Made by a program: the position numbers and the translations under genes | Source of the DNA: a virus | Strand: one strand, 5' to 3' | Length of the DNA stretch: 47,947 bases | IMG/VR virus record: IMGVR_UViG_3300033153_008451 | Coordinates: 1-47,947 of that record | Part shown: piece by piece, positions 1-47,947 of the stretch | Numbering within the stretch: position 1 is the first letter of the stretch | How the letters are laid out: each line of letters begins with the position of its first letter | The notes under the pieces: model-generated | Databases searched by the model: none | The model's input: the letters and a program-made list of their open reading frames with translations, nothing else | What the model was told of the DNA's origin: nothing

Positions 1-114
1 CAATACCACAATCAATCATCACTTCCCTCACCTTGTCACTCTTTCAAACATTAGCCCCGTCATTCATGGCGGGGTAAAAAGTCATCCCTTAGAACCCACG
101 GGCTTTAGCCCGCA
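1..114. repeat. Left copy of exact 114-bp terminal direct repeat
   Basis: The first 114 bases are identical to the last 114 (47834-47947). The repeat contains a palindrome (55-74) and a second GGGCTTTAGCCC palindrome (99-112). Either the molecule is circular or circularly permuted and the assembly overlaps itself, or these are true short terminal repeats of linear virion DNA. The sequence alone cannot separate the two, but an overlap of this length is typical of a circular assembly. The unique genome would be 47,833 bp. Confidence 0.9.
55..112. repeat. Pair of REP-like palindromes
   Basis: Two palindromes lie side by side: CCCC-GTCATTCATGG-CGGGG-type at 55-74 and CGGGCTTTAGCCCG at 99-112. 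The same ordered pair recurs at 4652-4710, 33060-33116 and 47062-47120, each time just upstream of a Shine-Dalgarno sequence and start codon. They are probably mobile, REP-like non-coding elements or RNA hairpins in leaders. Confidence 0.8.
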
Positions 115-128
115 AACCAGAGGATCAA

Positions 129-356
129 ATGAAATGTAATTGTGTTGAAGAAATTAACAAAAAAATCAGGGAGGCAACAGGAGATCCAGAAGCATCGCTG
201 AATATTTTATTTTGCCTTGGAAATGAGACAACGTCTCGATTATATATTCCATATTCTTACCGAACCATAAAAAAAGATGGAACATTTACGGTAAACAAGG
301 AGGAGGGAAAATTATCACTTCATAGATGCCCTTTTTGTGGCGTGTCGCAGACCTAA
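129..356 (+). CDS. Small CxC/CPFC zinc-ribbon-like protein, unknown function
   Basis: This is a 75-residue protein with a CNC motif at its N-terminus (C3, C5) and a CPFC motif near its C-terminus (C67, C70). Together these could form one zinc site that clamps the two ends of the chain. An AGAGG ribosome site lies 7 bases before the ATG, directly after the palindrome pair of the terminal repeat. Small zinc-binding proteins of this form are common in the early regions of tailed phages, often with unknown roles. It is the first gene of the left arm, and the methyltransferase follows after a short repeat tract. I do not recognise a named family with confidence. Confidence 0.7.
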   Translation: MKCNCVEEINKKIREATGDPEASLNILFCLGNETTSRLYIPYSYRTIKKDGTFTVNKEEGKLSLHRCPFCGVSQT

Positions 357-440
357 CCTCCTAAACTCTTTTTTCCTAAACTCTAAACTTGCTCTTTCTC
401 CCATCAACCATTAACCATTAACCATTAACCATCAAATAGG
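357..440. repeat. Low-complexity repeat tract (CTAAACTC and AACCATT units)
   Basis: This tract is made of CTAAACTC-like units, then the recurring GCTCTTT block, then four AACCATT/AACCATC units running up to the methyltransferase start. It is the first of about 17 such tracts, all pyrimidine- or C-rich on the coding strand. Confidence 0.85.
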
Positions 441-445
441 CCCCA

Positions 446-1528
446 ATGACAATATATTATCAAAATAAAAACATCACAATTTACAATAATAATTGCAAAG
501 AAATTTTAAAAAATTTTAAGCCATTATCAATAAATTGCATAATAACCAGCCCTCCATATTACGGGCTCCGGGATTATGGAGAGGTTGAGCAACTCGGCCT
601 TGAAGAAACGCCGGAAAAATATGTAGAAAATTTAGTCGAGATTTTTCGTGAAATAAAGCGAGTTTTACGAAACGATGGCACGGTCTGGTTAAATCTTGGG
701 GATTCCTATTGCGGATCAGGCGTGAATAACGGAAATACAAATGCTGGTATTTCAAGGGCAAGAAAACGAGGTGATATAAAAAAAACCTCTCGCCCGAATA
801 CAAAAATTAATAATTTAAAACCCAAAAATCTTATTGGTATTCCCTGGCGGGTTGCCTTTGCTTTACAGGCTGATGGCTGGTGTCTCAGGCAAGATATAAT
901 TTGGCAAAAACCCAATTCCCTACCGGAAAGCGTAAGGGATCGCTGCACAAAAGCTCACGAGTATATTTTTCTGTTGACAAAGAATTATAATCAAAATAAA
1001 GTATGGTGGGCAAAAGATACCGGTGAATATTCTTATAATCCGGATTTATCCGAAATAATAAAGGATGCAGAGGGAAACGAATTACCAAGATGGCGGGGCG
1101 CACAATATTATTTTGATTACGAATCAATAGCGGAAAAAGCCACGGGATATGACGGTCGGAAAGATACTATTTTTAAAGGTTCTGTTAAATATAAACCGGA
1201 TGACAATTGTCCAAGACCCGGCGGTGAAAGATGGCCAAATCGTGGGAAAGATATAAATGCTTATCCTTTAAGAAATAAACGATCTGTTTGGACAGTAAAT
1301 ACACAGCCCTATAAAGAAGCGCATTTTGCAGTTTTTCCCGACAAATTGATTGCGCCTTGCATAAAAGCGGGTTGTCCGGAAGGCGGAGTAGTTCTTGATC
1401 CGTTTATGGGAAGTGGTACAACGCTAAAAACAGCACAGAGATTAGGACGGAAGGCCATAGGTATAGATTTAAATAAAAATTATTGTAAGATGTCAAAGAA
1501 AAGATTCGCGCAGGAGGAATTATTTTGA
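446..1528 (+). CDS. Site-specific DNA methyltransferase (beta-class, N4/N6)
   Basis: This 360-residue enzyme is predicted to transfer a methyl group from S-adenosylmethionine to an exocyclic amino group of cytosine or adenine. The catalytic motif IV TSPPYYG (residues 34-40) comes first and the AdoMet-binding motif DPFMGSGTT (318-326) comes last, which is the beta-class permutation of the N6_N4_Mtase family. The SPPY form is most common in N4-cytosine enzymes, but adenine enzymes also use it. No restriction endonuclease lies next to it, so protection of phage DNA against host restriction is the likeliest role. The start has only a weak ribosome site (AGGCC), yet motif spacing agrees with this start. 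Confidence 0.93.
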   Translation: MTIYYQNKNITIYNNNCKEILKNFKPLSINCIITSPPYYGLRDYGEVEQLGLEETPEKYVENLVEIFREIKRVLRNDGTVWLNLGDSYCGSGVNNGNTNAGISRARKRGDIKKTSRPNTKINNLKPKNLIGIPWRVAFALQADGWCLRQDIIWQKPNSLPESVRDRCTKAHEYIFLLTKNYNQNKVWWAKDTGEYSYNPDLSEIIKDAEGNELPRWRGAQYYFDYESIAEKATGYDGRKDTIFKGSVKYKPDDNCPRPGGERWPNRGKDINAYPLRNKRSVWTVNTQPYKEAHFAVFPDKLIAPCIKAGCPEGGVVLDPFMGSGTTLKTAQRLGRKAIGIDLNKNYCKMSKKRFAQEELF

Positions 1529-1647
1529 ATCCCCATACACCTCGCCCCGTCGCCCTATCACCCCGTCGCCCTATCACCCCCTCGCCCTGTCACCCCCTCG
1601 CCCCCTCGCCCCCTCGCCCCCTCGCCCCATCAACCATCAACCATCAG
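1529..1647. repeat. C-rich tandem tract (CGCCCCCT units)
   Basis: The whole gap between the methyltransferase and the replication initiator consists of CGCCCTAT/CGCCCCCT-type octamers followed by ATCAACC units. The C-rich strand is the coding strand. The initiator ATG follows within a few bases, with almost no Shine-Dalgarno sequence. Confidence 0.9.
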
Positions 1648-1657
1648 AAAGTAACCA

Positions 1658-2494
1658 ATGGCAAATCCTCAAATTGAAAACGGATACACAAAAATAGCCA
1701 ATGATATCATCGAAAATCTTGCAAAAATTCGGATCCCGGGTGAAGCAACCCAATGTTTGTATTTTATTCTTCGAAAAACCTACGGCTACAACAAGAAATC
1801 TGTCCTTATATTATTAAACCAATTTGAGACGGCAACCGGAATGAAAAAACCGGCTATATGCCGCGCCCTAAAAAAATTACAGAAAATGAAACTAATTACC
1901 ATTATCAAAAAAGATAATGCAAATATATATAAACTTAATAAAAATTATGATTTATGGAAACCAATAAAAAAGAAAAAAATAGCCAAAACCATTATCAAAA
2001 AAGATAATGCCATTATCAAAAAAGATAATACCATTATCAAAAAAGATAATTCGATTATCAAAAAAGATAATCTACCATTATCAAAAAAGCTAACGTTTAG
2101 CGACGAGCCTAAATACAATAAGAGTAAAGAAAGAAAAAATGAAAAAAAAGTGGGTAAAAAAAAGAAAAAAGAAAGAACCCCAAAAAGTTATTTTTTAGAA
2201 ATGTTTAATTCTATAAAAAAAAATTTTACGGATCAGGAATTAAAACTTGCTCAGGAATTTTTAGATTATTGGACAGAAACAAATTTACATGGATTCAAAG
2301 AACGCTGGGAAATGGAAAAGACCTTTGATATTAACCGTAGATTTAAAACCTGGATACGCAATGAAATAAAATGGAAAAAAAGACGAGGAAATTATGAGAC
2401 AAAAAAAAGAGACGGCAACCCTTATCGGAGAAATAGCGGCCAAAGCCATCAAAAATATTCAGACAACCCGCCGGATATCCTGGGAATGTCGTAA
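1658..2494 (+). CDS. Phage replication initiator, lambda O-like N-terminal domain
   Basis: Residues 1-95 match the Phage_rep_O family: a winged-helix DNA-binding domain opening with a MANPQIENGYTKIANDI-type sequence and containing ILRKTYGYNKKS and MKKPAICRALKKL segments. Residues from about 80 to 145 carry a Lys-rich linker with repeated IIKKDN heptads, encoded by palindromic 21-bp iterons (see 1901-2089). By analogy with lambda O, this protein binds the iterons inside its own gene, melts the origin and recruits the helicase loader encoded next. The C-terminal part (KSYFLEMFNSIKKNF onward) is a probable interaction domain. The gene overlaps the loader gene by 101 bp. The ribosome site is poor. 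Confidence 0.92.
   Translation: MANPQIENGYTKIANDIIENLAKIRIPGEATQCLYFILRKTYGYNKKSVLILLNQFETATGMKKPAICRALKKLQKMKLITIIKKDNANIYKLNKNYDLWKPIKKKKIAKTIIKKDNAIIKKDNTIIKKDNSIIKKDNLPLSKKLTFSDEPKYNKSKERKNEKKVGKKKKKERTPKSYFLEMFNSIKKNFTDQELKLAQEFLDYWTETNLHGFKERWEMEKTFDINRRFKTWIRNEIKWKKRRGNYETKKRDGNPYRRNSGQSHQKYSDNPPDILGMS
1901..2089 (+). other. Iteron array, probable replication origin
   Basis: Five perfect copies of the 18-bp palindrome ATTATC-AAAAAA-GATAAT lie at 1901-1918, 1991-2008, 2012-2029, 2033-2050 and 2054-2071, and a sixth truncated copy is at 2077-2089. Copies two to five are spaced exactly 21 bp, two helical turns, so binding would be on one face of the DNA. They lie inside the O-like initiator gene, the arrangement of the lambda origin. 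Because 21 bp is seven codons, the array is read as an xIIKKDN protein repeat. Confidence 0.85.
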
Positions 2495-3080
2495 ATGTCA
2501 CAAAATATTTTCCGATCAGGAAGCCACCGACGGCAAATACAACACCGCCGCCGAAACATGCTTTCACTGTTTACAGATAAAAAATCTACCAGAGATATAC
2601 AGAACTCTCAAAGACAAATATAATTTTACAGATAAAGTAATAAAACTTGCCTTCACCTCCCTGTTTATCACCGGCCCCACCGGATCGGGAAAAACCGTAT
2701 TCGCCACCTTTATACTTCGCTATCACTGGAAAAATACCCGCCGTGGCCGCTTTATTCACTTTCCTTCCTGGATATTTGAACTAAAATCAGACTTCGATCA
2801 TGCGGAAATTCGCTTAAACGCCGCTAAAAAATATAAAAACTGTCTTGTAATTGACGATTTTGGGGCCGAAAAACTCACCGAATACGTCCGGGAAATATCC
2901 TATCTGCTCATCGATCATCGCGCCAGTAACAATCTACATACCGTTATCACCAGCAATCTCACCCTCAATCAAATCGATAAATATATTGATCCCCGCATCT
3001 CATCCCGTATAAACGGACTCTGCCAGACCTTTAAACTCACCGGCGACAAACGCACCCCGCCACCTCTACCAACCTTGTAG
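2394..3080 (+). CDS. DnaC/IstB-like helicase loader ATPase
   Basis: This 228-residue AAA+ ATPase has Walker A GPTGSGKT (94-101) and Walker B CLVIDDFG (150-157). Before the ATPase core is a four-cysteine zinc module (C32, C35, C56, C59). DnaC-type proteins load the replicative helicase onto origin DNA opened by the initiator, and this gene lies immediately after the O-like initiator. Its AGGAA ribosome site and ATG lie inside the end of the initiator gene (101-bp overlap), suggesting coupled translation. No helicase gene is visible in the window, so host DnaB is the likely client. The extreme C-terminus (PPPLPTL) is encoded by sequence leading into a palindromic element, so the original stop may have been displaced. 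Confidence 0.92.
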   Translation: MRQKKETATLIGEIAAKAIKNIQTTRRISWECRKCHKIFSDQEATDGKYNTAAETCFHCLQIKNLPEIYRTLKDKYNFTDKVIKLAFTSLFITGPTGSGKTVFATFILRYHWKNTRRGRFIHFPSWIFELKSDFDHAEIRLNAAKKYKNCLVIDDFGAEKLTEYVREISYLLIDHRASNNLHTVITSNLTLNQIDKYIDPRISSRINGLCQTFKLTGDKRTPPPLPTL

Positions 3081-3104
3081 GTTTTCCTTAACCTGCAAGG
3101 TTTG
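3071..3104. repeat. Palindromic element AACCTTGTAGG...CCTGCAAGGTT
   Basis: An imperfect inverted repeat whose arms are AACCTTGTAGG and CCTGCAAGGTT. A near copy lies at 4573-4604 and a shortened one at 10483-10506. The first arm overlaps the end of the helicase-loader gene. Confidence 0.8.
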
Positions 3105-3136
3105 AAATCTAAACCCTAACCAACGGAGGAAAAAAA

Positions 3137-3400
3137 ATGACAACAGCAAAAGAAGCGATTATCGAATATGCGAAAAAAAATGGGTACACAGGATTATACG
3201 AACCAGATAGCGAGTGCGGGTGTGCAATAGAGGATTGTTGCTTGTGTGATTCTTTTAATCCAGAATCTTGTAAATTCGGGGATATGGTAAAATGTGTTGA
3301 CTGTGATAAAAAAGACACAGAAGAAGGATGTATGTATTATCAGGAAGGTGCGAAAATGTGTGTGCGGCCACGAAAATTAGAAAGGGCGAAAAAATGTTAA
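3137..3400 (+). CDS. Cysteine-rich small protein, unknown function
   Basis: An 87-residue protein with 11 cysteines, grouped as CGC, CC-x-C and C-x2-C pairs between residues 28 and 75, with a basic C-terminal tail. This spacing suggests two zinc- or iron-sulphur-binding knuckles. A strong GGAGG ribosome site precedes the ATG. It opens a block of five short, overlapping genes (3137-4452) that look like one translationally coupled operon. The block is much more AT-rich than the replication genes before it. I do not recognise the family. Confidence 0.85.
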   Translation: MTTAKEAIIEYAKKNGYTGLYEPDSECGCAIEDCCLCDSFNPESCKFGDMVKCVDCDKKDTEEGCMYYQEGAKMCVRPRKLERAKKC

Positions 3401-3555
3401 GTTTTATAGCAGGTTTATTTATTGGAACGTTATTTGGTATTTTTATCATTAGCATTTTAGTATCAGGCAAAACCGCTGATATGCGGATGGCAATTTACGA
3501 AGCAAGCAGGGGAAACATTGAACCTGCTAAGCAATTTATCAAAGAAGGGAGATGA
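3394..3555 (+). CDS. 53-residue single-span membrane protein (DUF3789-like)
   Basis: The ATG at 3394 overlaps the end of the preceding gene by 7 bases and starts MLSFIAGLFIGTLFGIFIIS, a single hydrophobic span followed by a short, mostly polar tail. An in-frame ATG further upstream (3328) would add residues read in a different frame of the cysteine-rich gene and has no ribosome site, so I reject it; AAAGGGCGA lies before 3394. The form (short N-terminus, Gly-rich helix, small cytoplasmic tail) resembles DUF3789 proteins found in phages. Function unknown. Confidence 0.7.
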   Translation: MLSFIAGLFIGTLFGIFIISILVSGKTADMRMAIYEASRGNIEPAKQFIKEGR

Positions 3556-3556
3556 A

Positions 3557-3850
3557 ATGATAAAGAAATTATATAATTTATTAATTGTATCAGGTGTGCT
3601 TATTTTTGGAATACTATTTATTTTTTTGGCATTAAATGATATAAAATCAGAAATAGAAAAATATCAATCAGAAATTCCTTATACTTACCATTCCGCCGTA
3701 GTATCTTATCTTGAATTAGAAAAAGGTAAATTATATCGGTTAGAGGATATAAAAATAATCAAGCAAAAAGAAGGAATGATTGTTTTTATATCTGATTCAG
3801 CAAGACTTTATCAGGCTGGAGTTGTAGCGGAATATGAGGATGTAAAATGA
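3557..3850 (+). CDS. Small membrane-anchored protein, unknown function
   Basis: A 97-residue protein beginning [20 protein letters not shown], one transmembrane helix near the N-terminus (about residues 7-27), then a mixed alpha/beta soluble domain with [18 protein letters not shown]. The AAGGGAG ribosome site selects the ATG at 3557 over an earlier in-frame ATG at 3518 that lies inside the previous gene. Its stop overlaps the next start in an ATGA junction. The topology suggests an inner-membrane protein with a periplasmic or cytoplasmic domain. No known family is recognised. Confidence 0.78.
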
Positions 3851-4071
3851 GTTTAGAATTACAACAATATTTATTATTAACAGCAATTAGTACTATACAC
3901 CAAAATTATTCAAAATTTGATGTTACCTATAAAAATTTTCCTTTTACGAGGAAGCCACGAAATGGCAAAGTTGTAAAAGTAAGGACGTACCGGAAAATCG
4001 GCAGGAACGAAATATGTCCTTGCGGAAGCGGTAAAAAATTTAAACGTTGTTGCCTAAAAAAAAGAGGATAA
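3847..4071 (+). CDS. SEC-C zinc-motif protein
   Basis: A 74-residue protein whose last 23 residues form a clear SEC-C motif, [18 protein letters not shown] (C57, C59, C68, C69). In SecA and other proteins this motif binds one zinc ion and mediates contacts with partners such as SecB. The first 50 residues are short and not conserved in any family I recognise. It overlaps the previous gene by 4 bp (ATGA) and the next ATG follows by one base. Free-standing SEC-C proteins are common in phages and mobile elements; the role here is unknown. Confidence 0.85.
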
Positions 4072-4072
4072 A

Positions 4073-4345
4073 ATGAATAGATTTAAATACGCAAACTCAT
4101 TAAAAGACCCCGATCCCATTGAGGGATTAGTAAGAGTTACCGACTGGATATATCCCAGTAAACTATTACGATTTGGTAAAGTAAAATACATCTCCCACAA
4201 CTTTACCATAGTTCCCCATCCCGCCCGTATCATCCTCGCAAAACACTGGCTCGAATCTCACCGGAAATTCGTCAATGGCACCATCCGTAAAAACCAAAAA
4301 GGCCAATGCGCCGTATTCAGAAGAAAGGAAGACATAGAATTATGA
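4073..4345 (+). CDS. Hypothetical basic protein, 90 residues
   Basis: The protein is basic with a predicted mixed fold (VKYISHNFTIVPHPARIILAKHWL) and no membrane segment. An AGAGG site lies 6 bases before the start. It is one base downstream of the SEC-C gene, and its TGA overlaps the ATG of the tiny membrane gene that follows, so it belongs to the same operon. No recognisable family. Confidence 0.75.
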   Translation: MNRFKYANSLKDPDPIEGLVRVTDWIYPSKLLRFGKVKYISHNFTIVPHPARIILAKHWLESHRKFVNGTIRKNQKGQCAVFRRKEDIEL

Positions 4346-4452
4346 AATATTTAAGATTACTACTATTGCCCATTTTACTATTCGGAGTTGTAATATTTTA
4401 CATACTGCTTGGTATTAGGAATTTATTTTTCCCTTACAAAGAGAGTGAATAA
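4342..4452 (+). CDS. 36-residue single-span membrane peptide
   Basis: A short gene packed with ATGA and TAATG overlaps on both sides (4342-4345 and 4450-4454), which argues that it is real. It encodes one hydrophobic helix (LRLLLLPILLFGVVIFYILL) followed by a charged tail KESE. Together with the two genes at 3394 and 3557 it makes three small membrane proteins in one operon. They may modify the host envelope or act as inhibitors of host functions, but no family is recognised. Confidence 0.65.
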   Translation: MKYLRLLLLPILLFGVVIFYILLGIRNLFFPYKESE

Positions 4453-5099
4453 TGGGTTATCAATGTCCGGTTTGCTCAAAAGATTTTGGAATAGATCAAA
4501 AATTATTCGATCAACACCTATCCTCGGCGCATTCCGGCTTAGGCAAAGATTTAAAAGATTTATTTATAATTTCCAACCTTGTAGGTTTTCCAGACCTGCA
4601 AGGTTTGAAATCATCAACCCATCCCCCGCTCTTTAAACCATCAACCATCAACCCCGTCATTCATGGCGGGGATAAAATCAACCCCTCATTAACCCCGGGC
4701 TTTAGCCCGCAAAAAGGAAAAAAATTGAGTAAAACACCACCAAAGATCACCACCGACGCCTTTAAAAATCCAAAATCCCGCAACTGCACCATAAAAAATC
4801 TCGATGGGTATTTATTTGATCTTCTCGTTCATGCAAACCGTCTCGGCTTAGAGGAAAAACAGATCACCGAAATATTATACAGTTTCGGTCTCAGCGCCCC
4901 TCACCTCGATTTTATCACCGCCCCCTCGCAACCCAAACCCCAAACAAAAAACGACAATGAAAACTTAATATTGCGACTTGAAATAGTTGCGGGTGAACTG
5001 GAAGATTTAAAACGATTCCCTATGGAAGCAACCGTTAGAGAGGCTATGGATGTTTTAAACAAACTTCCCGCACCCTCGCCCCCCGGAGTAAAAAAATGA
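4452..5099 (+). CDS. C2H2 finger protein read through repeats into a second domain
   Basis: The 215-residue frame has three parts. Residues 1-30 form a C2H2-type finger (YQCPVCSKDF...HLSSAH). Residues about 40-90 are the in-frame translation of palindromic elements (4573-4604, 4652-4671, 4694-4710) and AACCATC units. Residues 92-215 form a helical domain (DGYLFDLLVHANRLGLEEKQITEILYSFG). The usual layout here is palindrome pair, ribosome site, start codon. At 4725 there is an in-frame TTG preceded by AAGGA, so the second domain may be a separate gene (4725-5099, 124 residues). Either the repeats fused two genes or they invaded one. Function unknown. Confidence 0.7.
   Translation: MGYQCPVCSKDFGIDQKLFDQHLSSAHSGLGKDLKDLFIISNLVGFPDLQGLKSSTHPPLFKPSTINPVIHGGDKINPSLTPGFSPQKGKKLSKTPPKITTDAFKNPKSRNCTIKNLDGYLFDLLVHANRLGLEEKQITEILYSFGLSAPHLDFITAPSQPKPQTKNDNENLILRLEIVAGELEDLKRFPMEATVREAMDVLNKLPAPSPPGVKK
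4573..4710. repeat. Three palindromic elements inside a reading frame
   Basis: In order: the AACCTTGTAGG/CCTGCAAGGTT element (4573-4604), the CCCC-GTCATTCATGG-CGGGG element (4652-4671) and the CCCGGGCTTTAGCCCGC element (4694-4710). AACCATC units lie between the first two. The frame of the surrounding gene stays open through all of them. Confidence 0.85.
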
Positions 5100-5385
5100 A
5101 TAAAAATTTAAATTTGAGGATAAGGTCAGGTAATGTCAGGTGTGGTTTGGTAAGGTTTGGTTTTTTAAATTCCCTAAACTCCTAAACCCTAAACTTCTAA
5201 ACTCCTAAACTCTAAACTCTTTTCTAAACGCTCTTTCCTAAACTCCCAAACTCTTTTTTCTAATTTCCCCATTCCCCCTTCCTCCTTTCTCCTTTCTCCT
5301 TTCTCCTTTCTCCTTTCTCCTTCCTCCTTATTCCACCCCGCTCTTTAAACCATCACCCATCAACCATTAACCATCAACCATGGAA
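5100..5385. repeat. Low-complexity intergenic tract
   Basis: No gene is seen in these 291 bases. They contain a short AT-rich lead, then CTAAACTC/CTAAACCC units (about 5163-5255), TTTCTCC/TTCCTCC units (5276-5330), a CCGCTCTTTAAACC block and AACCATC units ending at the next start. Confidence 0.85.
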
Positions 5386-5390
5386 AAAAA

Positions 5391-5993
5391 ATGTCAAAAC
5401 TCAAACCAAAAACACCCCTCACCCCTCACAATCCCTTTGCAGACGTCTTCGAAGACAGTCCTACTCACGACATAGAAAGCGTAGTTCTTCCTCCCGAGGC
5501 TCAGGACGATCTCGCCCTATTTACCCCCAAGTCCAAGCCCGGCGCCACCGCCAAATACCGCATGGACGACAAGATACTTGCCATTATGTTCCTCGAAGCC
5601 AGTCAGCGGGAATACGAAGGGAAATTCATCCCCAACTACCGCAAAACCGGTGAAACCCTCCAGATACCTCACCACACCCTAATGGATTGGTGGAAGAAAA
5701 AAGACTATTTATTAAAACAAGCCAACGACCTCACCGATAAATTATCAAACTATATGATCATAAAAATGTCAATGGAATGTCTCAGAATCCTTGAATCTTT
5801 CGGCAGAGAAGATTATATTAATGCTAAGATGAAGGATCGCACCTTCCTATTGAACACGCTAATTGGGAAAATGAGATTACTCGCCTACAAATCCACGGAA
5901 AACGTGGCTCATGAGCACCGGCACACCGGTAAAGTGGCGCTCATTCCCAGGGAGGAAAAAGAAAATGTCAGCAAAACAACCGATAAGAAGTAA
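5391..5993 (+). CDS. HTH DNA-binding protein, possible terminase small subunit
   Basis: A 200-residue protein with a disordered N-terminal third and a probable helix-turn-helix in the middle: a segment at about residues 75-105 reads FIPNYRKTGETLQIPHHTLMDWW, the layout of a homeodomain-like HTH. A helical C-terminal part follows. Small terminase subunits often combine such an HTH with helical oligomerisation segments, and no other candidate small subunit is present before the large subunit at 10659. The separation from the large subunit is unusual. It could instead be an excisionase or transcription regulator, because the recombinase gene overlaps its end by 29 bp. Confidence 0.8.
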   Translation: MSKLKPKTPLTPHNPFADVFEDSPTHDIESVVLPPEAQDDLALFTPKSKPGATAKYRMDDKILAIMFLEASQREYEGKFIPNYRKTGETLQIPHHTLMDWWKKKDYLLKQANDLTDKLSNYMIIKMSMECLRILESFGREDYINAKMKDRTFLLNTLIGKMRLLAYKSTENVAHEHRHTGKVALIPREEKENVSKTTDKK

Positions 5994-6783
5994 AAAGCAG
6001 GTCATGGCAATGCTCCATGTCCTCAAAATTCCCAGAAACCGTCTGCTTTTCATGTTTGGGATCAACACCGGACTCCGCATTGGCGACATACTGCCCTTCA
6101 AGATCAAAGACATATTCAATGCCGACGGTGGATTCCGCAAACATGTTACTGTCTGGGAACAAAAATCATCAGGCCCCACCAAAATTCCTATCGACCCATT
6201 CCTCTACAAAGACCTCCTCGAATACATAGAAAAATACAAACTCAAACCAAACGACAAACTTTTCAAATACACCCTCACCTCCAGATCCAACAGAGACAAG
6301 GATGCCGTAAATCTTCAATTCTGTCTATCAAACCGCCCCGGCTTCCGCCACTCCTACTTCCGGCACATCACCCCTCGTACTATCCATCCCGATCAAGTCA
6401 TACTAAATCTTCGCCGCAATCCCAAACCACCCGTAGAAGTCCTGTTCAATGCCCCTCTCAGACGCGCCTTAAAGAACTATCGTAAATTATACGACCTCAA
6501 ACCCGACGATTATCTATTCTTTAGTCAGAAAGGCGAAAACACCCCCATCGGCTACCATCAGGCCAACCGTATCCTGCAATCCGCCGCAAAATTTCTGGGC
6601 ATAGAAAATTTTGCAACCCACTCCATGCGTAAAACCTTTGCCTATCACACTCACAAAGATTCCGGCGACATCAGTCTCGTCAAAGAACTCCTCAATCACC
6701 GCAGTGAACATGTGACCATGCGATACGTGGGTCTTGATCAGGACGCTAAGGACAAAGCCTATAAAAACCTAAGATATAAATAA
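5965..6783 (+). CDS. Tyrosine recombinase (integrase)
   Basis: This 272-residue enzyme contains the catalytic set of the phage integrase family: R38 in NTGLRIGD, H219-x-x-R222 in HSMRKT, H245 in LLNHRS and the nucleophile Y254 in TMRYVGL. It lacks a long N-terminal arm-binding or core-binding region, so it is shorter than lambda-type integrases and closer in form to compact XerC-like or minimal recombinases. A GGGAGG site 10 bases upstream selects the ATG at 5965, rather than an in-frame ATG at 5911. Likely roles are integration, excision or dimer resolution of the circular genome. The gene overlaps the HTH gene before it. Confidence 0.93.
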   Translation: MSAKQPIRSKKQVMAMLHVLKIPRNRLLFMFGINTGLRIGDILPFKIKDIFNADGGFRKHVTVWEQKSSGPTKIPIDPFLYKDLLEYIEKYKLKPNDKLFKYTLTSRSNRDKDAVNLQFCLSNRPGFRHSYFRHITPRTIHPDQVILNLRRNPKPPVEVLFNAPLRRALKNYRKLYDLKPDDYLFFSQKGENTPIGYHQANRILQSAAKFLGIENFATHSMRKTFAYHTHKDSGDISLVKELLNHRSEHVTMRYVGLDQDAKDKAYKNLRYK

Positions 6784-7680
6784 TTTTCAGCGCCGGCCTA
6801 CCCCTCTCTAAAAAAATATATTTTTTGTGAGTAAGTAAATATCAATCTATCTCTCGCACTTTCAAATATCAATTTACAATCTACGATCAAAAACCCCCAA
6901 AAAAAATCTATATCTATCATTCCCCCTATTATCTTTTTCCTTTCCCCTTCCTCCTTTCTCCTTATTCCTTCTCCGCCAAACTATTTTCCCGTGATGTATC
7001 TGCGCTGGAGTAATTAATATAGGACGCCCCCGCCCCCGTGTCTGGGGGGAGCCCGCCCCTGCGCGGTCATTTATACTGTCCGCACCCGTCGGACGGTTGA
7101 CGCTCTCTATTCGCTGCGCTGGTCTGCTGTGACTACTACAATATACGCTGGGTTGCACTCGATCTGGCGCTGATCCTGGCGCTGGGATATACTCCGGTTT
7201 TTCTGCCTTTCTGTCCACTTTTCATATTTATGCCCGCCCCCTCACCCTGTCGCCCCCTCGCAACTCATTATATATATTGTAGTAAGCCCTCGCCTGATAA
7301 TGTAACAAAATAACAAAAACTTGACATTTCTGTTTGTGTCGTATGCGATTTTTCCCTTTTTTCATAACGGGTGGAGTGTTTGCATGGTATACTATTTTTC
7401 TGATTTCTGCAATTTGGAAAATATGACAAAAAACGTACATTTGGCGATTTGCCAGGTTTTGGGCACTTTTTTGTGATCCGAAAAATACCAACATCGCCCG
7501 ATATAAAATGACCGGTAAAATTTGGTCAAAATTCGCCCCGCCCGACATAGCCCAAAAAAAGGCGAAATGTAAGGTTTTCGCAAAGAAATGTTCCATTTTC
7601 TATAATATATTGCATTCGTCTACGAATACTCCCAAAAAATTTTTTTCTCGTCGACAAAACAAAATAAATAAAAAAAAGAC
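6784..7680. other. Long non-coding region with GC-rich structured island
   Basis: About 900 bases hold no convincing gene. After an AT-rich start and a short TTCCTCC tract (6930-6972) comes a GC-rich island (7010-7215) with hairpins such as CCCCC/GGGGG (7033-7049) and GTCCG/CGGAC (7078-7094). Next are a C-rich tract (7225-7262) and AT-rich DNA with promoter-like sites: an extended -10 TGGTATACT (7385-7393) and a TATAAT (7601-7606). Open frames on the minus strand here are low-complexity and lack ribosome sites. Confidence 0.6.
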
Positions 7681-7709
7681 TTGACAAATATTTACGCAAT
7701 TGCTATACT
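7681..7709 (+). promoter_or_regulatory. Sigma70-type promoter
   Basis: TTGACA at 7681-7686 and TATACT at 7704-7709 are separated by exactly 17 bases. The -35 is a perfect consensus and the -10 matches 5 of 6. It should drive the block of AT-rich genes that starts at 7770. Confidence 0.8.
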
Positions 7710-7738
7710 TAACACAGGTATTTGACACGAAAACAATT

Positions 7739-7766
7739 AGCCGCCCCGCAGGGGGCAAAGGAGGAA
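7739..7766 (+). promoter_or_regulatory. Leader hairpin with GGGGGCAAAGGAGG ribosome site
   Basis: A GCCCC/GGGGGC-type hairpin is followed directly by AAAGGAGG and the ATG at 7770. The same design (G/C hairpin, GGGGxCAAAGGAG, ATG) appears before the next two genes (8514-8553 and 9011-9053). This copy has the shortest stem and loop. Confidence 0.6.
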
Positions 7767-7769
7767 ACA

Positions 7770-8507
7770 ATGAAAACATCAAAAAACACAAAAGAAAAAA
7801 TCAAAATCATTTCTGATAGTTCAAAAGAAATGATGAAATTCGCACGAAATTATTGCACTGGATTTTATCGGTTTTACAATTTATCACCGACAAAACCTTT
7901 AAATTTGTGTGACCCACTAAATGATTTTAAAATTACAGGCCGCGGGTGCGTTATGAATAATGGTTATACAAAATTTAATTCTGCAAAAGATGACGTTGTT
8001 GTGCAAATTACCGCTGATTCTTTTTTCTCTTATGACTCATTATCAGAAATCATAAGCGAAAAAATTAATGAAAAAATTGAGAATTTAAAAGACGAGGAAA
8101 ACATTTTTAAATTAGAAAATAGAATAAATGATGGTAATCTTGCAAATATTTTTCGAATGCAATCTACGACAAAATTAGAAATTATAATTTTTTTAAAAAA
8201 AATGGGTTGGCAGTTCAAAAATGTTATAAATTTTTTGATTCAAGAGGAGTTTTGTGAAAATCTTGAAAATCTCGAAACAGATATTGATAAATATGAAATA
8301 TTATCAATTGATGACCTTGAATCTCTTAGAAATGATTTAACAGATTCTGTTCGTGATTTAATTTCGGGTCACGACAATTTAGAACTTCGGGAACATAGAA
8401 GAATCACTTTAAGAAGAAACGTTGTAATGTTCTTACTTTTACATAGTAAAACAGATGAACTTATAAATTTTTGGGGAAAAGATTTTTTAAATTCAGTTTT
8501 TTCATAA
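7770..8507 (+). CDS. Hypothetical protein, 245 residues
   Basis: The start at 7770 follows a strong AAAGGAGG site; an earlier in-frame ATG at 7722 is very close to the promoter and would translate the leader hairpin, so I prefer 7770. The protein is soluble and rich in Lys, Asn and Glu, with long helical segments (SLSEIISEKINEKIENLKDEEN) and no membrane span or known motif. It is the first gene of the 7.7-10.5 kb block, whose AT-rich coding differs from the head genes. Early phage proteins that act on the host would fit the promoter strength and position, but nothing in the sequence proves this. Confidence 0.85.
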   Translation: MKTSKNTKEKIKIISDSSKEMMKFARNYCTGFYRFYNLSPTKPLNLCDPLNDFKITGRGCVMNNGYTKFNSAKDDVVVQITADSFFSYDSLSEIISEKINEKIENLKDEENIFKLENRINDGNLANIFRMQSTTKLEIIIFLKKMGWQFKNVINFLIQEEFCENLENLETDIDKYEILSIDDLESLRNDLTDSVRDLISGHDNLELREHRRITLRRNVVMFLLLHSKTDELINFWGKDFLNSVFS

Positions 8508-8513
8508 TAACCC

Positions 8514-8553
8514 GCCCCCCTGGTTCCGATCGGGATCAAGGGGGCAAAGGAGG
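8514..8553 (+). promoter_or_regulatory. Leader hairpin and ribosome site before 8559 gene
   Basis: GCCCCCC (8514-8520) pairs with GGGGGC (8540-8545), enclosing a TGGTTCCGATCGGGATCAA loop that contains the palindrome CCGATCGG. AAAGGAGG follows immediately. The loop sequence TGGTTCxGATC is shared with the leader at 9011-9046. Confidence 0.7.
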
Positions 8554-8558
8554 AACAA

Positions 8559-9002
8559 ATGAAAATCAGTAAAGAAAACTTGAAAAAATATCTCAATAGA
8601 GATATGGAATTACAAATGAATCAGGAAGAAATGTTGAAAGAATATTTTTCTGGAGCAATCCGTGATATTCTGAAAATTGCAGTAGAAAATTGTATTGTCC
8701 CTAATTTTGATGGTGTAGTTCTGCTTAATACGAAAACCGGCGAACTATCAGGAGATTCCTGGACATCTTCAACTTTTGTGGGTGGTGATCACGGTGTAGA
8801 TGAAATTTATCGGCTCAAAGGTAATTGGATAGCTAATTCTTGTATGGAATATGACGACTTACTCACAGACGACGAGTGGGAAGAATTACAAAAGAAATAT
8901 GGTGAAGATGAAGCTTGTTTTGAAAACAGAAAACAAGTTGAATCAATCGGAGTTAATTTTTTGGATAGAATCACTGATTTTATATATCAGTGTTTTGAAT
9001 AA
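8559..9002 (+). CDS. Hypothetical acidic protein, 147 residues
   Basis: An acidic protein with a strong AGGAGG ribosome site. The central part contains VVLLNTKTGELSGDSWTSST, probably a beta hairpin, and the C-terminal part is helical with many Asp and Glu (YDDLLTDDEWEELQKKYGED). There is no membrane segment and no recognised domain. An acidic, DNA-mimic-like or adaptor role would be speculation. It shares the hairpin leader with its neighbours, so expression of the three genes is probably controlled together. Confidence 0.82.
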   Translation: MKISKENLKKYLNRDMELQMNQEEMLKEYFSGAIRDILKIAVENCIVPNFDGVVLLNTKTGELSGDSWTSSTFVGGDHGVDEIYRLKGNWIANSCMEYDDLLTDDEWEELQKKYGEDEACFENRKQVESIGVNFLDRITDFIYQCFE

Positions 9003-9010
9003 ACTAACCC

Positions 9011-9053
9011 GCTCCCCTGGTTCTGATCCCGTGGGATCAGGGGAGCAAAGGAG
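9011..9053 (+). promoter_or_regulatory. Leader hairpin and ribosome site before 9059 gene
   Basis: Outer arms GCTCCC and GGGAGC (9011-9016, 9041-9046) enclose an inner perfect stem CTGATCCC-GT-GGGATCAG (9023-9040). GCAAAGGAG follows. It is the most stable of the three leaders and could also act as an attenuator-like structure after the 8559 gene, although it lacks a T-run. Confidence 0.7.
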
Positions 9054-9058
9054 AAAAA

Positions 9059-9232
9059 ATGAAACTGTTTACAATTAACGGCAAAAAATATTCAATACTC
9101 AAAAATAAAGGTGAATATTCAATTTATAGTGCCAAACGCCGGAATAAAAAACCAGTCTTGGTAATAAAAATTGAAAAAGAAATAGTAAATTTATTAACCA
9201 AATTAACAGGAGAAAACCATGAAAAAAATTGA
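9059..9232 (+). CDS. Small basic protein, 57 residues
   Basis: A short gene directly after the third leader hairpin and an AAAGGAG site. It encodes a Lys-rich protein beginning MKLFTINGKKYSILKNKG, likely a small beta-rich fold with a C-terminal helix. Its end overlaps the start of the next gene by 14 bases, which supports its being real and translationally coupled. No family is recognised. Confidence 0.7.
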   Translation: MKLFTINGKKYSILKNKGEYSIYSAKRRNKKPVLVIKIEKEIVNLLTKLTGENHEKN

Positions 9233-10298
9233 AATGTATAATCGAAACCATCGCTGGATTGAACCGGCATTATTCAACCCTGTAACAAATCAAATTGAAT
9301 CTGTTCAGGAAAGAGGAATACAAACCTACTGCTCCCGAACTGGGTATACCCAAGAATGGAGTGTCCCAAATCCCTTCTTAATAATACCATCAAAATACGG
9401 GAAATGGGAAAGGGTGTACAATTATTATGTTTTTTGTTCTGAGGAGAAAGATTATTTTATTCTTTCTCATTTTGAAAAACGGAAAGTGATTTTTCTTTCA
9501 AAAGAAAACTTCATTGTCTTCCTTTTGAAAAATGAATTTCCTGCTCAAGATTTTCAGAAATTAAACCTTCCATTTGCTGGGGAAGTCTTTTTTTCCTCAA
9601 ATGGATTCAGAGGAGAGGATATATTGTATTTTATACCGGGAAATATTCAAAAAGTCAAAACAGAAAAAAACGACCGGTGGACTTATCTATTTGGTCGTTT
9701 TTACTACGATTTTCATTCGGATTATTTCGTAGAGGAGCATCCTTATTTAAAAGGGCGATTTGATTTAGACACAAAATCTCTTGACCGTTTTTGTGTCTTT
9801 GGTGACCTTTTTCTAATCTATCAAGACTATGACCAGTTTCGGGTAATCCCCTATAACTGGCGAGGAGTATTTTTCCAAACTTCTGAAATTAAAGAATTTG
9901 GAATAAAAATGTACAAATATTTAAAACAAGAAGTTGAAGAAAATGAGTTTAACTATCTTGACTATCACATCGATAGCCCACTTGAGTTTTCTTTCGCCAA
10001 AGAAGGGATAATTAAAAAAATTATCTCAGGATATGAAAACAATCCCGAATATCAACAGTCAGTAATTCAGGATATTGTTAAAAAACACCCAAATGAAAGC
10101 ATCACAAAAGATGATATAAAAATGTTTTCCAATGCCTGCCCCAGTGGAATTGAAAAATTTCAAAAAGAAAATAACTTGCCCGATTCTATTACTTTAGAAA
10201 AGGCACTTGAACTTAAAAATCGATACATAAATACTGCCATTATAGAAAAATATAAACCGATTATTGAAGAGGAGCAAAAAAATAGGAGCAAAACATGA
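9219..10298 (+). CDS. Hypothetical protein, 359 residues
   Basis: A soluble protein rich in aromatic residues (many Phe, Tyr and Trp), with alternating beta-type segments in the first 230 residues (YYVFCSEEKDYFILSHFEKR; FFSSNGFRGEDILYFIPGN) and a helical, charged C-terminal quarter ending KPIIEEEQKNRSKT. The pattern suggests a beta-rich recognition domain with a helical tail. The GGAG site lies 9 bases before the ATG. It ends with an ATGA overlap with the XRE regulator gene, so both are read from one message. No domain recognised. Confidence 0.85.
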   Translation: MKKIEMYNRNHRWIEPALFNPVTNQIESVQERGIQTYCSRTGYTQEWSVPNPFLIIPSKYGKWERVYNYYVFCSEEKDYFILSHFEKRKVIFLSKENFIVFLLKNEFPAQDFQKLNLPFAGEVFFSSNGFRGEDILYFIPGNIQKVKTEKNDRWTYLFGRFYYDFHSDYFVEEHPYLKGRFDLDTKSLDRFCVFGDLFLIYQDYDQFRVIPYNWRGVFFQTSEIKEFGIKMYKYLKQEVEENEFNYLDYHIDSPLEFSFAKEGIIKKIISGYENNPEYQQSVIQDIVKKHPNESITKDDIKMFSNACPSGIEKFQKENNLPDSITLEKALELKNRYINTAIIEKYKPIIEEEQKNRSKT

Positions 10299-10483
10299 AA
10301 AATCAATGGACACCAAAAAAAATATTGAATCTCCGGCGGCGTCTTCACTACACCCAGCGCGACCTGGCGGACTATCTTGAAGTCGATCCTACATCAATTA
10401 GTCGATACGAGCGCGGTCGGTCACGTCCCGATCAGCGCGCCCAGAAAGCCCTTACCCGTCTAAACAACGAACACCCAGCGTAG
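10295..10483 (+). CDS. XRE-family HTH regulator, 62 residues
   Basis: A minimal Cro/C1-type helix-turn-helix protein: residues 9-60 read ILNLRRRLHYTQRDLADYL, then a recognition helix with DPTSISRYERGRSRP. There is no oligomerisation or protease-sensitive domain, so it resembles a Cro-like protein or a late regulator rather than a classical repressor. It lies last in the 7.7-10.5 kb block and just before a terminator and the promoter-like site of the packaging genes. It could therefore control the switch to late transcription. It overlaps the gene before it by 4 bp. Confidence 0.9.
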   Translation: MKNQWTPKKILNLRRRLHYTQRDLADYLEVDPTSISRYERGRSRPDQRAQKALTRLNNEHPA

Positions 10484-10545
10484 GTCTTCCAGACCTGCAA
10501 GGTTTAGACCTCGCCTTATCGCCTTGTCGCAATTCACCCCCTCGC
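10483..10545. repeat. Palindrome and short C-rich tract
   Basis: GGTCT-TCC-AGACC (10483-10495) with the CTGCAAGGTTT arm of the AACCTTG element, followed by CGCCTTAT/CGCCTTGT/CCCCCTCGC units. Directly after comes the terminator. Confidence 0.75.
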
Positions 10546-10547
10546 AA

Positions 10548-10576
10548 AACGCCCGCTAACCCCGGGCGTTTTTTTT
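10548..10576 (+). terminator. Rho-independent terminator
   Basis: AACGCCCG (10548-10555) pairs with CGGGCGTT (10563-10570) over a 7-base loop and is followed by a run of T (10569-10576). It ends the 7.7-10.5 kb transcription block. Confidence 0.88.
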
Positions 10577-10602
10577 GTTAAAATAAAAAAAAATAAATTT
10601 AC

Positions 10603-10632
10603 TTGACATATTCATTTTTTTTGTTATATATT
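10603..10632 (+). promoter_or_regulatory. Sigma70-type promoter for packaging genes
   Basis: A perfect TTGACA at 10603-10608, then TATATA (spacing 16) or TATATT (spacing 18) at 10625-10632. It lies between the terminator and the terminase large subunit, so it is the likely start of the late operon. Confidence 0.7.
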
Positions 10633-10658
10633 ATTTCTAAGAAGAATCTGGAGCCCCT

Positions 10659-12224
10659 ATGCCCCAATTTTCACCCAATCCCGGCCCACAAACATCTTTT
10701 CTCAAATCCCCTGCAGATTATATATTCTATGGCGGCGCCCGTGGTGGTGGCAAATCTTTTATCCTCGCCTATCACGCCGCATTTTCCCCCTGCACCTACT
10801 CATACTCATACAAGCGTAAACCCCTCACAAAAACTGAATACAACGAATATCGCAAAGACGGCAAACAACCCGCTATTCACGTTAATAGCATCAGAATAGA
10901 CTATCCCGATTACATTGGCCTGTTGATCCGGCGCACCTTTCCCCAACTGCAACGAAATCTAAAGCCCGAATGTGAAAAATTGTACCCTCTGTATGGCGGC
11001 CGCTGGGTAGAGCGACATAAATATTGGGAATTTCCATCCGGCGCAAAAATATATATGGTTCATCTCCAGGATATCCGCGCCCTGAACGATTATATTGGCG
11101 GCAACTATAATTTTATCGGCGTCGATGAAGCTAACATGTTCCCTTATGAATATATCGAAAAACTCACCGGCTCTCTCCGGTCGAACAATCCGAATATCAA
11201 GCCTCAAATGTGTCTTACAGGCAACCCCGGAAATATCGGTCATGTCTGGTTAAATAAAAATTATGTGAAAAAATGCCCGGCCAAACTCGGCAAGAAATTA
11301 TATTCCAAGGAGTTTGACGTTTATTATTACAAAAAAACTCCTGGCCCGGTTTTTGTCGATGAAGAAGGCATTACTCATCAATTTATCCCGTCCACGGTTT
11401 TTGACAACCCACACATTATTGAAAATGACAAATCTTATGTCAGAAAATTAAAAAAACTCAGCCCGATCCTGCGGGCTATGTGGCTTGACGGTGATTTTGA
11501 TGTGTTCCAGGGCATGTACTTTTCAAATTGGAACAGCCTGCATCATATCATTCCCAGCGCCGATTTTTGCTACGGCACTCATTTCACTAAAGACACTCAC
11601 ATGCTCTATCGCGCCTACGATTACGGCACAAAAAAATCCTTTGTCTGCCTGTTTATAGCAGTCAATCGGGACGGCAACGCTATCATATTTGATGAAATTG
11701 TCGAGACCGGCCTAAGCGCTTCCAAACAAGCCGCCTTTGTAAATGATTACACAAAAAAGACTTACGGCCTATCCCCAGAAGATTTTGCGGATAATCCCGC
11801 AGATCCGGCCTATTGGGTCAAGGCCTCCGAAGACCGCCGTGGCAATCTTTACAGCCCCGCCGATTTCTACGCCGATGCAGGAATATATCTCACCGCTGCC
11901 AACAATGACCGGAAAACCGGCGCAAAAGTAGTTTATGAAGCCCTGGAAGTCCCTGATCAGGGGCCGCCCCTTATCCGCTTTACCGACAAATGCGAATATT
12001 GTATTGAAACCATCCCCAACCTGCCCGGCAAGGACACCGATCCGGAAGACATTGACACCCGCGCCGAAGACCATGCCTACGATGCGCTTCGCTACTGGTG
12101 CATGGAATTTTGGGGCGCTTCAATAGTTCCTACCATCGAACCCGATCTAAAAAACGATTGGCGCGCCCGGCTCGCTGATCAGGCCGAAAATCAACCCGAC
12201 GCGCCACACTGGAGAGCAGCATGA
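10659..12224 (+). CDS. Terminase large subunit
   Basis: This 521-residue packaging motor has an N-terminal ATPase with Walker A GGARGGGKS (25-33) and Walker B IGVDEA (D156-E157). The C-terminal RNase H-like nuclease has a first metal-binding Asp in AYDYGT (D321) and a late Asp in AYDALRYW (D475). It translocates DNA into the procapsid through the portal encoded next and cuts the concatemer. A GGAG site precedes the ATG, and the end overlaps the portal gene (ATGA). The DNA end type (headful or cohesive) cannot be read from this sequence, although a permuted, circular assembly favours headful packaging. Confidence 0.96.
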   Translation: MPQFSPNPGPQTSFLKSPADYIFYGGARGGGKSFILAYHAAFSPCTYSYSYKRKPLTKTEYNEYRKDGKQPAIHVNSIRIDYPDYIGLLIRRTFPQLQRNLKPECEKLYPLYGGRWVERHKYWEFPSGAKIYMVHLQDIRALNDYIGGNYNFIGVDEANMFPYEYIEKLTGSLRSNNPNIKPQMCLTGNPGNIGHVWLNKNYVKKCPAKLGKKLYSKEFDVYYYKKTPGPVFVDEEGITHQFIPSTVFDNPHIIENDKSYVRKLKKLSPILRAMWLDGDFDVFQGMYFSNWNSLHHIIPSADFCYGTHFTKDTHMLYRAYDYGTKKSFVCLFIAVNRDGNAIIFDEIVETGLSASKQAAFVNDYTKKTYGLSPEDFADNPADPAYWVKASEDRRGNLYSPADFYADAGIYLTAANNDRKTGAKVVYEALEVPDQGPPLIRFTDKCEYCIETIPNLPGKDTDPEDIDTRAEDHAYDALRYWCMEFWGASIVPTIEPDLKNDWRARLADQAENQPDAPHWRAA

Positions 12225-14107
12225 GCGATAAATTTATAAATCCCGCCGCCCAAAAAGTAATATCTTGCTACGATCATGCCAAAGCCAGTTTTGAAGACGC
12301 CCGCGCCGACACCGAAAAATGTATCAGATATGTAAATCAAGACCAATGGGACGCCTCCCTTCGCGCCCAGGCTAAAATTCACGGCAAACCCTACCTTACC
12401 TATAATATTATTTTTCCAATACTTTCAACCCTGCTTGGCAATGAGCAACTATCCCGTCGTAAAGCCAGATTTAAGCCTACCGGCGCACCTGAAAACGTTG
12501 CGCTTGCCGATATTGTACAGGGTAGATTCAATGCGATCTGCGATGAGCAGGATCTCGAAGAACTTTTACAATCCGCTTTCTTCACCGCGCTTGCGGCCAA
12601 GACCGGCGGCTGGATTCAGCGCCGTTTTGAGATCAACGAACTCGGTTATCTCGATTTTAAATACGAAGTGCTAAACACTATGCGCATCTTCCCCGATCCC
12701 GAAACCCGCTGCTCTGACTATTCACTCCAGAAATGCCGCTGGATAGTAAAAGAAGGCTGGGAACCTCTCGACGTAATTAAGGAAATTTACGGCGTCACAC
12801 CCCAGGAAAAAGACAAGAAGAAAATACGATGGTGGGAAGAACTTACCACGATTTTTAAAAGATTTACCGACGAAACCTATAGCTCTGACACCGAAAATTA
12901 TGACAAAGAAAACGACCGCTATAAAATCCTCGAAATTCAGGAACGGGTCGCCCGCAAAGTATATAGCTGCTATGACCAAGACACCGACCAGTATTTTTCA
13001 CTCACCCCTGATGAATTCCGCCTTTTTGCAAAGCAGATGAACCTGCGCATCCTTCGTGAAGATTACGACGCCCGCATTCATACCATTGCAGTCTTACCCT
13101 ATTTCAACGATCAGGTAATTTACGATCAGGATTGCCCGATTCCCGTCGCAAACTTCGACGTCATGCCCGTATTCTCAACCAACTTCGATATTCAACTCAA
13201 TGAAGCCTCATCCCTCGTTTATATGCTGCTCGATATTCAGGACGACATCAACAAAGGCAAATCCCAGAACCGTGATTACGTTACTCAGATCCTTTCCGGC
13301 GGAATGTATGTTTCTGCCCGTGAAACCGAGACTATCAAACAAATGCGGAAAAAAGGCAACCAACCCAATCAGGTTTATGCGATTAAAGATATGGCCCACA
13401 AGCCCGAGCGCCAAACCCCCGGCGTCATACCCCCGGAAATTATGATGAACTCTGAAAATTCCTACGAATTCGCCAGCCGCGTAAGTTCTCAAAACGCCGC
13501 GCTTCAGGGTAAATCCGAGCGATCCGGAGAATCAGGCAACCTCTTTGAGCAAAAAGTTCAGCGCGCCGCCGCAGCCGTCAATCCCTATTTCAAAGCCCTT
13601 GCAAACACCCGTAAGACCATTGCCAAAGATTTTATTGACTGCTTTCCCTTCGTTTATTCAGAGCAGGATCGACTCGTGGACACTAAGCAAAAAGACAAAT
13701 TCGTTCAAGTGCCTATCAACATAGCCATAAACGGCAAAATTTACAACGACGTGAATAACCTATCCCTCCAGGTCGAACTCGACGAAGGCACCGACTCTGT
13801 CACCGTCAAAGAAGAAAACTTTGAGAAAAACATGGCCATTGCCAATCTTGTCGCCCAGGTAGACCCCGCCTATGTGGATCTCATCACTATTTTAGGTAAC
13901 GCCCCTATTCCGGATCGCGACAAGTGGATTCAGCACATAAATACTGTTAAGCAAAACAGCGGTCAGGCCGCCGCCCAGCAAAACCAACTCGATACAACCA
14001 AACAAATTACTGAAAACCAAAAAATCCAGCACGGTATGATGATCGAAGAAGAAAAACTCCGACTCGACGCCGAAAAACTCAAAAACCAACCAACCCCCAA
14101 ACCATGA
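12221..14107 (+). CDS. Portal protein, P22-like
   Basis: A 628-residue protein resembling P22-type podoviral portals. It has a conserved start with a WDASLRAQAKIHGKPYLTYN segment near residue 47, a LLGNEQLSRRKARFKPTG stretch, a beta-rich wing, and a helical C-terminus rich in Gln and Lys (QAAAQQNQLDTTKQITENQ) that would form the barrel. The portal forms the 12-fold ring at one capsid vertex and is the docking site for the terminase. The gene overlaps the terminase stop by 4 bp. The P22-like portal type is one of the main reasons for calling this a short-tailed phage. Confidence 0.93.
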   Translation: MSDKFINPAAQKVISCYDHAKASFEDARADTEKCIRYVNQDQWDASLRAQAKIHGKPYLTYNIIFPILSTLLGNEQLSRRKARFKPTGAPENVALADIVQGRFNAICDEQDLEELLQSAFFTALAAKTGGWIQRRFEINELGYLDFKYEVLNTMRIFPDPETRCSDYSLQKCRWIVKEGWEPLDVIKEIYGVTPQEKDKKKIRWWEELTTIFKRFTDETYSSDTENYDKENDRYKILEIQERVARKVYSCYDQDTDQYFSLTPDEFRLFAKQMNLRILREDYDARIHTIAVLPYFNDQVIYDQDCPIPVANFDVMPVFSTNFDIQLNEASSLVYMLLDIQDDINKGKSQNRDYVTQILSGGMYVSARETETIKQMRKKGNQPNQVYAIKDMAHKPERQTPGVIPPEIMMNSENSYEFASRVSSQNAALQGKSERSGESGNLFEQKVQRAAAAVNPYFKALANTRKTIAKDFIDCFPFVYSEQDRLVDTKQKDKFVQVPINIAINGKIYNDVNNLSLQVELDEGTDSVTVKEENFEKNMAIANLVAQVDPAYVDLITILGNAPIPDRDKWIQHINTVKQNSGQAAAQQNQLDTTKQITENQKIQHGMMIEEEKLRLDAEKLKNQPTPKP

Positions 14108-14196
14108 CCCATCAACCATTAACCATCAACCATCAACCATCAACCATTAATCATTCCCCGCTCTTTCCTAAACCCCTAAACCCCTAAACTCTTTTC
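14105..14196. repeat. Low-complexity tract (AACCATC and CTAAACCC units)
   Basis: AACCATT/AACCATC units, a CCGCTCTTTCC block and CTAAACCCC units fill the gap after the portal gene. The next small gene starts within 7 bases and has no ribosome site. Confidence 0.88.
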
Positions 14197-14202
14197 TAAA
14201 CT

Positions 14203-14352
14203 ATGCAAAAGATTCTCAAAAAAATAAAAGATCATCTCCTCCTCGAACTCGCCAAAGGCAAATCCGGAAAGGTGATCCTCGAAATAAATCTTGCCAAAGA
14301 TGGCATTGGCCACATCAACCGACTAAAAATTGAGAAAGAAAAATTACAGTGA
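14203..14352 (+). CDS. Small protein, 49 residues, DUF2292-like
   Basis: A short frame starting MQKILKKIKDHLLLELAKGK and continuing with a beta hairpin of the form GKVILEIN...INRLKIEKEK. This layout is like small phage and bacterial proteins of the DUF2292 type (short helix, then a Gly-start hairpin). There is no Shine-Dalgarno sequence; the ATG directly follows a CTAAACTC repeat tract, as at several other starts here. It lies between portal and scaffold, before a strong terminator. Function unknown. Confidence 0.55.
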   Translation: MQKILKKIKDHLLLELAKGKSGKVILEINLAKDGIGHINRLKIEKEKLQ

Positions 14353-14386
14353 AACTACGAAAAAATAGATAACGGCAACTAATTAA

Positions 14387-14400
14387 TCCGCCGATTGGCG
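14387..14400 (+). promoter_or_regulatory. Small hairpin CCGCC-GATT-GGCGG
   Basis: A perfect 5-bp stem with a 4-base loop just after the 49-residue gene and 10 bases before the structured terminator. It may stabilise the 3' end of the upstream message or pause transcription. Confidence 0.5.
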
Positions 14401-14410
14401 GACACTGATT

Positions 14411-14468
14411 AAGCCTGTATTGACCTCATAGGGTATTCACCCTTCGAGATCGGTACAGGCTTTTTTTT
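14411..14468 (+). terminator. Structured rho-independent terminator
   Basis: An outer stem AAGCCTGTA (14411-14419) / TACAGGCTT (14454-14462) ends in a run of eight T. Inside it lies a second hairpin with AGGGT-ATTC-ACCCT flanked by CTC/GAG. This nested fold is longer than an ordinary intrinsic terminator. It separates terminase-portal from scaffold-coat and may set the relative level of coat protein. Confidence 0.8.
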
Positions 14469-14494
14469 GTTGCAAAAGCCGAAAGGAATCCATT

Positions 14495-15475
14495 ATGACA
14501 CCCGAAAACGACCCATCAACCACTCCCCAAGATCCAACAACCGAAACCCCGGAATCCCAGACACCCGAAGAACAATCATCACCCATAATCGAAAAAGACG
14601 GCGAAATATTTGTCCAGACCGGCGAAGAACCCGAAAGCCCCGACTCACCCCCCGCAGAGGGACAAGGTGACAAAGACAAGCCCGAAGCGCCCCAGCCTGC
14701 CGCCGACGATCAAATCCCCGTCGAATATAAAGGCAAATCCACTGCCGAGATCATAGAAATGCACCAGGCCGCAACCCGCAAGATCACCGAGCAGGGCCAG
14801 TTCATTGCAGATCTAAATAAAAAAGTAGACGTCTCAAATCTTACCCCCGACGATGTAAAGAAAAATCTCAAAGCCGCAGACCTAAAGTCAGCCTTCACCA
14901 ATGAGCAAAACAAACTCTCAGCCCTCAACTCCCAGCTTCTAAATATCGACCCGGTTCTCGACGAAGCCAAATATGCCGATCTCCAGCAAAAAATTAACGA
15001 TCAGGCAAATTTGGTAAACTCTGTCCAGGCAGACTGGCTCGAAAAAACCAGCAAAGAGCAGGCAGACTTACAGTTCAATTCCGCCGCAAATATGAAATTC
15101 ATCGCCGAAAAAGCCGACGCGCTCAAACAAGACGGTTTCGAACTCTCAAAAGAGGAGTTTCAGACCGTGACCGACGCCGCCGCCGACTATGCAGAAAACG
15201 GCAGACTCACCGACGCGAGCTATCATCACGCCCTTATTGATCAGTTTGGTCTCGATAAAGTTATGAAACTCCACTCTATCAAAGCCGAAGGAAAAGCCCG
15301 TGAAGAAATCGCTAAAGCCGCCGGAAAAGTCCAGCCAAAAGTAGACGTCTCCGGTTCCGGTAAAAATGCCAAACTCATCCGCTTCGCCGACATGTCCGCC
15401 GTCGAAAGAGATAAAATGCTCGACGGAATGTCACCCTCGCAACTCGAAGCCCTGAAATCTCGCATTAACCGCTAA
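14495..15475 (+). CDS. Capsid scaffolding protein
   Basis: A 326-residue, highly charged protein in the position of the scaffold, between portal and coat. Residues 1-85 are disordered and rich in Pro, Glu, Thr and Asp. The middle is long helical and coiled-coil-like (KLSALNSQLLNIDPVLDEAKY; LQQKINDQANLVNSVQADW). The C-terminus (SPSQLEALKSRINR) is a short basic helix, as in scaffolds that bind coat protein through a C-terminal helix-turn-helix. It should guide coat assembly and leave the mature head. An AAGGA ribosome site precedes the ATG, directly after the structured terminator, so it needs read-through or its own promoter. Confidence 0.85.
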   Translation: MTPENDPSTTPQDPTTETPESQTPEEQSSPIIEKDGEIFVQTGEEPESPDSPPAEGQGDKDKPEAPQPAADDQIPVEYKGKSTAEIIEMHQAATRKITEQGQFIADLNKKVDVSNLTPDDVKKNLKAADLKSAFTNEQNKLSALNSQLLNIDPVLDEAKYADLQQKINDQANLVNSVQADWLEKTSKEQADLQFNSAANMKFIAEKADALKQDGFELSKEEFQTVTDAAADYAENGRLTDASYHHALIDQFGLDKVMKLHSIKAEGKAREEIAKAAGKVQPKVDVSGSGKNAKLIRFADMSAVERDKMLDGMSPSQLEALKSRINR

Positions 15476-15632
15476 CCACCATCCCGCTCTTTCACCCTCC
15501 CCGCCCCCTCGCCCCTTCGCCCCTTCGCCCCCTCGCCTTGTCACCTTGTCACTCTCTCGCCTTATCGCCTTGTCGCCCCCTCTCCCCTTCGCCCCGTCAT
15601 CCCCTCACTCTTTAACCCTTAACCCCTAACCT
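15476..15632. repeat. C-rich intergenic tract
   Basis: CGCCCCTT/CGCCCCCT/CGCCTTGT octamers with ACCCTTAACC-type units at the end. A good GGAG site follows at 15634-15637 for the coat gene. Confidence 0.9.
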
Positions 15633-15646
15633 TTGGAGAAAAAAAA

Positions 15647-16888
15647 ATGGACGCATCACAGACATTTATCGCAAATCTCGCAATATTAAATACCCAGCTT
15701 CGCAAAGAAGTTGAACACAATCTTTTTTGGTCAAAATTCACCGGCGACGTCAAGATCACCCGCCGTGAAAACGGCCAAACCGACTACCAGCCCAGCGGTA
15801 AGATCATTGAACAATTCAATGAACCCGTCGCTGCCGGTAGAGACAATATTCTCATCCCATTCCTGAACTCACTCACCGGCGCACCTGTTTTTGGTGACAC
15901 ATTGTTAAAAGGCACCGGCGAAGACATGTCGCTGAAATGGCTCAGGTCTTATGTCAATCAATTCAGAAAAGCCGTCTTTGCCCGCTCAGGACAGATGGCG
16001 GAACAACGTGCAAAACTCCTGAAAATGTACGAAAAGGCTAAACCCTTACTCGTAGACTGGTGGGTAAAATATCACAATCAGGAAATTTTCAGAGCATTTT
16101 ACGAAGGCGTTTCCCAAAACCTGTCGGCATCCACCGCCAGCGATGGTCTCGGATTATACAAACGCTATCATCCGAACTTTTACTATCAGTCCGCCGACGG
16201 CACCCTCACCGCACTCGGCACAGCGGGCTACACTAAATCCACTACCAATATTGACGATGCAGCGACAAACGTAGACACCCATGAAATGACCGCCAAAACC
16301 CTCGAAGCCCTGCGTATTCTCTGTTTGAATTTAAAGATACCGCAGCTTACCACCGCTTCCGGTTTTAAGTTTTGGACATTGCTCGTTCATCCGTCATCAA
16401 TGAAAAATCTTCGTGCCGATTCCACCTTTACCGGCGCGCAAAACGCCGCATTTACCGGAAAAGCCCTCAAAAATCCTATATTAAACGCCGCCGACGCTTT
16501 TTTCGCTGGCTTCGCAATTTTTGAAGATATACTCGGAGTTCGCGGTTGGGATGCTACCAACAACGACTTTATGGGTTCAAGTATTTCCGAAGAACTTGAC
16601 CCCACCGATGTGACTGCCAATACATGCTCCATCGTACTTGGTAGTTCTGCTATGGGAAAAGCCGTTGGTCAAAAACTCCATTTCACCAAGGAGATAGACG
16701 ACCATGAAAACACCGTCGAAATCGGTGGAGCGGAAATATCCGGCTACAACCGCGCTGATTTTACCGCCGAAGCCGACGCCGCCGAATCTTCCGGAGACCT
16801 GTTCCGTAAGAATACCACCGGTGGAGTTGCTTCCGGTATAGCAGTCACAAATCAATCCTCCCTCATCCTGATGACCGACGAATACTAA
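15647..16888 (+). CDS. Major capsid protein, N4-gp56 family
   Basis: A 413-residue protein matching the N4-gp56-type coat proteins (formerly DUF4043). Typical features are the short N-terminal helix, the KFTGDVKITRRENG stretch, the MSLKWLRSYVNQFRKAV segment, and an A-domain region near DFMGSSISEELDPTDV. It builds the HK97-fold shell. It follows the scaffold and precedes a probable decoration protein. The GGAGAAAAAAAAATG start is strong, as expected for the most abundant virion protein. Residue usage is GC-richer than in the DGR region. Confidence 0.92.
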   Translation: MDASQTFIANLAILNTQLRKEVEHNLFWSKFTGDVKITRRENGQTDYQPSGKIIEQFNEPVAAGRDNILIPFLNSLTGAPVFGDTLLKGTGEDMSLKWLRSYVNQFRKAVFARSGQMAEQRAKLLKMYEKAKPLLVDWWVKYHNQEIFRAFYEGVSQNLSASTASDGLGLYKRYHPNFYYQSADGTLTALGTAGYTKSTTNIDDAATNVDTHEMTAKTLEALRILCLNLKIPQLTTASGFKFWTLLVHPSSMKNLRADSTFTGAQNAAFTGKALKNPILNAADAFFAGFAIFEDILGVRGWDATNNDFMGSSISEELDPTDVTANTCSIVLGSSAMGKAVGQKLHFTKEIDDHENTVEIGGAEISGYNRADFTAEADAAESSGDLFRKNTTGGVASGIAVTNQSSLILMTDEY

Positions 16889-16904
16889 TGTTCCTCCGCC
16901 CACG

Positions 16905-17078
16905 GTGGGGCGGCCTCCTTTCTCCGCCCCGCCGTATCCTCCCCCCGCCCCGCTCTTTCTCCCCTTCACCTTTTCGCCCCCTCGCCCCCTCGCCCCCTCG
17001 CCTTGCCGCCCCCTCGCCTTGTCGCCCTGTCGCCCTGTCGCCCCTTCGCTCTTTAACCCATTAACCATTAACCATCAA
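16905..17078. repeat. C-rich intergenic tract
   Basis: CGCCCCCT, CGCCTTGC and CGCCCTGT octamers, then the TTCGCTCTTTAACC block and AACCATT units, leading to a GGAG site (17081-17084). Confidence 0.9.
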
Positions 17079-17091
17079 TTGGAGAATCATC

Positions 17092-17514
17092 ATGAAATCA
17101 AAAGAATTTTTTAAATACATCGCAACCCACCCTGACGGCTTCAATCTCACCGCCACTGTACCCCATGCGGAATCCTCTGCCACAGCAGTAATGTACCCCA
17201 CGGGTAAGATTGTCATAACCATAATACAGGCCAGTGCCGGAAAAGCAGCGTCTGCAACTATCGCCACCCCCAAGTCTTTCGATGTTGTTGACGCCCATGC
17301 AGCCGCAGTTACCAGTAAGAAGAGCATAGCAATTAAAAACAATACAACGGCTATCTTCGATACTCTCTCGGCAGCTGCTGACGGAGTAGTTCGTGCTACT
17401 ACCTGTGACCAAGACGAGGTCAGTTTTGCCGCTGGCGACGATGATCTTGTTATAGCTGTCTCAGGAAGTTCAGCCGGAACCGCTATTGTTGTCCTTAACA
17501 TTGTATTCACGTAA
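17092..17514 (+). CDS. Probable head decoration protein
   Basis: A 140-residue, Ala-, Thr- and Val-rich beta protein directly after the coat gene. The alternating pattern (ATAVMYPTGKIVITIIQASAG; SSAGTAIVVLNIVFT) suggests an all-beta sandwich. Its position and composition fit an abundant outer-surface cement or decoration protein. I cannot name a family. The GGAG site is good, and the next gene follows a small hairpin. A role as a minor head protein is the main alternative. Confidence 0.8.
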   Translation: MKSKEFFKYIATHPDGFNLTATVPHAESSATAVMYPTGKIVITIIQASAGKAASATIATPKSFDVVDAHAAAVTSKKSIAIKNNTTAIFDTLSAAADGVVRATTCDQDEVSFAAGDDDLVIAVSGSSAGTAIVVLNIVFT

Positions 17515-17538
17515 AATCGCTTCCGCTTAATAAAGGCT

Positions 17539-17570
17539 CGGAGGTCATTCATGGCCTCCGGGCGTCTTTT
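17539..17570 (+). terminator. Weak terminator-like hairpin
   Basis: CGGAGG (17539-17544) pairs with CCTCCG (17555-17560) across TCATTCATGG, followed by only four T. The loop resembles the CATTCATGG core of the REP-like palindromes. Confidence 0.5.
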
Positions 17571-17578
17571 GGAGAAAC

Positions 17579-18184
17579 ATGAATCTAATACCCATATCAA
17601 TCGGAATTTTAAACTCTCGCCCCGCTTACATGAAAGAATGTGTAAATTCTATCGCCCGCCAGGTCTATCCACCCGAACTTATTGACCTCGTGGTTATAGA
17701 CAATCTCGACAAAAAACATACTATTGGCCAGGGTTATAACCTCATTACAAAATTCGCTAAAAACGATTGGATACTTATTGTAGGCGACGATGATTTCATC
17801 TCCAGAACATATTTGTTCAATCTCGCTGTTTTTCTCGACACCGCTTTCGAAAAAGTCCCAAAGTATAAAGATCATATTGTTGCGCTTACCACAAATCTCA
17901 CCATTATTTCCACCGAAAAACGCCTCCCCGTCGATGTTTGCCCTACCGGAATGTGGTCGAAAAAATTCTTGGAACAGCATCCCTGGGACGAATCCCTGCC
18001 CCGTTACGTCGATACCGACATGTTTGCCCGCGTAAAATCTATGGGCAAAATCATCATCCACGATCAGACAAATCACGGTTACTATTACCGCCAGCACGAC
18101 GCAAATGTTTCTTACAACAAGTTTTCAGCCAAAACAAAGGTATTAAATGAAATCCAGAACAAAGAAGCCCGTAATATCATCTAA
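17579..18184 (+). CDS. Glycosyltransferase family 2 (GT-A)
   Basis: A 201-residue GT-A glycosyltransferase. It opens with IPISIGILNSRPAYMKECVNSI, the nucleotide-sugar binding start of GT2 enzymes, and has the metal-binding DxD-type motif VGDDD (D70-D72). It would transfer a sugar from a nucleotide donor. Located between decoration and tail genes, it may glycosylate virion proteins or act with the GT-B enzyme encoded next to modify host surface sugars. It is shorter than many GT2 enzymes but carries the core. A GGAG site precedes the start. Confidence 0.88.
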   Translation: MNLIPISIGILNSRPAYMKECVNSIARQVYPPELIDLVVIDNLDKKHTIGQGYNLITKFAKNDWILIVGDDDFISRTYLFNLAVFLDTAFEKVPKYKDHIVALTTNLTIISTEKRLPVDVCPTGMWSKKFLEQHPWDESLPRYVDTDMFARVKSMGKIIIHDQTNHGYYYRQHDANVSYNKFSAKTKVLNEIQNKEARNII

Positions 18185-18250
18185 CCATGAACATGACCCA
18201 TCACCCATGACCCATTAACCATGACCCATCACCCATCAACCATCAACCAT
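18185..18250. repeat. AACCATC/ACCCATC tract that overlaps a start codon
   Basis: A tract of ATGACCC-ATCACCC and AACCATC units. The first eight or so residues of the next gene are encoded by these units. Confidence 0.85.
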
Positions 18251-19225
18251 TCCTTAAAAATCCTCCTGCTGTCAAAATTTGATTATGCAGGATCAGGCTA
18301 TCGTATTGCCGAAGCCGTGAATCTAAACAGTACAAATTTCGTCATGCCCATCACTCTATACCCGCTTGACTTTCCAAAACATCTCAAGCGCCTTCCATCC
18401 CTCATAAAAGACGTAGACGGAACAATGAAAGGATGGTTTCAGGACTTTGACCGGCTCCAGGCTCTCATAGACGACGCCGACATTATTCACTTTAAAGGTG
18501 ATTTCTTACCGCCCTATCCGAAACAGATAACATTCCCACCCGATACCCCTACTATAATTTCCGTCGGCGGAACTTTCTTCCTCCCCGAATACCGTACCCA
18601 TCCAATAAAAGATTATATAAAAGCCACCACCCTCCAGACCGCCCTTCGTCCTGATCTGATATATCCCGATTTTCCCGCTATTTACACCCCTCACCCCTTC
18701 GATGTTGCCGCTTATTTCCACTGCTGGCGTCCCTCAGACCCCGTAATTATTGCCCATGCTCCCTCAGATCGCAAAAAGAAAGGCACCCAAAAGATCCTCG
18801 ATGCCGTTTACACCCTTCAAGCCGAAGGACTTCCCGTTACTCTCGATATTATTGAAGATGTGTCCTATACCGAATGTCTTGAAAGAAAAAAGAAAGCCAC
18901 GTTTTTCTTCAATGATGTTTCGCCTCTTTTCGGATGGTACAGCAACGCCGCCATCGAAGCAATGGCTCTCGGTATTCCCACCCTAAATCATCTTGACGAT
19001 ATTGCCTTCAAAAAAGCCTGTATGCCCGATTGCCCCGTCATCAATACCGGTCTAACCCCCGAATCCGTAATCGCCGCCCTTCGTTCTGCCGTTACAATGC
19101 CCGTCGCCGATCTCCGCGCCTTATCCCAGAAAAGCCGTGATTTTGTCCGTAAATATCACTCCTACCAGGTAATCGGCGAACTGTGGTCACGTATCTATCA
19201 CGGCCTCGCAACCCGCACCCCGTAA
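18221..19225 (+). CDS. Glycosyltransferase, GT-B fold (GT4-like)
   Basis: A 334-residue protein. The N-terminal half has KILLLSKFDYAGSGYRIAEAV. The C-terminal half has the GT-B donor domain: IAHAPSDRKKKGTQKILDAV and then WYSNAAIEAMALGIPTLNH, the conserved E-x-x-A-x-G-x-P region that binds nucleotide sugar. It should work with the GT2 enzyme before it, probably on a glycan. The first residues (MTHHPSTINHS) are translated repeat units and there is no ribosome site, so the original start was probably lost or replaced by an ATG within the repeats. Two glycosyltransferases inside a structural block are unusual. Confidence 0.85.
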   Translation: MTHHPSTINHSLKILLLSKFDYAGSGYRIAEAVNLNSTNFVMPITLYPLDFPKHLKRLPSLIKDVDGTMKGWFQDFDRLQALIDDADIIHFKGDFLPPYPKQITFPPDTPTIISVGGTFFLPEYRTHPIKDYIKATTLQTALRPDLIYPDFPAIYTPHPFDVAAYFHCWRPSDPVIIAHAPSDRKKKGTQKILDAVYTLQAEGLPVTLDIIEDVSYTECLERKKKATFFFNDVSPLFGWYSNAAIEAMALGIPTLNHLDDIAFKKACMPDCPVINTGLTPESVIAALRSAVTMPVADLRALSQKSRDFVRKYHSYQVIGELWSRIYHGLATRTP

Positions 19226-19458
19226 CTCGCTCTTTCTCCCCCTCGCCCCCTCGCCCCTCCGCTCCTTCGCCCCCTCGCCTTGTCGCCCCTTCCTCCTGCT
19301 TCCTTCCTCCTGCTTCCTTCCTCCTACTTCCTTCCTCCTTTCTCCTTCCTCCTTCCTCCTTCCTCCTGCTTCCTTTCTCCTTCCCCTTCGCCTTGTCGCC
19401 TCTTCGCCCCGTCGCCTTGTCGCTCTTTAAACCATTAACCATCACCCATTAACCATCG
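19226..19458. repeat. Long mixed repeat tract
   Basis: No gene is seen. CGCCCCCT units, a long run of TTCCTCC/TGCTTCC units (about 19289-19385), a second CGCCTTGT block, the CGCTCTTTAAACC block and AACCATT units come in the same order as in other tracts. Confidence 0.92.
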
Positions 19459-19465
19459 GATTGTC

Positions 19466-20062
19466 ATGCCCCAACTTAAAATCCTCGACAAAGCCGCCCA
19501 AAAAAACAAGCCCACCTCTCGCCTGCTCACTGCTTCTGAATACGCAAAAATTTTCCCCACGGCAGCGCCCCGTCGTATCGGACTTGTATTTAAGCAATTT
19601 CAAGGTCTTAACGTAGACACTCAGATTGCCTATGCCTTCATAAAAAAATATCCATCCATTATTGCCATTGACGACGAGGGGAAGCCCACGGGAGTCTGTG
19701 ATACGCTGGACGATATGACCTATGCCGAGTTAGTGAAACTTGGCCCTTATTATGATATTTCCCATATAGGCAAAAGCAAAATAAAACTGCGCTCCGAGAT
19801 TCGGCAGGCCCGCGCCAACGGCGTAAAACCATATACCGAAGAACAACTTGCCAAAGTCAAAAAAGAAAAACAAGACGCATATAGAAAAAGGTACAATGCA
19901 AAACGACCGCCAGATATTCCTCACACAAAATATCACCTGCTATCAAAAGCCAATAAAGCAAAATACAACGCCTGGTACGCCGCCCATGATCCAAATCACA
20001 AACCCCCACGTCACTCAAAACCTAAACCCAAATCTAAACCTAAATCTAAACCCAAACCCTAA
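19466..20062 (+). CDS. Hypothetical structural-region protein, 198 residues
   Basis: A basic protein. Residues 1-125 include a region with LLTASEYAKIFPTAAPRRIGLVF and YAELVKLGPYYDISHIGKSKIKL, possibly a small alpha/beta domain. Residues 130-180 are highly basic and aromatic (DAYRKRYNAKRPP). The last 14 residues are KPKPKSKPKS-type, encoded by CCTAAACCC/TCTAAACC repeat units, so the C-terminus is again repeat-derived. The ribosome site is weak. DNA- or RNA-binding is suggested by charge alone. No family recognised. Confidence 0.75.
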   Translation: MPQLKILDKAAQKNKPTSRLLTASEYAKIFPTAAPRRIGLVFKQFQGLNVDTQIAYAFIKKYPSIIAIDDEGKPTGVCDTLDDMTYAELVKLGPYYDISHIGKSKIKLRSEIRQARANGVKPYTEEQLAKVKKEKQDAYRKRYNAKRPPDIPHTKYHLLSKANKAKYNAWYAAHDPNHKPPRHSKPKPKSKPKSKPKP

Positions 20063-20212
20063 AACCCGCTATTTCTCCCCTTCACCTTTTCGCCCCCTCT
20101 CCCCCTCGCCCAGTCGCCTTGTCGCCCTCTCGCCCCTTCCTCCTGCTTCCTTTCTCCTTCCCCTTCGCCCTGTCGCTCTTTAAACCATCACCCATCAACC
20201 ATTAACCATCAA
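20063..20212. repeat. C-rich and TTCCTCC intergenic tract
   Basis: Units in the usual order: CGCCCCCT, CGCCTTGT, TTCCTCC, CGCTCTTTAAACC, AACCATC. It flanks the DGR cassette on its left; a comparable tract at 27692 flanks it on its right. Confidence 0.9.
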
Positions 20213-20227
20213 ACATCCGGAGTCACC

Positions 20228-22288
20228 ATGAAAAAAATACTAATAATCTTAATAATGATCACATCTTTATTCGCAGGTCTTCACGACTATTCCACCCAGG
20301 AGGTGCTTAATCTTGTCCTCACCGACTCCACCCTTAACTCTTATTATCATGACTACTCAGCCCAGGAAGTCCTCAATCTCGTTTACGACGCCTCAAACTC
20401 AGCCCTCCGTATATATCTTGATTCACTTCTAAGTTGTAAAATAGACACCCTATCCTCTGACTCTATATATGTTGATACAATAAAAGTAGATGGCTTGGCA
20501 ATACTGGATAAGGCCGATATTGCTGAATTATCTTTATCAGACAATACTTCGGCTAAAATACTTCTTGGCGATGGTAGTAAATATGTTGCCAAATCAGTGT
20601 CTGGTGACGCAACTATTGACGCAAATGGAGTTGTTAGTTTATCTCCTGGTACAGTTGCAGATAGTTCTGCGTCTACTCGAAAAGAACTGGTAAATGTATC
20701 AAGTGAATTTTCTGGTATTGGTACAGACACCACCTATCTATATGCCATCGACGACGGATCATCTGTGAAAATTATGGTAACAGTAGATGATAACGGTAAC
20801 GAGGGTGATATAGATTTAACGCCACTTTATCAAGGCGTGGAATGGGATCAGTCAGGTGACACTTATCGCCGGTTGGGTTCTACTGCGGGAATGGCAAAAT
20901 CTACAAGTCCTGGAAATGATTATTTACCTATCCAGTCAGATATGAAACGCTGTTTGTTAAATGACAATGGAACAGTAAATTATTATCTTGACGCTGATAA
21001 TTCTATGATGAAGCAGTATACAACTATTCCTTATTCTGATTCAATAAATTATGTCAACGGTGATACTATTATTGTGACCGGCGCTTCGTTTTCCACTACG
21101 GCAGATACAGGAATGTGGGTGCATAATGTTGATAGTACTCTTTACGCCTGGATAAAAGGAATATGTAGTGATGATACTCTTATATTGTCGGATTCTATTT
21201 TTGTGGTTGGCGATAGCATAAACCAATATAATGCTATATTGAACGGCGACGACGGTCAGGTAATGGTAGAAATCCCGAAATTTTATGAAAAATACAATAG
21301 AACAGGTGATATATTAAAATGGTATGTTAGCAAATATGATTTGACTGGGTTTGACTTACATCCAGCCTTCTGGAAAGATGGGCAAGAAGTAGATTATCGG
21401 TATATGAGTGCTTTTGAAGGTTCTATGTATGATGATAATATTTCTGCTATGTGTCCTGATGCAAACATAGAAGATGATAGATATGCAAGTGGCGATAAGA
21501 TGTGTTCTGTTGCTGGATATTATCCAAAAACAAATGAAACACGAGCAGAAAATAGAGCAATGGCTGCCGAAAGAGGTTCTGGATGGCGACAAGTAGATTA
21601 TTATTTACATTCAGCGATTCAGTTATTGTATTTAATTGAGTATGCAGATTTTAATTCGCAATCTGTAATTGGCAATGGCAGAACTATGTTTTCAGACGGT
21701 GCTTGGGAAGCAGCAAATCAGGGAAATGGCAAATATATTGGCAGGTGTGGATATAGCCTTGCAGATGGTAACGGTACAAACGCAACTGATAGAGCAAGTA
21801 GCACGGATATATCCGCAATCAACACTGAAACAGATTTTACTTATCACGATTATATGACCTATCGTGGAATAGAAAACTTTTTTGGTAATGTGTGGAAGAT
21901 GTTAGATGGAATTACTTGGGATGGTAGATGGACTGGTAGCGCAGCTGCTCAGCCTGTTTATGTTACAAATAACTCATCGGATTTTCAAGATGAAGCAAGG
22001 GTTAATATGCAACATCTTTGCGATGCAAGTTATATTGGTACGACCGCCGGTTATATAGGAGATATTGAAAACGCAACAGGGTTTATACCATCAAATGATG
22101 GCGGAAGTGAAACAACCTATTTATGTGATAATTATTGGCAATATTCAGAAAATGGTCGGGACTATTGGCGGTTGGTTCTAGTTGGCGCTAATACGTATGA
22201 CGGTCTGAAGGGCGGCGTGTTTTCGCTTCACGTCAACTATGCTTCGGGTAACGTTAATGCGTATCTTTCCGGTCGCTTGGCTTATTAG
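20228..22288 (+). CDS. DGR target protein with lectin-like variable C-terminus
   Basis: A 686-residue protein. Residues 1-16 form a signal peptide (MKKILIILIMITSLFAG). Residues 19-60 hold two HDYS-x-QEVLNLV repeats. The middle is beta-rich and fibre-like. From about residue 340 (MVEIPKFYEKY, then HPAFWKDGQEV, FEGSMYD and GIENFFGNVW) it matches the C-type-lectin/FGE-like fold of DGR targets such as Mtd. Residues 646-684 are the variable repeat, ending GRLAY. Adenine-directed retrotransposition would diversify its ligand-binding face. The DNA turns AT-rich after about 20440, so the N-terminus may come from a different source than the rest. A tail-fibre role is usual; the signal peptide suggests export. 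A GGAG site precedes the ATG. Confidence 0.95.
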   Translation: MKKILIILIMITSLFAGLHDYSTQEVLNLVLTDSTLNSYYHDYSAQEVLNLVYDASNSALRIYLDSLLSCKIDTLSSDSIYVDTIKVDGLAILDKADIAELSLSDNTSAKILLGDGSKYVAKSVSGDATIDANGVVSLSPGTVADSSASTRKELVNVSSEFSGIGTDTTYLYAIDDGSSVKIMVTVDDNGNEGDIDLTPLYQGVEWDQSGDTYRRLGSTAGMAKSTSPGNDYLPIQSDMKRCLLNDNGTVNYYLDADNSMMKQYTTIPYSDSINYVNGDTIIVTGASFSTTADTGMWVHNVDSTLYAWIKGICSDDTLILSDSIFVVGDSINQYNAILNGDDGQVMVEIPKFYEKYNRTGDILKWYVSKYDLTGFDLHPAFWKDGQEVDYRYMSAFEGSMYDDNISAMCPDANIEDDRYASGDKMCSVAGYYPKTNETRAENRAMAAERGSGWRQVDYYLHSAIQLLYLIEYADFNSQSVIGNGRTMFSDGAWEAANQGNGKYIGRCGYSLADGNGTNATDRASSTDISAINTETDFTYHDYMTYRGIENFFGNVWKMLDGITWDGRWTGSAAAQPVYVTNNSSDFQDEARVNMQHLCDASYIGTTAGYIGDIENATGFIPSNDGGSETTYLCDNYWQYSENGRDYWRLVLVGANTYDGLKGGVFSLHVNYASGNVNAYLSGRLAY
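22163..22279 (+). repeat. DGR variable repeat (VR), 117 bp
   Basis: The last 117 coding bases before the final two codons of the target gene align without gaps to the template repeat at 22324-22440. There are 18 differences and all fall on template adenines, changed to G (10), T (4) or C (4). No template C, G or T is changed. Hits fall mainly in first and second codon positions. Confidence 0.97.
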
Positions 22289-22296
22289 GGGATATC

Positions 22297-22551
22297 ATGA
22301 ATTTTCTTAGGATTTTATGCCAATATTGGCAGTTGGTTATAGTTGGCACTAATACGAATAACAGTCTGAAAGGCAGCGTGTTTTCACTTAACGTCAACAA
22401 TGATTCGGGTAACGATAATGCGAATATTTCCAGTCACTTATGCTTATTTCTAAAAAGTATTTGGCATAAAATCCTTGCCTCTTGGCAAAAAATAAAGCAA
22501 AGCCTCATTCAGTTTGGTAGGTTAAATCTCGAAGAACTGGAGGTGAAATAA
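22297..22551 (+). CDS. Open frame containing the DGR template, doubtful gene
   Basis: The frame (84 residues) begins MNFLRILCQYWQ and reads the template repeat in the same frame as the target protein (VIVGTNTNNSLKGSVFSLN), then continues with a helical tail LFLKSIWHKILASWQKIKQSLI. The preserved frame could be a relic of an ancestral second target copy, or simply a side effect of the template lacking stop codons. The upstream sequence ATTAGGGGATATCATG gives a weak ribosome site (GGGGAT). The template must mainly act as RNA. If the tail is translated it is too short to be an Avd protein. Confidence 0.3.
   Translation: MNFLRILCQYWQLVIVGTNTNNSLKGSVFSLNVNNDSGNDNANISSHLCLFLKSIWHKILASWQKIKQSLIQFGRLNLEELEVK
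22324..22440 (+). ncRNA. DGR template repeat (TR), 117 bp
   Basis: The template RNA for mutagenic retrohoming lies between target and reverse transcriptase. It has 36 adenines, 18 of which are substituted in the VR. Five AAT/AAC codons are placed where diversity arises in the protein, the classic design in which AAY codons give many residues but no stop. The transcript boundaries beyond the repeat cannot be set from sequence alone. Confidence 0.95.
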
Positions 22552-22555
22552 GCAA

Positions 22556-23611
22556 ATGAAACGATTTGGGTATTTGTACGAGAAAATTTATGATATGGGA
22601 AATCTCAAACTCGCTCACAAAAAAGCAAGAAAGGGCAAAACTCATTACAAAGAAGTCCAGATGGTAGATGCTAATCCTGAAAAATATTTAACTCTTATTC
22701 ATAATATGCTAAAAAACAAAACATTCAAAAATTCTAAATATGTAATAATGGATAAGAAAACCGACAGTGGCAAAGTTCGCAAGATATTTAAATTACCTTA
22801 TTATCCTGATAGAATTATTCATCATGCAATTATGCAGATACTTGAACCTATTTGGCTTAGTACATTTGTTAGAGATACCTATTCAGCTATTCCTGGCAGG
22901 GGTATTCATGACGGAGTTAAAAGAATTAAAAAAGCATTAAGAGATAAGGAAAACACTAAATATTGTCTTAAACTCGATGTAAAAAAATTCTATCCTTCGG
23001 TTGATAATGAAATCCTGAAACAAATAGTAAGAAAAAAGATTAAGGATGAAGATTTATTGTGGCTTTTGGATGAGATTATTGATAGCACAAAAGGCATTCC
23101 GATTGGCAACTATCTCAGTCAATATTTTGGCAACTTATATCTATCTGGCTTAGACCATTACTTAAAAGAGAATTTGAATTGTAAACAAGCATTCCGATAT
23201 TGTGATGATATAGTAATTTTACATCAATGTAAAGATTTTTTACACAAATTGAAAAACATTATTATTAATTATCTAACAGGATTGAAGTTGCAGTTAAAAA
23301 ATAATTGGCAGATATTTCCGGTTGCTGTAAGAGGAATAGACTTTTTAGGCTACAGGTTTTTTCATAAATATACATTATTGAGAAAATCTATTAAGATTAA
23401 ATTTGTGAATAAAATTAAAACGATTAATAAAAATTGGGAGAGATTAAAACATACGGAAATAGTAAATAGTGTAATGAGTTATTGCGGGTGGTTTAAATAT
23501 GCGAATTGTAAGAATCTTACTCATAAATACATTAATGATAATCTATTCTGGATAGTAAAACATATTTGTATTGACAGTAATATAGTAAATCCATTACAGG
23601 GGATAAGATGA
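22556..23611 (+). CDS. DGR reverse transcriptase
   Basis: A 351-residue reverse transcriptase. Motif A has KLDVKKFYPSVD (catalytic D141). Motif B reads GIPIGNYLSQ (180-189), with the SQ ending typical of DGR enzymes rather than the SP of group II introns and retrons. Motif C is RYCDD (D217, D218). After it come LKLQLKNNW and GIDFLGYRFF, the domain D/E region. No maturase or endonuclease domain is attached. It copies the TR RNA with errors at adenines, and the cDNA then replaces the VR. The AGGTG ribosome site precedes the ATG at 22556. The end overlaps the next gene by 4 bp. Confidence 0.97.
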   Translation: MKRFGYLYEKIYDMGNLKLAHKKARKGKTHYKEVQMVDANPEKYLTLIHNMLKNKTFKNSKYVIMDKKTDSGKVRKIFKLPYYPDRIIHHAIMQILEPIWLSTFVRDTYSAIPGRGIHDGVKRIKKALRDKENTKYCLKLDVKKFYPSVDNEILKQIVRKKIKDEDLLWLLDEIIDSTKGIPIGNYLSQYFGNLYLSGLDHYLKENLNCKQAFRYCDDIVILHQCKDFLHKLKNIIINYLTGLKLQLKNNWQIFPVAVRGIDFLGYRFFHKYTLLRKSIKIKFVNKIKTINKNWERLKHTEIVNSVMSYCGWFKYANCKNLTHKYINDNLFWIVKHICIDSNIVNPLQGIR

Positions 23612-23898
23612 AAAAGTTTTCAGACTTCTCTAAGGAAAATATATTAGACGGTGATAAAATTCGTATTGATGATATATTGAACGAGGAGGTTCTGATAACA
23701 GGATATGCAATAAAAAATAGTAAATACAGCAAAAATGAAAGCGGAAAATATTTGACTTTACAGATTATTAAGGATGATAAAAAGTATGTTGTTTTTACAG
23801 GAAGTGATGTTTTGATTGACCAAATGGAAAAGTACAATGCTGAGATTCCATTTATGGCAACGATAAGAAAAATTAACAGATATTATTCATTAACATGA
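23608..23898 (+). CDS. Probable OB-fold ssDNA-binding protein coupled to the RT
   Basis: A 96-residue protein: MKKFSDFSKENILDGDKIRIDDILNEEVLITGY, then a GKYLTLQIIKDDKKYVVFTGS strand pair and IRKINRYYSL at the end. The strand-turn-strand layout and the form GKYLTLQI...FTGSDVLIDQ match small phage proteins annotated as ssDNA-binding, probably OB-fold. Its start overlaps the reverse-transcriptase stop by 4 bp (ATGA), so the two are translated together. In place of Avd it may bind cDNA or template during retrohoming. That role is inferred from context only. Confidence 0.85.
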   Translation: MKKFSDFSKENILDGDKIRIDDILNEEVLITGYAIKNSKYSKNESGKYLTLQIIKDDKKYVVFTGSDVLIDQMEKYNAEIPFMATIRKINRYYSLT

Positions 23899-23906
23899 GG
23901 TGCAAT

Positions 23907-24341
23907 ATGAAAAAAATATTAGTAATTATTTTGATTTTGACAATGATTGTAAATGCGCAGATATTCCGACAATCAGGAAGTGGAAGTAAACAGCGCAAGA
24001 TAGAGTATTTGCAAGGCGGTATTTTGCTTCGCTTTGATTTTGTTCAGACAGAACAGGTTGATATGGACGGTGAGAAATCGCTAATGTGGAAATATCAGGA
24101 GTTCTGGATTCCGCTGAAAATGACAATATCGGAAGTACAAAAAACGATAGCGGCAAAAGGATATAAACTTGCGGCTGATGAAATAGAATATTTGCAAGGA
24201 AAGAATAGTCTTGAGACTGAAACATACTGGCAGGTGGAAACTATTCAATTTTGGCTTGCTGATAGAGGAATAAAATATCCGGCAGATGCAGAAAAAAGCG
24301 AATTACAATCAATGGTAAAGGGTTATTTGGAGTCACGATGA
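23907..24341 (+). CDS. Exported protein with HeH/LEM-like C-terminus
   Basis: A 144-residue protein starting MKKILVIILILTMIVNAQIF, a clear Sec signal peptide with a VNAQ cleavage-type end. The GAGGTG site 7 bases upstream selects the ATG at 23907 over one at 23895. The mature part begins with a basic, probably beta region; the last 35 residues (ETIQFWLADRGIKYPADAEKSELQSMVKGYL) resemble a HeH/LEM-type helix-extended loop-helix domain, known in phage proteins for binding nucleic acid or protein. It would act in the periplasm or at the cell surface. Its overlap with the next gene (ATGA) marks one operon with the DGR. Confidence 0.82.
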   Translation: MKKILVIILILTMIVNAQIFRQSGSGSKQRKIEYLQGGILLRFDFVQTEQVDMDGEKSLMWKYQEFWIPLKMTISEVQKTIAAKGYKLAADEIEYLQGKNSLETETYWQVETIQFWLADRGIKYPADAEKSELQSMVKGYLESR

Positions 24342-24928
24342 GAAAATTTATATTCTTACTTTTAATTTCCGTTGTTTGTTTCGGGCAAACAAATAATATT
24401 GCAAGCGACGGTGGAAATGTAGTCCAAAAAGATGCAGAAGGGAATGTAAATATATTGGGAAATCTTGAAGTGGGCGGATATGTAGTTCAGCATAACATTT
24501 ATCACGTTTATGGCGGTTTTCAGGATTCATCGGTGGAAGTGGGTATTACAAAAGACCAGTGGAGTATGGTGACTAATGCTGGCAATAATCTTTGGCAATC
24601 TACCGAGTATGATGGATTTAATGTAGTTGGTGACACAATGATTTTCCTTTATACCGGTGACTATTTTGGGATAGTGGCTTTGACGTTTGAAGGTAATCAG
24701 GGTAATGAGTACAAATTCAGATTGTATAATGTGACACAAGACAATGTAGAAGGCTATGTTTTAGGACAAACTGGTGAAGGTAATGAAAGCTATTCTGGTA
24801 TGCCGCAACCAATATATTTCGAAATTACGGCAGGGGATAAGATAGTAATGCAGGTAACGAATACAAGCGGTAATAATGCTGCTGTGCTTAAGTTCGGCAG
24901 TTTTTACGCAATGTATTTACACGAATGA
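24338..24928 (+). CDS. Exported beta jelly-roll protein
   Basis: A 196-residue protein with signal peptide MRKFIFLLLISVVCFGQ. The next part (GGNVVQKDAEGNVNILGNLEVGGYVV) is the kind of short beta repeat seen in phage fibre stalks. The C-terminal 130 residues (VGITKDQWSMVTNAGNNLWQS; EITAGDKIVMQVTNTSGNNAAVLKFGSFYAMYL) fit a C1q/TNF-like jelly roll used for trimeric receptor binding. A GGAG site precedes the ATG, with a 4-bp overlap to the gene before. A fibre-like protein with a signal peptide is odd for a virion part and, with the DGR target, points to surface display or to signal-like leaders being tolerated in fibres. Confidence 0.83.
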   Translation: MRKFIFLLLISVVCFGQTNNIASDGGNVVQKDAEGNVNILGNLEVGGYVVQHNIYHVYGGFQDSSVEVGITKDQWSMVTNAGNNLWQSTEYDGFNVVGDTMIFLYTGDYFGIVALTFEGNQGNEYKFRLYNVTQDNVEGYVLGQTGEGNESYSGMPQPIYFEITAGDKIVMQVTNTSGNNAAVLKFGSFYAMYLHE

Positions 24929-24935
24929 GGAAATT

Positions 24936-25310
24936 ATGAAATGGTATAAGAAATTAATGTTTATTTTATTTTTGCCTTTGCTTTTATTTTCTAAAGATAT
25001 TCAAGAAATTAAAGTAACTGATTTGAAAAAAATACGTGTATTTAAAATTACCGGATTGATTGAGATTGACGGTCACATTTTTTTAAATGATACGTGCAAA
25101 GTTCCAGTGATGTTTTCTTGCTCTGCAAACAAAGTGCGAATATATAAGAAAGAAGATGATAATATTGTGGATTACAAATATCGGCAATGTAAGAAAAAAT
25201 ATTGTGATGTTTTGCACTTAGAAATTTATATCGTGCCGTATAAAAATAAAATAAATTCTTTTTGGGAATTTTATCCTAAAACATCAGGTACTATAAGTGT
25301 AGAGGATTAA
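24936..25310 (+). CDS. Exported small protein, 124 residues
   Basis: Start at 24936 with a GAGG site; an earlier in-frame ATG lies inside the jelly-roll gene and is rejected. Begins MKWYKKLMFILFLPLLLFSKDIQE, a signal peptide or uncleaved anchor. The mature region has paired cysteines (DTCKVPVMFSC; QCKKKYC) suited to disulphides in the periplasm, and a beta pattern (KIRVFKITGLIEIDGHIFLND). No family recognised. It shares the MKWY start with the next gene, which may be a coincidence of composition. Confidence 0.78.
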   Translation: MKWYKKLMFILFLPLLLFSKDIQEIKVTDLKKIRVFKITGLIEIDGHIFLNDTCKVPVMFSCSANKVRIYKKEDDNIVDYKYRQCKKKYCDVLHLEIYIVPYKNKINSFWEFYPKTSGTISVED

Positions 25311-25314
25311 AAGA

Positions 25315-25599
25315 ATGAAATGGTATGAAAAATTATTACGTTGGGGCTTTTGTTCAAATTACTGGATTTGGTTTCACATTTTAGCCGCTGGGATTTTTGC
25401 TAAAATAATTAACATTTGGCTCTGTAATTTATCAACTATATTCTTGATTTTTGTTGGTGCAGTTAGTTGGGAGGTTATAGAATATATTAAAGATGGTGAC
25501 CAAATAATAAATATTTACGGTTCTATTGAAAGATGGATTTATGATTGTTTTGGTGACATTATCGGTGCAGTAGTTTGCGCTGTAATTGTGGTAATTTAG
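25315..25599 (+). CDS. Multi-span membrane protein, holin candidate
   Basis: A 94-residue protein with about three hydrophobic segments (WIWFHILAAGIFAKIINIWL; STIFLIFVGAVSWEVIEYI; DIIGAVVCAVIVVI). The H-x-x-A...WE-x-x-E...D-x-x-GDIIGAV layout is reminiscent of VanZ-like small membrane proteins. It lies four genes before the endolysin, so a holin role is plausible but not shown. A GAGG site overlaps the previous stop. Confidence 0.75.
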   Translation: MKWYEKLLRWGFCSNYWIWFHILAAGIFAKIINIWLCNLSTIFLIFVGAVSWEVIEYIKDGDQIINIYGSIERWIYDCFGDIIGAVVCAVIVVI

Positions 25600-25610
25600 A
25601 GAGGATTGAT

Positions 25611-25919
25611 ATGTCAGGCAAAAAAGATAGTAATGGAAATGGACAGATTAAAAAATTGTATACTTTGATTTCGCTTGTGCTTTTGTTATTTACACTTTTA
25701 GGTGGATTTGCAAAAGTTGTATTAATAGGGCAAGATGTAAAGGATGTAGTAAAAGATACTACCATAATTGCGGAAGGCACATTAAAAAATGATGTTATAA
25801 ATAATGAAAAACAGAATCAAAAGCAAGAACTAAAAATCCAGGCTTTGGAGATTGCAATTGTAAATATCAAGGATGATACAGAGGCAATATTGAAAAAATT
25901 AGATGAGATGGATAAATGA
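25611..25919 (+). CDS. Single-span coiled-coil membrane protein, holin- or XhlA-like
   Basis: A 102-residue protein selected by GAGG before the ATG at 25611. A polar N-terminus (MSGKKDSNGNGQIKK), one transmembrane helix (about 18-41, LISLVLLLFTLLGGFAKVVLIG), then a long coiled coil (NEKQNQKQELKIQALEIAIVNIKDDTEAILKKLDEM). The layout of one span plus coiled coil is seen in XhlA-like phage lysis proteins, although XhlA has its coil first. It likely acts at the inner membrane during lysis. Confidence 0.75.
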   Translation: MSGKKDSNGNGQIKKLYTLISLVLLLFTLLGGFAKVVLIGQDVKDVVKDTTIIAEGTLKNDVINNEKQNQKQELKIQALEIAIVNIKDDTEAILKKLDEMDK

Positions 25920-26515
25920 ACTGGTTACTTCCTATAATATTTGGTTTCAGTTTTAGTGTTCGTACTCCGAATATTGAGCCAAACCCTTATGATTATGAGT
26001 ATCACTTTTCGGTTGAGAAGCCGGAAGTGTTTTATATTGAACGGGAATGGGAACGGGAGTTAGGAAGTTATTATATTGACCAGGAATATTGGACAAAGAC
26101 AAAGTTTGATGTTTTTGAATTGAAGGAGACTTATATAGAGAAAACATCGAAGGATGTTGAATACAATCAGTTGGATGTAAGATACAAACATAAATTACTA
26201 ACTGGTGGGTATGCTATTGTTCACGTCGCTGGAGAGAAGCCAACGCACAATTTAGTAATAGGGTTGCATAATAGTTACAATCTTAATATACTGGTTGCGA
26301 AAGTTAAGTTTCTTACAAATACAGATTTGGTAAGTAATTTTAATCTTTATAGTATCAAGACAAAGAATGAGATAAAAATTGGTTTATTGCAGAATTTAAA
26401 CATATCTGGGATTTATCAATATGAAAAGCCTCAGATAGGACAAGAGGATTATCAGGCAAAAATAAAGTTGGAAATAGAATTTCCGACAATTAAAGAGAAG
26501 GAGAAGGAGAAATGA
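25916..26515 (+). CDS. Beta-rich, probably exported or outer-membrane protein
   Basis: A 199-residue protein with a short hydrophobic start (MNWLLPIIFGFSFSV) followed by a Tyr-, Phe- and Glu-rich, strongly alternating beta region (YEYHFSVEKPEVFYIEREWE; KHKLLTGGYAIVHVAGEK; NLNILVAKVKFLTNTDL). The strand pattern resembles a small outer-membrane barrel or a periplasmic spanin-like partner. It lies between the coiled-coil membrane protein and the endolysin cluster. A lysis role at the outer membrane, or surface modification with the other exported proteins, are both possible. It overlaps the previous gene by 4 bp. Confidence 0.75.
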   Translation: MNWLLPIIFGFSFSVRTPNIEPNPYDYEYHFSVEKPEVFYIEREWERELGSYYIDQEYWTKTKFDVFELKETYIEKTSKDVEYNQLDVRYKHKLLTGGYAIVHVAGEKPTHNLVIGLHNSYNLNILVAKVKFLTNTDLVSNFNLYSIKTKNEIKIGLLQNLNISGIYQYEKPQIGQEDYQAKIKLEIEFPTIKEKEKEK

Positions 26516-26856
26516 AAACAGAAGTAATTGCAGAAATTGCTCACGAAATAAACAAAGCTTTTTGTGAAGCGTTTGGTGATATGAGTCAATTAAGTTGGAA
26601 AGATGCTCCAAATTGGCAACGTATTAGTGCTCTTAATGGAGTAGAATTTCATTTATTAAATCCTGATGCTAAAGCCAGTCACAGTCACGAAGAATGGTTG
26701 AAAGAAAAAATAGCAAATGGTTGGGTATATGGTAAGGTGAAAGATGTAGAAAAGAAAGAACATCCTTGTATTGTTCCTTTTGATAATTTACCAAAAGAAC
26801 AACAAGCCAAAGATTTTCTTTTTCGGGCAGTTGTTCATAATTTAAAAGATATATAA
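26512..26856 (+). CDS. RyR-domain protein
   Basis: A 114-residue protein whose second half matches the RyR domain: SHEEWLKEKIANGWVYGKVKDVEKKEHPCIVPFDNLP, then KDFLFRAVVHNL. RyR repeats are known from ryanodine receptors and occur alone in many phage and bacterial proteins, where they may bind nucleotides or small ligands. The first half (AFCEAFGDMSQLSWKDAPNWQ) is common in phage RyR proteins. It starts with a double GGAG region and overlaps the previous gene by 4 bp. Its role in phages is unknown. Confidence 0.9.
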   Translation: MKTEVIAEIAHEINKAFCEAFGDMSQLSWKDAPNWQRISALNGVEFHLLNPDAKASHSHEEWLKEKIANGWVYGKVKDVEKKEHPCIVPFDNLPKEQQAKDFLFRAVVHNLKDI

Positions 26857-26881
26857 ATTAATAAAGAGAAGGAGAAATGAG

Positions 26882-27118
26882 ATGGGAGAGAAAGCAGATT
26901 ATGAATTTAACCACGGAAAAGTGCTACAAGATAAAAGCACTGGATTTAAAGGAACTGTTGTCGGTCGTGCAGATTATCTTATAGGTTGCAATCAATATTT
27001 GCTTGTCCCCAAAATTAATAAAGACGGTGAATTTAAAAAAGGTTGTTGGTTTAATGAACAGCAGCTTATTGAAGTTTCGGAAACAAAAGAAAAGAATTTA
27101 ATTAAAAAGGAGAAATGA
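26882..27118 (+). CDS. Small conserved phage protein (HGKVL...GFKGTVVGRADY type)
   Basis: A 78-residue protein with HGKVLQDKSTGFKGTVVGRA, then ADYLIGCNQYLLVPKI and CWFNEQQLIEV. This SH3-like beta-barrel-type sequence is widespread in phages next to RyR or lysis genes, with unknown function. It has an AAGGAG site, and its TGA is one base before the next ATG. Its presence beside the RyR gene repeats a common phage pairing. Confidence 0.82.
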   Translation: MGEKADYEFNHGKVLQDKSTGFKGTVVGRADYLIGCNQYLLVPKINKDGEFKKGCWFNEQQLIEVSETKEKNLIKKEK

Positions 27119-27119
27119 G

Positions 27120-27275
27120 ATGATTGAATTTATTACAGAAAATTGGCAGTATATGTTATTAGTATTTTATGTTGCTGAAAAAGTTGTAAAATTAACGAAA
27201 ACTAAATATGATGATATTGTATTTGATATTATTGTAGGTGGAATTTACAAACTTATTGGAAAAAAGAAAAAATAA
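27120..27275 (+). CDS. 51-residue single-span membrane protein
   Basis: A small gene with an AAGGAG site 10 bases before its ATG. It encodes MIEFITENWQYMLLVFYVAEKVVKL, one probable membrane helix, then a charged middle and an amphipathic end with a Lys tail (KLIGKKKK). Directly upstream of the endolysin by four bases, so it is another holin or antiholin candidate. The helix is short, which lowers confidence in membrane insertion. Confidence 0.65.
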   Translation: MIEFITENWQYMLLVFYVAEKVVKLTKTKYDDIVFDIIVGGIYKLIGKKKK

Positions 27276-27278
27276 TCA

Positions 27279-27773
27279 ATGCCTAAGTATTCTGAAAATA
27301 GTAGAAAAAAGTTAAGACTTGCTCATACTGATTTACAGCGGATATTTGAAGAAGTTATTAAATATTATGACAATACGATTGTTTGGACTTATCGAGGACA
27401 GGAAGTGCAAGATGAGTTTTTTGAAAATGGAAAGAGTAAATTAAAATATCCTGATTCTAAACATAATTGTACTCCTGCTATGGCAGTAGATTCTGCTCCT
27501 TATGTAGATGGTGATGTAAGTGATGATATGTATCAAGGTTATCACTATGCTGGTTTTGTTCTTGGAATTGCTAAGATGTTGTTGAAAGAAGGTGAAATCA
27601 GTCACGAATTGGTTTGCGGTGCCGATTGGGATGGAGATATAGATGTAAATGACCAAACTTTCAGAGACCTTTGGCATTTTCAGTTAGCCGTCCCCTCGCC
27701 TTGTCGCCCAGCCACCCCCTCGCCCCATCACCCATCAACCATCACCCATCACCCATTAACCATGACCCATTAA
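27279..27773 (+). CDS. M15-family peptidase endolysin with repeat-derived tail
   Basis: A 164-residue protein. Residues 1-136 are a complete L-alanyl-D-glutamate (or VanY-like) peptidase domain: S60-K-H62 and A-x-x-D71 (zinc ligands H62 and D71) and the final HFQL with H133. It cuts the peptide side chain of host peptidoglycan at lysis. T5-type endolysins end at about this point. The last 28 residues (PSPCRPATPSPHHPST...) are the translation of C-rich and ACCCATC repeat units, so the natural stop has been replaced. The start has only a weak ribosome site (GGAAAAA), and the upstream gene ends 3 bases before. Confidence 0.9.
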   Translation: MPKYSENSRKKLRLAHTDLQRIFEEVIKYYDNTIVWTYRGQEVQDEFFENGKSKLKYPDSKHNCTPAMAVDSAPYVDGDVSDDMYQGYHYAGFVLGIAKMLLKEGEISHELVCGADWDGDIDVNDQTFRDLWHFQLAVPSPCRPATPSPHHPSTITHHPLTMTH

Positions 27774-27792
27774 CCATGACCCATTAACCATG
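27692..27792. repeat. Repeat tract entering the end of the endolysin gene
   Basis: CGCCTTGTCGCCC and CCCCCTCGCCCC units, then ACCCATC/ACCCATT/AACCATG units. The first 80 bases are read as the endolysin tail. The tract also marks the right edge of the AT-rich DGR cassette. Confidence 0.9.
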
Positions 27793-27800
27793 GAATTAAA

Positions 27801-28376
27801 ATGACTTTTGACGAAATAACAACCGAAATTTGCAGCCGTGTAAATGATCCTGATCAGGACACTTATGGAGATCGGGCGGAGCAGCTCATCCACGAAGCCA
27901 TCTCCGCCCTTGCAAAATCCGGAGAATACACCAAAGACGACATCCCCGGCCTGATATTGGCAAAAACGATCAACACCGCCGAACTCAATCTCCCTTATCA
28001 AATTAGAATTTACGGTACGACCAACGATCTCAATAACAACAATGTTTTAAAGATTCTTGGTATAACCGACAATCCCGACAGGATAGGAAGCCCCGCCCTG
28101 AAATTCATCCCCATATCACTCGAAGAATACGGGCGAATATCATCCGACAGCGAACTGGATCCATTGTTAGATGAGGTTTTCTACTATGAACACGGTGACT
28201 ATTTACGCTTTTTCCCAATAGACAGGACGCCCGGTAATCTTATTTACGTCCACTATATCAAATCACCCAATGACGATCTCTCCGGGCAAATGAACGGCGA
28301 CTACTCCAAATATTTTCAGTATCAGATAATAAACTTCGCCGTCGAAAAACTCCGCGCCGAAATAGCAGGAGCCTAA
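27801..28376 (+). CDS. Head-tail adaptor (neck) protein, copy 1
   Basis: A 191-residue protein of adaptor type: a short helical N-terminus with RVNDPDQDTYGDRAEQLIHEAISALAKSGEY, then a DDIPGLI segment, a central beta part and a C-terminal helix (YQIINFAVEKLRAEI). It is clearly paralogous to the next gene (28657): both start MTFD-x-I, share R-x-x-DPD near residue 15 and DIP-x-LI near residue 50. Neck adaptors of this size connect portal and tail in podoviruses. Weak ribosome site (GGAA). The DNA is again GC-richer than the DGR block. Confidence 0.78.
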   Translation: MTFDEITTEICSRVNDPDQDTYGDRAEQLIHEAISALAKSGEYTKDDIPGLILAKTINTAELNLPYQIRIYGTTNDLNNNNVLKILGITDNPDRIGSPALKFIPISLEEYGRISSDSELDPLLDEVFYYEHGDYLRFFPIDRTPGNLIYVHYIKSPNDDLSGQMNGDYSKYFQYQIINFAVEKLRAEIAGA

Positions 28377-28645
28377 CATGTCGCCCCCTCGCTCTCTCGC
28401 CCTGTCGCCCTGTCGCTCTCTCGCCTCCTCGCCCTGTCGCCCCTTCCTCCTGCCTCCTGCTTCCTTCCTCCTTCTTCCTCCCCGCCCCCTCGCCCCCTCG
28501 CCTCCTCGCCCTGTCGCCCCTTCCTCCTGCCTCCTGCTTCCTTTCTCCTTCTTCCTCCCCGCCCCCTCGCCCCCTCGCCCCCTCTCCCCGTCGCCCCTTC
28601 GCTCAATCGCCTCCCCACCCCGCTCTTTCCTAAACTCTAAACTTC
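28377..28645. repeat. Long C-rich and TTCCTCC tract
   Basis: No gene. CGCCCTGT/CGCTCTCT octamers, two near-identical blocks of TTCCTCC-TGCCTCC-TGCTTCC (28444-28480 and 28520-28558) separated by CGCCCCCT units, then CTAAACTC units and a GGAG site. The two blocks suggest a recent internal duplication of about 77 bases. Confidence 0.92.
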
Positions 28646-28656
28646 TGGAGTAAAAC

Positions 28657-29235
28657 ATGACCTTCGATGATATAAAAAGAAACATAGGCAAACGACTTGG
28701 TGACCCCGATTTGAAAAAATATCGCGGCCTCGTCGGTGATATGTTCGTCAACGCCATGTGTGACCTTATCGCCGCCGACCGCTATCAGCCCGAAGACATC
28801 CCCGATCTGATAGTAGATAAGGCTCCCAATGATACAGTCGATTTTGAAAATTGGGAAGCATCCTATACCCTTGCCGCCGACACTCTCAAATTTCTCGACG
28901 TTTATCTCCCCACCGCCGCTCTTTTATCGGGTAGTCTCACCCTAAAAGAAGTAACCCACGCCGAAATCAAACGCATCCGCCTTGAACCCGCCTTCGCGCC
29001 CACTTATAACGAATGTTTTTGGTATCGTAAGGGATCCACTATTCGATTTGTTCTCAGCCGTGATTTCCCTGTTGGCGACCAGCCGAATAATGTATCTTTT
29101 ATATACCATTACATAAAAAATCCCGTCCCCGCTGATTGGCAAGCCCATGATATGATCAAAGACCTTGGGTATAGTCGTGATTTCCTTTACGCCTGCATAA
29201 AACAGGCCGTAGAAATGTTGAAAGGATCGCCATAA
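28657..29235 (+). CDS. Head-tail adaptor (neck) protein, copy 2
   Basis: A 192-residue paralogue of 27801. N-terminal MTFDDIKRNIGKRLGDPDLKKYRG, then EDIPDLIVDK and a C-terminal helix (YACIKQAVEMLKGSP). A beta-rich middle differs more. The two copies probably form distinct rings of the short tail or neck, or one has diverged to a new role. A good GGAG site precedes the start. The stop overlaps the next start (TAATG). Confidence 0.8.
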   Translation: MTFDDIKRNIGKRLGDPDLKKYRGLVGDMFVNAMCDLIAADRYQPEDIPDLIVDKAPNDTVDFENWEASYTLAADTLKFLDVYLPTAALLSGSLTLKEVTHAEIKRIRLEPAFAPTYNECFWYRKGSTIRFVLSRDFPVGDQPNNVSFIYHYIKNPVPADWQAHDMIKDLGYSRDFLYACIKQAVEMLKGSP

Positions 29236-29978
29236 TGCCGTTACTAACCAAAAAGAAAACATCTATCAAGCATCCCCTGAATTTTATGGAGATTTTCGCC
29301 GATATTGCCGTCGAACTTCCCGAACAGCCCAATATCGGCATTGTTCGTATAGAGATCAATAAAGTCATCCGTCGGGTAAATGATGAAATCGGACTTTGGC
29401 GGGAAATGATCAGAGTTGCCGCGGGCACCATTACCTCCGGCTGGCAGAACCTCGCAACCAATACCTGGGACAATGAAGATGTTCAAACCTGGGATATGTG
29501 GGGAAAATTTGCTCACGGCTGGGATTATGATCAGACCAACTATATTTTACGCCTCGCCGATACCGTAGTCGAAGTGGAAGAAGTATACTTCGATGGCGAA
29601 GAATGGGAATGTGTACCCTATCAAGAAGTAAAAGACACAAACAATGCCTCTGAAGAAATTTACGCTCAAATAGGCCGTTATCTTTACTTCCCTTTCGACC
29701 TCAAAACATCATCCAAAGTCTGTGATATCCGCGTCAAACAAAATTATTCCTTCTTGGAATCAGTTGTCATAGACTCCACCGTAATAGACCTCCCCGAATC
29801 TTACCGCCAGTTACTTATTTCCGGCGCTCTATACGCCCTCTCATCACGCCAAAAATTCAAAGATGAAGACCTGTTCAAACTTCACAAAGAAACCTTCGAC
29901 CGTGAACTCAGCGCCCTCAAACGTCAGTATTATAACCTTGAAGTAGATACAAATTATGACCCAATTTATAATTATTAA
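29235..29978 (+). CDS. Tail adaptor-like protein, 247 residues
   Basis: A protein with an N-terminal helical part (IGIVRIEINKVIRRVNDEIGLWREMIRV), a beta-rich middle around WDYDQTNYILRLADTVVEVEEVYFDG, and a C-terminal helical end with LPESYRQLLISGALYALSSRQKFKDEDLFKLHKETFDREL. This last pattern (P-x-x-Y/L-x-x-LI-x-GALYAL...F-x-x-EL) is typical of podoviral neck and adaptor proteins, in which the helix packs against the portal. It directly follows the two paralogous adaptors in a TAATG overlap. Exact assignment is uncertain. Confidence 0.8.
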   Translation: MPLLTKKKTSIKHPLNFMEIFADIAVELPEQPNIGIVRIEINKVIRRVNDEIGLWREMIRVAAGTITSGWQNLATNTWDNEDVQTWDMWGKFAHGWDYDQTNYILRLADTVVEVEEVYFDGEEWECVPYQEVKDTNNASEEIYAQIGRYLYFPFDLKTSSKVCDIRVKQNYSFLESVVIDSTVIDLPESYRQLLISGALYALSSRQKFKDEDLFKLHKETFDRELSALKRQYYNLEVDTNYDPIYNY

Positions 29979-30212
29979 CCATGAGCCATCAACCCGCCCC
30001 CTCGCCCCCTCGCCCCCTCGCCTTGTCGCCCAGTCGCCTTGTCGCCCAGTCGCCCCTTCCTCCTTATTCCTTCCTCCTTTCCCCTTCCCCACCCCCTCGC
30101 CCCCTCGCCTTGTCGCCCAGTCGCCTTGTCGCCCCTTCCTCCTTATTCCTTCCTCCTTCCTCCTCGCCCTGTCGCTCTTTAAACCATCACCCATTAACCA
30201 TCAACCATTAAC
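29979..30212. repeat. C-rich and TTCCTCC tract, duplicated
   Basis: No gene. Two similar halves, each CGCCCCCT-CGCCTTGT-CGCCCAGT followed by TTCCTCC-TTATTCC, then CGCTCTTTAAACC and AACCATT units, and a GGAG site for the next gene. Confidence 0.92.
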
Positions 30213-30226
30213 CCACGGAGTATAAA

Positions 30227-32857
30227 ATGGCCGATTATCTTTACGACAACGATCCCAAAGACACCTATAAATGTTTACTGTGTATTGGCAATTTAGCCAA
30301 TCCGGGATTACATGCAACCACTCAAAGAACCGTCTGGACAGATGACGGCGCGGGCGGAAAAACCGACGCCCCCTTCACTCTCGCAAGCGACGCGATGCTA
30401 TTCACCGACGCCAAAGCCCTCGAGTTTCGCCAGGACGCCGAAAAAATTAACTCCTCTACTGCGGGGCAACTTGATATAGACGCCTCCTCTGTTCTCGAAT
30501 TCACCGCCCCGACTATCGAACTTGCCGGAGCAACCCTCATAGACCTTCAGGGCGACGATATAAAAATTGGTGAAGGTGGAGACGCCGATATAGTAATAAC
30601 TTTCAACGCTAACTCCAATAACGGCGTTCTCACCTGGATGGAAGACGAAGACCACTTCAAATTTTCCGACGATTTATTGATCGACGGCGCCGAAAAACTA
30701 TACTTCTTCGATATAGGCGGTGAATATCTTTCCTCAGACGGCGATGATCTCACTATCGCCGCCGGTCGTGATATAAAACTCACCGCCGCCAACGATATAC
30801 ATATTCCTAAAGACGTAGGACTCACCTTCGACTCCGATAACTCAGAAAAGATTGAATCCGACGATACCGACCTCACCATTACCTCCGGCGGCGCCATAAA
30901 ACTCAACGCCGCCACCGATATAAAAATTCCTGCAAATATAGGACTTACTTTCGATACCACTGGCTCGGAAAAGATCGAATCCGACGATACTGACCTCACG
31001 GTTGCTTCCGGCGGCGATATAAACCTTACCGCCACTAATGATATAAATATCCCCGCAAGCGTAGGACTTACCTTCGGAGCAGACACCGAAAAAATAGAAC
31101 AAGACGGTTCCAACAATCTTTCAATAATCGCCGCCGCCGCCCTTACTTTTACCGCCGCCGCTACCTCAATATGGTCAACCTCAGCGGGCAACCTTACCAT
31201 TGATAGTCTCGCCGGGAACCTCATCCTCGACGGTCACACCGGCGTAGACATAGATGCCTCAAACTCCGGCGCCGTAAATATAGACGGAAAAGGTGGCGTA
31301 AATATTGGTACAGCCGCCGATTATCAGATTGACATAGACGCGTCCACCTTCGATTTAGACGCCTCTGATAATTTGGCTATCACAATGAGCGCCAATGATG
31401 CCGCCAAAAAAATCATATCCATTACAGCCTCAAACTCCGGCGCCGGTACCGGATCAATCGTTCTGACTGCCGATGGCAAGATTGAAATCAAATCCAGCGC
31501 CGACGATATTTGTATAGGATCAAATCTCGCTTCCGGTAAAAAAGTAGAACTCGGTAAAGCGGGCGAAACGGTCAGTGTATTGGGAGATTGTGATATTGTA
31601 GGTACTTTGACGTCCGGAACCTACGCCCCCGATGCAATTACCGTCACCCACGCCTCCGACCCGATCATCACCATATACAATACGGAACAATCCAATACCA
31701 AAAACGACCGCCATTGTAAATTGATATTTCAGGGTATCACATCCGGTGCAACAACCCACCAACTCGCCTCAATAATAGCGGATCACGATTCCAGCGACGC
31801 CGATAAAGATGGCGGCCTCTATTTTTACACCAATGACGGCGCCGACGTTGACGATTCCCTCACCGAACGCCTTTATATAGACCACGCGGGCAACGCCCAG
31901 TTCTCTACTAATATTGGTATTCCCGCCACCTCCAAACTCTACTTTGACGGTAAAGCTTGCAGCGGCAACACCTATATTTATGAATCCGGCGCCGACGCCC
32001 TCACCTTTGTTGCAGGCGGAGAATCTGCAATGATCCTCGACGCCAACTCCCGTATTTCACTCAGCAATAATGACAATGGCACCGGCAATACTCTCTTTGG
32101 CTATCAGGCCGGTGAAAATTTAGACGCGGGCAGCAATGATAATACATTCATAGGTGAAAATGTCTCTGACGCTGCTATGAATGACGCTCTGGGAAATACA
32201 GGCATTGGTGCAAATTGTCTAACTGACTTGACAACAGGGGATTACAATAATGCTTTTGGAAATGACAGTTTAGGTAGTCTTACTACCGGTGATTCCAATG
32301 TAGCAATGGGATATAACGCAGGAAACACCCTCACCACCGGTTCTGATAATACCTATATAGGTGACGATGCCACCGCCTCTGCCGTCGATGTTTCTAATGA
32401 AATGGCGCTTGGTCATGACGCCGCCGGACAAGGTGCCAATACCATTATGCTGGGTGACGCCAATATAACCAGCCTTTGTTGCTACGACACCACTATTTCC
32501 AGTCCATCCGACAAAAGAATAAAAAGAGAAATAAAAACTTCCGATTACGGCCTCGACTTCATCAATGCCCTTCGGACTATCACCTATAAACGTAAAAATC
32601 CTTTCGATTATCCCAACAAGATCAAACCCGATGTTTACAAAAAAGAAAATGCAATAAGGCCAGAAGACAACGATACTATTTATGTCGGTCTGGTTGCTCA
32701 GGAAGTTGAAAACATAATGAAAAAAGCCGGATATGATTTTAACCTCATCGCCACCAGTCCCAAAGGGATGAAATCAATAAAATATGGATCCCTCATTATG
32801 CCCATCATCAAAGCGCTCCAGGAATTAGACCAAAAAGTAAACGCTCTTTTAAACTAA
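30227..32857 (+). CDS. Tail fibre with C-terminal S74 chaperone peptidase
   Basis: An 876-residue fibre. Residues about 160-310 contain beta repeats of about 37 residues (GLTFD...SEKIESDDTDLT...SGG). Residues about 610-740 contain short YadA-head-like repeats (GNTLFGYQAGENL; NVAMGYNAGNTLTTG). The end is an intramolecular chaperone of the peptidase S74 type: SPSDKRIKREI (S761 and K766 as the expected Ser-Lys dyad), then GLVAQEVENIM and a closing coiled coil. This domain folds the trimer and then cuts itself off. It is distinct from the DGR target, so the phage has two different fibre-like proteins. Good GGAG site; AT-poor DNA. Confidence 0.93.
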   Translation: MADYLYDNDPKDTYKCLLCIGNLANPGLHATTQRTVWTDDGAGGKTDAPFTLASDAMLFTDAKALEFRQDAEKINSSTAGQLDIDASSVLEFTAPTIELAGATLIDLQGDDIKIGEGGDADIVITFNANSNNGVLTWMEDEDHFKFSDDLLIDGAEKLYFFDIGGEYLSSDGDDLTIAAGRDIKLTAANDIHIPKDVGLTFDSDNSEKIESDDTDLTITSGGAIKLNAATDIKIPANIGLTFDTTGSEKIESDDTDLTVASGGDINLTATNDINIPASVGLTFGADTEKIEQDGSNNLSIIAAAALTFTAAATSIWSTSAGNLTIDSLAGNLILDGHTGVDIDASNSGAVNIDGKGGVNIGTAADYQIDIDASTFDLDASDNLAITMSANDAAKKIISITASNSGAGTGSIVLTADGKIEIKSSADDICIGSNLASGKKVELGKAGETVSVLGDCDIVGTLTSGTYAPDAITVTHASDPIITIYNTEQSNTKNDRHCKLIFQGITSGATTHQLASIIADHDSSDADKDGGLYFYTNDGADVDDSLTERLYIDHAGNAQFSTNIGIPATSKLYFDGKACSGNTYIYESGADALTFVAGGESAMILDANSRISLSNNDNGTGNTLFGYQAGENLDAGSNDNTFIGENVSDAAMNDALGNTGIGANCLTDLTTGDYNNAFGNDSLGSLTTGDSNVAMGYNAGNTLTTGSDNTYIGDDATASAVDVSNEMALGHDAAGQGANTIMLGDANITSLCCYDTTISSPSDKRIKREIKTSDYGLDFINALRTITYKRKNPFDYPNKIKPDVYKKENAIRPEDNDTIYVGLVAQEVENIMKKAGYDFNLIATSPKGMKSIKYGSLIMPIIKALQELDQKVNALLN

Positions 32858-33118
32858 CCCCCCGCCCAGCCGCCCCCTCGCCTTGCCGCCCCCTCGCTCC
32901 TTCCTCCCGCTCTTTTAAACATCAACCCCGCCATTCATGGCGGGAATAGAATCAACCTTAAACCCGCTCCTTTTCGTTTTTTCAAACATTAACCCCGCCA
33001 TTCATGGCGGGAATAGAATCAACCTTAAACCCGCTCCTTTTCGTTTTTTCAAACATTAACCCCGCCATTCATGGCGGGGATAGAATCAATCCCACTAACC
33101 CCGGGCTTTAGCCCGCAA
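32858..33118. repeat. 67-bp tandem palindrome repeats
   Basis: After a short CGCCCCCT tract, the CCCCGCCATTCATGGCGGG palindrome occurs three times with exactly 67-bp spacing (32926, 32993, 33060), each copy joined by GAATCAACCTTAAACCCGCTC and a TTTTCGTTTTTTCAAA spacer. The array ends with the GGGCTTTAGCCC palindrome (33099-33116) and a GGAGG site. No gene. Confidence 0.92.
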
Positions 33119-33132
33119 ACTCGGAGGAACAA

Positions 33133-33516
33133 ATGAAAATAACCATCAAAGAACTTCAGGAAAAACAACCAAGTCTCGCAAAGATCCTTGACAAAGACAT
33201 GCCCTTCAAACTTTCCTATCGCCTAAACAAAATCGCATCCAAGATCAAAGGCGAGATGAAACACATCCAAAACACTCGCATCGAAATGATTAAAAAATTT
33301 GGCGAAAAAGACGAAAAAGGAAACTATGAGGTAAAGAAAAACAAAATAGAAGCCTTTGCCGACGCCTGGGACGAATTTGCAAAAACAGAAATTACTCTCA
33401 ATATTGAGAAAATCCCCGTCGAATGTATGGAGCAAGTCGAACTCAGCGGAAACGATATAGCGAGTATTATCGATTTCATTGAAGACCCCAAGCAGAAAAA
33501 GAAAAAGAAAAAATGA
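33133..33516 (+). CDS. DUF1617-like protein, 127 residues
   Basis: Helical, charged protein: MKITIKELQEKQPSLAKILDKDMPFKLSYRLNKIASKI, then EMIKKFGEKDEKGNYEVKK and ITLNIEKIPVECMEQVEL. The order (short strand, helix with KLP/MPFK-x-SY-x-L, Glu-rich helix, KKYG/KKFG turn, beta end with IP) resembles DUF1617 proteins, which sit near tail genes. It ends with a run of Lys (QKKKKKK). A strong GGAGG site precedes the ATG, after the palindrome array, and the stop overlaps the next start (ATGA). A chaperone-like role for the large tail protein that follows is possible, but unproven. Confidence 0.82.
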   Translation: MKITIKELQEKQPSLAKILDKDMPFKLSYRLNKIASKIKGEMKHIQNTRIEMIKKFGEKDEKGNYEVKKNKIEAFADAWDEFAKTEITLNIEKIPVECMEQVELSGNDIASIIDFIEDPKQKKKKKK

Positions 33517-36500
33517 CAAAAAAAGCCCTGTTTGACCTTAGCGGTGGAATAAATAATCAGACCCGCCCCGACCTCCTCGAAGATAATCAGCTCCAGGCCG
33601 CCCAAAATTATGAATGCCGCGGCCGCAATGGTACTCTTTACAAACGTACCGATCCCGCCACATATCTTGTAAACCTTAACTATGCGCTTTCTCGCCATTT
33701 CGACACAGTTATAAGCATCTCTCCCGCTTTTTATCCTTCGGTTAAGCCGGACGACATGACCGATGACCACATGCTCCTCGTATTCGGTAAAAAGGACGAT
33801 TCCTACTACCTTTACCTTTATTATGAGCAATCTGGCGGTTACAAAATCACAATTCCTGGCGTCACCTACTCCGCCGACTCCGTTCTGCGCTTCGCCATAG
33901 CCCACGACCGCGTCATTATCACAGATTACGAAGGCGGCAACGTCGCTCACTACTTTACCATAGATGAAGACGGCAACAGGGTTTCCGGCATAATGGGAAT
34001 AAACGCCCCCCTGAACAAGCCCGGTATATCCCAAATGACCGACTGGGACGCTACCCTTTTTGAAGAAAACAACGAAAACGACTACCTCTCCGAATGCGGC
34101 CTCGTTCAGGTCTGTTACACCGTCGCTACCAAAGACGGAGAAGAATCAAATCCATCGCCCGTCTCAAATACCCTCGATATGCAGTTCTTTAAACTCGAAG
34201 ATGGCGAAGACGCCCGCTTTCTGGAAAAGATACAGGTTAGCAACCTCTCCATTCCTCCCCGTCTCGCATCCAATATCAAAGATAAACTCAAATACTTCAA
34301 CATCTACGTCCGCGTCTTCCGCTACTCCGCCGGTTCAGTCTCAAAGTCCTTCGAATACTCTCAGCGCTTCGCCATCATCGATAAAGACAATGCCTCCGGA
34401 TCAACCGGAAATAACTACTCGATAACCGTCTCGCCCACCGCCGGACAACAGGTATCTCACGAAAACGACGTCGCGCCCATAGCAAAATATCCCGCCGCGC
34501 TTGGCGGCGTTACCATGCTCGCCTGCTGCAAAACCAAAATAAAATTCCCCGCCGAATTCGATCGCTACGTCGAAATAAAACTAAACAATCAGGACTCAAA
34601 AACCTACATAGACGCCGTTATTCGGATCCAACTCAAAGACGAAACCTATCCCTCGGATTTTATATCAGACCTCGATTGGACGGACTTCGACCCCGACGAC
34701 AACTATGTCATAGGTCAGACGGGATTAAATCAATTAAGAGTATACGACAATGATCTCACCACTCCCCTGTCCGTAGTTTACGATTTAAAAAGACTGTGGA
34801 ATGGTGGCGACGTCCGAAGATATTGTGATATATACATTAAGATTCCCCAACTCGAAGCCGGAAACGTCCACTCCCTTTACTTCTGCTTCGGTGGAATAGG
34901 CGTAGACGTCTTAGATCTAAAATCCGCCGATTATGGTCAATGGGTACGAGCCGACGCTTGGACAGGTCAGCAGGTGTTTCAACCTCTTCGTGTCTGGAAT
35001 ACCGACGTTCTTATCTGCTCGCCTGTCGATATGAAACGTAATAATAATCATGTCCTGAATAAAGTTAATGACGACGACACCGCCTTTGACACTTATTCAG
35101 AATCTTCCCCGCCTCCTTTTGCTCCCGATTATAATTATCGTTGGGAACTTATAGAAGCTTCCTGGGAATCCACTGAAATTGCCAAAGTTTCCCTCTTTCA
35201 AAAACTCATTGGTAATAGCTGTTTTTCCCTTGACAATGCCAATGGTAAAGCCGCTATCGGCGCCTGTGGGCTTACGGAAATGCCGGATAAAGGATTTATT
35301 TCATTCTATTTTAAACATTCTACAATCTCATCCGAGACTCGTGTATTCACCTTTTATGATAATACTAAATCAGAAAGACGCTGTCTTGGAATAAGAGACG
35401 TCGGCGCAGGAGAATATTACTGGTTTGTTACCGACGATGACCATTATGAAGATTTTACCTCAATATTTAAACCTAACTTTCGTAACAAACAATATTTCGT
35501 CCTTTTTTCCTGGGATGAAGATAATATAAGTCTCTTTATTGTGGATTTAGATGACAATACTTATGATTATCAGGCCAAAACATCATCGTCAGTCGATATG
35601 TCTGATATGAATTTAGAAGCTATGTTTGCCGGTGCCGTATACGATACATACGCTCATAATGGCGCCGAATATGATCAAATAATGTTTGTGAAAGACGTTT
35701 ATTTCAACGCCTCAAACGCAGACCACCGCAATACTGTTTATAATATTGCCAACTTCATGCCGCCCCTCGATACAATGATAGGCTACAAACCTTCCGACTC
35801 CTCTTCCAATAACAATATCGAATTCGGCGATACCGAAGCCATAGAATACAAAACCCACGAAAATATGATCAAGTGGACAGAAGTAAACGGACTCGCCTTT
35901 CCCGATCTAAACTACAAAAAAGTCAAAGAACCTGTCAACGGATTTATTCCCGCCCCCTCATTCCTCCGCTATCAATACCAAAACACCGTCCTCATATACA
36001 CCCGCAACTCCATTACCCGCTTTATTCTATCCGGCGTCCCTTCGTCCTGGCGCGGTTCAGCCAACGCCATTATCGAAGAAAAAACTCAATACGGTCTTTC
36101 CTCGCCCCGCTCCCTCGTCAAAATAGGCGACGCCCTCTTTTGGCACTCCGAAATCGGCGTGATCCGCTGGGATCCAAACGGACTGCGCCCAATATCCCGC
36201 AACGTCATCGACGTCCCGCTCCTCTCGTCCGGTGAATATCTCGCATTTTACTGTCCCCTGCGCAATCAATATATCATCACCGACAATGCCAACTCCATCG
36301 CCTACGCCTATGTAATAGATCAGAACAAATGGTTCTACTTCACAGAATTCAATGTAGAATCCGTCGCCGTACTCTCCGGCGGACTCGACGCCGACAACGT
36401 CAACCTTTTTCTACACTCCAACGAAATCAATAAATATCCCACCGACGTCTATACCGAAGCCTTATCATTCATTCAAACTAAAGACGTCTTCTTTGAAAAA

Positions 36501-36737
36501 GGCGTCCTCCGCCGCATGAAAGTAAACTTTGAAAAAGGCGTCCCGGACGTCCTAATAAAATCAATAGTCACAAAAAATAATGTAGACGGTCTCGAAATAG
36601 AAAAAACAAACACCATCACCAACCCCAACCCCCGCCAATGGCGAGGAATAGCCCCGGCCAACAGCAGAGGAAAAAAAGTCAGTTTCAGGATCGAAAACCC
36701 CAACATCATCAGAAATATAATGTACGACCTCCATTAA
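33513..36737 (+). CDS. Large tail hub/nozzle protein with lectin-like insertions
   Basis: A 1074-residue protein. The first 330 residues start LSGGINNQTRPDLLEDNQLQAAQNYECRGRNG, the typical opening of P22 gp10/T7 nozzle-like stabilisation proteins (GGIN...L-x-x-NQ). Residues about 352-460 look like a DUF2341-type beta domain (VEIKLNNQDSKTYIDAVIRIQL...LYFCFGG). Residues about 570-740 look like a LamG/concanavalin-like carbohydrate-binding domain (GFISFYFKHSTI...RVFTFYD). The last 280 residues return to propeller-like strands (ITRFILSGVPSSWRG). The insertions could bind cell-surface sugars. Overlaps the DUF1617-like gene by 4 bp. Confidence 0.85.
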   Translation: MTKKALFDLSGGINNQTRPDLLEDNQLQAAQNYECRGRNGTLYKRTDPATYLVNLNYALSRHFDTVISISPAFYPSVKPDDMTDDHMLLVFGKKDDSYYLYLYYEQSGGYKITIPGVTYSADSVLRFAIAHDRVIITDYEGGNVAHYFTIDEDGNRVSGIMGINAPLNKPGISQMTDWDATLFEENNENDYLSECGLVQVCYTVATKDGEESNPSPVSNTLDMQFFKLEDGEDARFLEKIQVSNLSIPPRLASNIKDKLKYFNIYVRVFRYSAGSVSKSFEYSQRFAIIDKDNASGSTGNNYSITVSPTAGQQVSHENDVAPIAKYPAALGGVTMLACCKTKIKFPAEFDRYVEIKLNNQDSKTYIDAVIRIQLKDETYPSDFISDLDWTDFDPDDNYVIGQTGLNQLRVYDNDLTTPLSVVYDLKRLWNGGDVRRYCDIYIKIPQLEAGNVHSLYFCFGGIGVDVLDLKSADYGQWVRADAWTGQQVFQPLRVWNTDVLICSPVDMKRNNNHVLNKVNDDDTAFDTYSESSPPPFAPDYNYRWELIEASWESTEIAKVSLFQKLIGNSCFSLDNANGKAAIGACGLTEMPDKGFISFYFKHSTISSETRVFTFYDNTKSERRCLGIRDVGAGEYYWFVTDDDHYEDFTSIFKPNFRNKQYFVLFSWDEDNISLFIVDLDDNTYDYQAKTSSSVDMSDMNLEAMFAGAVYDTYAHNGAEYDQIMFVKDVYFNASNADHRNTVYNIANFMPPLDTMIGYKPSDSSSNNNIEFGDTEAIEYKTHENMIKWTEVNGLAFPDLNYKKVKEPVNGFIPAPSFLRYQYQNTVLIYTRNSITRFILSGVPSSWRGSANAIIEEKTQYGLSSPRSLVKIGDALFWHSEIGVIRWDPNGLRPISRNVIDVPLLSSGEYLAFYCPLRNQYIITDNANSIAYAYVIDQNKWFYFTEFNVESVAVLSGGLDADNVNLFLHSNEINKYPTDVYTEALSFIQTKDVFFEKGVLRRMKVNFEKGVPDVLIKSIVTKNNVDGLEIEKTNTITNPNPRQWRGIAPANSRGKKVSFRIENPNIIRNIMYDLH

Positions 36738-36895
36738 CCATTAACCATTAACCATTCCCCGCCCCGCTCTTTCTCCCCTTCCCCCTGTCGCCCCCTCCCC
36801 CAGTCGCCCCCTCGCCTTGTCGCCCCTTCCTCCTTCCTCCTTTCCCCTTTCTCCTGTTTCCTTCCTCCTTCCTCCTTATCCCTTAATCCTTTAAC
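36738..36895. repeat. C-rich and TTCCTCC tract
   Basis: AACCATT units come first here, then CGCCCCCT, TTCCTCC/TTTCTCC and ATCCTTTAACC units, followed by CCGGAG as ribosome site. The unit order differs from other tracts, with an AACCATT block at each end. Confidence 0.9.
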
Positions 36896-36908
36896 CCCGG
36901 AGCATAAC

Positions 36909-38408
36909 ATGTCATTATGGTCATTACTCCCCGCCGCTGCCAGTACAGCCGCGCTCGCTATGAACAAACCCAAAAAATCCGATTACCGACTAAACACCGG
37001 ATACATCAAAAAATACATCGCCTCCCTTCGCGGCCGCAAAAACGACCGCCAAGTATACAACATGGCCATGCGGCCAATGGTAAAAGCCATAGGCCAGCAA
37101 ACCGGACGAGCCAGACGCAACATAGAAGCCTCATCCGCCCGCTATGGTCTATCAGGTTCCGGCATAGAAGCCCAGCAAAAACTGTCAGCCAACAAAGCCG
37201 CTCTTTCAGCCCTTACCGGCGCTCATGAAAAAGCCGCTCTCAGACAGCAAGCCGAAAACTATCGCATAGACAAATCCATCGACTATGCTATCCAGCGCGA
37301 AGGCTATCACACAGCCCGCGCCAATCTTGCCTTCAATCAGGCCAAAACTCAGTACCGGCGCAACCTTACCGGCGGAATAGTAAATCTTGCCGCCCAGGGC
37401 GCCGCGCAAATAGGTCAGACCATGCAAAACAACAGGCAAGCCTATAACCAAGCCCGCGCCTCCGGCCTCCTCCCCACCGAAACCACTCAACAGGAATTTT
37501 ATGATCAGGCCGCGCAAGCAGGCTACAAAGGCGACTTGGCAAATTACATCGCCTCCCTCCAAGTCCAAAATCAGGACGCCGCTATCAACGCCTACAATAC
37601 CTACCTTGCCAGCCCGTCAGAAGAAAACCTCGCCGCCCTAAAAGAAATCAATCCCGCCCTCCACTCCGGACTCCTCGAACAAACGTCCCGGCAAAAAAAC
37701 ACCCTCATCAACAAAATTCAACAAAGCATTCCCGCCGAGCAACTTCCCGAGAACTTAGAGCAAATGTCCATCCCCGATTTAAATAATCTTCTCGCTCCCC
37801 GCCCAGTCGCCCCGTCGTCCCCTCCACCCTCTCCCCTTCAATACTTCGACGCCGCCCTTACCGACCCCGATGTTTCATCCGGGGATATGACCAGACAATA
37901 TCAAAATTGGCTCCTTACCGGCGAATATGACGAAACTCAGTCCAGTAAAATACAAACCCGTATAAAAACAAAACAAGCCAATGAACTAAAATTTCTCACA
38001 GAACAAGAACAAAAAAAAGAATTCGCCCGCATATACGCCGACAATCGTAATGATCTCAAAGTCAGCCTGGAAAATACCGCCGCCGCCGCTAAATTAACAG
38101 AGGATCCCCACTACCTGAATATCCTAAACTCACTCAATTCTCTTTCCGGTTCCAAACAATCCATTAATATCGTCGAAGCCGATAAATTAAAAGACGAGAT
38201 CAAATCTTTTATAGAAAATATAAAGTTTGATCAAATAGACACTTTACGCCCTGGTGCTTTCAATTTGACAATGAATAATATCGACAACCCCGGCCAAAAG
38301 AAAAATAGGCTCTATCTCTATCTCACCGGTTATGTAGATAATATGCAAAAGGCAATTCCCGCCGAAAATCAGGTTGAAGATTTAATAAATGATTTAATAG
38401 GAGAGTAA
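36909..38408 (+). CDS. Internal virion (ejection) protein
   Basis: A 499-residue, Ala- and Gln-rich helical protein. Its N-terminus (MSLWSLLPAAASTAALAM) is a short hydrophobic helix; next come ARRNIEASSARYGLSGSGIEAQQKLSA and long helices, as in podoviral ejection proteins that leave the head and line a channel across the periplasm. Position after the nozzle gene and before the giant protein fits. Residues about 296-312 (APRPVAPSSPPPSPL) come from C-rich repeat units read in frame at about 37794-37834. Good GGAG site; TAATG overlap with the next gene. Confidence 0.85.
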   Translation: MSLWSLLPAAASTAALAMNKPKKSDYRLNTGYIKKYIASLRGRKNDRQVYNMAMRPMVKAIGQQTGRARRNIEASSARYGLSGSGIEAQQKLSANKAALSALTGAHEKAALRQQAENYRIDKSIDYAIQREGYHTARANLAFNQAKTQYRRNLTGGIVNLAAQGAAQIGQTMQNNRQAYNQARASGLLPTETTQQEFYDQAAQAGYKGDLANYIASLQVQNQDAAINAYNTYLASPSEENLAALKEINPALHSGLLEQTSRQKNTLINKIQQSIPAEQLPENLEQMSIPDLNNLLAPRPVAPSSPPPSPLQYFDAALTDPDVSSGDMTRQYQNWLLTGEYDETQSSKIQTRIKTKQANELKFLTEQEQKKEFARIYADNRNDLKVSLENTAAAAKLTEDPHYLNILNSLNSLSGSKQSINIVEADKLKDEIKSFIENIKFDQIDTLRPGAFNLTMNNIDNPGQKKNRLYLYLTGYVDNMQKAIPAENQVEDLINDLIGE

Positions 38409-41400
38409 TGCTCACTCCGGACAAACTTCCAAAATACAAACAACTCTATGAAATTTGGGACGCCGATCCAAACGCCATTTTAAATTCATCAAAAAAAGAC
38501 GCCGCCCTGAAACTCATCGGTCAATACAAAGATTATCTCAATCAACAAAAACTCCAACAGCAGCAAGCCCGGGAAAACCTCGCCCTCCGCAACTCGCCCT
38601 TTCGCAATTTCGCCCCCTCGCCCAGCCGCCCCCTCGCCCCCTCCCCCCCTCCCCCCGTCGCCCCCTCGCCCCTTCCTCCTTCCTCCTCACCCCCTCGCAC
38701 CCTCGCCCCCTCGCAACCCGCCCCTTCGTCAATCGACCGCCGCCGTCAGCACTATGCCGATCGTGGCTTCGAAACTTATCCCAAAACCCTTAGAGATATA
38801 TACGTCCCACCTCTCGATCCCTCATCCCCCCTTTCTCCTTCCTCCTCGCCCCTTTCTCCTTCCTCCTCCCTCCTTCCTCCTTCCTCCTCTCCCCCTCGCC
38901 CCCTCGCTCCCTCGCCCGGCCGCTCCGGCTCCCCCGATCTCCCCGAATCCTACGCTCAGACCCTAAAACGTCAGGAAATCCAGCGGGAAATAGACGCAAT
39001 CGAAATTCAGGCCGAACAAATAAAAAAAATAGACGCCAAATTAAAACCCTATGAAGACGAACTAAATAAATTCAACCAATTCATAGATCAGGAAACAAAA
39101 TCATTTACCGGTACAGCAAAGCAATACGAAAGATATCAAAAACTTTATCAGCATTATAACAAAATTCTAAAAAAATATCAGCCCAACCTCGACGCCTGGA
39201 ACAATGAACTTCTCCCTCAATATCAAAACCTTATCCAACAATATAATGAACTCCTCCCAAAATATCACTACGCCCAGCCGGAAACCGCTATTCGGCCCGC
39301 CCAGCCCCAGCCCCAGCCCTCAGGCACACCAATAGGCGCGCCCGGATCAGGTTACATCCTCCGGCAACCCGCCCCCTCGTCCCTCCGCCCCCTCTCCTCC
39401 TCGCCTCCCCGCCCCCTCTCCGCCCAATCCCCTCAAATCGCCCAGATGATTTTAGAAGTATCCCGCAAAACCCAAATCCCTCCCCATATAGTAGAAAAAA
39501 ACTTTGAGCCTCTTGTAAAGCAACTTAGCAAAGAATATTTCGGGAAAAAACCCGAAGCCACCGCAATGGAACATGCCGAATTTGCTATGATATTTCCCAT
39601 CGCCGCCGGTTTAATGGCGCATCCTCTCGCAACAGTCAAAGGCGTTCTCTCTTTTGGCGCAGTATCAGAAATGGTCAACGGTCTTACCAGTCTGCTCACC
39701 CAACAAAAATATCAATTCGGCGGCGGCAAAGGTCTTGAACAAGCCGTACCCTATACTTCCACCAATGCCCGAAAAGTTTTAGAAATAATAGATTTTCTTG
39801 GAAAAGCCGCTATTACCCATGGTTTATACAAAGCCGCGCCTGTATTATTTGAGAAATTTACCAAAAATGTTTTCGAAGGTTACAAACTCCCCCGCACAAT
39901 CACCATTTCGCCCGAAGAAGTCCGCGCCGCCCAGATTGACGGCAAAGGAGTTTCCGCAGAAAAACTGCAAGCCCTCAAAGGTCTGAAATCAGGCGCGGAA
40001 TGGCGCGCCGCCCTAAAAAAAGGAACCGTAATAGAACTCGAAGCCAGAGACTTCATAAAAATTGTTGACAAACCCTATTGGCGCAAAATTAAAAAAGCCT
40101 TCAAAGTCAAACCTTTTGAAGAAACTCGATTTCTTGGAAAAAACATAAAACAGCAAACCCTCATCCCCGAATCCTATCGCCTCGAATCTCAAACCAAAGG
40201 CAAAACAGCCCCATCACCCATCACCCATGAACCATCCCCAAAATCTCTCGTCGGAGAACTCGCTCAGAAGCCCGCTAAGAGCCAAACGCAAAAAATTGAA
40301 CCTAAACCCTTAGTAAAAACCACCCCATCAGACATTTCAGACCTGCAACCGCTTAAATCACTAAAATCCACACCCATTACCCATCAACCATCAACCATTC
40401 CGGAATCTTTTGTCACTCCCAAGCCGCAAATCCCCTACAAAACCGTAGCGTCCGCCAAATCCGCCATAAAATCCCGCAAACTATCGCCCGCAACTCACAG
40501 CATTGTAAAAATCAATGACGGTTTCGCGCTTGCGCCCAATAAATTTGTAGGTATTACCAAAATAGGAGGTAATGAACGCCAGGTTTTTCAGACTCCCGAT
40601 GGCAATTTATATGCTTGGAACAAAAAACACACCAAAAAACAATCCTACACATGGAAAGATCTTCAAAAATATAGAAATCGGTCTGCTGCGTCAAAGGCGG
40701 CGTTTTATAATTTACAAGAAAACAATATCCTTATACCTCCAAAAACAGTATCAGGCGGAGATATGCCCGCCCTTTATGCAATCTGGAATGCCGGAGTCGC
40801 CCGCCAAATCGGTAAAGATAGCAAAGGCAAACCATCTTTTGAATATCATTACGATCAAATAAGTGGTTTTCTTATTGGTGACAGCTACATTGGCGCTTCG
40901 CCTATACTCAATCGTAAATCAAAAAAATTTACCTATGATCTCATCGATGGCGCACATCTTGAAGGAAATCAGGAATTTATCAAAAAATATGGACGTCCTG
41001 ACGAAATGACCTTTGACGACGTCAAAGAACTTGCTGAAAAAGAATTAGCGGAATACGCCGAAGGTCTGTATAATGATGTGACTCACCACCGCTTCACCGA
41101 TGATGAAATTGCTCAAATAAAATGGGATAAACTCACTCCCGACGAGCAAAGACTATATATTTTAGAAGATGAAATGGGCGGATTGATTGACGAAGCCGCA
41201 GAAAAAGAATTTCAATTAGAAGAAATACTCAAAAAAGAAACAGATAGCGCCTGGGACGATCTCGAATTTATTAAACAACATGAAAAAGACCGCAAAGAAT
41301 ATTTGCATTTAATTGAAAAAGGTTATATATTAGAATCAGGAGAAATAGATGCAAGAACGCAAACCAAACCCAAAACGAAACAACCGCCTCAAGTTGATAA

Positions 41401-44400
41401 GCGAGATGATCGCCATAAAACGCAACAGCCCCGACCCGGCCTTGGCACAAAGAGCGGCCGACCGTCTCGAACGGATCAGGGAATCAACCGAACGGCAGAT
41501 CGCATTCTTGAAAAACAGAAAAAAACAGAACCCGACCTAAAATCCGCTCCTTCGCCCCCTCGCCCCTCCGCTCCTTCGCCCCCTCGCCCCTCCGCTCCCC
41601 CGCCCCCTCGCCCCGTCACTCCCCCGCCCCCTCGCCCCACATCCGCCACTCACGCCGACGCCGCCGACTATCCTTTTTGGGACAGCCCCGACTACATAGC
41701 AGATCAGCCCTCAGTCATCGGACTACCCGAAATAATCAAACTTAACAAACTCATCACCCAGGGAAAACTCCCCAAAATAATGGATCATCTCCGCAAAGCG
41801 GCCGCTCTCGGTCTAACCAAAGGTGATGAAGCCAATATTCTCGCTGAAATAGCCATAGGTCACAAAATATTTGACAAACAATTCAAAGAAAAGCCCGATC
41901 CCGACAAAATAAAAGCCGAATTTCTCAAAGACAATCCCAAATATTTCAATCAGCCTCTTGAAGTCAAAATCACCCGTCCGCCAAGAGCCAAACAATACAC
42001 ATTGAAAATATTCCGTGTCGATCCCACCCTTTTACAGAGAGTAGTTGCTCACGAACTCGGTCATATAATCGACTTTCTTCCTAACAGATCCACTAATCCC
42101 GGCAATATATTAGGACGAATAGCCAACCTAAAAAAATATCTCAAACACATCCTACCCGAAAAACCGGGCGCGCCGGGCGAACTCACCGCCAAAGACCGCG
42201 CCAGGTTTCGCAATATTGCCCAAAAAAATCTAAAAGGCAAAATAGAAATCAGAGAAATAGTCACCGAAATTCAAAAAGTGATCAATCTCACCCCAAAACT
42301 CATTCATGGCGTTTGGTCGGATATTCACTCCGCTGAAAAATTCCCCGAACTCACAGAATTCGTCGCCATGCTTTCCGACAAAGAAAAAGTTGAATTAATG
42401 AAATCAGCTATCAAAGGCAAAGTACCCGACTGGGCCAAGACCGTTACTAAAACTGAGAAAAAAATAGAAACCCTCGAAGTCAAACTCGACGCAAATCCCG
42501 CCGATATACGCAAAGAATACGAAAGATTGATAGTTGAAGAACTCAAAAAACGCAAACTCTTTCAACTCGAAGAAATAATGTCGGAACTCATAAAACTAAC
42601 CCAAAAATGGAAACCCTTTGATGTCACCGCCAGAAAATCATACGCCAGATACCGTCACAGTAGCCCCGAACTTTACGCCGACGCTATTAGTGTTCTTATC
42701 AACAAACCCGAAATGTTAAAACAAATAGCGCCCTCCTTTTACAAAGCCTTCTTCAACTATCTCGAAAACAAGCCCCGCATAAAAAAGGCATACGATCAAA
42801 TTCAGGCTCTTCTCAAAAAAGGCGAAGACGCAATCTTTGAAGACCGTCTGAAAACATTCTTCGCCGATGTAGAAAAAGGCCGGAAAGTAGCCGATATAGC
42901 CCGCAGACGCAATGAAAAATCCTTCCGTGACCTCTGGGGTGAATTAATGTCCAATTTTGTCACCAAAGGCCACTACCTCCGCAAAGACGTAAAAAAAGCC
43001 AAAGTCAGCCCGGAAAACAATCCCTATTACTTCTACAAACAGATCCCCTATGTAATGTCAAACAACTTCCAATACGTCCGGGATCTCTCAAACACCGTCA
43101 AACTCCCCCTCGAAAAAAACAAAATAGATCAAAAATATTTCGACTTCTACCTTATGCTCATCCGTTCCACCACCGAAAGAAAATACCTTGCCAACCCCGG
43201 CGGTTACAATCTACCCGAAGGCGTAAAAACCCTCCAAAAACTCAAAAAACATCTTGGTACGGAAAAATTTAGCCAACTTGAAAAATCAAAAGCCGCCCTG
43301 ATCAAAGCCAGGAAAGAAAACGTCTTTCCCCTGCTCCGCAAGTCAAAAGCCTATGACAGCAATTTTATGAAATACATAGAAGACAACGAAAACTACTTCA
43401 CTTTCAGCGTTTACAAATTCCTCACCGACAAATATAAATACTCAAATAATCTCCAGTCCGCCAAAATATTTAATCAGATAGGTACATTCGAAGCCATACG
43501 CGGCCCCTTTGAAGCCACTATGTTAAAAGATATTAGCCTGATGGCGGGCGCGGTGCGAACCATTGCCGCTCAGAAACTCGTCGATTTTTACCTCAATCCC
43601 GACAACAAACTCACCGAAAAGATCAGCATCTCAAAAAGAGATGGAAAAGGCCGTATAGTAATGGCTCGCGGCGACTACAAAACCATTAGTTATCTGTACG
43701 AAGGCAAAACCCGCGCCTACGATCTCCCCAAAGAAATCGTGGAAGCCTACGAATACAATGATTTGCACATGCAAACTCTCGTAAAATATCTGAGTATTCT
43801 AAACCGCCCCTTCAAAGAACTATTTGTCGGCAAAAATCCCTTCTGGGCGCTCTTAACCAACCTGCCCCGCGATATAAAGCGCACTTGGATAAATAACCCT
43901 GAAATAACCATTATCAACCTTGCCAAAAATCTCGCCAAAATCGCTCCCGATGTATTCAAAGACGTTTTTCTCGGAATATCCACTCCCAAAGTCAGAAAAT
44001 TATATCAGCAAAGAAGACTCCCCGCCTACCGTCTTTGGATGTCAGGCCGCAACCCCGAAGAATCCTATGCTGATATGGAGATAAAACAATTCGAAACCAG
44101 TCCCCGAAAATATATTGATAATATTTATAATCCTTGGCGCGTGCTAATGACGCTACTTGAAGACATTGCCGCTTTCACCGAAAAAGTTGTCAAAGCAGGT
44201 GGGTCTATTGCTCTTGAAGAACAAGGATTAAGAGGCGCCGAACTCGTCTTTCGCACCATGATCGGTATTGGCTCCCCCGACTTTATGCAAAAAGGTTTTT
44301 ACACCGCCCTCAATAATAATATCAAATTGTTTTCCAATGCCGCAATACAGGGCTGGGACGCCGACATAGAAGCCGTACTAAGAAATCCCCGCTCGTTTTT

Positions 44401-45421
44401 CTTCCGCACCACCGTTGCAAATATTATTCCTAAAATTCTTATGTGGGCCGCCAAAGCCGGAATACTTGCCACGGTTTTCAAATTGCTATCAGATGATCCC
44501 AATGATGAAAAATATGCAAATTGGCTACAAGAAGCTTTCTCGAAAATTCCCGAATATGATCTCACCAATTATCACTGTATACCCATAGGTGAAACCGAAT
44601 CCGGCAAGGTTGTTTATATTATCCGTCCGCCTGACTTTAGCGGCAAGATTATATCCGGTTTAATGTGGAAACTACTCAACATCGAAAAAGACTTCAATCC
44701 CTCTGACATCATCAGATTTGTAAATGGTGAAATGCCCCTTGGTAGTCTCTCACCCGCTATTCAGTTCGCATTAGACGCCCTCGCCTTTGCCGGGGGCAAA
44801 AACATCTGGGATACCTTTCGTGGTCAGACCGCTATCAGCCCCCAGGATTGGACTGCCGGAGGACTCACCCGCCTAAAAGCCTTCTTTAGATATGAATGGA
44901 ACAGCTACGGCGGCTACTATATTTATAAATGGAAATCCGATGATATGATCAAAATTCAATCAGATCTCGAAAAATTTCTTGGCCAGCCCATAATTGGTCA
45001 GGGACTTCGTAAATTTATCCGTGTATCTGATAGAGGTAAAGTAGAAGAATTCCAGCACACCAAAAGAACCAAACAAGCCCTGTCCGCCATAAAAAATAAG
45101 TTAATTGACAGAAGTATTATTTCCTCAATTAACAGCAAAACACCTATAAACAAACTACCTATTGCGGCGCTTTATAAAAAACTCCTCGAAGAAGGCTATG
45201 ACGTAAAGTCACCCCGTGAATTTTTTTCACAATATAAGAAAAAATACAACCAGCAACTACTCCGCAAAAGAGATACCGCTATTAGCCGAAATTTATACTC
45301 AGTTGGTGGATCCGTGAAAACCTACATCGACCTTCAGTTAAAAGATTTGGAAAATATTACCAAACAAGACGTATTGGAAGAACTCGAAAAAATCCACAAT
45401 ATATACACTCTCCCAAAATAA
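38408..45421 (+). CDS. Giant ejection/polyvalent protein with HELGH zincin motif
   Basis: A 2337-residue protein. In order: Pro/Ser/Ala repeat linkers at about 63-105 and 136-175; coiled coil at about 176-290; another Pro-rich linker (about 318-345); a hydrophobic segment (FAMIFPIAAGLMAHPLATV, near 392-410); a Pro-rich linker at about 1047-1080; a zinc metalloprotease motif H1215-E-L-G-H1219 (VVAHELGHIIDFL); long helical regions; and a C-terminal region (about 1880-2200) that resembles large polyvalent-protein domain LPD38 with one hydrophobic span near 2004. It is probably injected with DNA, and the zincin could cut a host protein. The four linkers are made of the intergenic repeat units. 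Confidence 0.88.
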   Translation: MLTPDKLPKYKQLYEIWDADPNAILNSSKKDAALKLIGQYKDYLNQQKLQQQQARENLALRNSPFRNFAPSPSRPLAPSPPPPVAPSPLPPSSSPPRTLAPSQPAPSSIDRRRQHYADRGFETYPKTLRDIYVPPLDPSSPLSPSSSPLSPSSSLLPPSSSPPRPLAPSPGRSGSPDLPESYAQTLKRQEIQREIDAIEIQAEQIKKIDAKLKPYEDELNKFNQFIDQETKSFTGTAKQYERYQKLYQHYNKILKKYQPNLDAWNNELLPQYQNLIQQYNELLPKYHYAQPETAIRPAQPQPQPSGTPIGAPGSGYILRQPAPSSLRPLSSSPPRPLSAQSPQIAQMILEVSRKTQIPPHIVEKNFEPLVKQLSKEYFGKKPEATAMEHAEFAMIFPIAAGLMAHPLATVKGVLSFGAVSEMVNGLTSLLTQQKYQFGGGKGLEQAVPYTSTNARKVLEIIDFLGKAAITHGLYKAAPVLFEKFTKNVFEGYKLPRTITISPEEVRAAQIDGKGVSAEKLQALKGLKSGAEWRAALKKGTVIELEARDFIKIVDKPYWRKIKKAFKVKPFEETRFLGKNIKQQTLIPESYRLESQTKGKTAPSPITHEPSPKSLVGELAQKPAKSQTQKIEPKPLVKTTPSDISDLQPLKSLKSTPITHQPSTIPESFVTPKPQIPYKTVASAKSAIKSRKLSPATHSIVKINDGFALAPNKFVGITKIGGNERQVFQTPDGNLYAWNKKHTKKQSYTWKDLQKYRNRSAASKAAFYNLQENNILIPPKTVSGGDMPALYAIWNAGVARQIGKDSKGKPSFEYHYDQISGFLIGDSYIGASPILNRKSKKFTYDLIDGAHLEGNQEFIKKYGRPDEMTFDDVKELAEKELAEYAEGLYNDVTHHRFTDDEIAQIKWDKLTPDEQRLYILEDEMGGLIDEAAEKEFQLEEILKKETDSAWDDLEFIKQHEKDRKEYLHLIEKGYILESGEIDARTQTKPKTKQPPQVDKRDDRHKTQQPRPGLGTKSGRPSRTDQGINRTADRILEKQKKTEPDLKSAPSPPRPSAPSPPRPSAPPPPRPVTPPPPRPTSATHADAADYPFWDSPDYIADQPSVIGLPEIIKLNKLITQGKLPKIMDHLRKAAALGLTKGDEANILAEIAIGHKIFDKQFKEKPDPDKIKAEFLKDNPKYFNQPLEVKITRPPRAKQYTLKIFRVDPTLLQRVVAHELGHIIDFLPNRSTNPGNILGRIANLKKYLKHILPEKPGAPGELTAKDRARFRNIAQKNLKGKIEIREIVTEIQKVINLTPKLIHGVWSDIHSAEKFPELTEFVAMLSDKEKVELMKSAIKGKVPDWAKTVTKTEKKIETLEVKLDANPADIRKEYERLIVEELKKRKLFQLEEIMSELIKLTQKWKPFDVTARKSYARYRHSSPELYADAISVLINKPEMLKQIAPSFYKAFFNYLENKPRIKKAYDQIQALLKKGEDAIFEDRLKTFFADVEKGRKVADIARRRNEKSFRDLWGELMSNFVTKGHYLRKDVKKAKVSPENNPYYFYKQIPYVMSNNFQYVRDLSNTVKLPLEKNKIDQKYFDFYLMLIRSTTERKYLANPGGYNLPEGVKTLQKLKKHLGTEKFSQLEKSKAALIKARKENVFPLLRKSKAYDSNFMKYIEDNENYFTFSVYKFLTDKYKYSNNLQSAKIFNQIGTFEAIRGPFEATMLKDISLMAGAVRTIAAQKLVDFYLNPDNKLTEKISISKRDGKGRIVMARGDYKTISYLYEGKTRAYDLPKEIVEAYEYNDLHMQTLVKYLSILNRPFKELFVGKNPFWALLTNLPRDIKRTWINNPEITIINLAKNLAKIAPDVFKDVFLGISTPKVRKLYQQRRLPAYRLWMSGRNPEESYADMEIKQFETSPRKYIDNIYNPWRVLMTLLEDIAAFTEKVVKAGGSIALEEQGLRGAELVFRTMIGIGSPDFMQKGFYTALNNNIKLFSNAAIQGWDADIEAVLRNPRSFFFRTTVANIIPKILMWAAKAGILATVFKLLSDDPNDEKYANWLQEAFSKIPEYDLTNYHCIPIGETESGKVVYIIRPPDFSGKIISGLMWKLLNIEKDFNPSDIIRFVNGEMPLGSLSPAIQFALDALAFAGGKNIWDTFRGQTAISPQDWTAGGLTRLKAFFRYEWNSYGGYYIYKWKSDDMIKIQSDLEKFLGQPIIGQGLRKFIRVSDRGKVEEFQHTKRTKQALSAIKNKLIDRSIISSINSKTPINKLPIAALYKKLLEEGYDVKSPREFFSQYKKKYNQQLLRKRDTAISRNLYSVGGSVKTYIDLQLKDLENITKQDVLEELEKIHNIYTLPK
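38590..38725. repeat. C-rich tract inside coding sequence, copy 1
   Basis: CGCCCCCT, CGCCCAGC, CCCCCCTC and TTCCTCC units, the same as in intergenic tracts, read in frame as Ala-Pro-Ser-Pro-type linkers (residues about 63-105 of the 2337-residue protein). Confidence 0.9.
38815..38930. repeat. TTCCTCC and C-rich tract inside coding sequence, copy 2
   Basis: TTTCTCC-TTCCTCC units followed by CGCCCCCT and CGCTCCCT units, read in frame as a Ser/Pro linker (about residues 136-175). Frame is kept through roughly 115 bases of repeats. Confidence 0.9.
39366..39430. repeat. C-rich tract inside coding sequence, copy 3
   Basis: CGCCCCCTCG and CCCTCTCC units giving PAPSSLRPLSSSPPRPLS in frame. Shorter than the other three linkers. 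Confidence 0.85.
41545..41645. repeat. C-rich tract inside coding sequence, copy 4
   Basis: CCTTCGCCCCCTCGCCCCTC units, a near-regular 24-base period read as SAPSPPRP octads, repeated about four times with drift to SAPPPPRP and TPPPPRP. Confidence 0.9.
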
Positions 45422-45437
45422 CCTCATAACTCCCCCT

Positions 45438-45454
45438 TAACCCGCAAGGTTTAA
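45438..45454. repeat. Partial AACCTTG-element arm
   Basis: A CCCGCAAGGTTTAAAT remnant of the palindromic CCTGCAAGGTTTGAAAT arm, lying between the convergent ends of the giant gene and the minus-strand gene. No terminator hairpin with a T-run is seen in this 40-bp gap. Confidence 0.5.
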
Positions 45455-45461
45455 ATCCCAA

Positions 45462-45770
45462 TTAATCCAAACTAACTACTATCTCATCTACACCATCTGG
45501 TATATCAGAAACATTAAATCTAATTTCGTTCCCAAACTCATCGCCGGTTGTTTTAAGAGGAATCTCTACTCCGTTTTCAATATATTGTAAAATAGAATCT
45601 TCTTCAATGTCTTCAAGGTTATCTCCGCCTACTTTTCCCTTAAAAAACTCACTGGTTTCTTTTGGGTAACTAAGTTCGTTTTGAATACAGAATAACACCG
45701 CTTTATAATGTTTCTGAAATTCATCACTGTTTTTACCTGCAAAGGCTTGTACTTTTATATCTGAACTCAT
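45462..45770 (-). CDS. Acidic minus-strand protein, unknown function
   Basis: A 102-residue acidic protein on the minus strand. A strong GGAGGA ribosome site (minus strand, 45775-45780) precedes its ATG. The sequence (KVQAFAGKNSDEFQKHYKAVLFCIQNEL; GGDNLEDIEEDSILQYIENG) looks like a small alpha/beta domain with an acidic end (DIPDGVDEIVVSLD). It and the small gene before it are the only genes I accept on the minus strand, divergent from the HTH gene at 46319. A lysogeny-maintenance, anti-repressor or immunity role would fit the position, but no family is recognised. Confidence 0.8.
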   Translation of the reverse strand: MSSDIKVQAFAGKNSDEFQKHYKAVLFCIQNELSYPKETSEFFKGKVGGDNLEDIEEDSILQYIENGVEIPLKTTGDEFGNEIRFNVSDIPDGVDEIVVSLD

Positions 45771-45795
45771 TTTTTCCTCCCGGTTTTGTTTATTT

Positions 45796-45933
45796 TTATG
45801 CCTTCATTTTATTGATTTCCTCTTGATAAAGCGCTTCTATTTCTTTTTTCCCTCTATTAGTTTTAGAACATAAGGCTGGCAGGATTCGATACCTGCAAAA
45901 GGGTTTCTCCGATTTTGTCTGGTATTTGGTCAT
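45796..45933 (-). CDS. Small minus-strand basic protein, 45 residues
   Basis: A minus-strand frame 25 bases upstream of the acidic gene. It encodes MTKYQTKSEKPFCRYRILPA, then LCSKTNRGKKEIEALYQEEI, a Cys-containing basic start and a helical end. There is no Shine-Dalgarno sequence before its ATG. The middle of the frame coincides with a tRNA-3'-end-like sequence (45871-45896), so an alternative is that this stretch is an attachment site that happens to be open. Moderate to low confidence as a gene. Confidence 0.4.
   Translation of the reverse strand: MTKYQTKSEKPFCRYRILPALCSKTNRGKKEIEALYQEEINKMKA
45871..45896 (-). other. tRNA 3'-end-like sequence, candidate attP core
   Basis: On the minus strand a T-arm-like GCAGG-TATCGAAT-CCTGC is followed directly by CAGCCTTA, as in the T-arm, acceptor strand and discriminator of a tRNA. 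The loop has one base more than a normal 7-base T-loop. Many integrases use the 3' end of a tRNA gene as attB, and the phage attP then carries a copy of it. An 8-bp inverted match (CAGCCTTA, plus strand 45991-45998) lies 127 bp away, but the enclosed sequence does not fold as a tRNA. Confidence 0.35.
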
Positions 45934-46177
45934 TTATAAAAAAACGACTAAATCAGCATACAACACTCCCGGAACGTTTATCTTTCGCCACAGCCTTATA
46001 TTTCAAATACCTACTATATTAATATTTTAAAAACAAAAAGCAAAGAAAAAAATAAAAAACTACTTTTTTTCTTCCCCAAAAAGAATATCCTGTGCATTTA
46101 TCCCCCTTTCTCCTTCCTCCTTCCTCCTTTCTCCTCACCCCTTTTTCAATTTTTTTTCAATTTTTTTTATTTTTTAC

Positions 46178-46206
46178 TTGACATTGATTTGACGTTTCAT
46201 TATTTT
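46178..46206 (+). promoter_or_regulatory. Sigma70-type promoter for the HTH gene
   Basis: Perfect TTGACA (46178-46183), 17-base spacer, TATTTT (46201-46206; 4 of 6). The spacer contains TTGATTTGACG, overlapping near-repeats of the -35, which may be operator-like. Confidence 0.75.
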
Positions 46207-46259
46207 ATGTTTAAGTGTTTTTTAAAAAAACAGACATTACAAAGATTTTTAAAAAAATG

Positions 46260-46286
46260 AGGGCAATAAACGGAAGGTATCGCCCT
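46260..46286 (+). promoter_or_regulatory. Leader hairpin upstream of the HTH gene
   Basis: AGGGC (46260-46264) pairs with GCCCT (46282-46286), extended by ATA/TAT past one mismatch. It lies in the 5' leader, 33 bases before the start codon, with an AACCATTAACC unit and a GGAGG site in between. Confidence 0.5.
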
Positions 46287-46318
46287 TAATTTCAACCATT
46301 AACCCACGGAGGGAATCT

Positions 46319-46810
46319 ATGAGTGTTTCGATACGGAATTTTTTTTCTATAAGCGACCGGCGATTTAAAAAAATTTCAAAAAATTTAAAAAGATACAATA
46401 TCAAGCAAATAGATATTGCGAAAAGTTGGGGTATTTCCCCGTCTTATCTCAATGCTATTTTGAGACATCCAAAAAAAAATGAAAAAAACAAAGAAATTTT
46501 TCAATTCATAAAAAGACTCGTCAAAAACCGCCAATTATTAATCAAAAACCAAAAATCCGCAGACATCCGTGGCCTCACCCTCCCATCCCCTCGCCCCCTC
46601 GCTCAGTCGCCCTACCGCCCCACCACCTCCGCCCCCGTCATTAAATTTCATCAATCACACCCTCCCTTAACCTCTAAACTTTTAGAATCTCTGCCCATAG
46701 GCGCTAATTTCCCGTTCCCTCAAAATCCGCCCTCCGAAGTCAGCGCCCCGTCCCCCGACCCATCAACCATCAACCATAAACCATCAACCATTTCTAACAA
46801 TGACGAATAA
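46319..46810 (+). CDS. HTH protein with repeat-derived C-terminal half
   Basis: A 163-residue protein. Residues 14-60 are a small helix-turn-helix domain: FKKISKNLKRYNIKQIDIAKSWGISPSYLNAIL, in which IKQIDIAKSWGISPSYL is the HTH. Residues 80-163 are low-complexity Pro/Ser/Thr sequence encoded by C-rich and AACCATC repeats (46575-46645 and 46755-46795). It has its own sigma70 promoter and a strong GGAGG site, and lies opposite the minus-strand operon. A repressor or Cro-like regulator is the best guess. The repeat-derived tail is unlikely to fold. Confidence 0.82.
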   Translation: MSVSIRNFFSISDRRFKKISKNLKRYNIKQIDIAKSWGISPSYLNAILRHPKKNEKNKEIFQFIKRLVKNRQLLIKNQKSADIRGLTLPSPRPLAQSPYRPTTSAPVIKFHQSHPPLTSKLLESLPIGANFPFPQNPPSEVSAPSPDPSTINHKPSTISNNDE

Positions 46811-47135
46811 TATAAACCCCTCATCCCCCGGCGCCAGTAGATATGATTGCCGTATGCAAAGTTCCCCCCTCGCATCAATTCCCGCCTACACAGCCCGCCC
46901 CAAAGTCGCCGGGGGTATCCTACCATCATCATCAACCATTCCCCAAACCCTAATTTCCCCCTTCTCCTTCCCCCTTTCTCCTTTCTCCTTCCCCCTTTCT
47001 CCTTCCCCCTTTCTCCTTTCTCCTTATCCCTCCCCCACCCTACCGCTCTTTTAAACATTAACCCCGTCATTCATGGCGGGGATAGAATCAATCCCCTGCT
47101 AACCCCGGGCTTTAGCCCGCAAACCGGAGGAACAA
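46811..47135. repeat. Intergenic region with TTTCTCC tract and palindrome pair
   Basis: About 325 bases without an accepted gene. First about 120 bases of C-rich but non-repetitive DNA (a doubtful frame starts at 46800), then CCCTTTCTCC units (46955-47035), the CGCTCTTTTAAAC block, and the palindromes CCCC-GTCATTCATGG-CGGGG (47062-47081) and CCCGGGCTTTAGCCCGC (47104-47120), then a GGAGG site. Confidence 0.8.
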
Positions 47136-47255
47136 ATGACAAGTAAAAAATTAGAAAACATCTTCTTCAAAATATTCATCCCCATTATCATTTTTGGTAT
47201 AATCTACTATGCCGCCCACGTCCTGATATTCTTAAACCCTAATTTTAAATTTTAA
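47136..47255 (+). CDS. 39-residue single-span membrane peptide
   Basis: A short gene with a strong GGAGG site after the palindrome pair. Its sequence MTSKKLENIFFKIFIPIIIF leads into one membrane helix (about residues 9-33) and a short polar end (NPNFKF). It is comparable in size and layout to the peptides at 4342 and 3394. No family is recognised. Confidence 0.68.
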   Translation: MTSKKLENIFFKIFIPIIIFGIIYYAAHVLIFLNPNFKF

Positions 47256-47380
47256 GCCCTATACCCCGCCCCCTCGCCCCCTCGCCCTGTCGCCCTGTCG
47301 CCCTGTTGCCCTATCGCCCTGTCGCCCCTTCCTCCTTCCTCCTTATTCCTTTTTTTTAAAACCTTTTAACTTTTTAACCC
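47256..47380. repeat. C-rich and TTCCTCC tract
   Basis: CGCCCCCT and CGCCCTGT octamers (about 47264-47328), TTCCTCC-TTATTCC units and an ACTTTTTAACC unit, then a GGAGG site for the next gene. Confidence 0.9.
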
Positions 47381-47389
47381 GGAGGAAAC

Positions 47390-47818
47390 ATGAACACAGA
47401 CCAAATTCAATCCAACCTTAAAAACGCCCGTCAGCGCGTACTCTTTCGCTTTTGGATAGCCAAAGTCCGCAATGACAAGTTCCGGCTATACACCCGCCCC
47501 GATATTTACATTAGCGGCGGCTGGTTGCCCGTATTCGCAGTCCAGGAAGCCTTAATAGGCGGATCAAGCGCCGATAGGAGACTCCGTGAACTCAAAGAGA
47601 TAAACAACATCCCCTTTGAGTGTAAAGTCCACAAATGGAACATAGGCGACCGCAAGATGAAAACCTACATTCACCGCTTAAAATGCAATACAGGTGATAT
47701 TAACTGGAAAGAACTCTTTGATAAGTGGCCTGACTATCGCTTCCCCTATCCCTGGAAATACGAAGACCAAAAAGAAGCAAAGCATAGTACAACCTTTACG
47801 CCGGCAACCACCCTATGA
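47390..47818 (+). CDS. Hypothetical basic protein, 142 residues
   Basis: A basic protein with a probable winged-helix-type start: a helical N-terminus with VLFRFWIAKVRNDKFRLY, then ISGGWLPVFAVQEALIGGSSADRRLRELKE, which reads like a helix-turn-helix with a recognition helix (SSADRRLRELK). After this come strands KVHKWNIGDRKMKTYIHRL. A wHTH DNA-binding function is therefore plausible. A strong GGAGG site precedes the start. It is the last complete gene before the terminal repeat and is followed by the methyltransferase region on the circle. Confidence 0.8.
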   Translation: MNTDQIQSNLKNARQRVLFRFWIAKVRNDKFRLYTRPDIYISGGWLPVFAVQEALIGGSSADRRLRELKEINNIPFECKVHKWNIGDRKMKTYIHRLKCNTGDINWKELFDKWPDYRFPYPWKYEDQKEAKHSTTFTPATTL

Positions 47819-47910
47819 AAACCCAACACTTCACAATACCACAATCAATCATCACTTCCCTCACCTTGTCACTCTTTCAAACATTAGCCCCGTCATTCAT
47901 GGCGGGGTAA
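47815..47910 (+). CDS. 31-residue frame running into the terminal repeat, doubtful
   Basis: An ATG overlapping the previous stop (ATGA) opens a 31-residue frame that enters the terminal repeat and ends within the REP-like palindrome (its last residues are MAG). The ATGA junction favours translation, but the end is clearly encoded by a mobile palindrome, so this may be the truncated remnant of a longer gene. Low confidence. Confidence 0.3.
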   Translation: MKTQHFTIPQSIITSLTLSLFQTLAPSFMAG

Positions 47911-47947
47911 AAAGTCATCCCTTAGAACCCACGGGCTTTAGCCCGCA
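47834..47947. repeat. Right copy of the exact 114-bp terminal direct repeat
   Basis: Identical to 1-114, including both REP-like palindromes (47888-47907 and 47932-47945). Confidence 0.9.

Follow-up and report, generated by a model that had tools for sequence, protein, structure and literature searches.

How does the reverse transcriptase (RT) of a diversity-generating retroelement (DGR) start on its template, and hold it, when Avd is missing? Mutagenic retrohoming is currently modeled on BPP-1, in which Avd is essential, and many viral DGRs are without it. The locus described here raises this question in a window (the whole stretch of DNA analyzed) of 47,947 bases, a virus contig from IMG/VR whose genes include those for terminase, portal, and major head protein. 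That phage DGRs act on tail proteins and that DGRs are active in wild phages is known. We place the interest of this locus in a small OB-fold protein encoded next to the RT rather than in its adenine pattern, as this protein is a specific candidate for how Avd-less RTs start on or hold the template.

Organization of the cassette

A preliminary description had placed the element at positions 22163 to 23611. The cassette extends past these limits, as the target gene, from position 20228, and the gene at 23608–23898 also belong to it.

20228–22288, plus strand: target gene, encoding a 686-residue tail protein with the variable repeat as its C terminus (PHROG 5302, "tail protein," 3.4e-79)
22163–22279, plus strand: variable repeat (VR), which aligns without gaps to the template repeat over 117 bp, with mismatches at template adenines
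22280–22286, plus strand: GCTTATT, common to the 3′ flank of the template repeat (22442–22448) at a one-base offset
22297–22551, plus strand: 84-residue ORF across the template repeat; its ends vary in relatives, and it matches no family
22324–22440, plus strand: template repeat (TR)
22556–23611, plus strand: DGR reverse transcriptase, 351 residues (PHROG 1423, 1e-116; RVT_1, 4.5e-17; motifs)
23608–23898, plus strand: 96-residue OB-fold protein, overlapping the RT stop codon (ATGA) (structure model, linkage, and fusion)

The repeat pair came out exactly as first described, with VR 22163–22279 and TR 22324–22440 aligned over 117 bp without a gap and 18 mismatches between them, all 18 at TR adenines, half of the 36 adenines being changed. 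None of the 81 non-adenine TR positions is changed in the VR, and the probability that 18 mismatches would all fall by chance on 36 adenines among 117 positions is 1.4e-11. From TR to VR, ten adenines change to G, four to C, and four to T. The TR adenines occupy mainly the first and second codon positions (17 at position 1, 15 at position 2, and 4 at position 3). The coding capacity of the TR would be about 3e19 protein variants, with AAA as the only codon able to become a stop. The likeness between the repeats breaks off sharply at both ends, except for the displaced GCTTATT at the 3′ end, which, judging from the sequence, likely marks the 3′ limit of copying. No further VR was found in the window when either strand was scanned.

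The RT motifs that had been reported are present in ORF 22556–23611, with IGNYLSQ at residue 183 and YCDD at residue 215; the PADLOC matches to this protein were limited to generic RTs or other classes. Together with the TR/VR pattern, the RT supports the earlier identification of a DGR that has undergone mutagenic retrohoming in the past.

The element had also been called complete. This holds for the RT, TR, and VR; Avd and a hairpin after the VR are absent, and a GC-rich IMH of the BPP-1 type is not apparent. Avd was sought with Pfam PF22296 (bAvd), which finds BPP-1 Avd at 2.2e-37 and has no match in the window; PF05635 is unfit as an Avd test because it misses BPP-1 Avd. ORF 22297–22551 was considered as Avd and rejected, as family searches and the bAvd profile gave no match; it is probably no gene, since the TR must stay open in the VR frame, the ends of the ORF vary in relatives, and no family is matched. 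After the VR, there is no local inverted repeat that could form a GC-rich DNA hairpin with a GRNA loop, and the predicted fold (−0.1 to −1 kcal/mol) is not better than that of shuffled sequences. At the 3′ ends of the VR and TR, where an IMH and IMH* would lie, the offset GCTTATT is all that the two share, and no invariant GC-rich IMH like that of BPP-1 is apparent.

The C-terminal 349 residues of the target protein (21239–22285) were modeled with a mean pLDDT of 67, the VR end being of low confidence. The best match to this model was the Thermus aquaticus DGR variable protein TaqVP (5vf4; Foldseek E 1.4e-9, probability 1.00), and the weak matches that followed included the variable proteins TvpA and Mtd as well as formylglycine-generating enzymes. 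The model thus suggests a C-type-lectin-like domain, for which receptor binding is predicted. With an adenine-specific TR/VR pair, an adjoining DGR-type RT, this target fold, and a structured spacer RNA separating TR and RT in the window, and with relatives (L006/L007, L031/L032, L034/L035, and others) in which the VR changes in nature while the TR stays constant, we regard the cassette as virtually certain to be a DGR.

RNA elements around the template repeat

Several pairings and a known RNA family surround the TR.

22309–22323, plus strand: 5′ arm of a TR-enclosing helix, a 15-bp perfect inverted repeat (covariation)
22461–22475, plus strand: 3′ arm of the TR-enclosing helix (inverted repeat, covariation)
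22441–22450, plus strand: TGCTTATTTC, a 10-bp perfect complement of 22545–22554 (inverted repeat)
22545–22554, plus strand: GAAATAAGCA, partner of 22441–22450, just 5′ of the RT start (inverted repeat)
22471–22559, plus strand: RT-17 RNA (RF03020), structured TR–RT spacer (45.5 bits; gathering threshold, 40.4)

The 5′ arm of the helix (22309–22323) runs directly up to the TR, and the 3′ arm (22461–22475) begins 21 bases past it. Most related loci have the same TR-enclosing arrangement in quite different letters, the outer end often being AGG...CCT. Across 39 non-redundant loci, the mean pairing score was 27.2 for a locus's own arms versus 17.1 for swapped arms, and the maximum over 20,000 permutations was 19.9; VR flanks scored likewise as a control gave 16.4 (own) versus 16.5 (swapped). 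As own arms beat swapped and permuted ones around the TR, and VR flanks do not, compensatory changes have maintained this helix. It is a second testable part of the system. At the corresponding place, the distant DGR branch L098–L108 has shorter stems.

The second pairing (22441–22450 with 22545–22554) links the end of the TR to the sequence preceding the RT gene and is weaker across loci, with scores of 17.2 (own) versus 14.7 (swapped) and a permutation maximum of 17.0. Of 18 related loci, 11 contain RT-17 RNA. The BPP-1 spacer, which follows the TR, forms a fold that recruits the RT–Avd complex and gives the priming adenine (PMC12875486). The pairings of the window are compatible with an RNA of this kind; the pairing at the TR flanks of BPP-1 itself, AGGGCAGGCTGG with CTGGCCTTTCCT, scores 21 and is not significant on its own.

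Natural variation in related loci

An IMG/VR scan with the RT yielded 19 loci, with a top identity of 72%, and the order VR–TR–RT is found in nearly all related loci. Pooling 38 non-redundant loci gave 776 mismatches, of which 753 lie at TR adenines and T>G accounts for 19 of the remaining 23; a mirrored control scan for T-biased repeats returned none. Mixing of TR and VR in assembly was seen in L055/L056.

The missing non-adenine drift had been taken as a sign of recent activity. This is a reasonable but weak inference, because every homing event rewrites the VR from the TR and because a strict adenine bias is the norm in relatives (753/776). The strongest functional evidence comes from nature, in comparisons of near-identical contigs. 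Between L006 and L007, which come from different samples, 26 of 5,523 positions differ, 24 of them inside the VR. Between L031 and L032, 22 of the 127 VR positions differ and none of the 2,069 outside the VR does (127 in the TR and 1,942 elsewhere); between L034 and L035, the differences number 14 of 116 in the VR, 0 of 116 in the TR, and 2 of 5,709 elsewhere. Such VR-confined differences occur in seven lineages of near-identical contigs, with the TR unchanged in six. As these contigs differ almost only in the VR, homing is active in close relatives of the element. Two observations had been named in advance as speaking against it, namely reads with a single fixed VR in many independent samples and mismatches spread over non-adenine positions in relatives; in relatives, we found mismatches not spread in this way and near-identical contigs with different VRs. 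A global survey found variants in 70% of VR loci, with viral clades the most active (PMC8144416).

A TR-pattern search for a near-copy found no second record of the window's phage, and for this reason, we infer rather than observe the activity of its own DGR. Among 84,980 genomes, a relative of the RT was found in one, a Tannerellaceae genome bin, at 52%.

An OB-fold gene linked to the reverse transcriptase

The protein encoded at 23608–23898 was modeled with a pLDDT of 85 and the topology β-β-β-α-β-β. Its structural neighbors are the OB domains of RuvBL, SSB, PriB, and RPA (Z 4.5–7.3), and Foldseek returned nothing at E ≤ 0.001; the OB assignment therefore rests on topology and middling Z scores. 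OB folds are common among proteins. A sequence search against the PDB gave nothing significant, and Pfam, NCBIfam, and PADLOC gave no match to the 96-residue protein. PHROG 19665, whose function is unnamed, is matched by 15 of 22 OB family members (best 3e-15), the window copy falling below threshold. With a calculated pI of 7.8, the window protein is near neutral, in contrast to the basic Avd of BPP-1 (9.55), which weighs against a like role; the family median is 8.7.

When the OB family was searched alone in IMG/VR, with no RT required, a DGR RT lay within about 2 kb of the OB gene in 74 of 80 loci. Among 87 OB-bearing loci, the OB gene is directly 3′ of the RT in 66, some 330 to 385 bases further in nine, and on the other side of the TR in six; the remaining six have no RT. 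Of these last, L043 ends at the contig edge, L080, L089, and L090 are remnant-like, with the RT and half of the OB gene gone, and L036/L037 hold the OB gene alone. The gene next downstream is much less conserved than the OB gene.

A distant OB relative was found in a Tannerellaceae genome bin (L098), as a gene between target and TR. This gene of 113 residues matches the first OB profile only marginally, and the relationship becomes clear only via a third arrangement: a search with the L098 relative retrieved 20 loci (L109–L128) with the OB domain fused to the C terminus of the RT. Profile comparison with hhalign gave E 1.3e-11 for OB proteins encoded separately after the RT versus fused ones and 3e-13 for fused ones versus those encoded separately before it, and only 0.0015 for the two separate forms against each other. 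The fused RTs make up a single clade (100/100) in the RT tree, and OB-bearing RTs are spread across the whole of it. An OB relative also lies directly 3′ of the RT in the archaeal virus ANMV-1 and in a Methanosarcinales virus, annotated as hypothetical in both.

The phage contig with locus L050 (G018) carries two DGRs, one with Avd and without OB (L131) and one with OB and without Avd (L132). It is the sole OB-type record with an Avd, which sits in the second, separate DGR. In this one case, the two elements resemble what would be expected of alternative accessories. Eight RT relatives of the same clade (L011, L012, L013, L017, L018, L019, L095, and L096) have neither OB nor Avd; Avd-less RTs without OB thus exist, and OB is not universal.

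Proposed mechanism and alternative explanations

We propose, with good though not full confidence, that the window encodes a working DGR of a tailed phage in which an OB-fold protein stands beside the RT in place of Avd. The TR would be transcribed within a structured RNA in which the flanks 22309–22323 and 22461–22475 pair and which runs on into RT-17 RNA, as sequence and covariation suggest. The RT misincorporates opposite adenines as it copies the TR, and its cDNA replaces the VR at the end of the tail gene and alters the C-type-lectin-like domain, as shown by the TR/VR pattern and the VR turnover in relatives; the function predicted for this domain is receptor binding. The OB protein (23608–23898) probably acts together with the RT, either on the template RNA or on single-stranded cDNA, a role to which linkage, fusion, and fold point; fold and fusion are also what suggest that it may bind single-stranded nucleic acid or contact the RT.

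The most serious alternative accepts the DGR and takes the OB gene for an unrelated SSB-like or tail-module gene that travels with it, the RT working alone or with host factors. SSB genes are frequent in phages, L036/L037 hold an OB gene without an RT, and some relatives without OB retain TR/VR pairs. Against this stand the joint occurrence of OB and RT in phages that are otherwise unlike (74 of 80 loci) and the three positions of the OB gene (3′ of the RT, before the TR, and fused to the RT) next to a much less conserved downstream gene; the fusion, in particular, is hard to account for. We consider this explanation unlikely, although it deserves to be kept in mind.

Two further explanations concern the element itself. 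It could be a relic that made this VR earlier and is now dead, as might be thought from the lack of a second record of the phage and from the decayed elements in relatives L080, L089, and L090. Yet the RT is intact with both motifs, the RNA is intact, the TR helix is perfect, none of the 81 non-adenine positions has drifted, and VR turnover is live in close relatives, which makes a relic quite improbable. An ordinary duplication or an assembly error followed by drift is hardly credible: TR and VR can indeed be mixed up in assembly (L055/L056), but here 18 of 18 mismatches fall on adenines of one copy (p = 1.4e-11), the same bias recurs in 38 independent loci, and the control scan found no T-biased pairs.

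Within the reading that we prefer, a working DGR with an OB-fold partner, the parts differ in strength. We lean toward the OB-fold protein being a working part of the DGR; whether it takes the place of Avd we judge evenly balanced. The partner is probably a new accessory family. Avd, HRDC, and MSL are known DGR accessories (PMC10053308), and an OB-fold accessory is unmentioned in the literature searched. More tentatively, there may be at least two classes of DGR accessory, Avd and an OB-fold partner that does the job of Avd, keeping hold of the template RNA or cDNA for the RT, by another fold; in that equally tentative scheme, the OB class would occur in bacterial and archaeal viruses, either as an RT fusion or as a separate gene located 3′ of the RT or before the TR. 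If this is true, the reading of the first archaeal-virus DGR, that of ANMV-1, would be corrected, and the compact fused RT–OB enzyme would offer an alternative base for directed-evolution tools.

Comparison with known systems

BPP-1 (Mtd/Avd/Brt) and the window are alike in the RT motifs [ILV]GxxxSQ and YxDD, which lie at nearly the same residues (IGSLTSQ at 181 and YMDD at 213 in Brt), in adenine-only changes from TR to VR, in the location of the VR at a tail gene's 3′ end, and in the order target–VR, TR, RT. They differ in that BPP-1 has Avd (2.2e-37) and no OB relative, whereas the window has OB and no Avd, and in the GC-rich IMH of BPP-1, of which no counterpart is apparent in the window. 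The published DNA hairpin after the BPP-1 VR (PMC3240598) has no counterpart in the window.

ANMV-1 has the window's order of target–VR, TR, and RT followed by an OB relative (45.7% identical), with an RT far diverged from that of the window. An Avd ORF is drawn in this DGR by Paul et al. 2015 (PMC4372165). We found no match to the PF22296 bAvd profile in ANMV-1; a single ORF (34834–35028) is annotated in the interval from target to RT, and it overlaps the TR and has no bAvd match.

Closest to the window are four IMG/VR phage DGRs (L002, L003, L005, and L006) with the same cassette, helix, and OB gene and RTs 69 to 72% identical; they form a well-supported RT clade with it and differ from it in their VRs and target lengths. 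The DGRs of a crAss-like phage and of Psychrobacillus phage Perkons (L095 and L096) share the TR/VR type, with RTs about 52 to 55% identical, and unlike the window, they yielded neither OB nor Avd.

Conservation of the fused OB domain and apparent loss of the RT

In the 20 related loci in which OB, the small OB-fold protein, is fused to the RT C-terminus (L109-L128), the OB domain is much better conserved than the RT (in one example, 93% versus 58% identity), as though it faced a constant partner. OB genes also occur apart from an RT. At three loci (L080, L089, and L090; ~4.7-5.2 kb), the RT is absent and the TR adjoins the sequence encoding the C-terminal half of OB; it looks like the same kind of deletion removed the RT repeatedly. 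At L036 and L037, the OB gene (5001-5288) lies beside tail genes, and RT, TR, and VR are all absent beside it. In another related phage contig (L009), the OB gene is followed, ~2.9 kb downstream, by a HEARO RNA at 4885-5113 (RF02033, 90 bits).

Template and variable repeats in related loci

Mismatches between VR and TR at positions other than adenine were rare across 38 related loci, and 19 of the 23 were T>G, suggesting that errors also arise, more weakly, at template T. The related loci L055 and L056 are identical across 8 kb except at six positions of the TR (3675-3791 in both), the first part of which resembles a mixture of TR and VR, reflecting either an assembly error or VR-to-TR conversion. 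At L014, a single TR serves two VRs (3942-4036 and 4327-4421).

C-rich repeat arrays of the window

Numerous C-rich low-complexity arrays are present in the window (77 rows in Tandem Repeats Finder), with repeat units that include TCGCCCCC, CCTTCCT, and CCATCAA. They are chiefly intergenic, some lying in frame within large ORFs (38408-45421), and could aid in identifying the host.

Examples of C-rich arrays in the window
1531-1632
16961-17049
19226-19427
28379-28622
29995-30213
36731-36877
38578-38917
41543-41638
46954-47036
47267-47328

Avd-type and OB-type elements

One phage contig (G018, which carries locus L050) was observed to hold two complete DGRs: L131 is of the Avd type and L132 of the OB type, and neither shares its TR, VR, or RT with the other.

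DGRs of G018, in the coordinates of each locus
2151-3955, L131
2438-4193, L132

For the archaeal virus ANMV-1 (L129, KP703175), the 2015 paper (PMC4372165) places Avd between target and RT. The sole ORF annotated there (2708-2902) overlaps the TR (2693-2805), and the bAvd profile gave no match to it.

Follow-up and report, generated by a model that had tools for sequence, protein, structure and literature searches.

The genome of an uncultured P22-like phage (IMG/VR record IMGVR_UViG_3300033153_008451, positions 1 to 47,947, which we call the window) has spacers packed with C-rich, G-poor units of 7 and 8 nt. Units of the same kind lie inside its genes, and their lengths do not suit codons. 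This raises the question of how such repeats come to be read in frame, and whether their survival there reflects selection on the protein.

Repeat families and their arrangement in leaders

We described the repeats with four unit models, O1 (TCGCCYNN), H1 (MCCATNA), H2 (CTCCTTY) and T (CTAAACY), and applied a tract threshold of two units with at most one mismatch. Together the four models make up 5.7% of the window. They fall almost entirely on the plus strand (plus versus minus: O1, 1474 and 16 nt; H1, 717 and 16 nt; H2, 541 and 30 nt; T, 101 and 0 nt). The families are unlike each other and have in common only a length of 7 to 8 nt, more C than G, and orientation along the transcript strand. 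With 45 chosen ORFs as the reference, arrays cover 28.4% of spacer bases versus 2.1% of coding bases; T in its masked form covers 101 spacer bases and no coding bases. ORF 46800-47054, which is all array, and ORF 45462-45770 on the minus strand count as coding in this coverage and are absent from the gene list used for unit variants. The low-GC modules of the window are nearly array-free.

Within the spacers the families form composite blocks:

19226-19465, plus strand: example spacer with the order O1, H2, O1, H1; the array stops 7 nt before the next ORF start
20063-20227, plus strand: spacer with the order O1, H2, O1, H1; over 141 nt it matches 30071-30211 in register at 82% identity
28377-28656, plus strand: spacer holding a 77-nt composite block in tandem, with 93% matches
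29979-30226, plus strand: spacer with a tandem 79-nt composite block
36738-36908, plus strand: spacer with the order H1, O1, H2; 36765-36891 matches 19228-19354 in register at 79% identity

Thus, composite blocks recur between distant spacers, over 141 nt in one pair and 127 nt in the other. The array ends 6 to 12 nt upstream of the start codon in 7 of 12 spacers. Array RNA of the plus strand is unstructured and not palindromic, with a median MFE of -0.9 per 78 nt versus -11.1 elsewhere, and its median C/G ratio is 5.2 versus 1.2.

Arrays read inside genes

We confirmed that spacer-type units lie inside reading frames. The first-pass annotation had reported them there, with the frame unbroken, in three proteins, and this was borne out, mostly at levels above those of codon-shuffled versions of the same genes (9 genes tested out of 45). 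The 2337-aa protein carries 408 nt of array versus a shuffle mean of 18 and maximum of 52, the HTH protein 76 nt versus a maximum of 34, and the endolysin 85 nt versus a maximum of 19. The 499-aa protein has a single 30-nt tract; the longest shuffled tract was 21 nt, and one shuffle totalled 48 nt. ORF 4452-5099 is marginal (22 nt versus a maximum of 21), and the portal, the capsid and ORF 33513 are at the codon-shuffle background. Among the three proteins named earlier, internal tracts are present in the 2337-aa and 499-aa proteins, while the HTH protein has repeats in its tail only. The in-frame features of the first two are as follows:

36909-38408, plus strand: 499-aa protein (P0002); homologue in IMG/VR record G003 over residues 8-169, 43%
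37795-37824, plus strand: in-frame O1 tract of the 499-aa protein, the one tract foreseen there
38408-45421, plus strand: 2337-aa protein (P0001); conserved C-terminal domain at about aa 1205-2234 with an AHELGH motif
38590-38715, plus strand: linker 1 at about aa 61-103, O1 octamers plus a short stretch of H2
38827-38919, plus strand: linker 2 at about aa 140-171, H2 heptamers followed by O1; lag-21 identity 0.89
39386-39418, plus strand: linker 3, O1, about aa 327-337
40208-40239, plus strand: H1 tract, about aa 601-611
40370-40401, plus strand: H1 tract, about aa 655-665
41545-41640, plus strand: linker 4, O1 with a 24-nt higher-order period, about aa 1046-1078; lag-24 identity 0.90

The four Pro/Ser/Ala-rich linkers claimed for the 2337-aa protein are all present as O1/H2 arrays; two H1 tracts had been overlooked, which brings the total to six. 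The C-terminal domain of this protein is common to 11 IMG/VR loci and Pelagibacter phage Baldr. In one of these relatives, L054, homologues of aa 347-538 and 1103-2245 lie in one polypeptide, and linker 4 and both H1 tracts fall between the L054-matching blocks in the window protein. Because the flanking blocks are colinear in a single L054 polypeptide, linker 4 is necessarily read in frame. The arrays of the 2337-aa protein are true internal linkers.

Other arrays are found at the starts and ends of ORFs:

46319-46810, plus strand: HTH protein; phrog_1468 family match at aa 17-59, and a tail with repeats from about aa 83
46586-46794, plus strand: leader block, O1 to H1, that the HTH ORF reads as its tail; 46800 is an ORF start
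27279-27773: endolysin ORF, phrog_465 match ending at aa 137; tail at 27689-27773
27689-27794, plus strand: O1-to-H1 leader of the gene at 27801, into which the endolysin ORF runs
18190-18253, plus strand: H1 array in which ORF 18221-19225 has its start codon and which encodes the initial residues of that ORF, MTHHPSTINHS
20018-20062, plus strand: T-type units in a 6-nt form, encoding KPKPKSKPKSKPKP at the end of ORF 19466-20062
4578-4720, plus strand: leader-like block read in frame in ORF 4452-5099; its tandem part is marginal

The endolysin and HTH tails both have the leader-like order of O1 then H1 followed by an ORF start, and both continue from real domains with no intervening stop. From this arrangement in the sequence, the two tails are predicted to be read-through into the leader of the next gene, not insertions. 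The more than 80 repeat residues attributed to the HTH protein correspond to the entire tail, of which the array itself is 76 nt (about 25 codons). The endolysin tail, the start of ORF 18221-19225 and the tail of ORF 19466-20062 had been missed on first reading. The block at 4578-4720 consists of a CCTTGTAGG..CCTGCAAGG dyad, H1, a CCGCTCTTT link, the palindrome CCCCGTCATTCATGGCGGGG and GGGCTTTAGCCC. ORFs 28378-28653 and 29956-30225 are open merely as arrays.

Frame, selection and relatives

Neither 7 nor 8 shares a factor with 3, so an array translates into one cyclic peptide (SPPRPLAP, LLPPSSF or NHQPSTI) regardless of frame. In the forward frames, stops per triplet number 0/1408 in O1, 0/505 in H2, 42/671 in H1 and 11/89 in T, and H1 in its CCATCAA form is stop-free. 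Array segments of 99 nt are open in 81% of forward and 53% of reverse frames, versus 41% for random window segments. Mono-shuffled array DNA is equally open (0.86 versus 0.81 at 99 nt), so openness comes from base composition and not from the exact units. The repeats are found inside proteins mainly because stop signals are very rare in the direction in which the genes are read. Therefore, the earlier argument that frame survival implies selection was mostly wrong: the arrays are open, with an identical peptide in every frame. The frame constrains net length only, and any array fits with a chance of 1 in 3.

Selection at the protein level is weak. Octamer variants that encode Cys (ending in TG) make up 1/31 in genes versus 28/90 in spacers (p = 0.001). 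The codon-position test gave no signal, and the difference in stop-capable H1 variants (7/26 in genes versus 21/42 in spacers) was not significant (p = 0.078). A codon-multiple period appears in only two gene arrays, linkers 2 and 4, and one spacer array likewise reaches 0.89 at lag 21. The mismatch profile by unit position is similar in spacers and genes (C2, 1/124 and 1/52; C4, 1/120 and 3/52).

We then compared homologues, as the first-pass annotation had proposed. The 2337-aa protein was compared with 12 homologues (L057, L059, L062 and L063 included), and none has the linkers at those places, so the observation named in advance as refuting the first-pass reading did not occur; L054 has a different Pro-rich stretch elsewhere in the protein. 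This absence is weak evidence, because identity to the homologues is only 24-36% and no alignment spans the three N-terminal linkers. Homology of the 499-aa protein reaches residues 8-169 only and not its tract. Direct scans with P0001 and P0002 found no homologue, nor did P0002 against phage records; among portal relatives L028-L036, a P0002 homologue is present in one and P0001 is detectable in none. No tract longer than 21 nt occurs in 18 relative loci (234 kb), a set without L057, L059, L062 and L063 (fragments or near duplicates by ORF lengths and match positions) and without L037 and L040-L042, which repeat records already covered. The spacers flanking the capsid gene are 10-23 nt in relatives versus 171 and 203 nt here.

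Searches for a host with these repeats found none. The O1-H2 composite had no matches in genome contigs or viral contigs, and plasmid and phage DNA searches for the repeats had none. The link-H1 composite (CCGCTCTTTAAACC-H1) had one isolated match, in a rumen Clostridia MAG, which we took as chance and not as a host lead. The palindrome was rejected as a host marker because 9 other viral stretches carry it without tandem families. O1 arrays elsewhere are isolated, in 4 viral stretches.

Explanations and known systems

Taken as a whole, the most probable explanation is that C-rich units grew and were copied in leaders and are tolerated in frames as linkers and tails. The four families would grow and be copied as composite blocks in intergenic leaders, the transcript always being the C-rich strand. 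Stop-free O1, H2 and CCATCAA-form H1 give the same cyclic peptide whatever the frame, and reading frames can therefore tolerate the arrays, be it as linkers rich in Pro, Ser and Ala, as starts at the N-terminus or as tails at the C-terminus. Because no host or close relative with these repeats was found, we infer the direction of change (gain here or loss elsewhere) and the mechanism of spread; growth would be by slippage and spread by copying of leader blocks, and the peptides would be disordered and nearly neutral. The idea that mobile repeat elements insert randomly, in and between genes, and persist only if they leave the frame intact and yield a useful peptide could account for unit families common to genes and spacers, for arrays missing from the 12 homologues and for the depletion of Cys-coding units. 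However, of the insertion assumed in the first-pass annotation we found neither element ends nor target duplications nor empty sites, the arrays are unstructured and not palindromic, two cases are leader read-through, and the codon-position signal is absent, which makes mobile elements improbable. We give marginally less credence to local birth of the in-gene arrays from Pro/Ser/Ala codons by codon-multiple slippage, with the likeness between arrays coming from the C-rich strand. The 24-nt and 21-nt periods of two gene arrays and the 6-nt T form in ORF 19466-20062 fit such slippage, but codon shuffles of the same usage reach at most 52 versus 408 nt, a single gene combines three families, as the spacers do, and genes and spacers have a common mismatch profile.

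That mis-assembly or ORF calling produced seemingly coding arrays is very unlikely. This is a metagenomic contig, arrays are hard to assemble, and two ORFs are open only through being arrays, but one frame runs through linker 4 and the conserved blocks on both sides of it, no stop separates the endolysin and HTH tails from the real domains before them, and identical 114-nt ends suggest a closed genome. Leader-array growth is compatible with a role in RNA, which we regard as possible but doubtful: the C-rich unstructured leader would act at the level of the transcript, for example as a site of Rho utilisation or as a translation leader of the ribosomal protein S1 type, and protein linkers would be side products where ribosomes cover the RNA. 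Four unlike families that agree only in length, C over G and orientation, the C/G and MFE values, and the placement of arrays just before starts point to such a role, and the arrays fit the target of RhoTermPredict, described as a C-rich stretch of 78 nt with C residues at regular spacing (PMC6407284). However, any C-rich array would get such scores, array-free spacers of 10-23 nt around the capsid gene suffice in relatives, and the low-GC modules are almost without arrays.

The closest known systems are the amino-acid tandem repeats of Borgs and dispersed heptamer repeats. Borgs are described as extrachromosomal elements with genes on one strand and tandem repeats in spacers and ORFs; these repeats are perfect and unique per locus, have in-ORF units all divisible by three, and encode Pro-rich disordered segments in which Cys is nearly absent (PMC9879509). 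The phage resembles them in being extrachromosomal, in its one-strand genes, repeats in both spacers and ORFs, Pro-rich segments and avoidance of Cys, its linkers being Pro/Ser/Ala-rich and disorder-promoting in composition. Unlike Borg repeats, its units are imperfect 7- and 8-mers, not divisible by three, of four families common to many loci. TAACTGA heptamers in Beggiatoaceae are reported mostly directly upstream of start codons in forward orientation (PMC4679880), and GGGAATC-type heptamers occur in Xanthomonas and Nostoc (PMC4692102). Like these, the phage has many loci, chiefly intergenic, with tandem units of roughly 7 nt, and its arrays share the TAACTGA placement before starts. However, TAACTGA has stops in all its forward frames and can therefore only end ORFs, whereas the main phage units are stop-free and run through them; the phage also adds an 8-nt family and composite blocks. 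The likeness to Rickettsia palindromic elements, 105-146-bp stem-loops fused in frame into proteins from spacer repeats (review PMC2229807), holds for presence in frame and not for structure, as the phage arrays are tandem and unstructured and palindromy is confined to the CCCCGYCATTCATGGCGGGG element of ORF 4452-5099. In the literature on in-frame octamer or heptamer repeats we found no phage case, which is not proof of absence.

In 24 of 26 stretches from other IMG/VR phages, the CCATCAA array falls inside a forward ORF of 100 aa or more (null 0.69, P 0.003), with near-identical contigs counted separately (L002/L027, L004/L007, L005/L024, L013/L015; L010, L014 and L023 are one contig). None of the 26 has an O1 or H2 double-unit pattern. 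Seven of 10 scanned proteins with such arrays are primosomal or replication initiators, and the array in those genes may be an origin.

Tandem repeats in ORFs are usually expected as 3n units. Stop-free 7- and 8-nt units with one peptide in all frames are the opposite solution, and through them leader DNA can enter proteins without unit length matching codons. Tentatively, units coprime with three may serve as frame-proof linker DNA, with leader repeats kept for an RNA role supplying linkers, tails and fusions. An array landing anywhere, or the loss of an upstream stop, would yield the same flexible peptide in every frame. If this is true in other elements of the host, it would give a testable path by which spacer DNA turns into disordered protein segments and C-terminal extensions.

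Repeat families in spacers and reading frames

We distinguished four families of tandem repeat units.

Repeat families, with unit consensus and length
O1: TCGCCYNN, 8 nt
H1: MCCATNA, 7 nt
H2: CTCCTTY, 7 nt
T: CTAAACY, 7 nt

A mask of two units and at most one mismatch assigns them 5.7% of the window. Almost all of this lies on the + strand, where nearly all genes are also found. They account for 28.4% of spacer bases versus 2.1% of coding bases (chosen set of 45 ORFs). Many spacers show the order O1-H2-O1-H1, then a start codon, and some are arranged otherwise; the array ends 6-12 nt before the start codon in 7 of 12 spacers. Some composite blocks recur in spacers far apart: one is common to 20072-20212 and 30071-30211 (141 nt, 82% identity in register) and another to 19228-19354 and 36765-36891 (127 nt, 79%). 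Tandem composite duplications occur at 28406-28600 (77-nt) and 30013-30158 (79-nt). The arrays would have spread by leader-block copying plus slippage.

In-gene repeats were compared with codon-shuffled versions of the same genes. The 2337-aa protein (38408..45421, +) contains 408 masked nt (shuffle mean 18, maximum 52), bearing out the first-pass annotation that spacer-type repeats lie in frame inside proteins. Its observation of in-frame cases was right, but the count was somewhat low. Masked bases also exceeded the shuffle maximum in the endolysin (27279-27773; 85 versus 19), the HTH protein (46319..46810, +; 76 versus 34), and ORF 18221-19225 (49 versus 38), whose start codon lies within an H1 array. 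The 499-aa protein (36909..38408, +) has a single 30-nt tract, against a longest shuffled tract of 21, although the total in one shuffle reached 48. ORF 4452-5099 is marginal (22 masked nt versus 21) and contains a complete leader-like block including the palindrome CCCCGTCATTCATGGCGGGG.

The endolysin domain match (phrog_465) ends at aa 137; downstream of it the ORF enters the leader of gene 27801, an O1-H1 block, and its stop codon lies inside the H1 array. The frame of the HTH protein also continues across an O1-H1 block, and a further ORF begins beyond it, at 46800. Both tails are run-on into O1-H1 blocks, not insertions. The proposed likeness to insertion of Rickettsia palindromic elements, which are palindromic (PMC2229807), is not supported.

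At its C-terminus (aa about 1205-2234), the 2337-aa protein has a domain that recurs, at 24-36% identity, in 11 IMG/VR loci and in Pelagibacter phage Baldr. One locus, L054, has homologues of aa 347-538 and 1103-2245 in a single polypeptide. In the window, a single open frame spans the two blocks and, between them, linker 4 (41545..41640) and both H1 tracts (40208..40239 and 40370..40401), which must therefore be read. The three N-terminal linkers and the 499-aa protein tract fall outside alignable homology. The homologue comparison, proposed earlier as a check, agreed with the annotation: the double-unit pattern of these families was found at none of the 12 homologues' loci. Only L054 among them has Pro-rich stretches (its residues 309-429). 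The longest tract in 18 relative loci (234 kb) was 21 nt, and spacers flanking the capsid gene are 10-23 nt there versus 171 and 203 nt in the window.

An HExxH-type motif, AHELGH, sits where the conserved domain starts (42030-42070) and is kept in L053, L054, and Baldr (invariant H11 E12 L13 G14 H15). A Pfam search at this domain gave no match. The protein is possibly a virion metallopeptidase.

Frame survival and selection

The annotation had argued that unit lengths unsuited to codons make frame survival a sign of selection. However, neither 7 nor 8 shares a factor with three; an array thus cycles through all three phases and gives the same cyclic peptide from any entry frame: SPPRPLAP for TCGCCCCC, LLPPSSF for CTCCTTC, and the NHQPSTI cycle for ACCATCA. 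Stops in overlapping triplets number 0/1408 in O1, 0/505 in H2, 42/671 in H1, and 11/89 in T. The masked form of T covers no coding bases; ORF 19466-20062 does end in a T-like array, but one whose 6-nt form avoids the stop. Of the forward frames of 99-nt array segments, 81% are open, versus 53% in reverse and 41% for random window segments. Because mono-shuffled arrays are equally open (86%), openness comes from C-rich, A/T-poor composition. The sole frame requirement for an array is its net length modulo three. Linkers do derive from spacer-type repeats, but with open arrays giving one peptide in every frame the unit-length argument is turned round, and frame survival does not show selection.

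Two signs favour protein-level selection: TG-ending octamer variants, which give Cys in one phase, make up 1/31 in genes versus 28/90 in spacers (p = 0.001), and two gene arrays have codon-multiple periods. Other results speak against it. Mismatches in gene O1 arrays show no preference among the codon positions (28/133, 22/134, and 22/131; expected 26.7, 28.3, and 27.9), and for H1 stop-capable variants the comparison of genes with spacers reached only p = 0.078. Most other gene arrays lack a codon-multiple period, and lag-21 identity of 0.89 is also seen in one spacer array. Together, this reads as tolerance of arrays in genes with weak purging.

Genome context

The first 114 bases of the 47,947-base IMG/VR virus record are identical to the last 114, which suggests a closed genome. 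The portal is P22-like (Pfam P22_portal, E 5.7e-56), with relatives in nine IMG/VR loci at about 50-53% identity. Other genes include a tyrosine integrase, an O-like replication protein, and a reverse transcriptase; a tRNA search of the window found none.

Other features of the window
20228-22288: tail protein ORF (phrog_5302)
22297-22551: short copy resembling the end of that ORF
22471-22559: RT-17 RNA (Rfam), adjoining the reverse transcriptase gene
within 20228-23611: reverse transcriptase (RVT_1)
1988-2093: 21-nt repeats, five copies (ACCATTATCAAAAAAGATAAT), in the O-like replication gene (1658-2494)
30746-31114: three 123-nt (41-codon) repeats inside the tail-spike ORF (30227-32857)
46-121, 4643-4718, 32917-33126, 47053-47128, 47880-47947: palindromic element AACCCCGYCATTCATGGCGGGG

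The 20228-23611 region looks like a diversity-generating retroelement. A low-GC, positive-skew block at about 20228-27000 is without repeat arrays, as is most of 7300-10500; the block appears as if acquired later. The five 21-nt repeats are probable origin iterons. The tail-spike ORF ends in a Peptidase_S74 chaperone domain. GGGCTTTAGCCC usually lies 3' of the palindromic element, in several cases with a GGAGGA-type site and ATG, and the element's first palindrome is also present in 9 other viral stretches. Presumably, the element resembles transposon-end or REP hairpins.

Possible roles and parallels of the arrays

The four families have only unit length, an excess of C over G, and orientation in common. 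Median C/G is 5.2 in the arrays versus 1.2 elsewhere, and array transcripts have hardly any structure (median MFE -0.9 versus -11.1 per 78 nt). At the RNA level, this would suit candidate Rho utilisation sites, for which C over G and regularly spaced C over 78 nt are given as features (PMC6407284), or S1-type leaders, as proposed for TAACTGA repeats (PMC4679880). However, compact relatives manage without arrays.

TAACTGA repeats carry a stop in every forward frame, which limits them to terminating ORFs (PMC4679880). In-ORF units of Borg amino-acid tandem repeats are always a multiple of three in length, are perfect, and are particular to each locus (PMC9879509). Our repeats are the reverse of Borg repeats in each of these respects, yet like them they have disorder-type residues and avoid Cys.

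Among other phages, the CCATCAA array comes closest. It was found in 26 viral stretches, and in 24 of them it lies within a forward ORF of 100 aa or longer (null 0.69; redundant contigs kept in the count). Seven of 10 scanned proteins with the array are primosomal or replication initiators. In L002, L004, L005, L008, L011, L017, and L018, the array codes an NHQPSTI-type linker in primosomal or O-like replication proteins. Phage lambda reportedly has its origin within its initiator gene. By analogy, the CCATCAA array may be a candidate origin inside an initiator gene.
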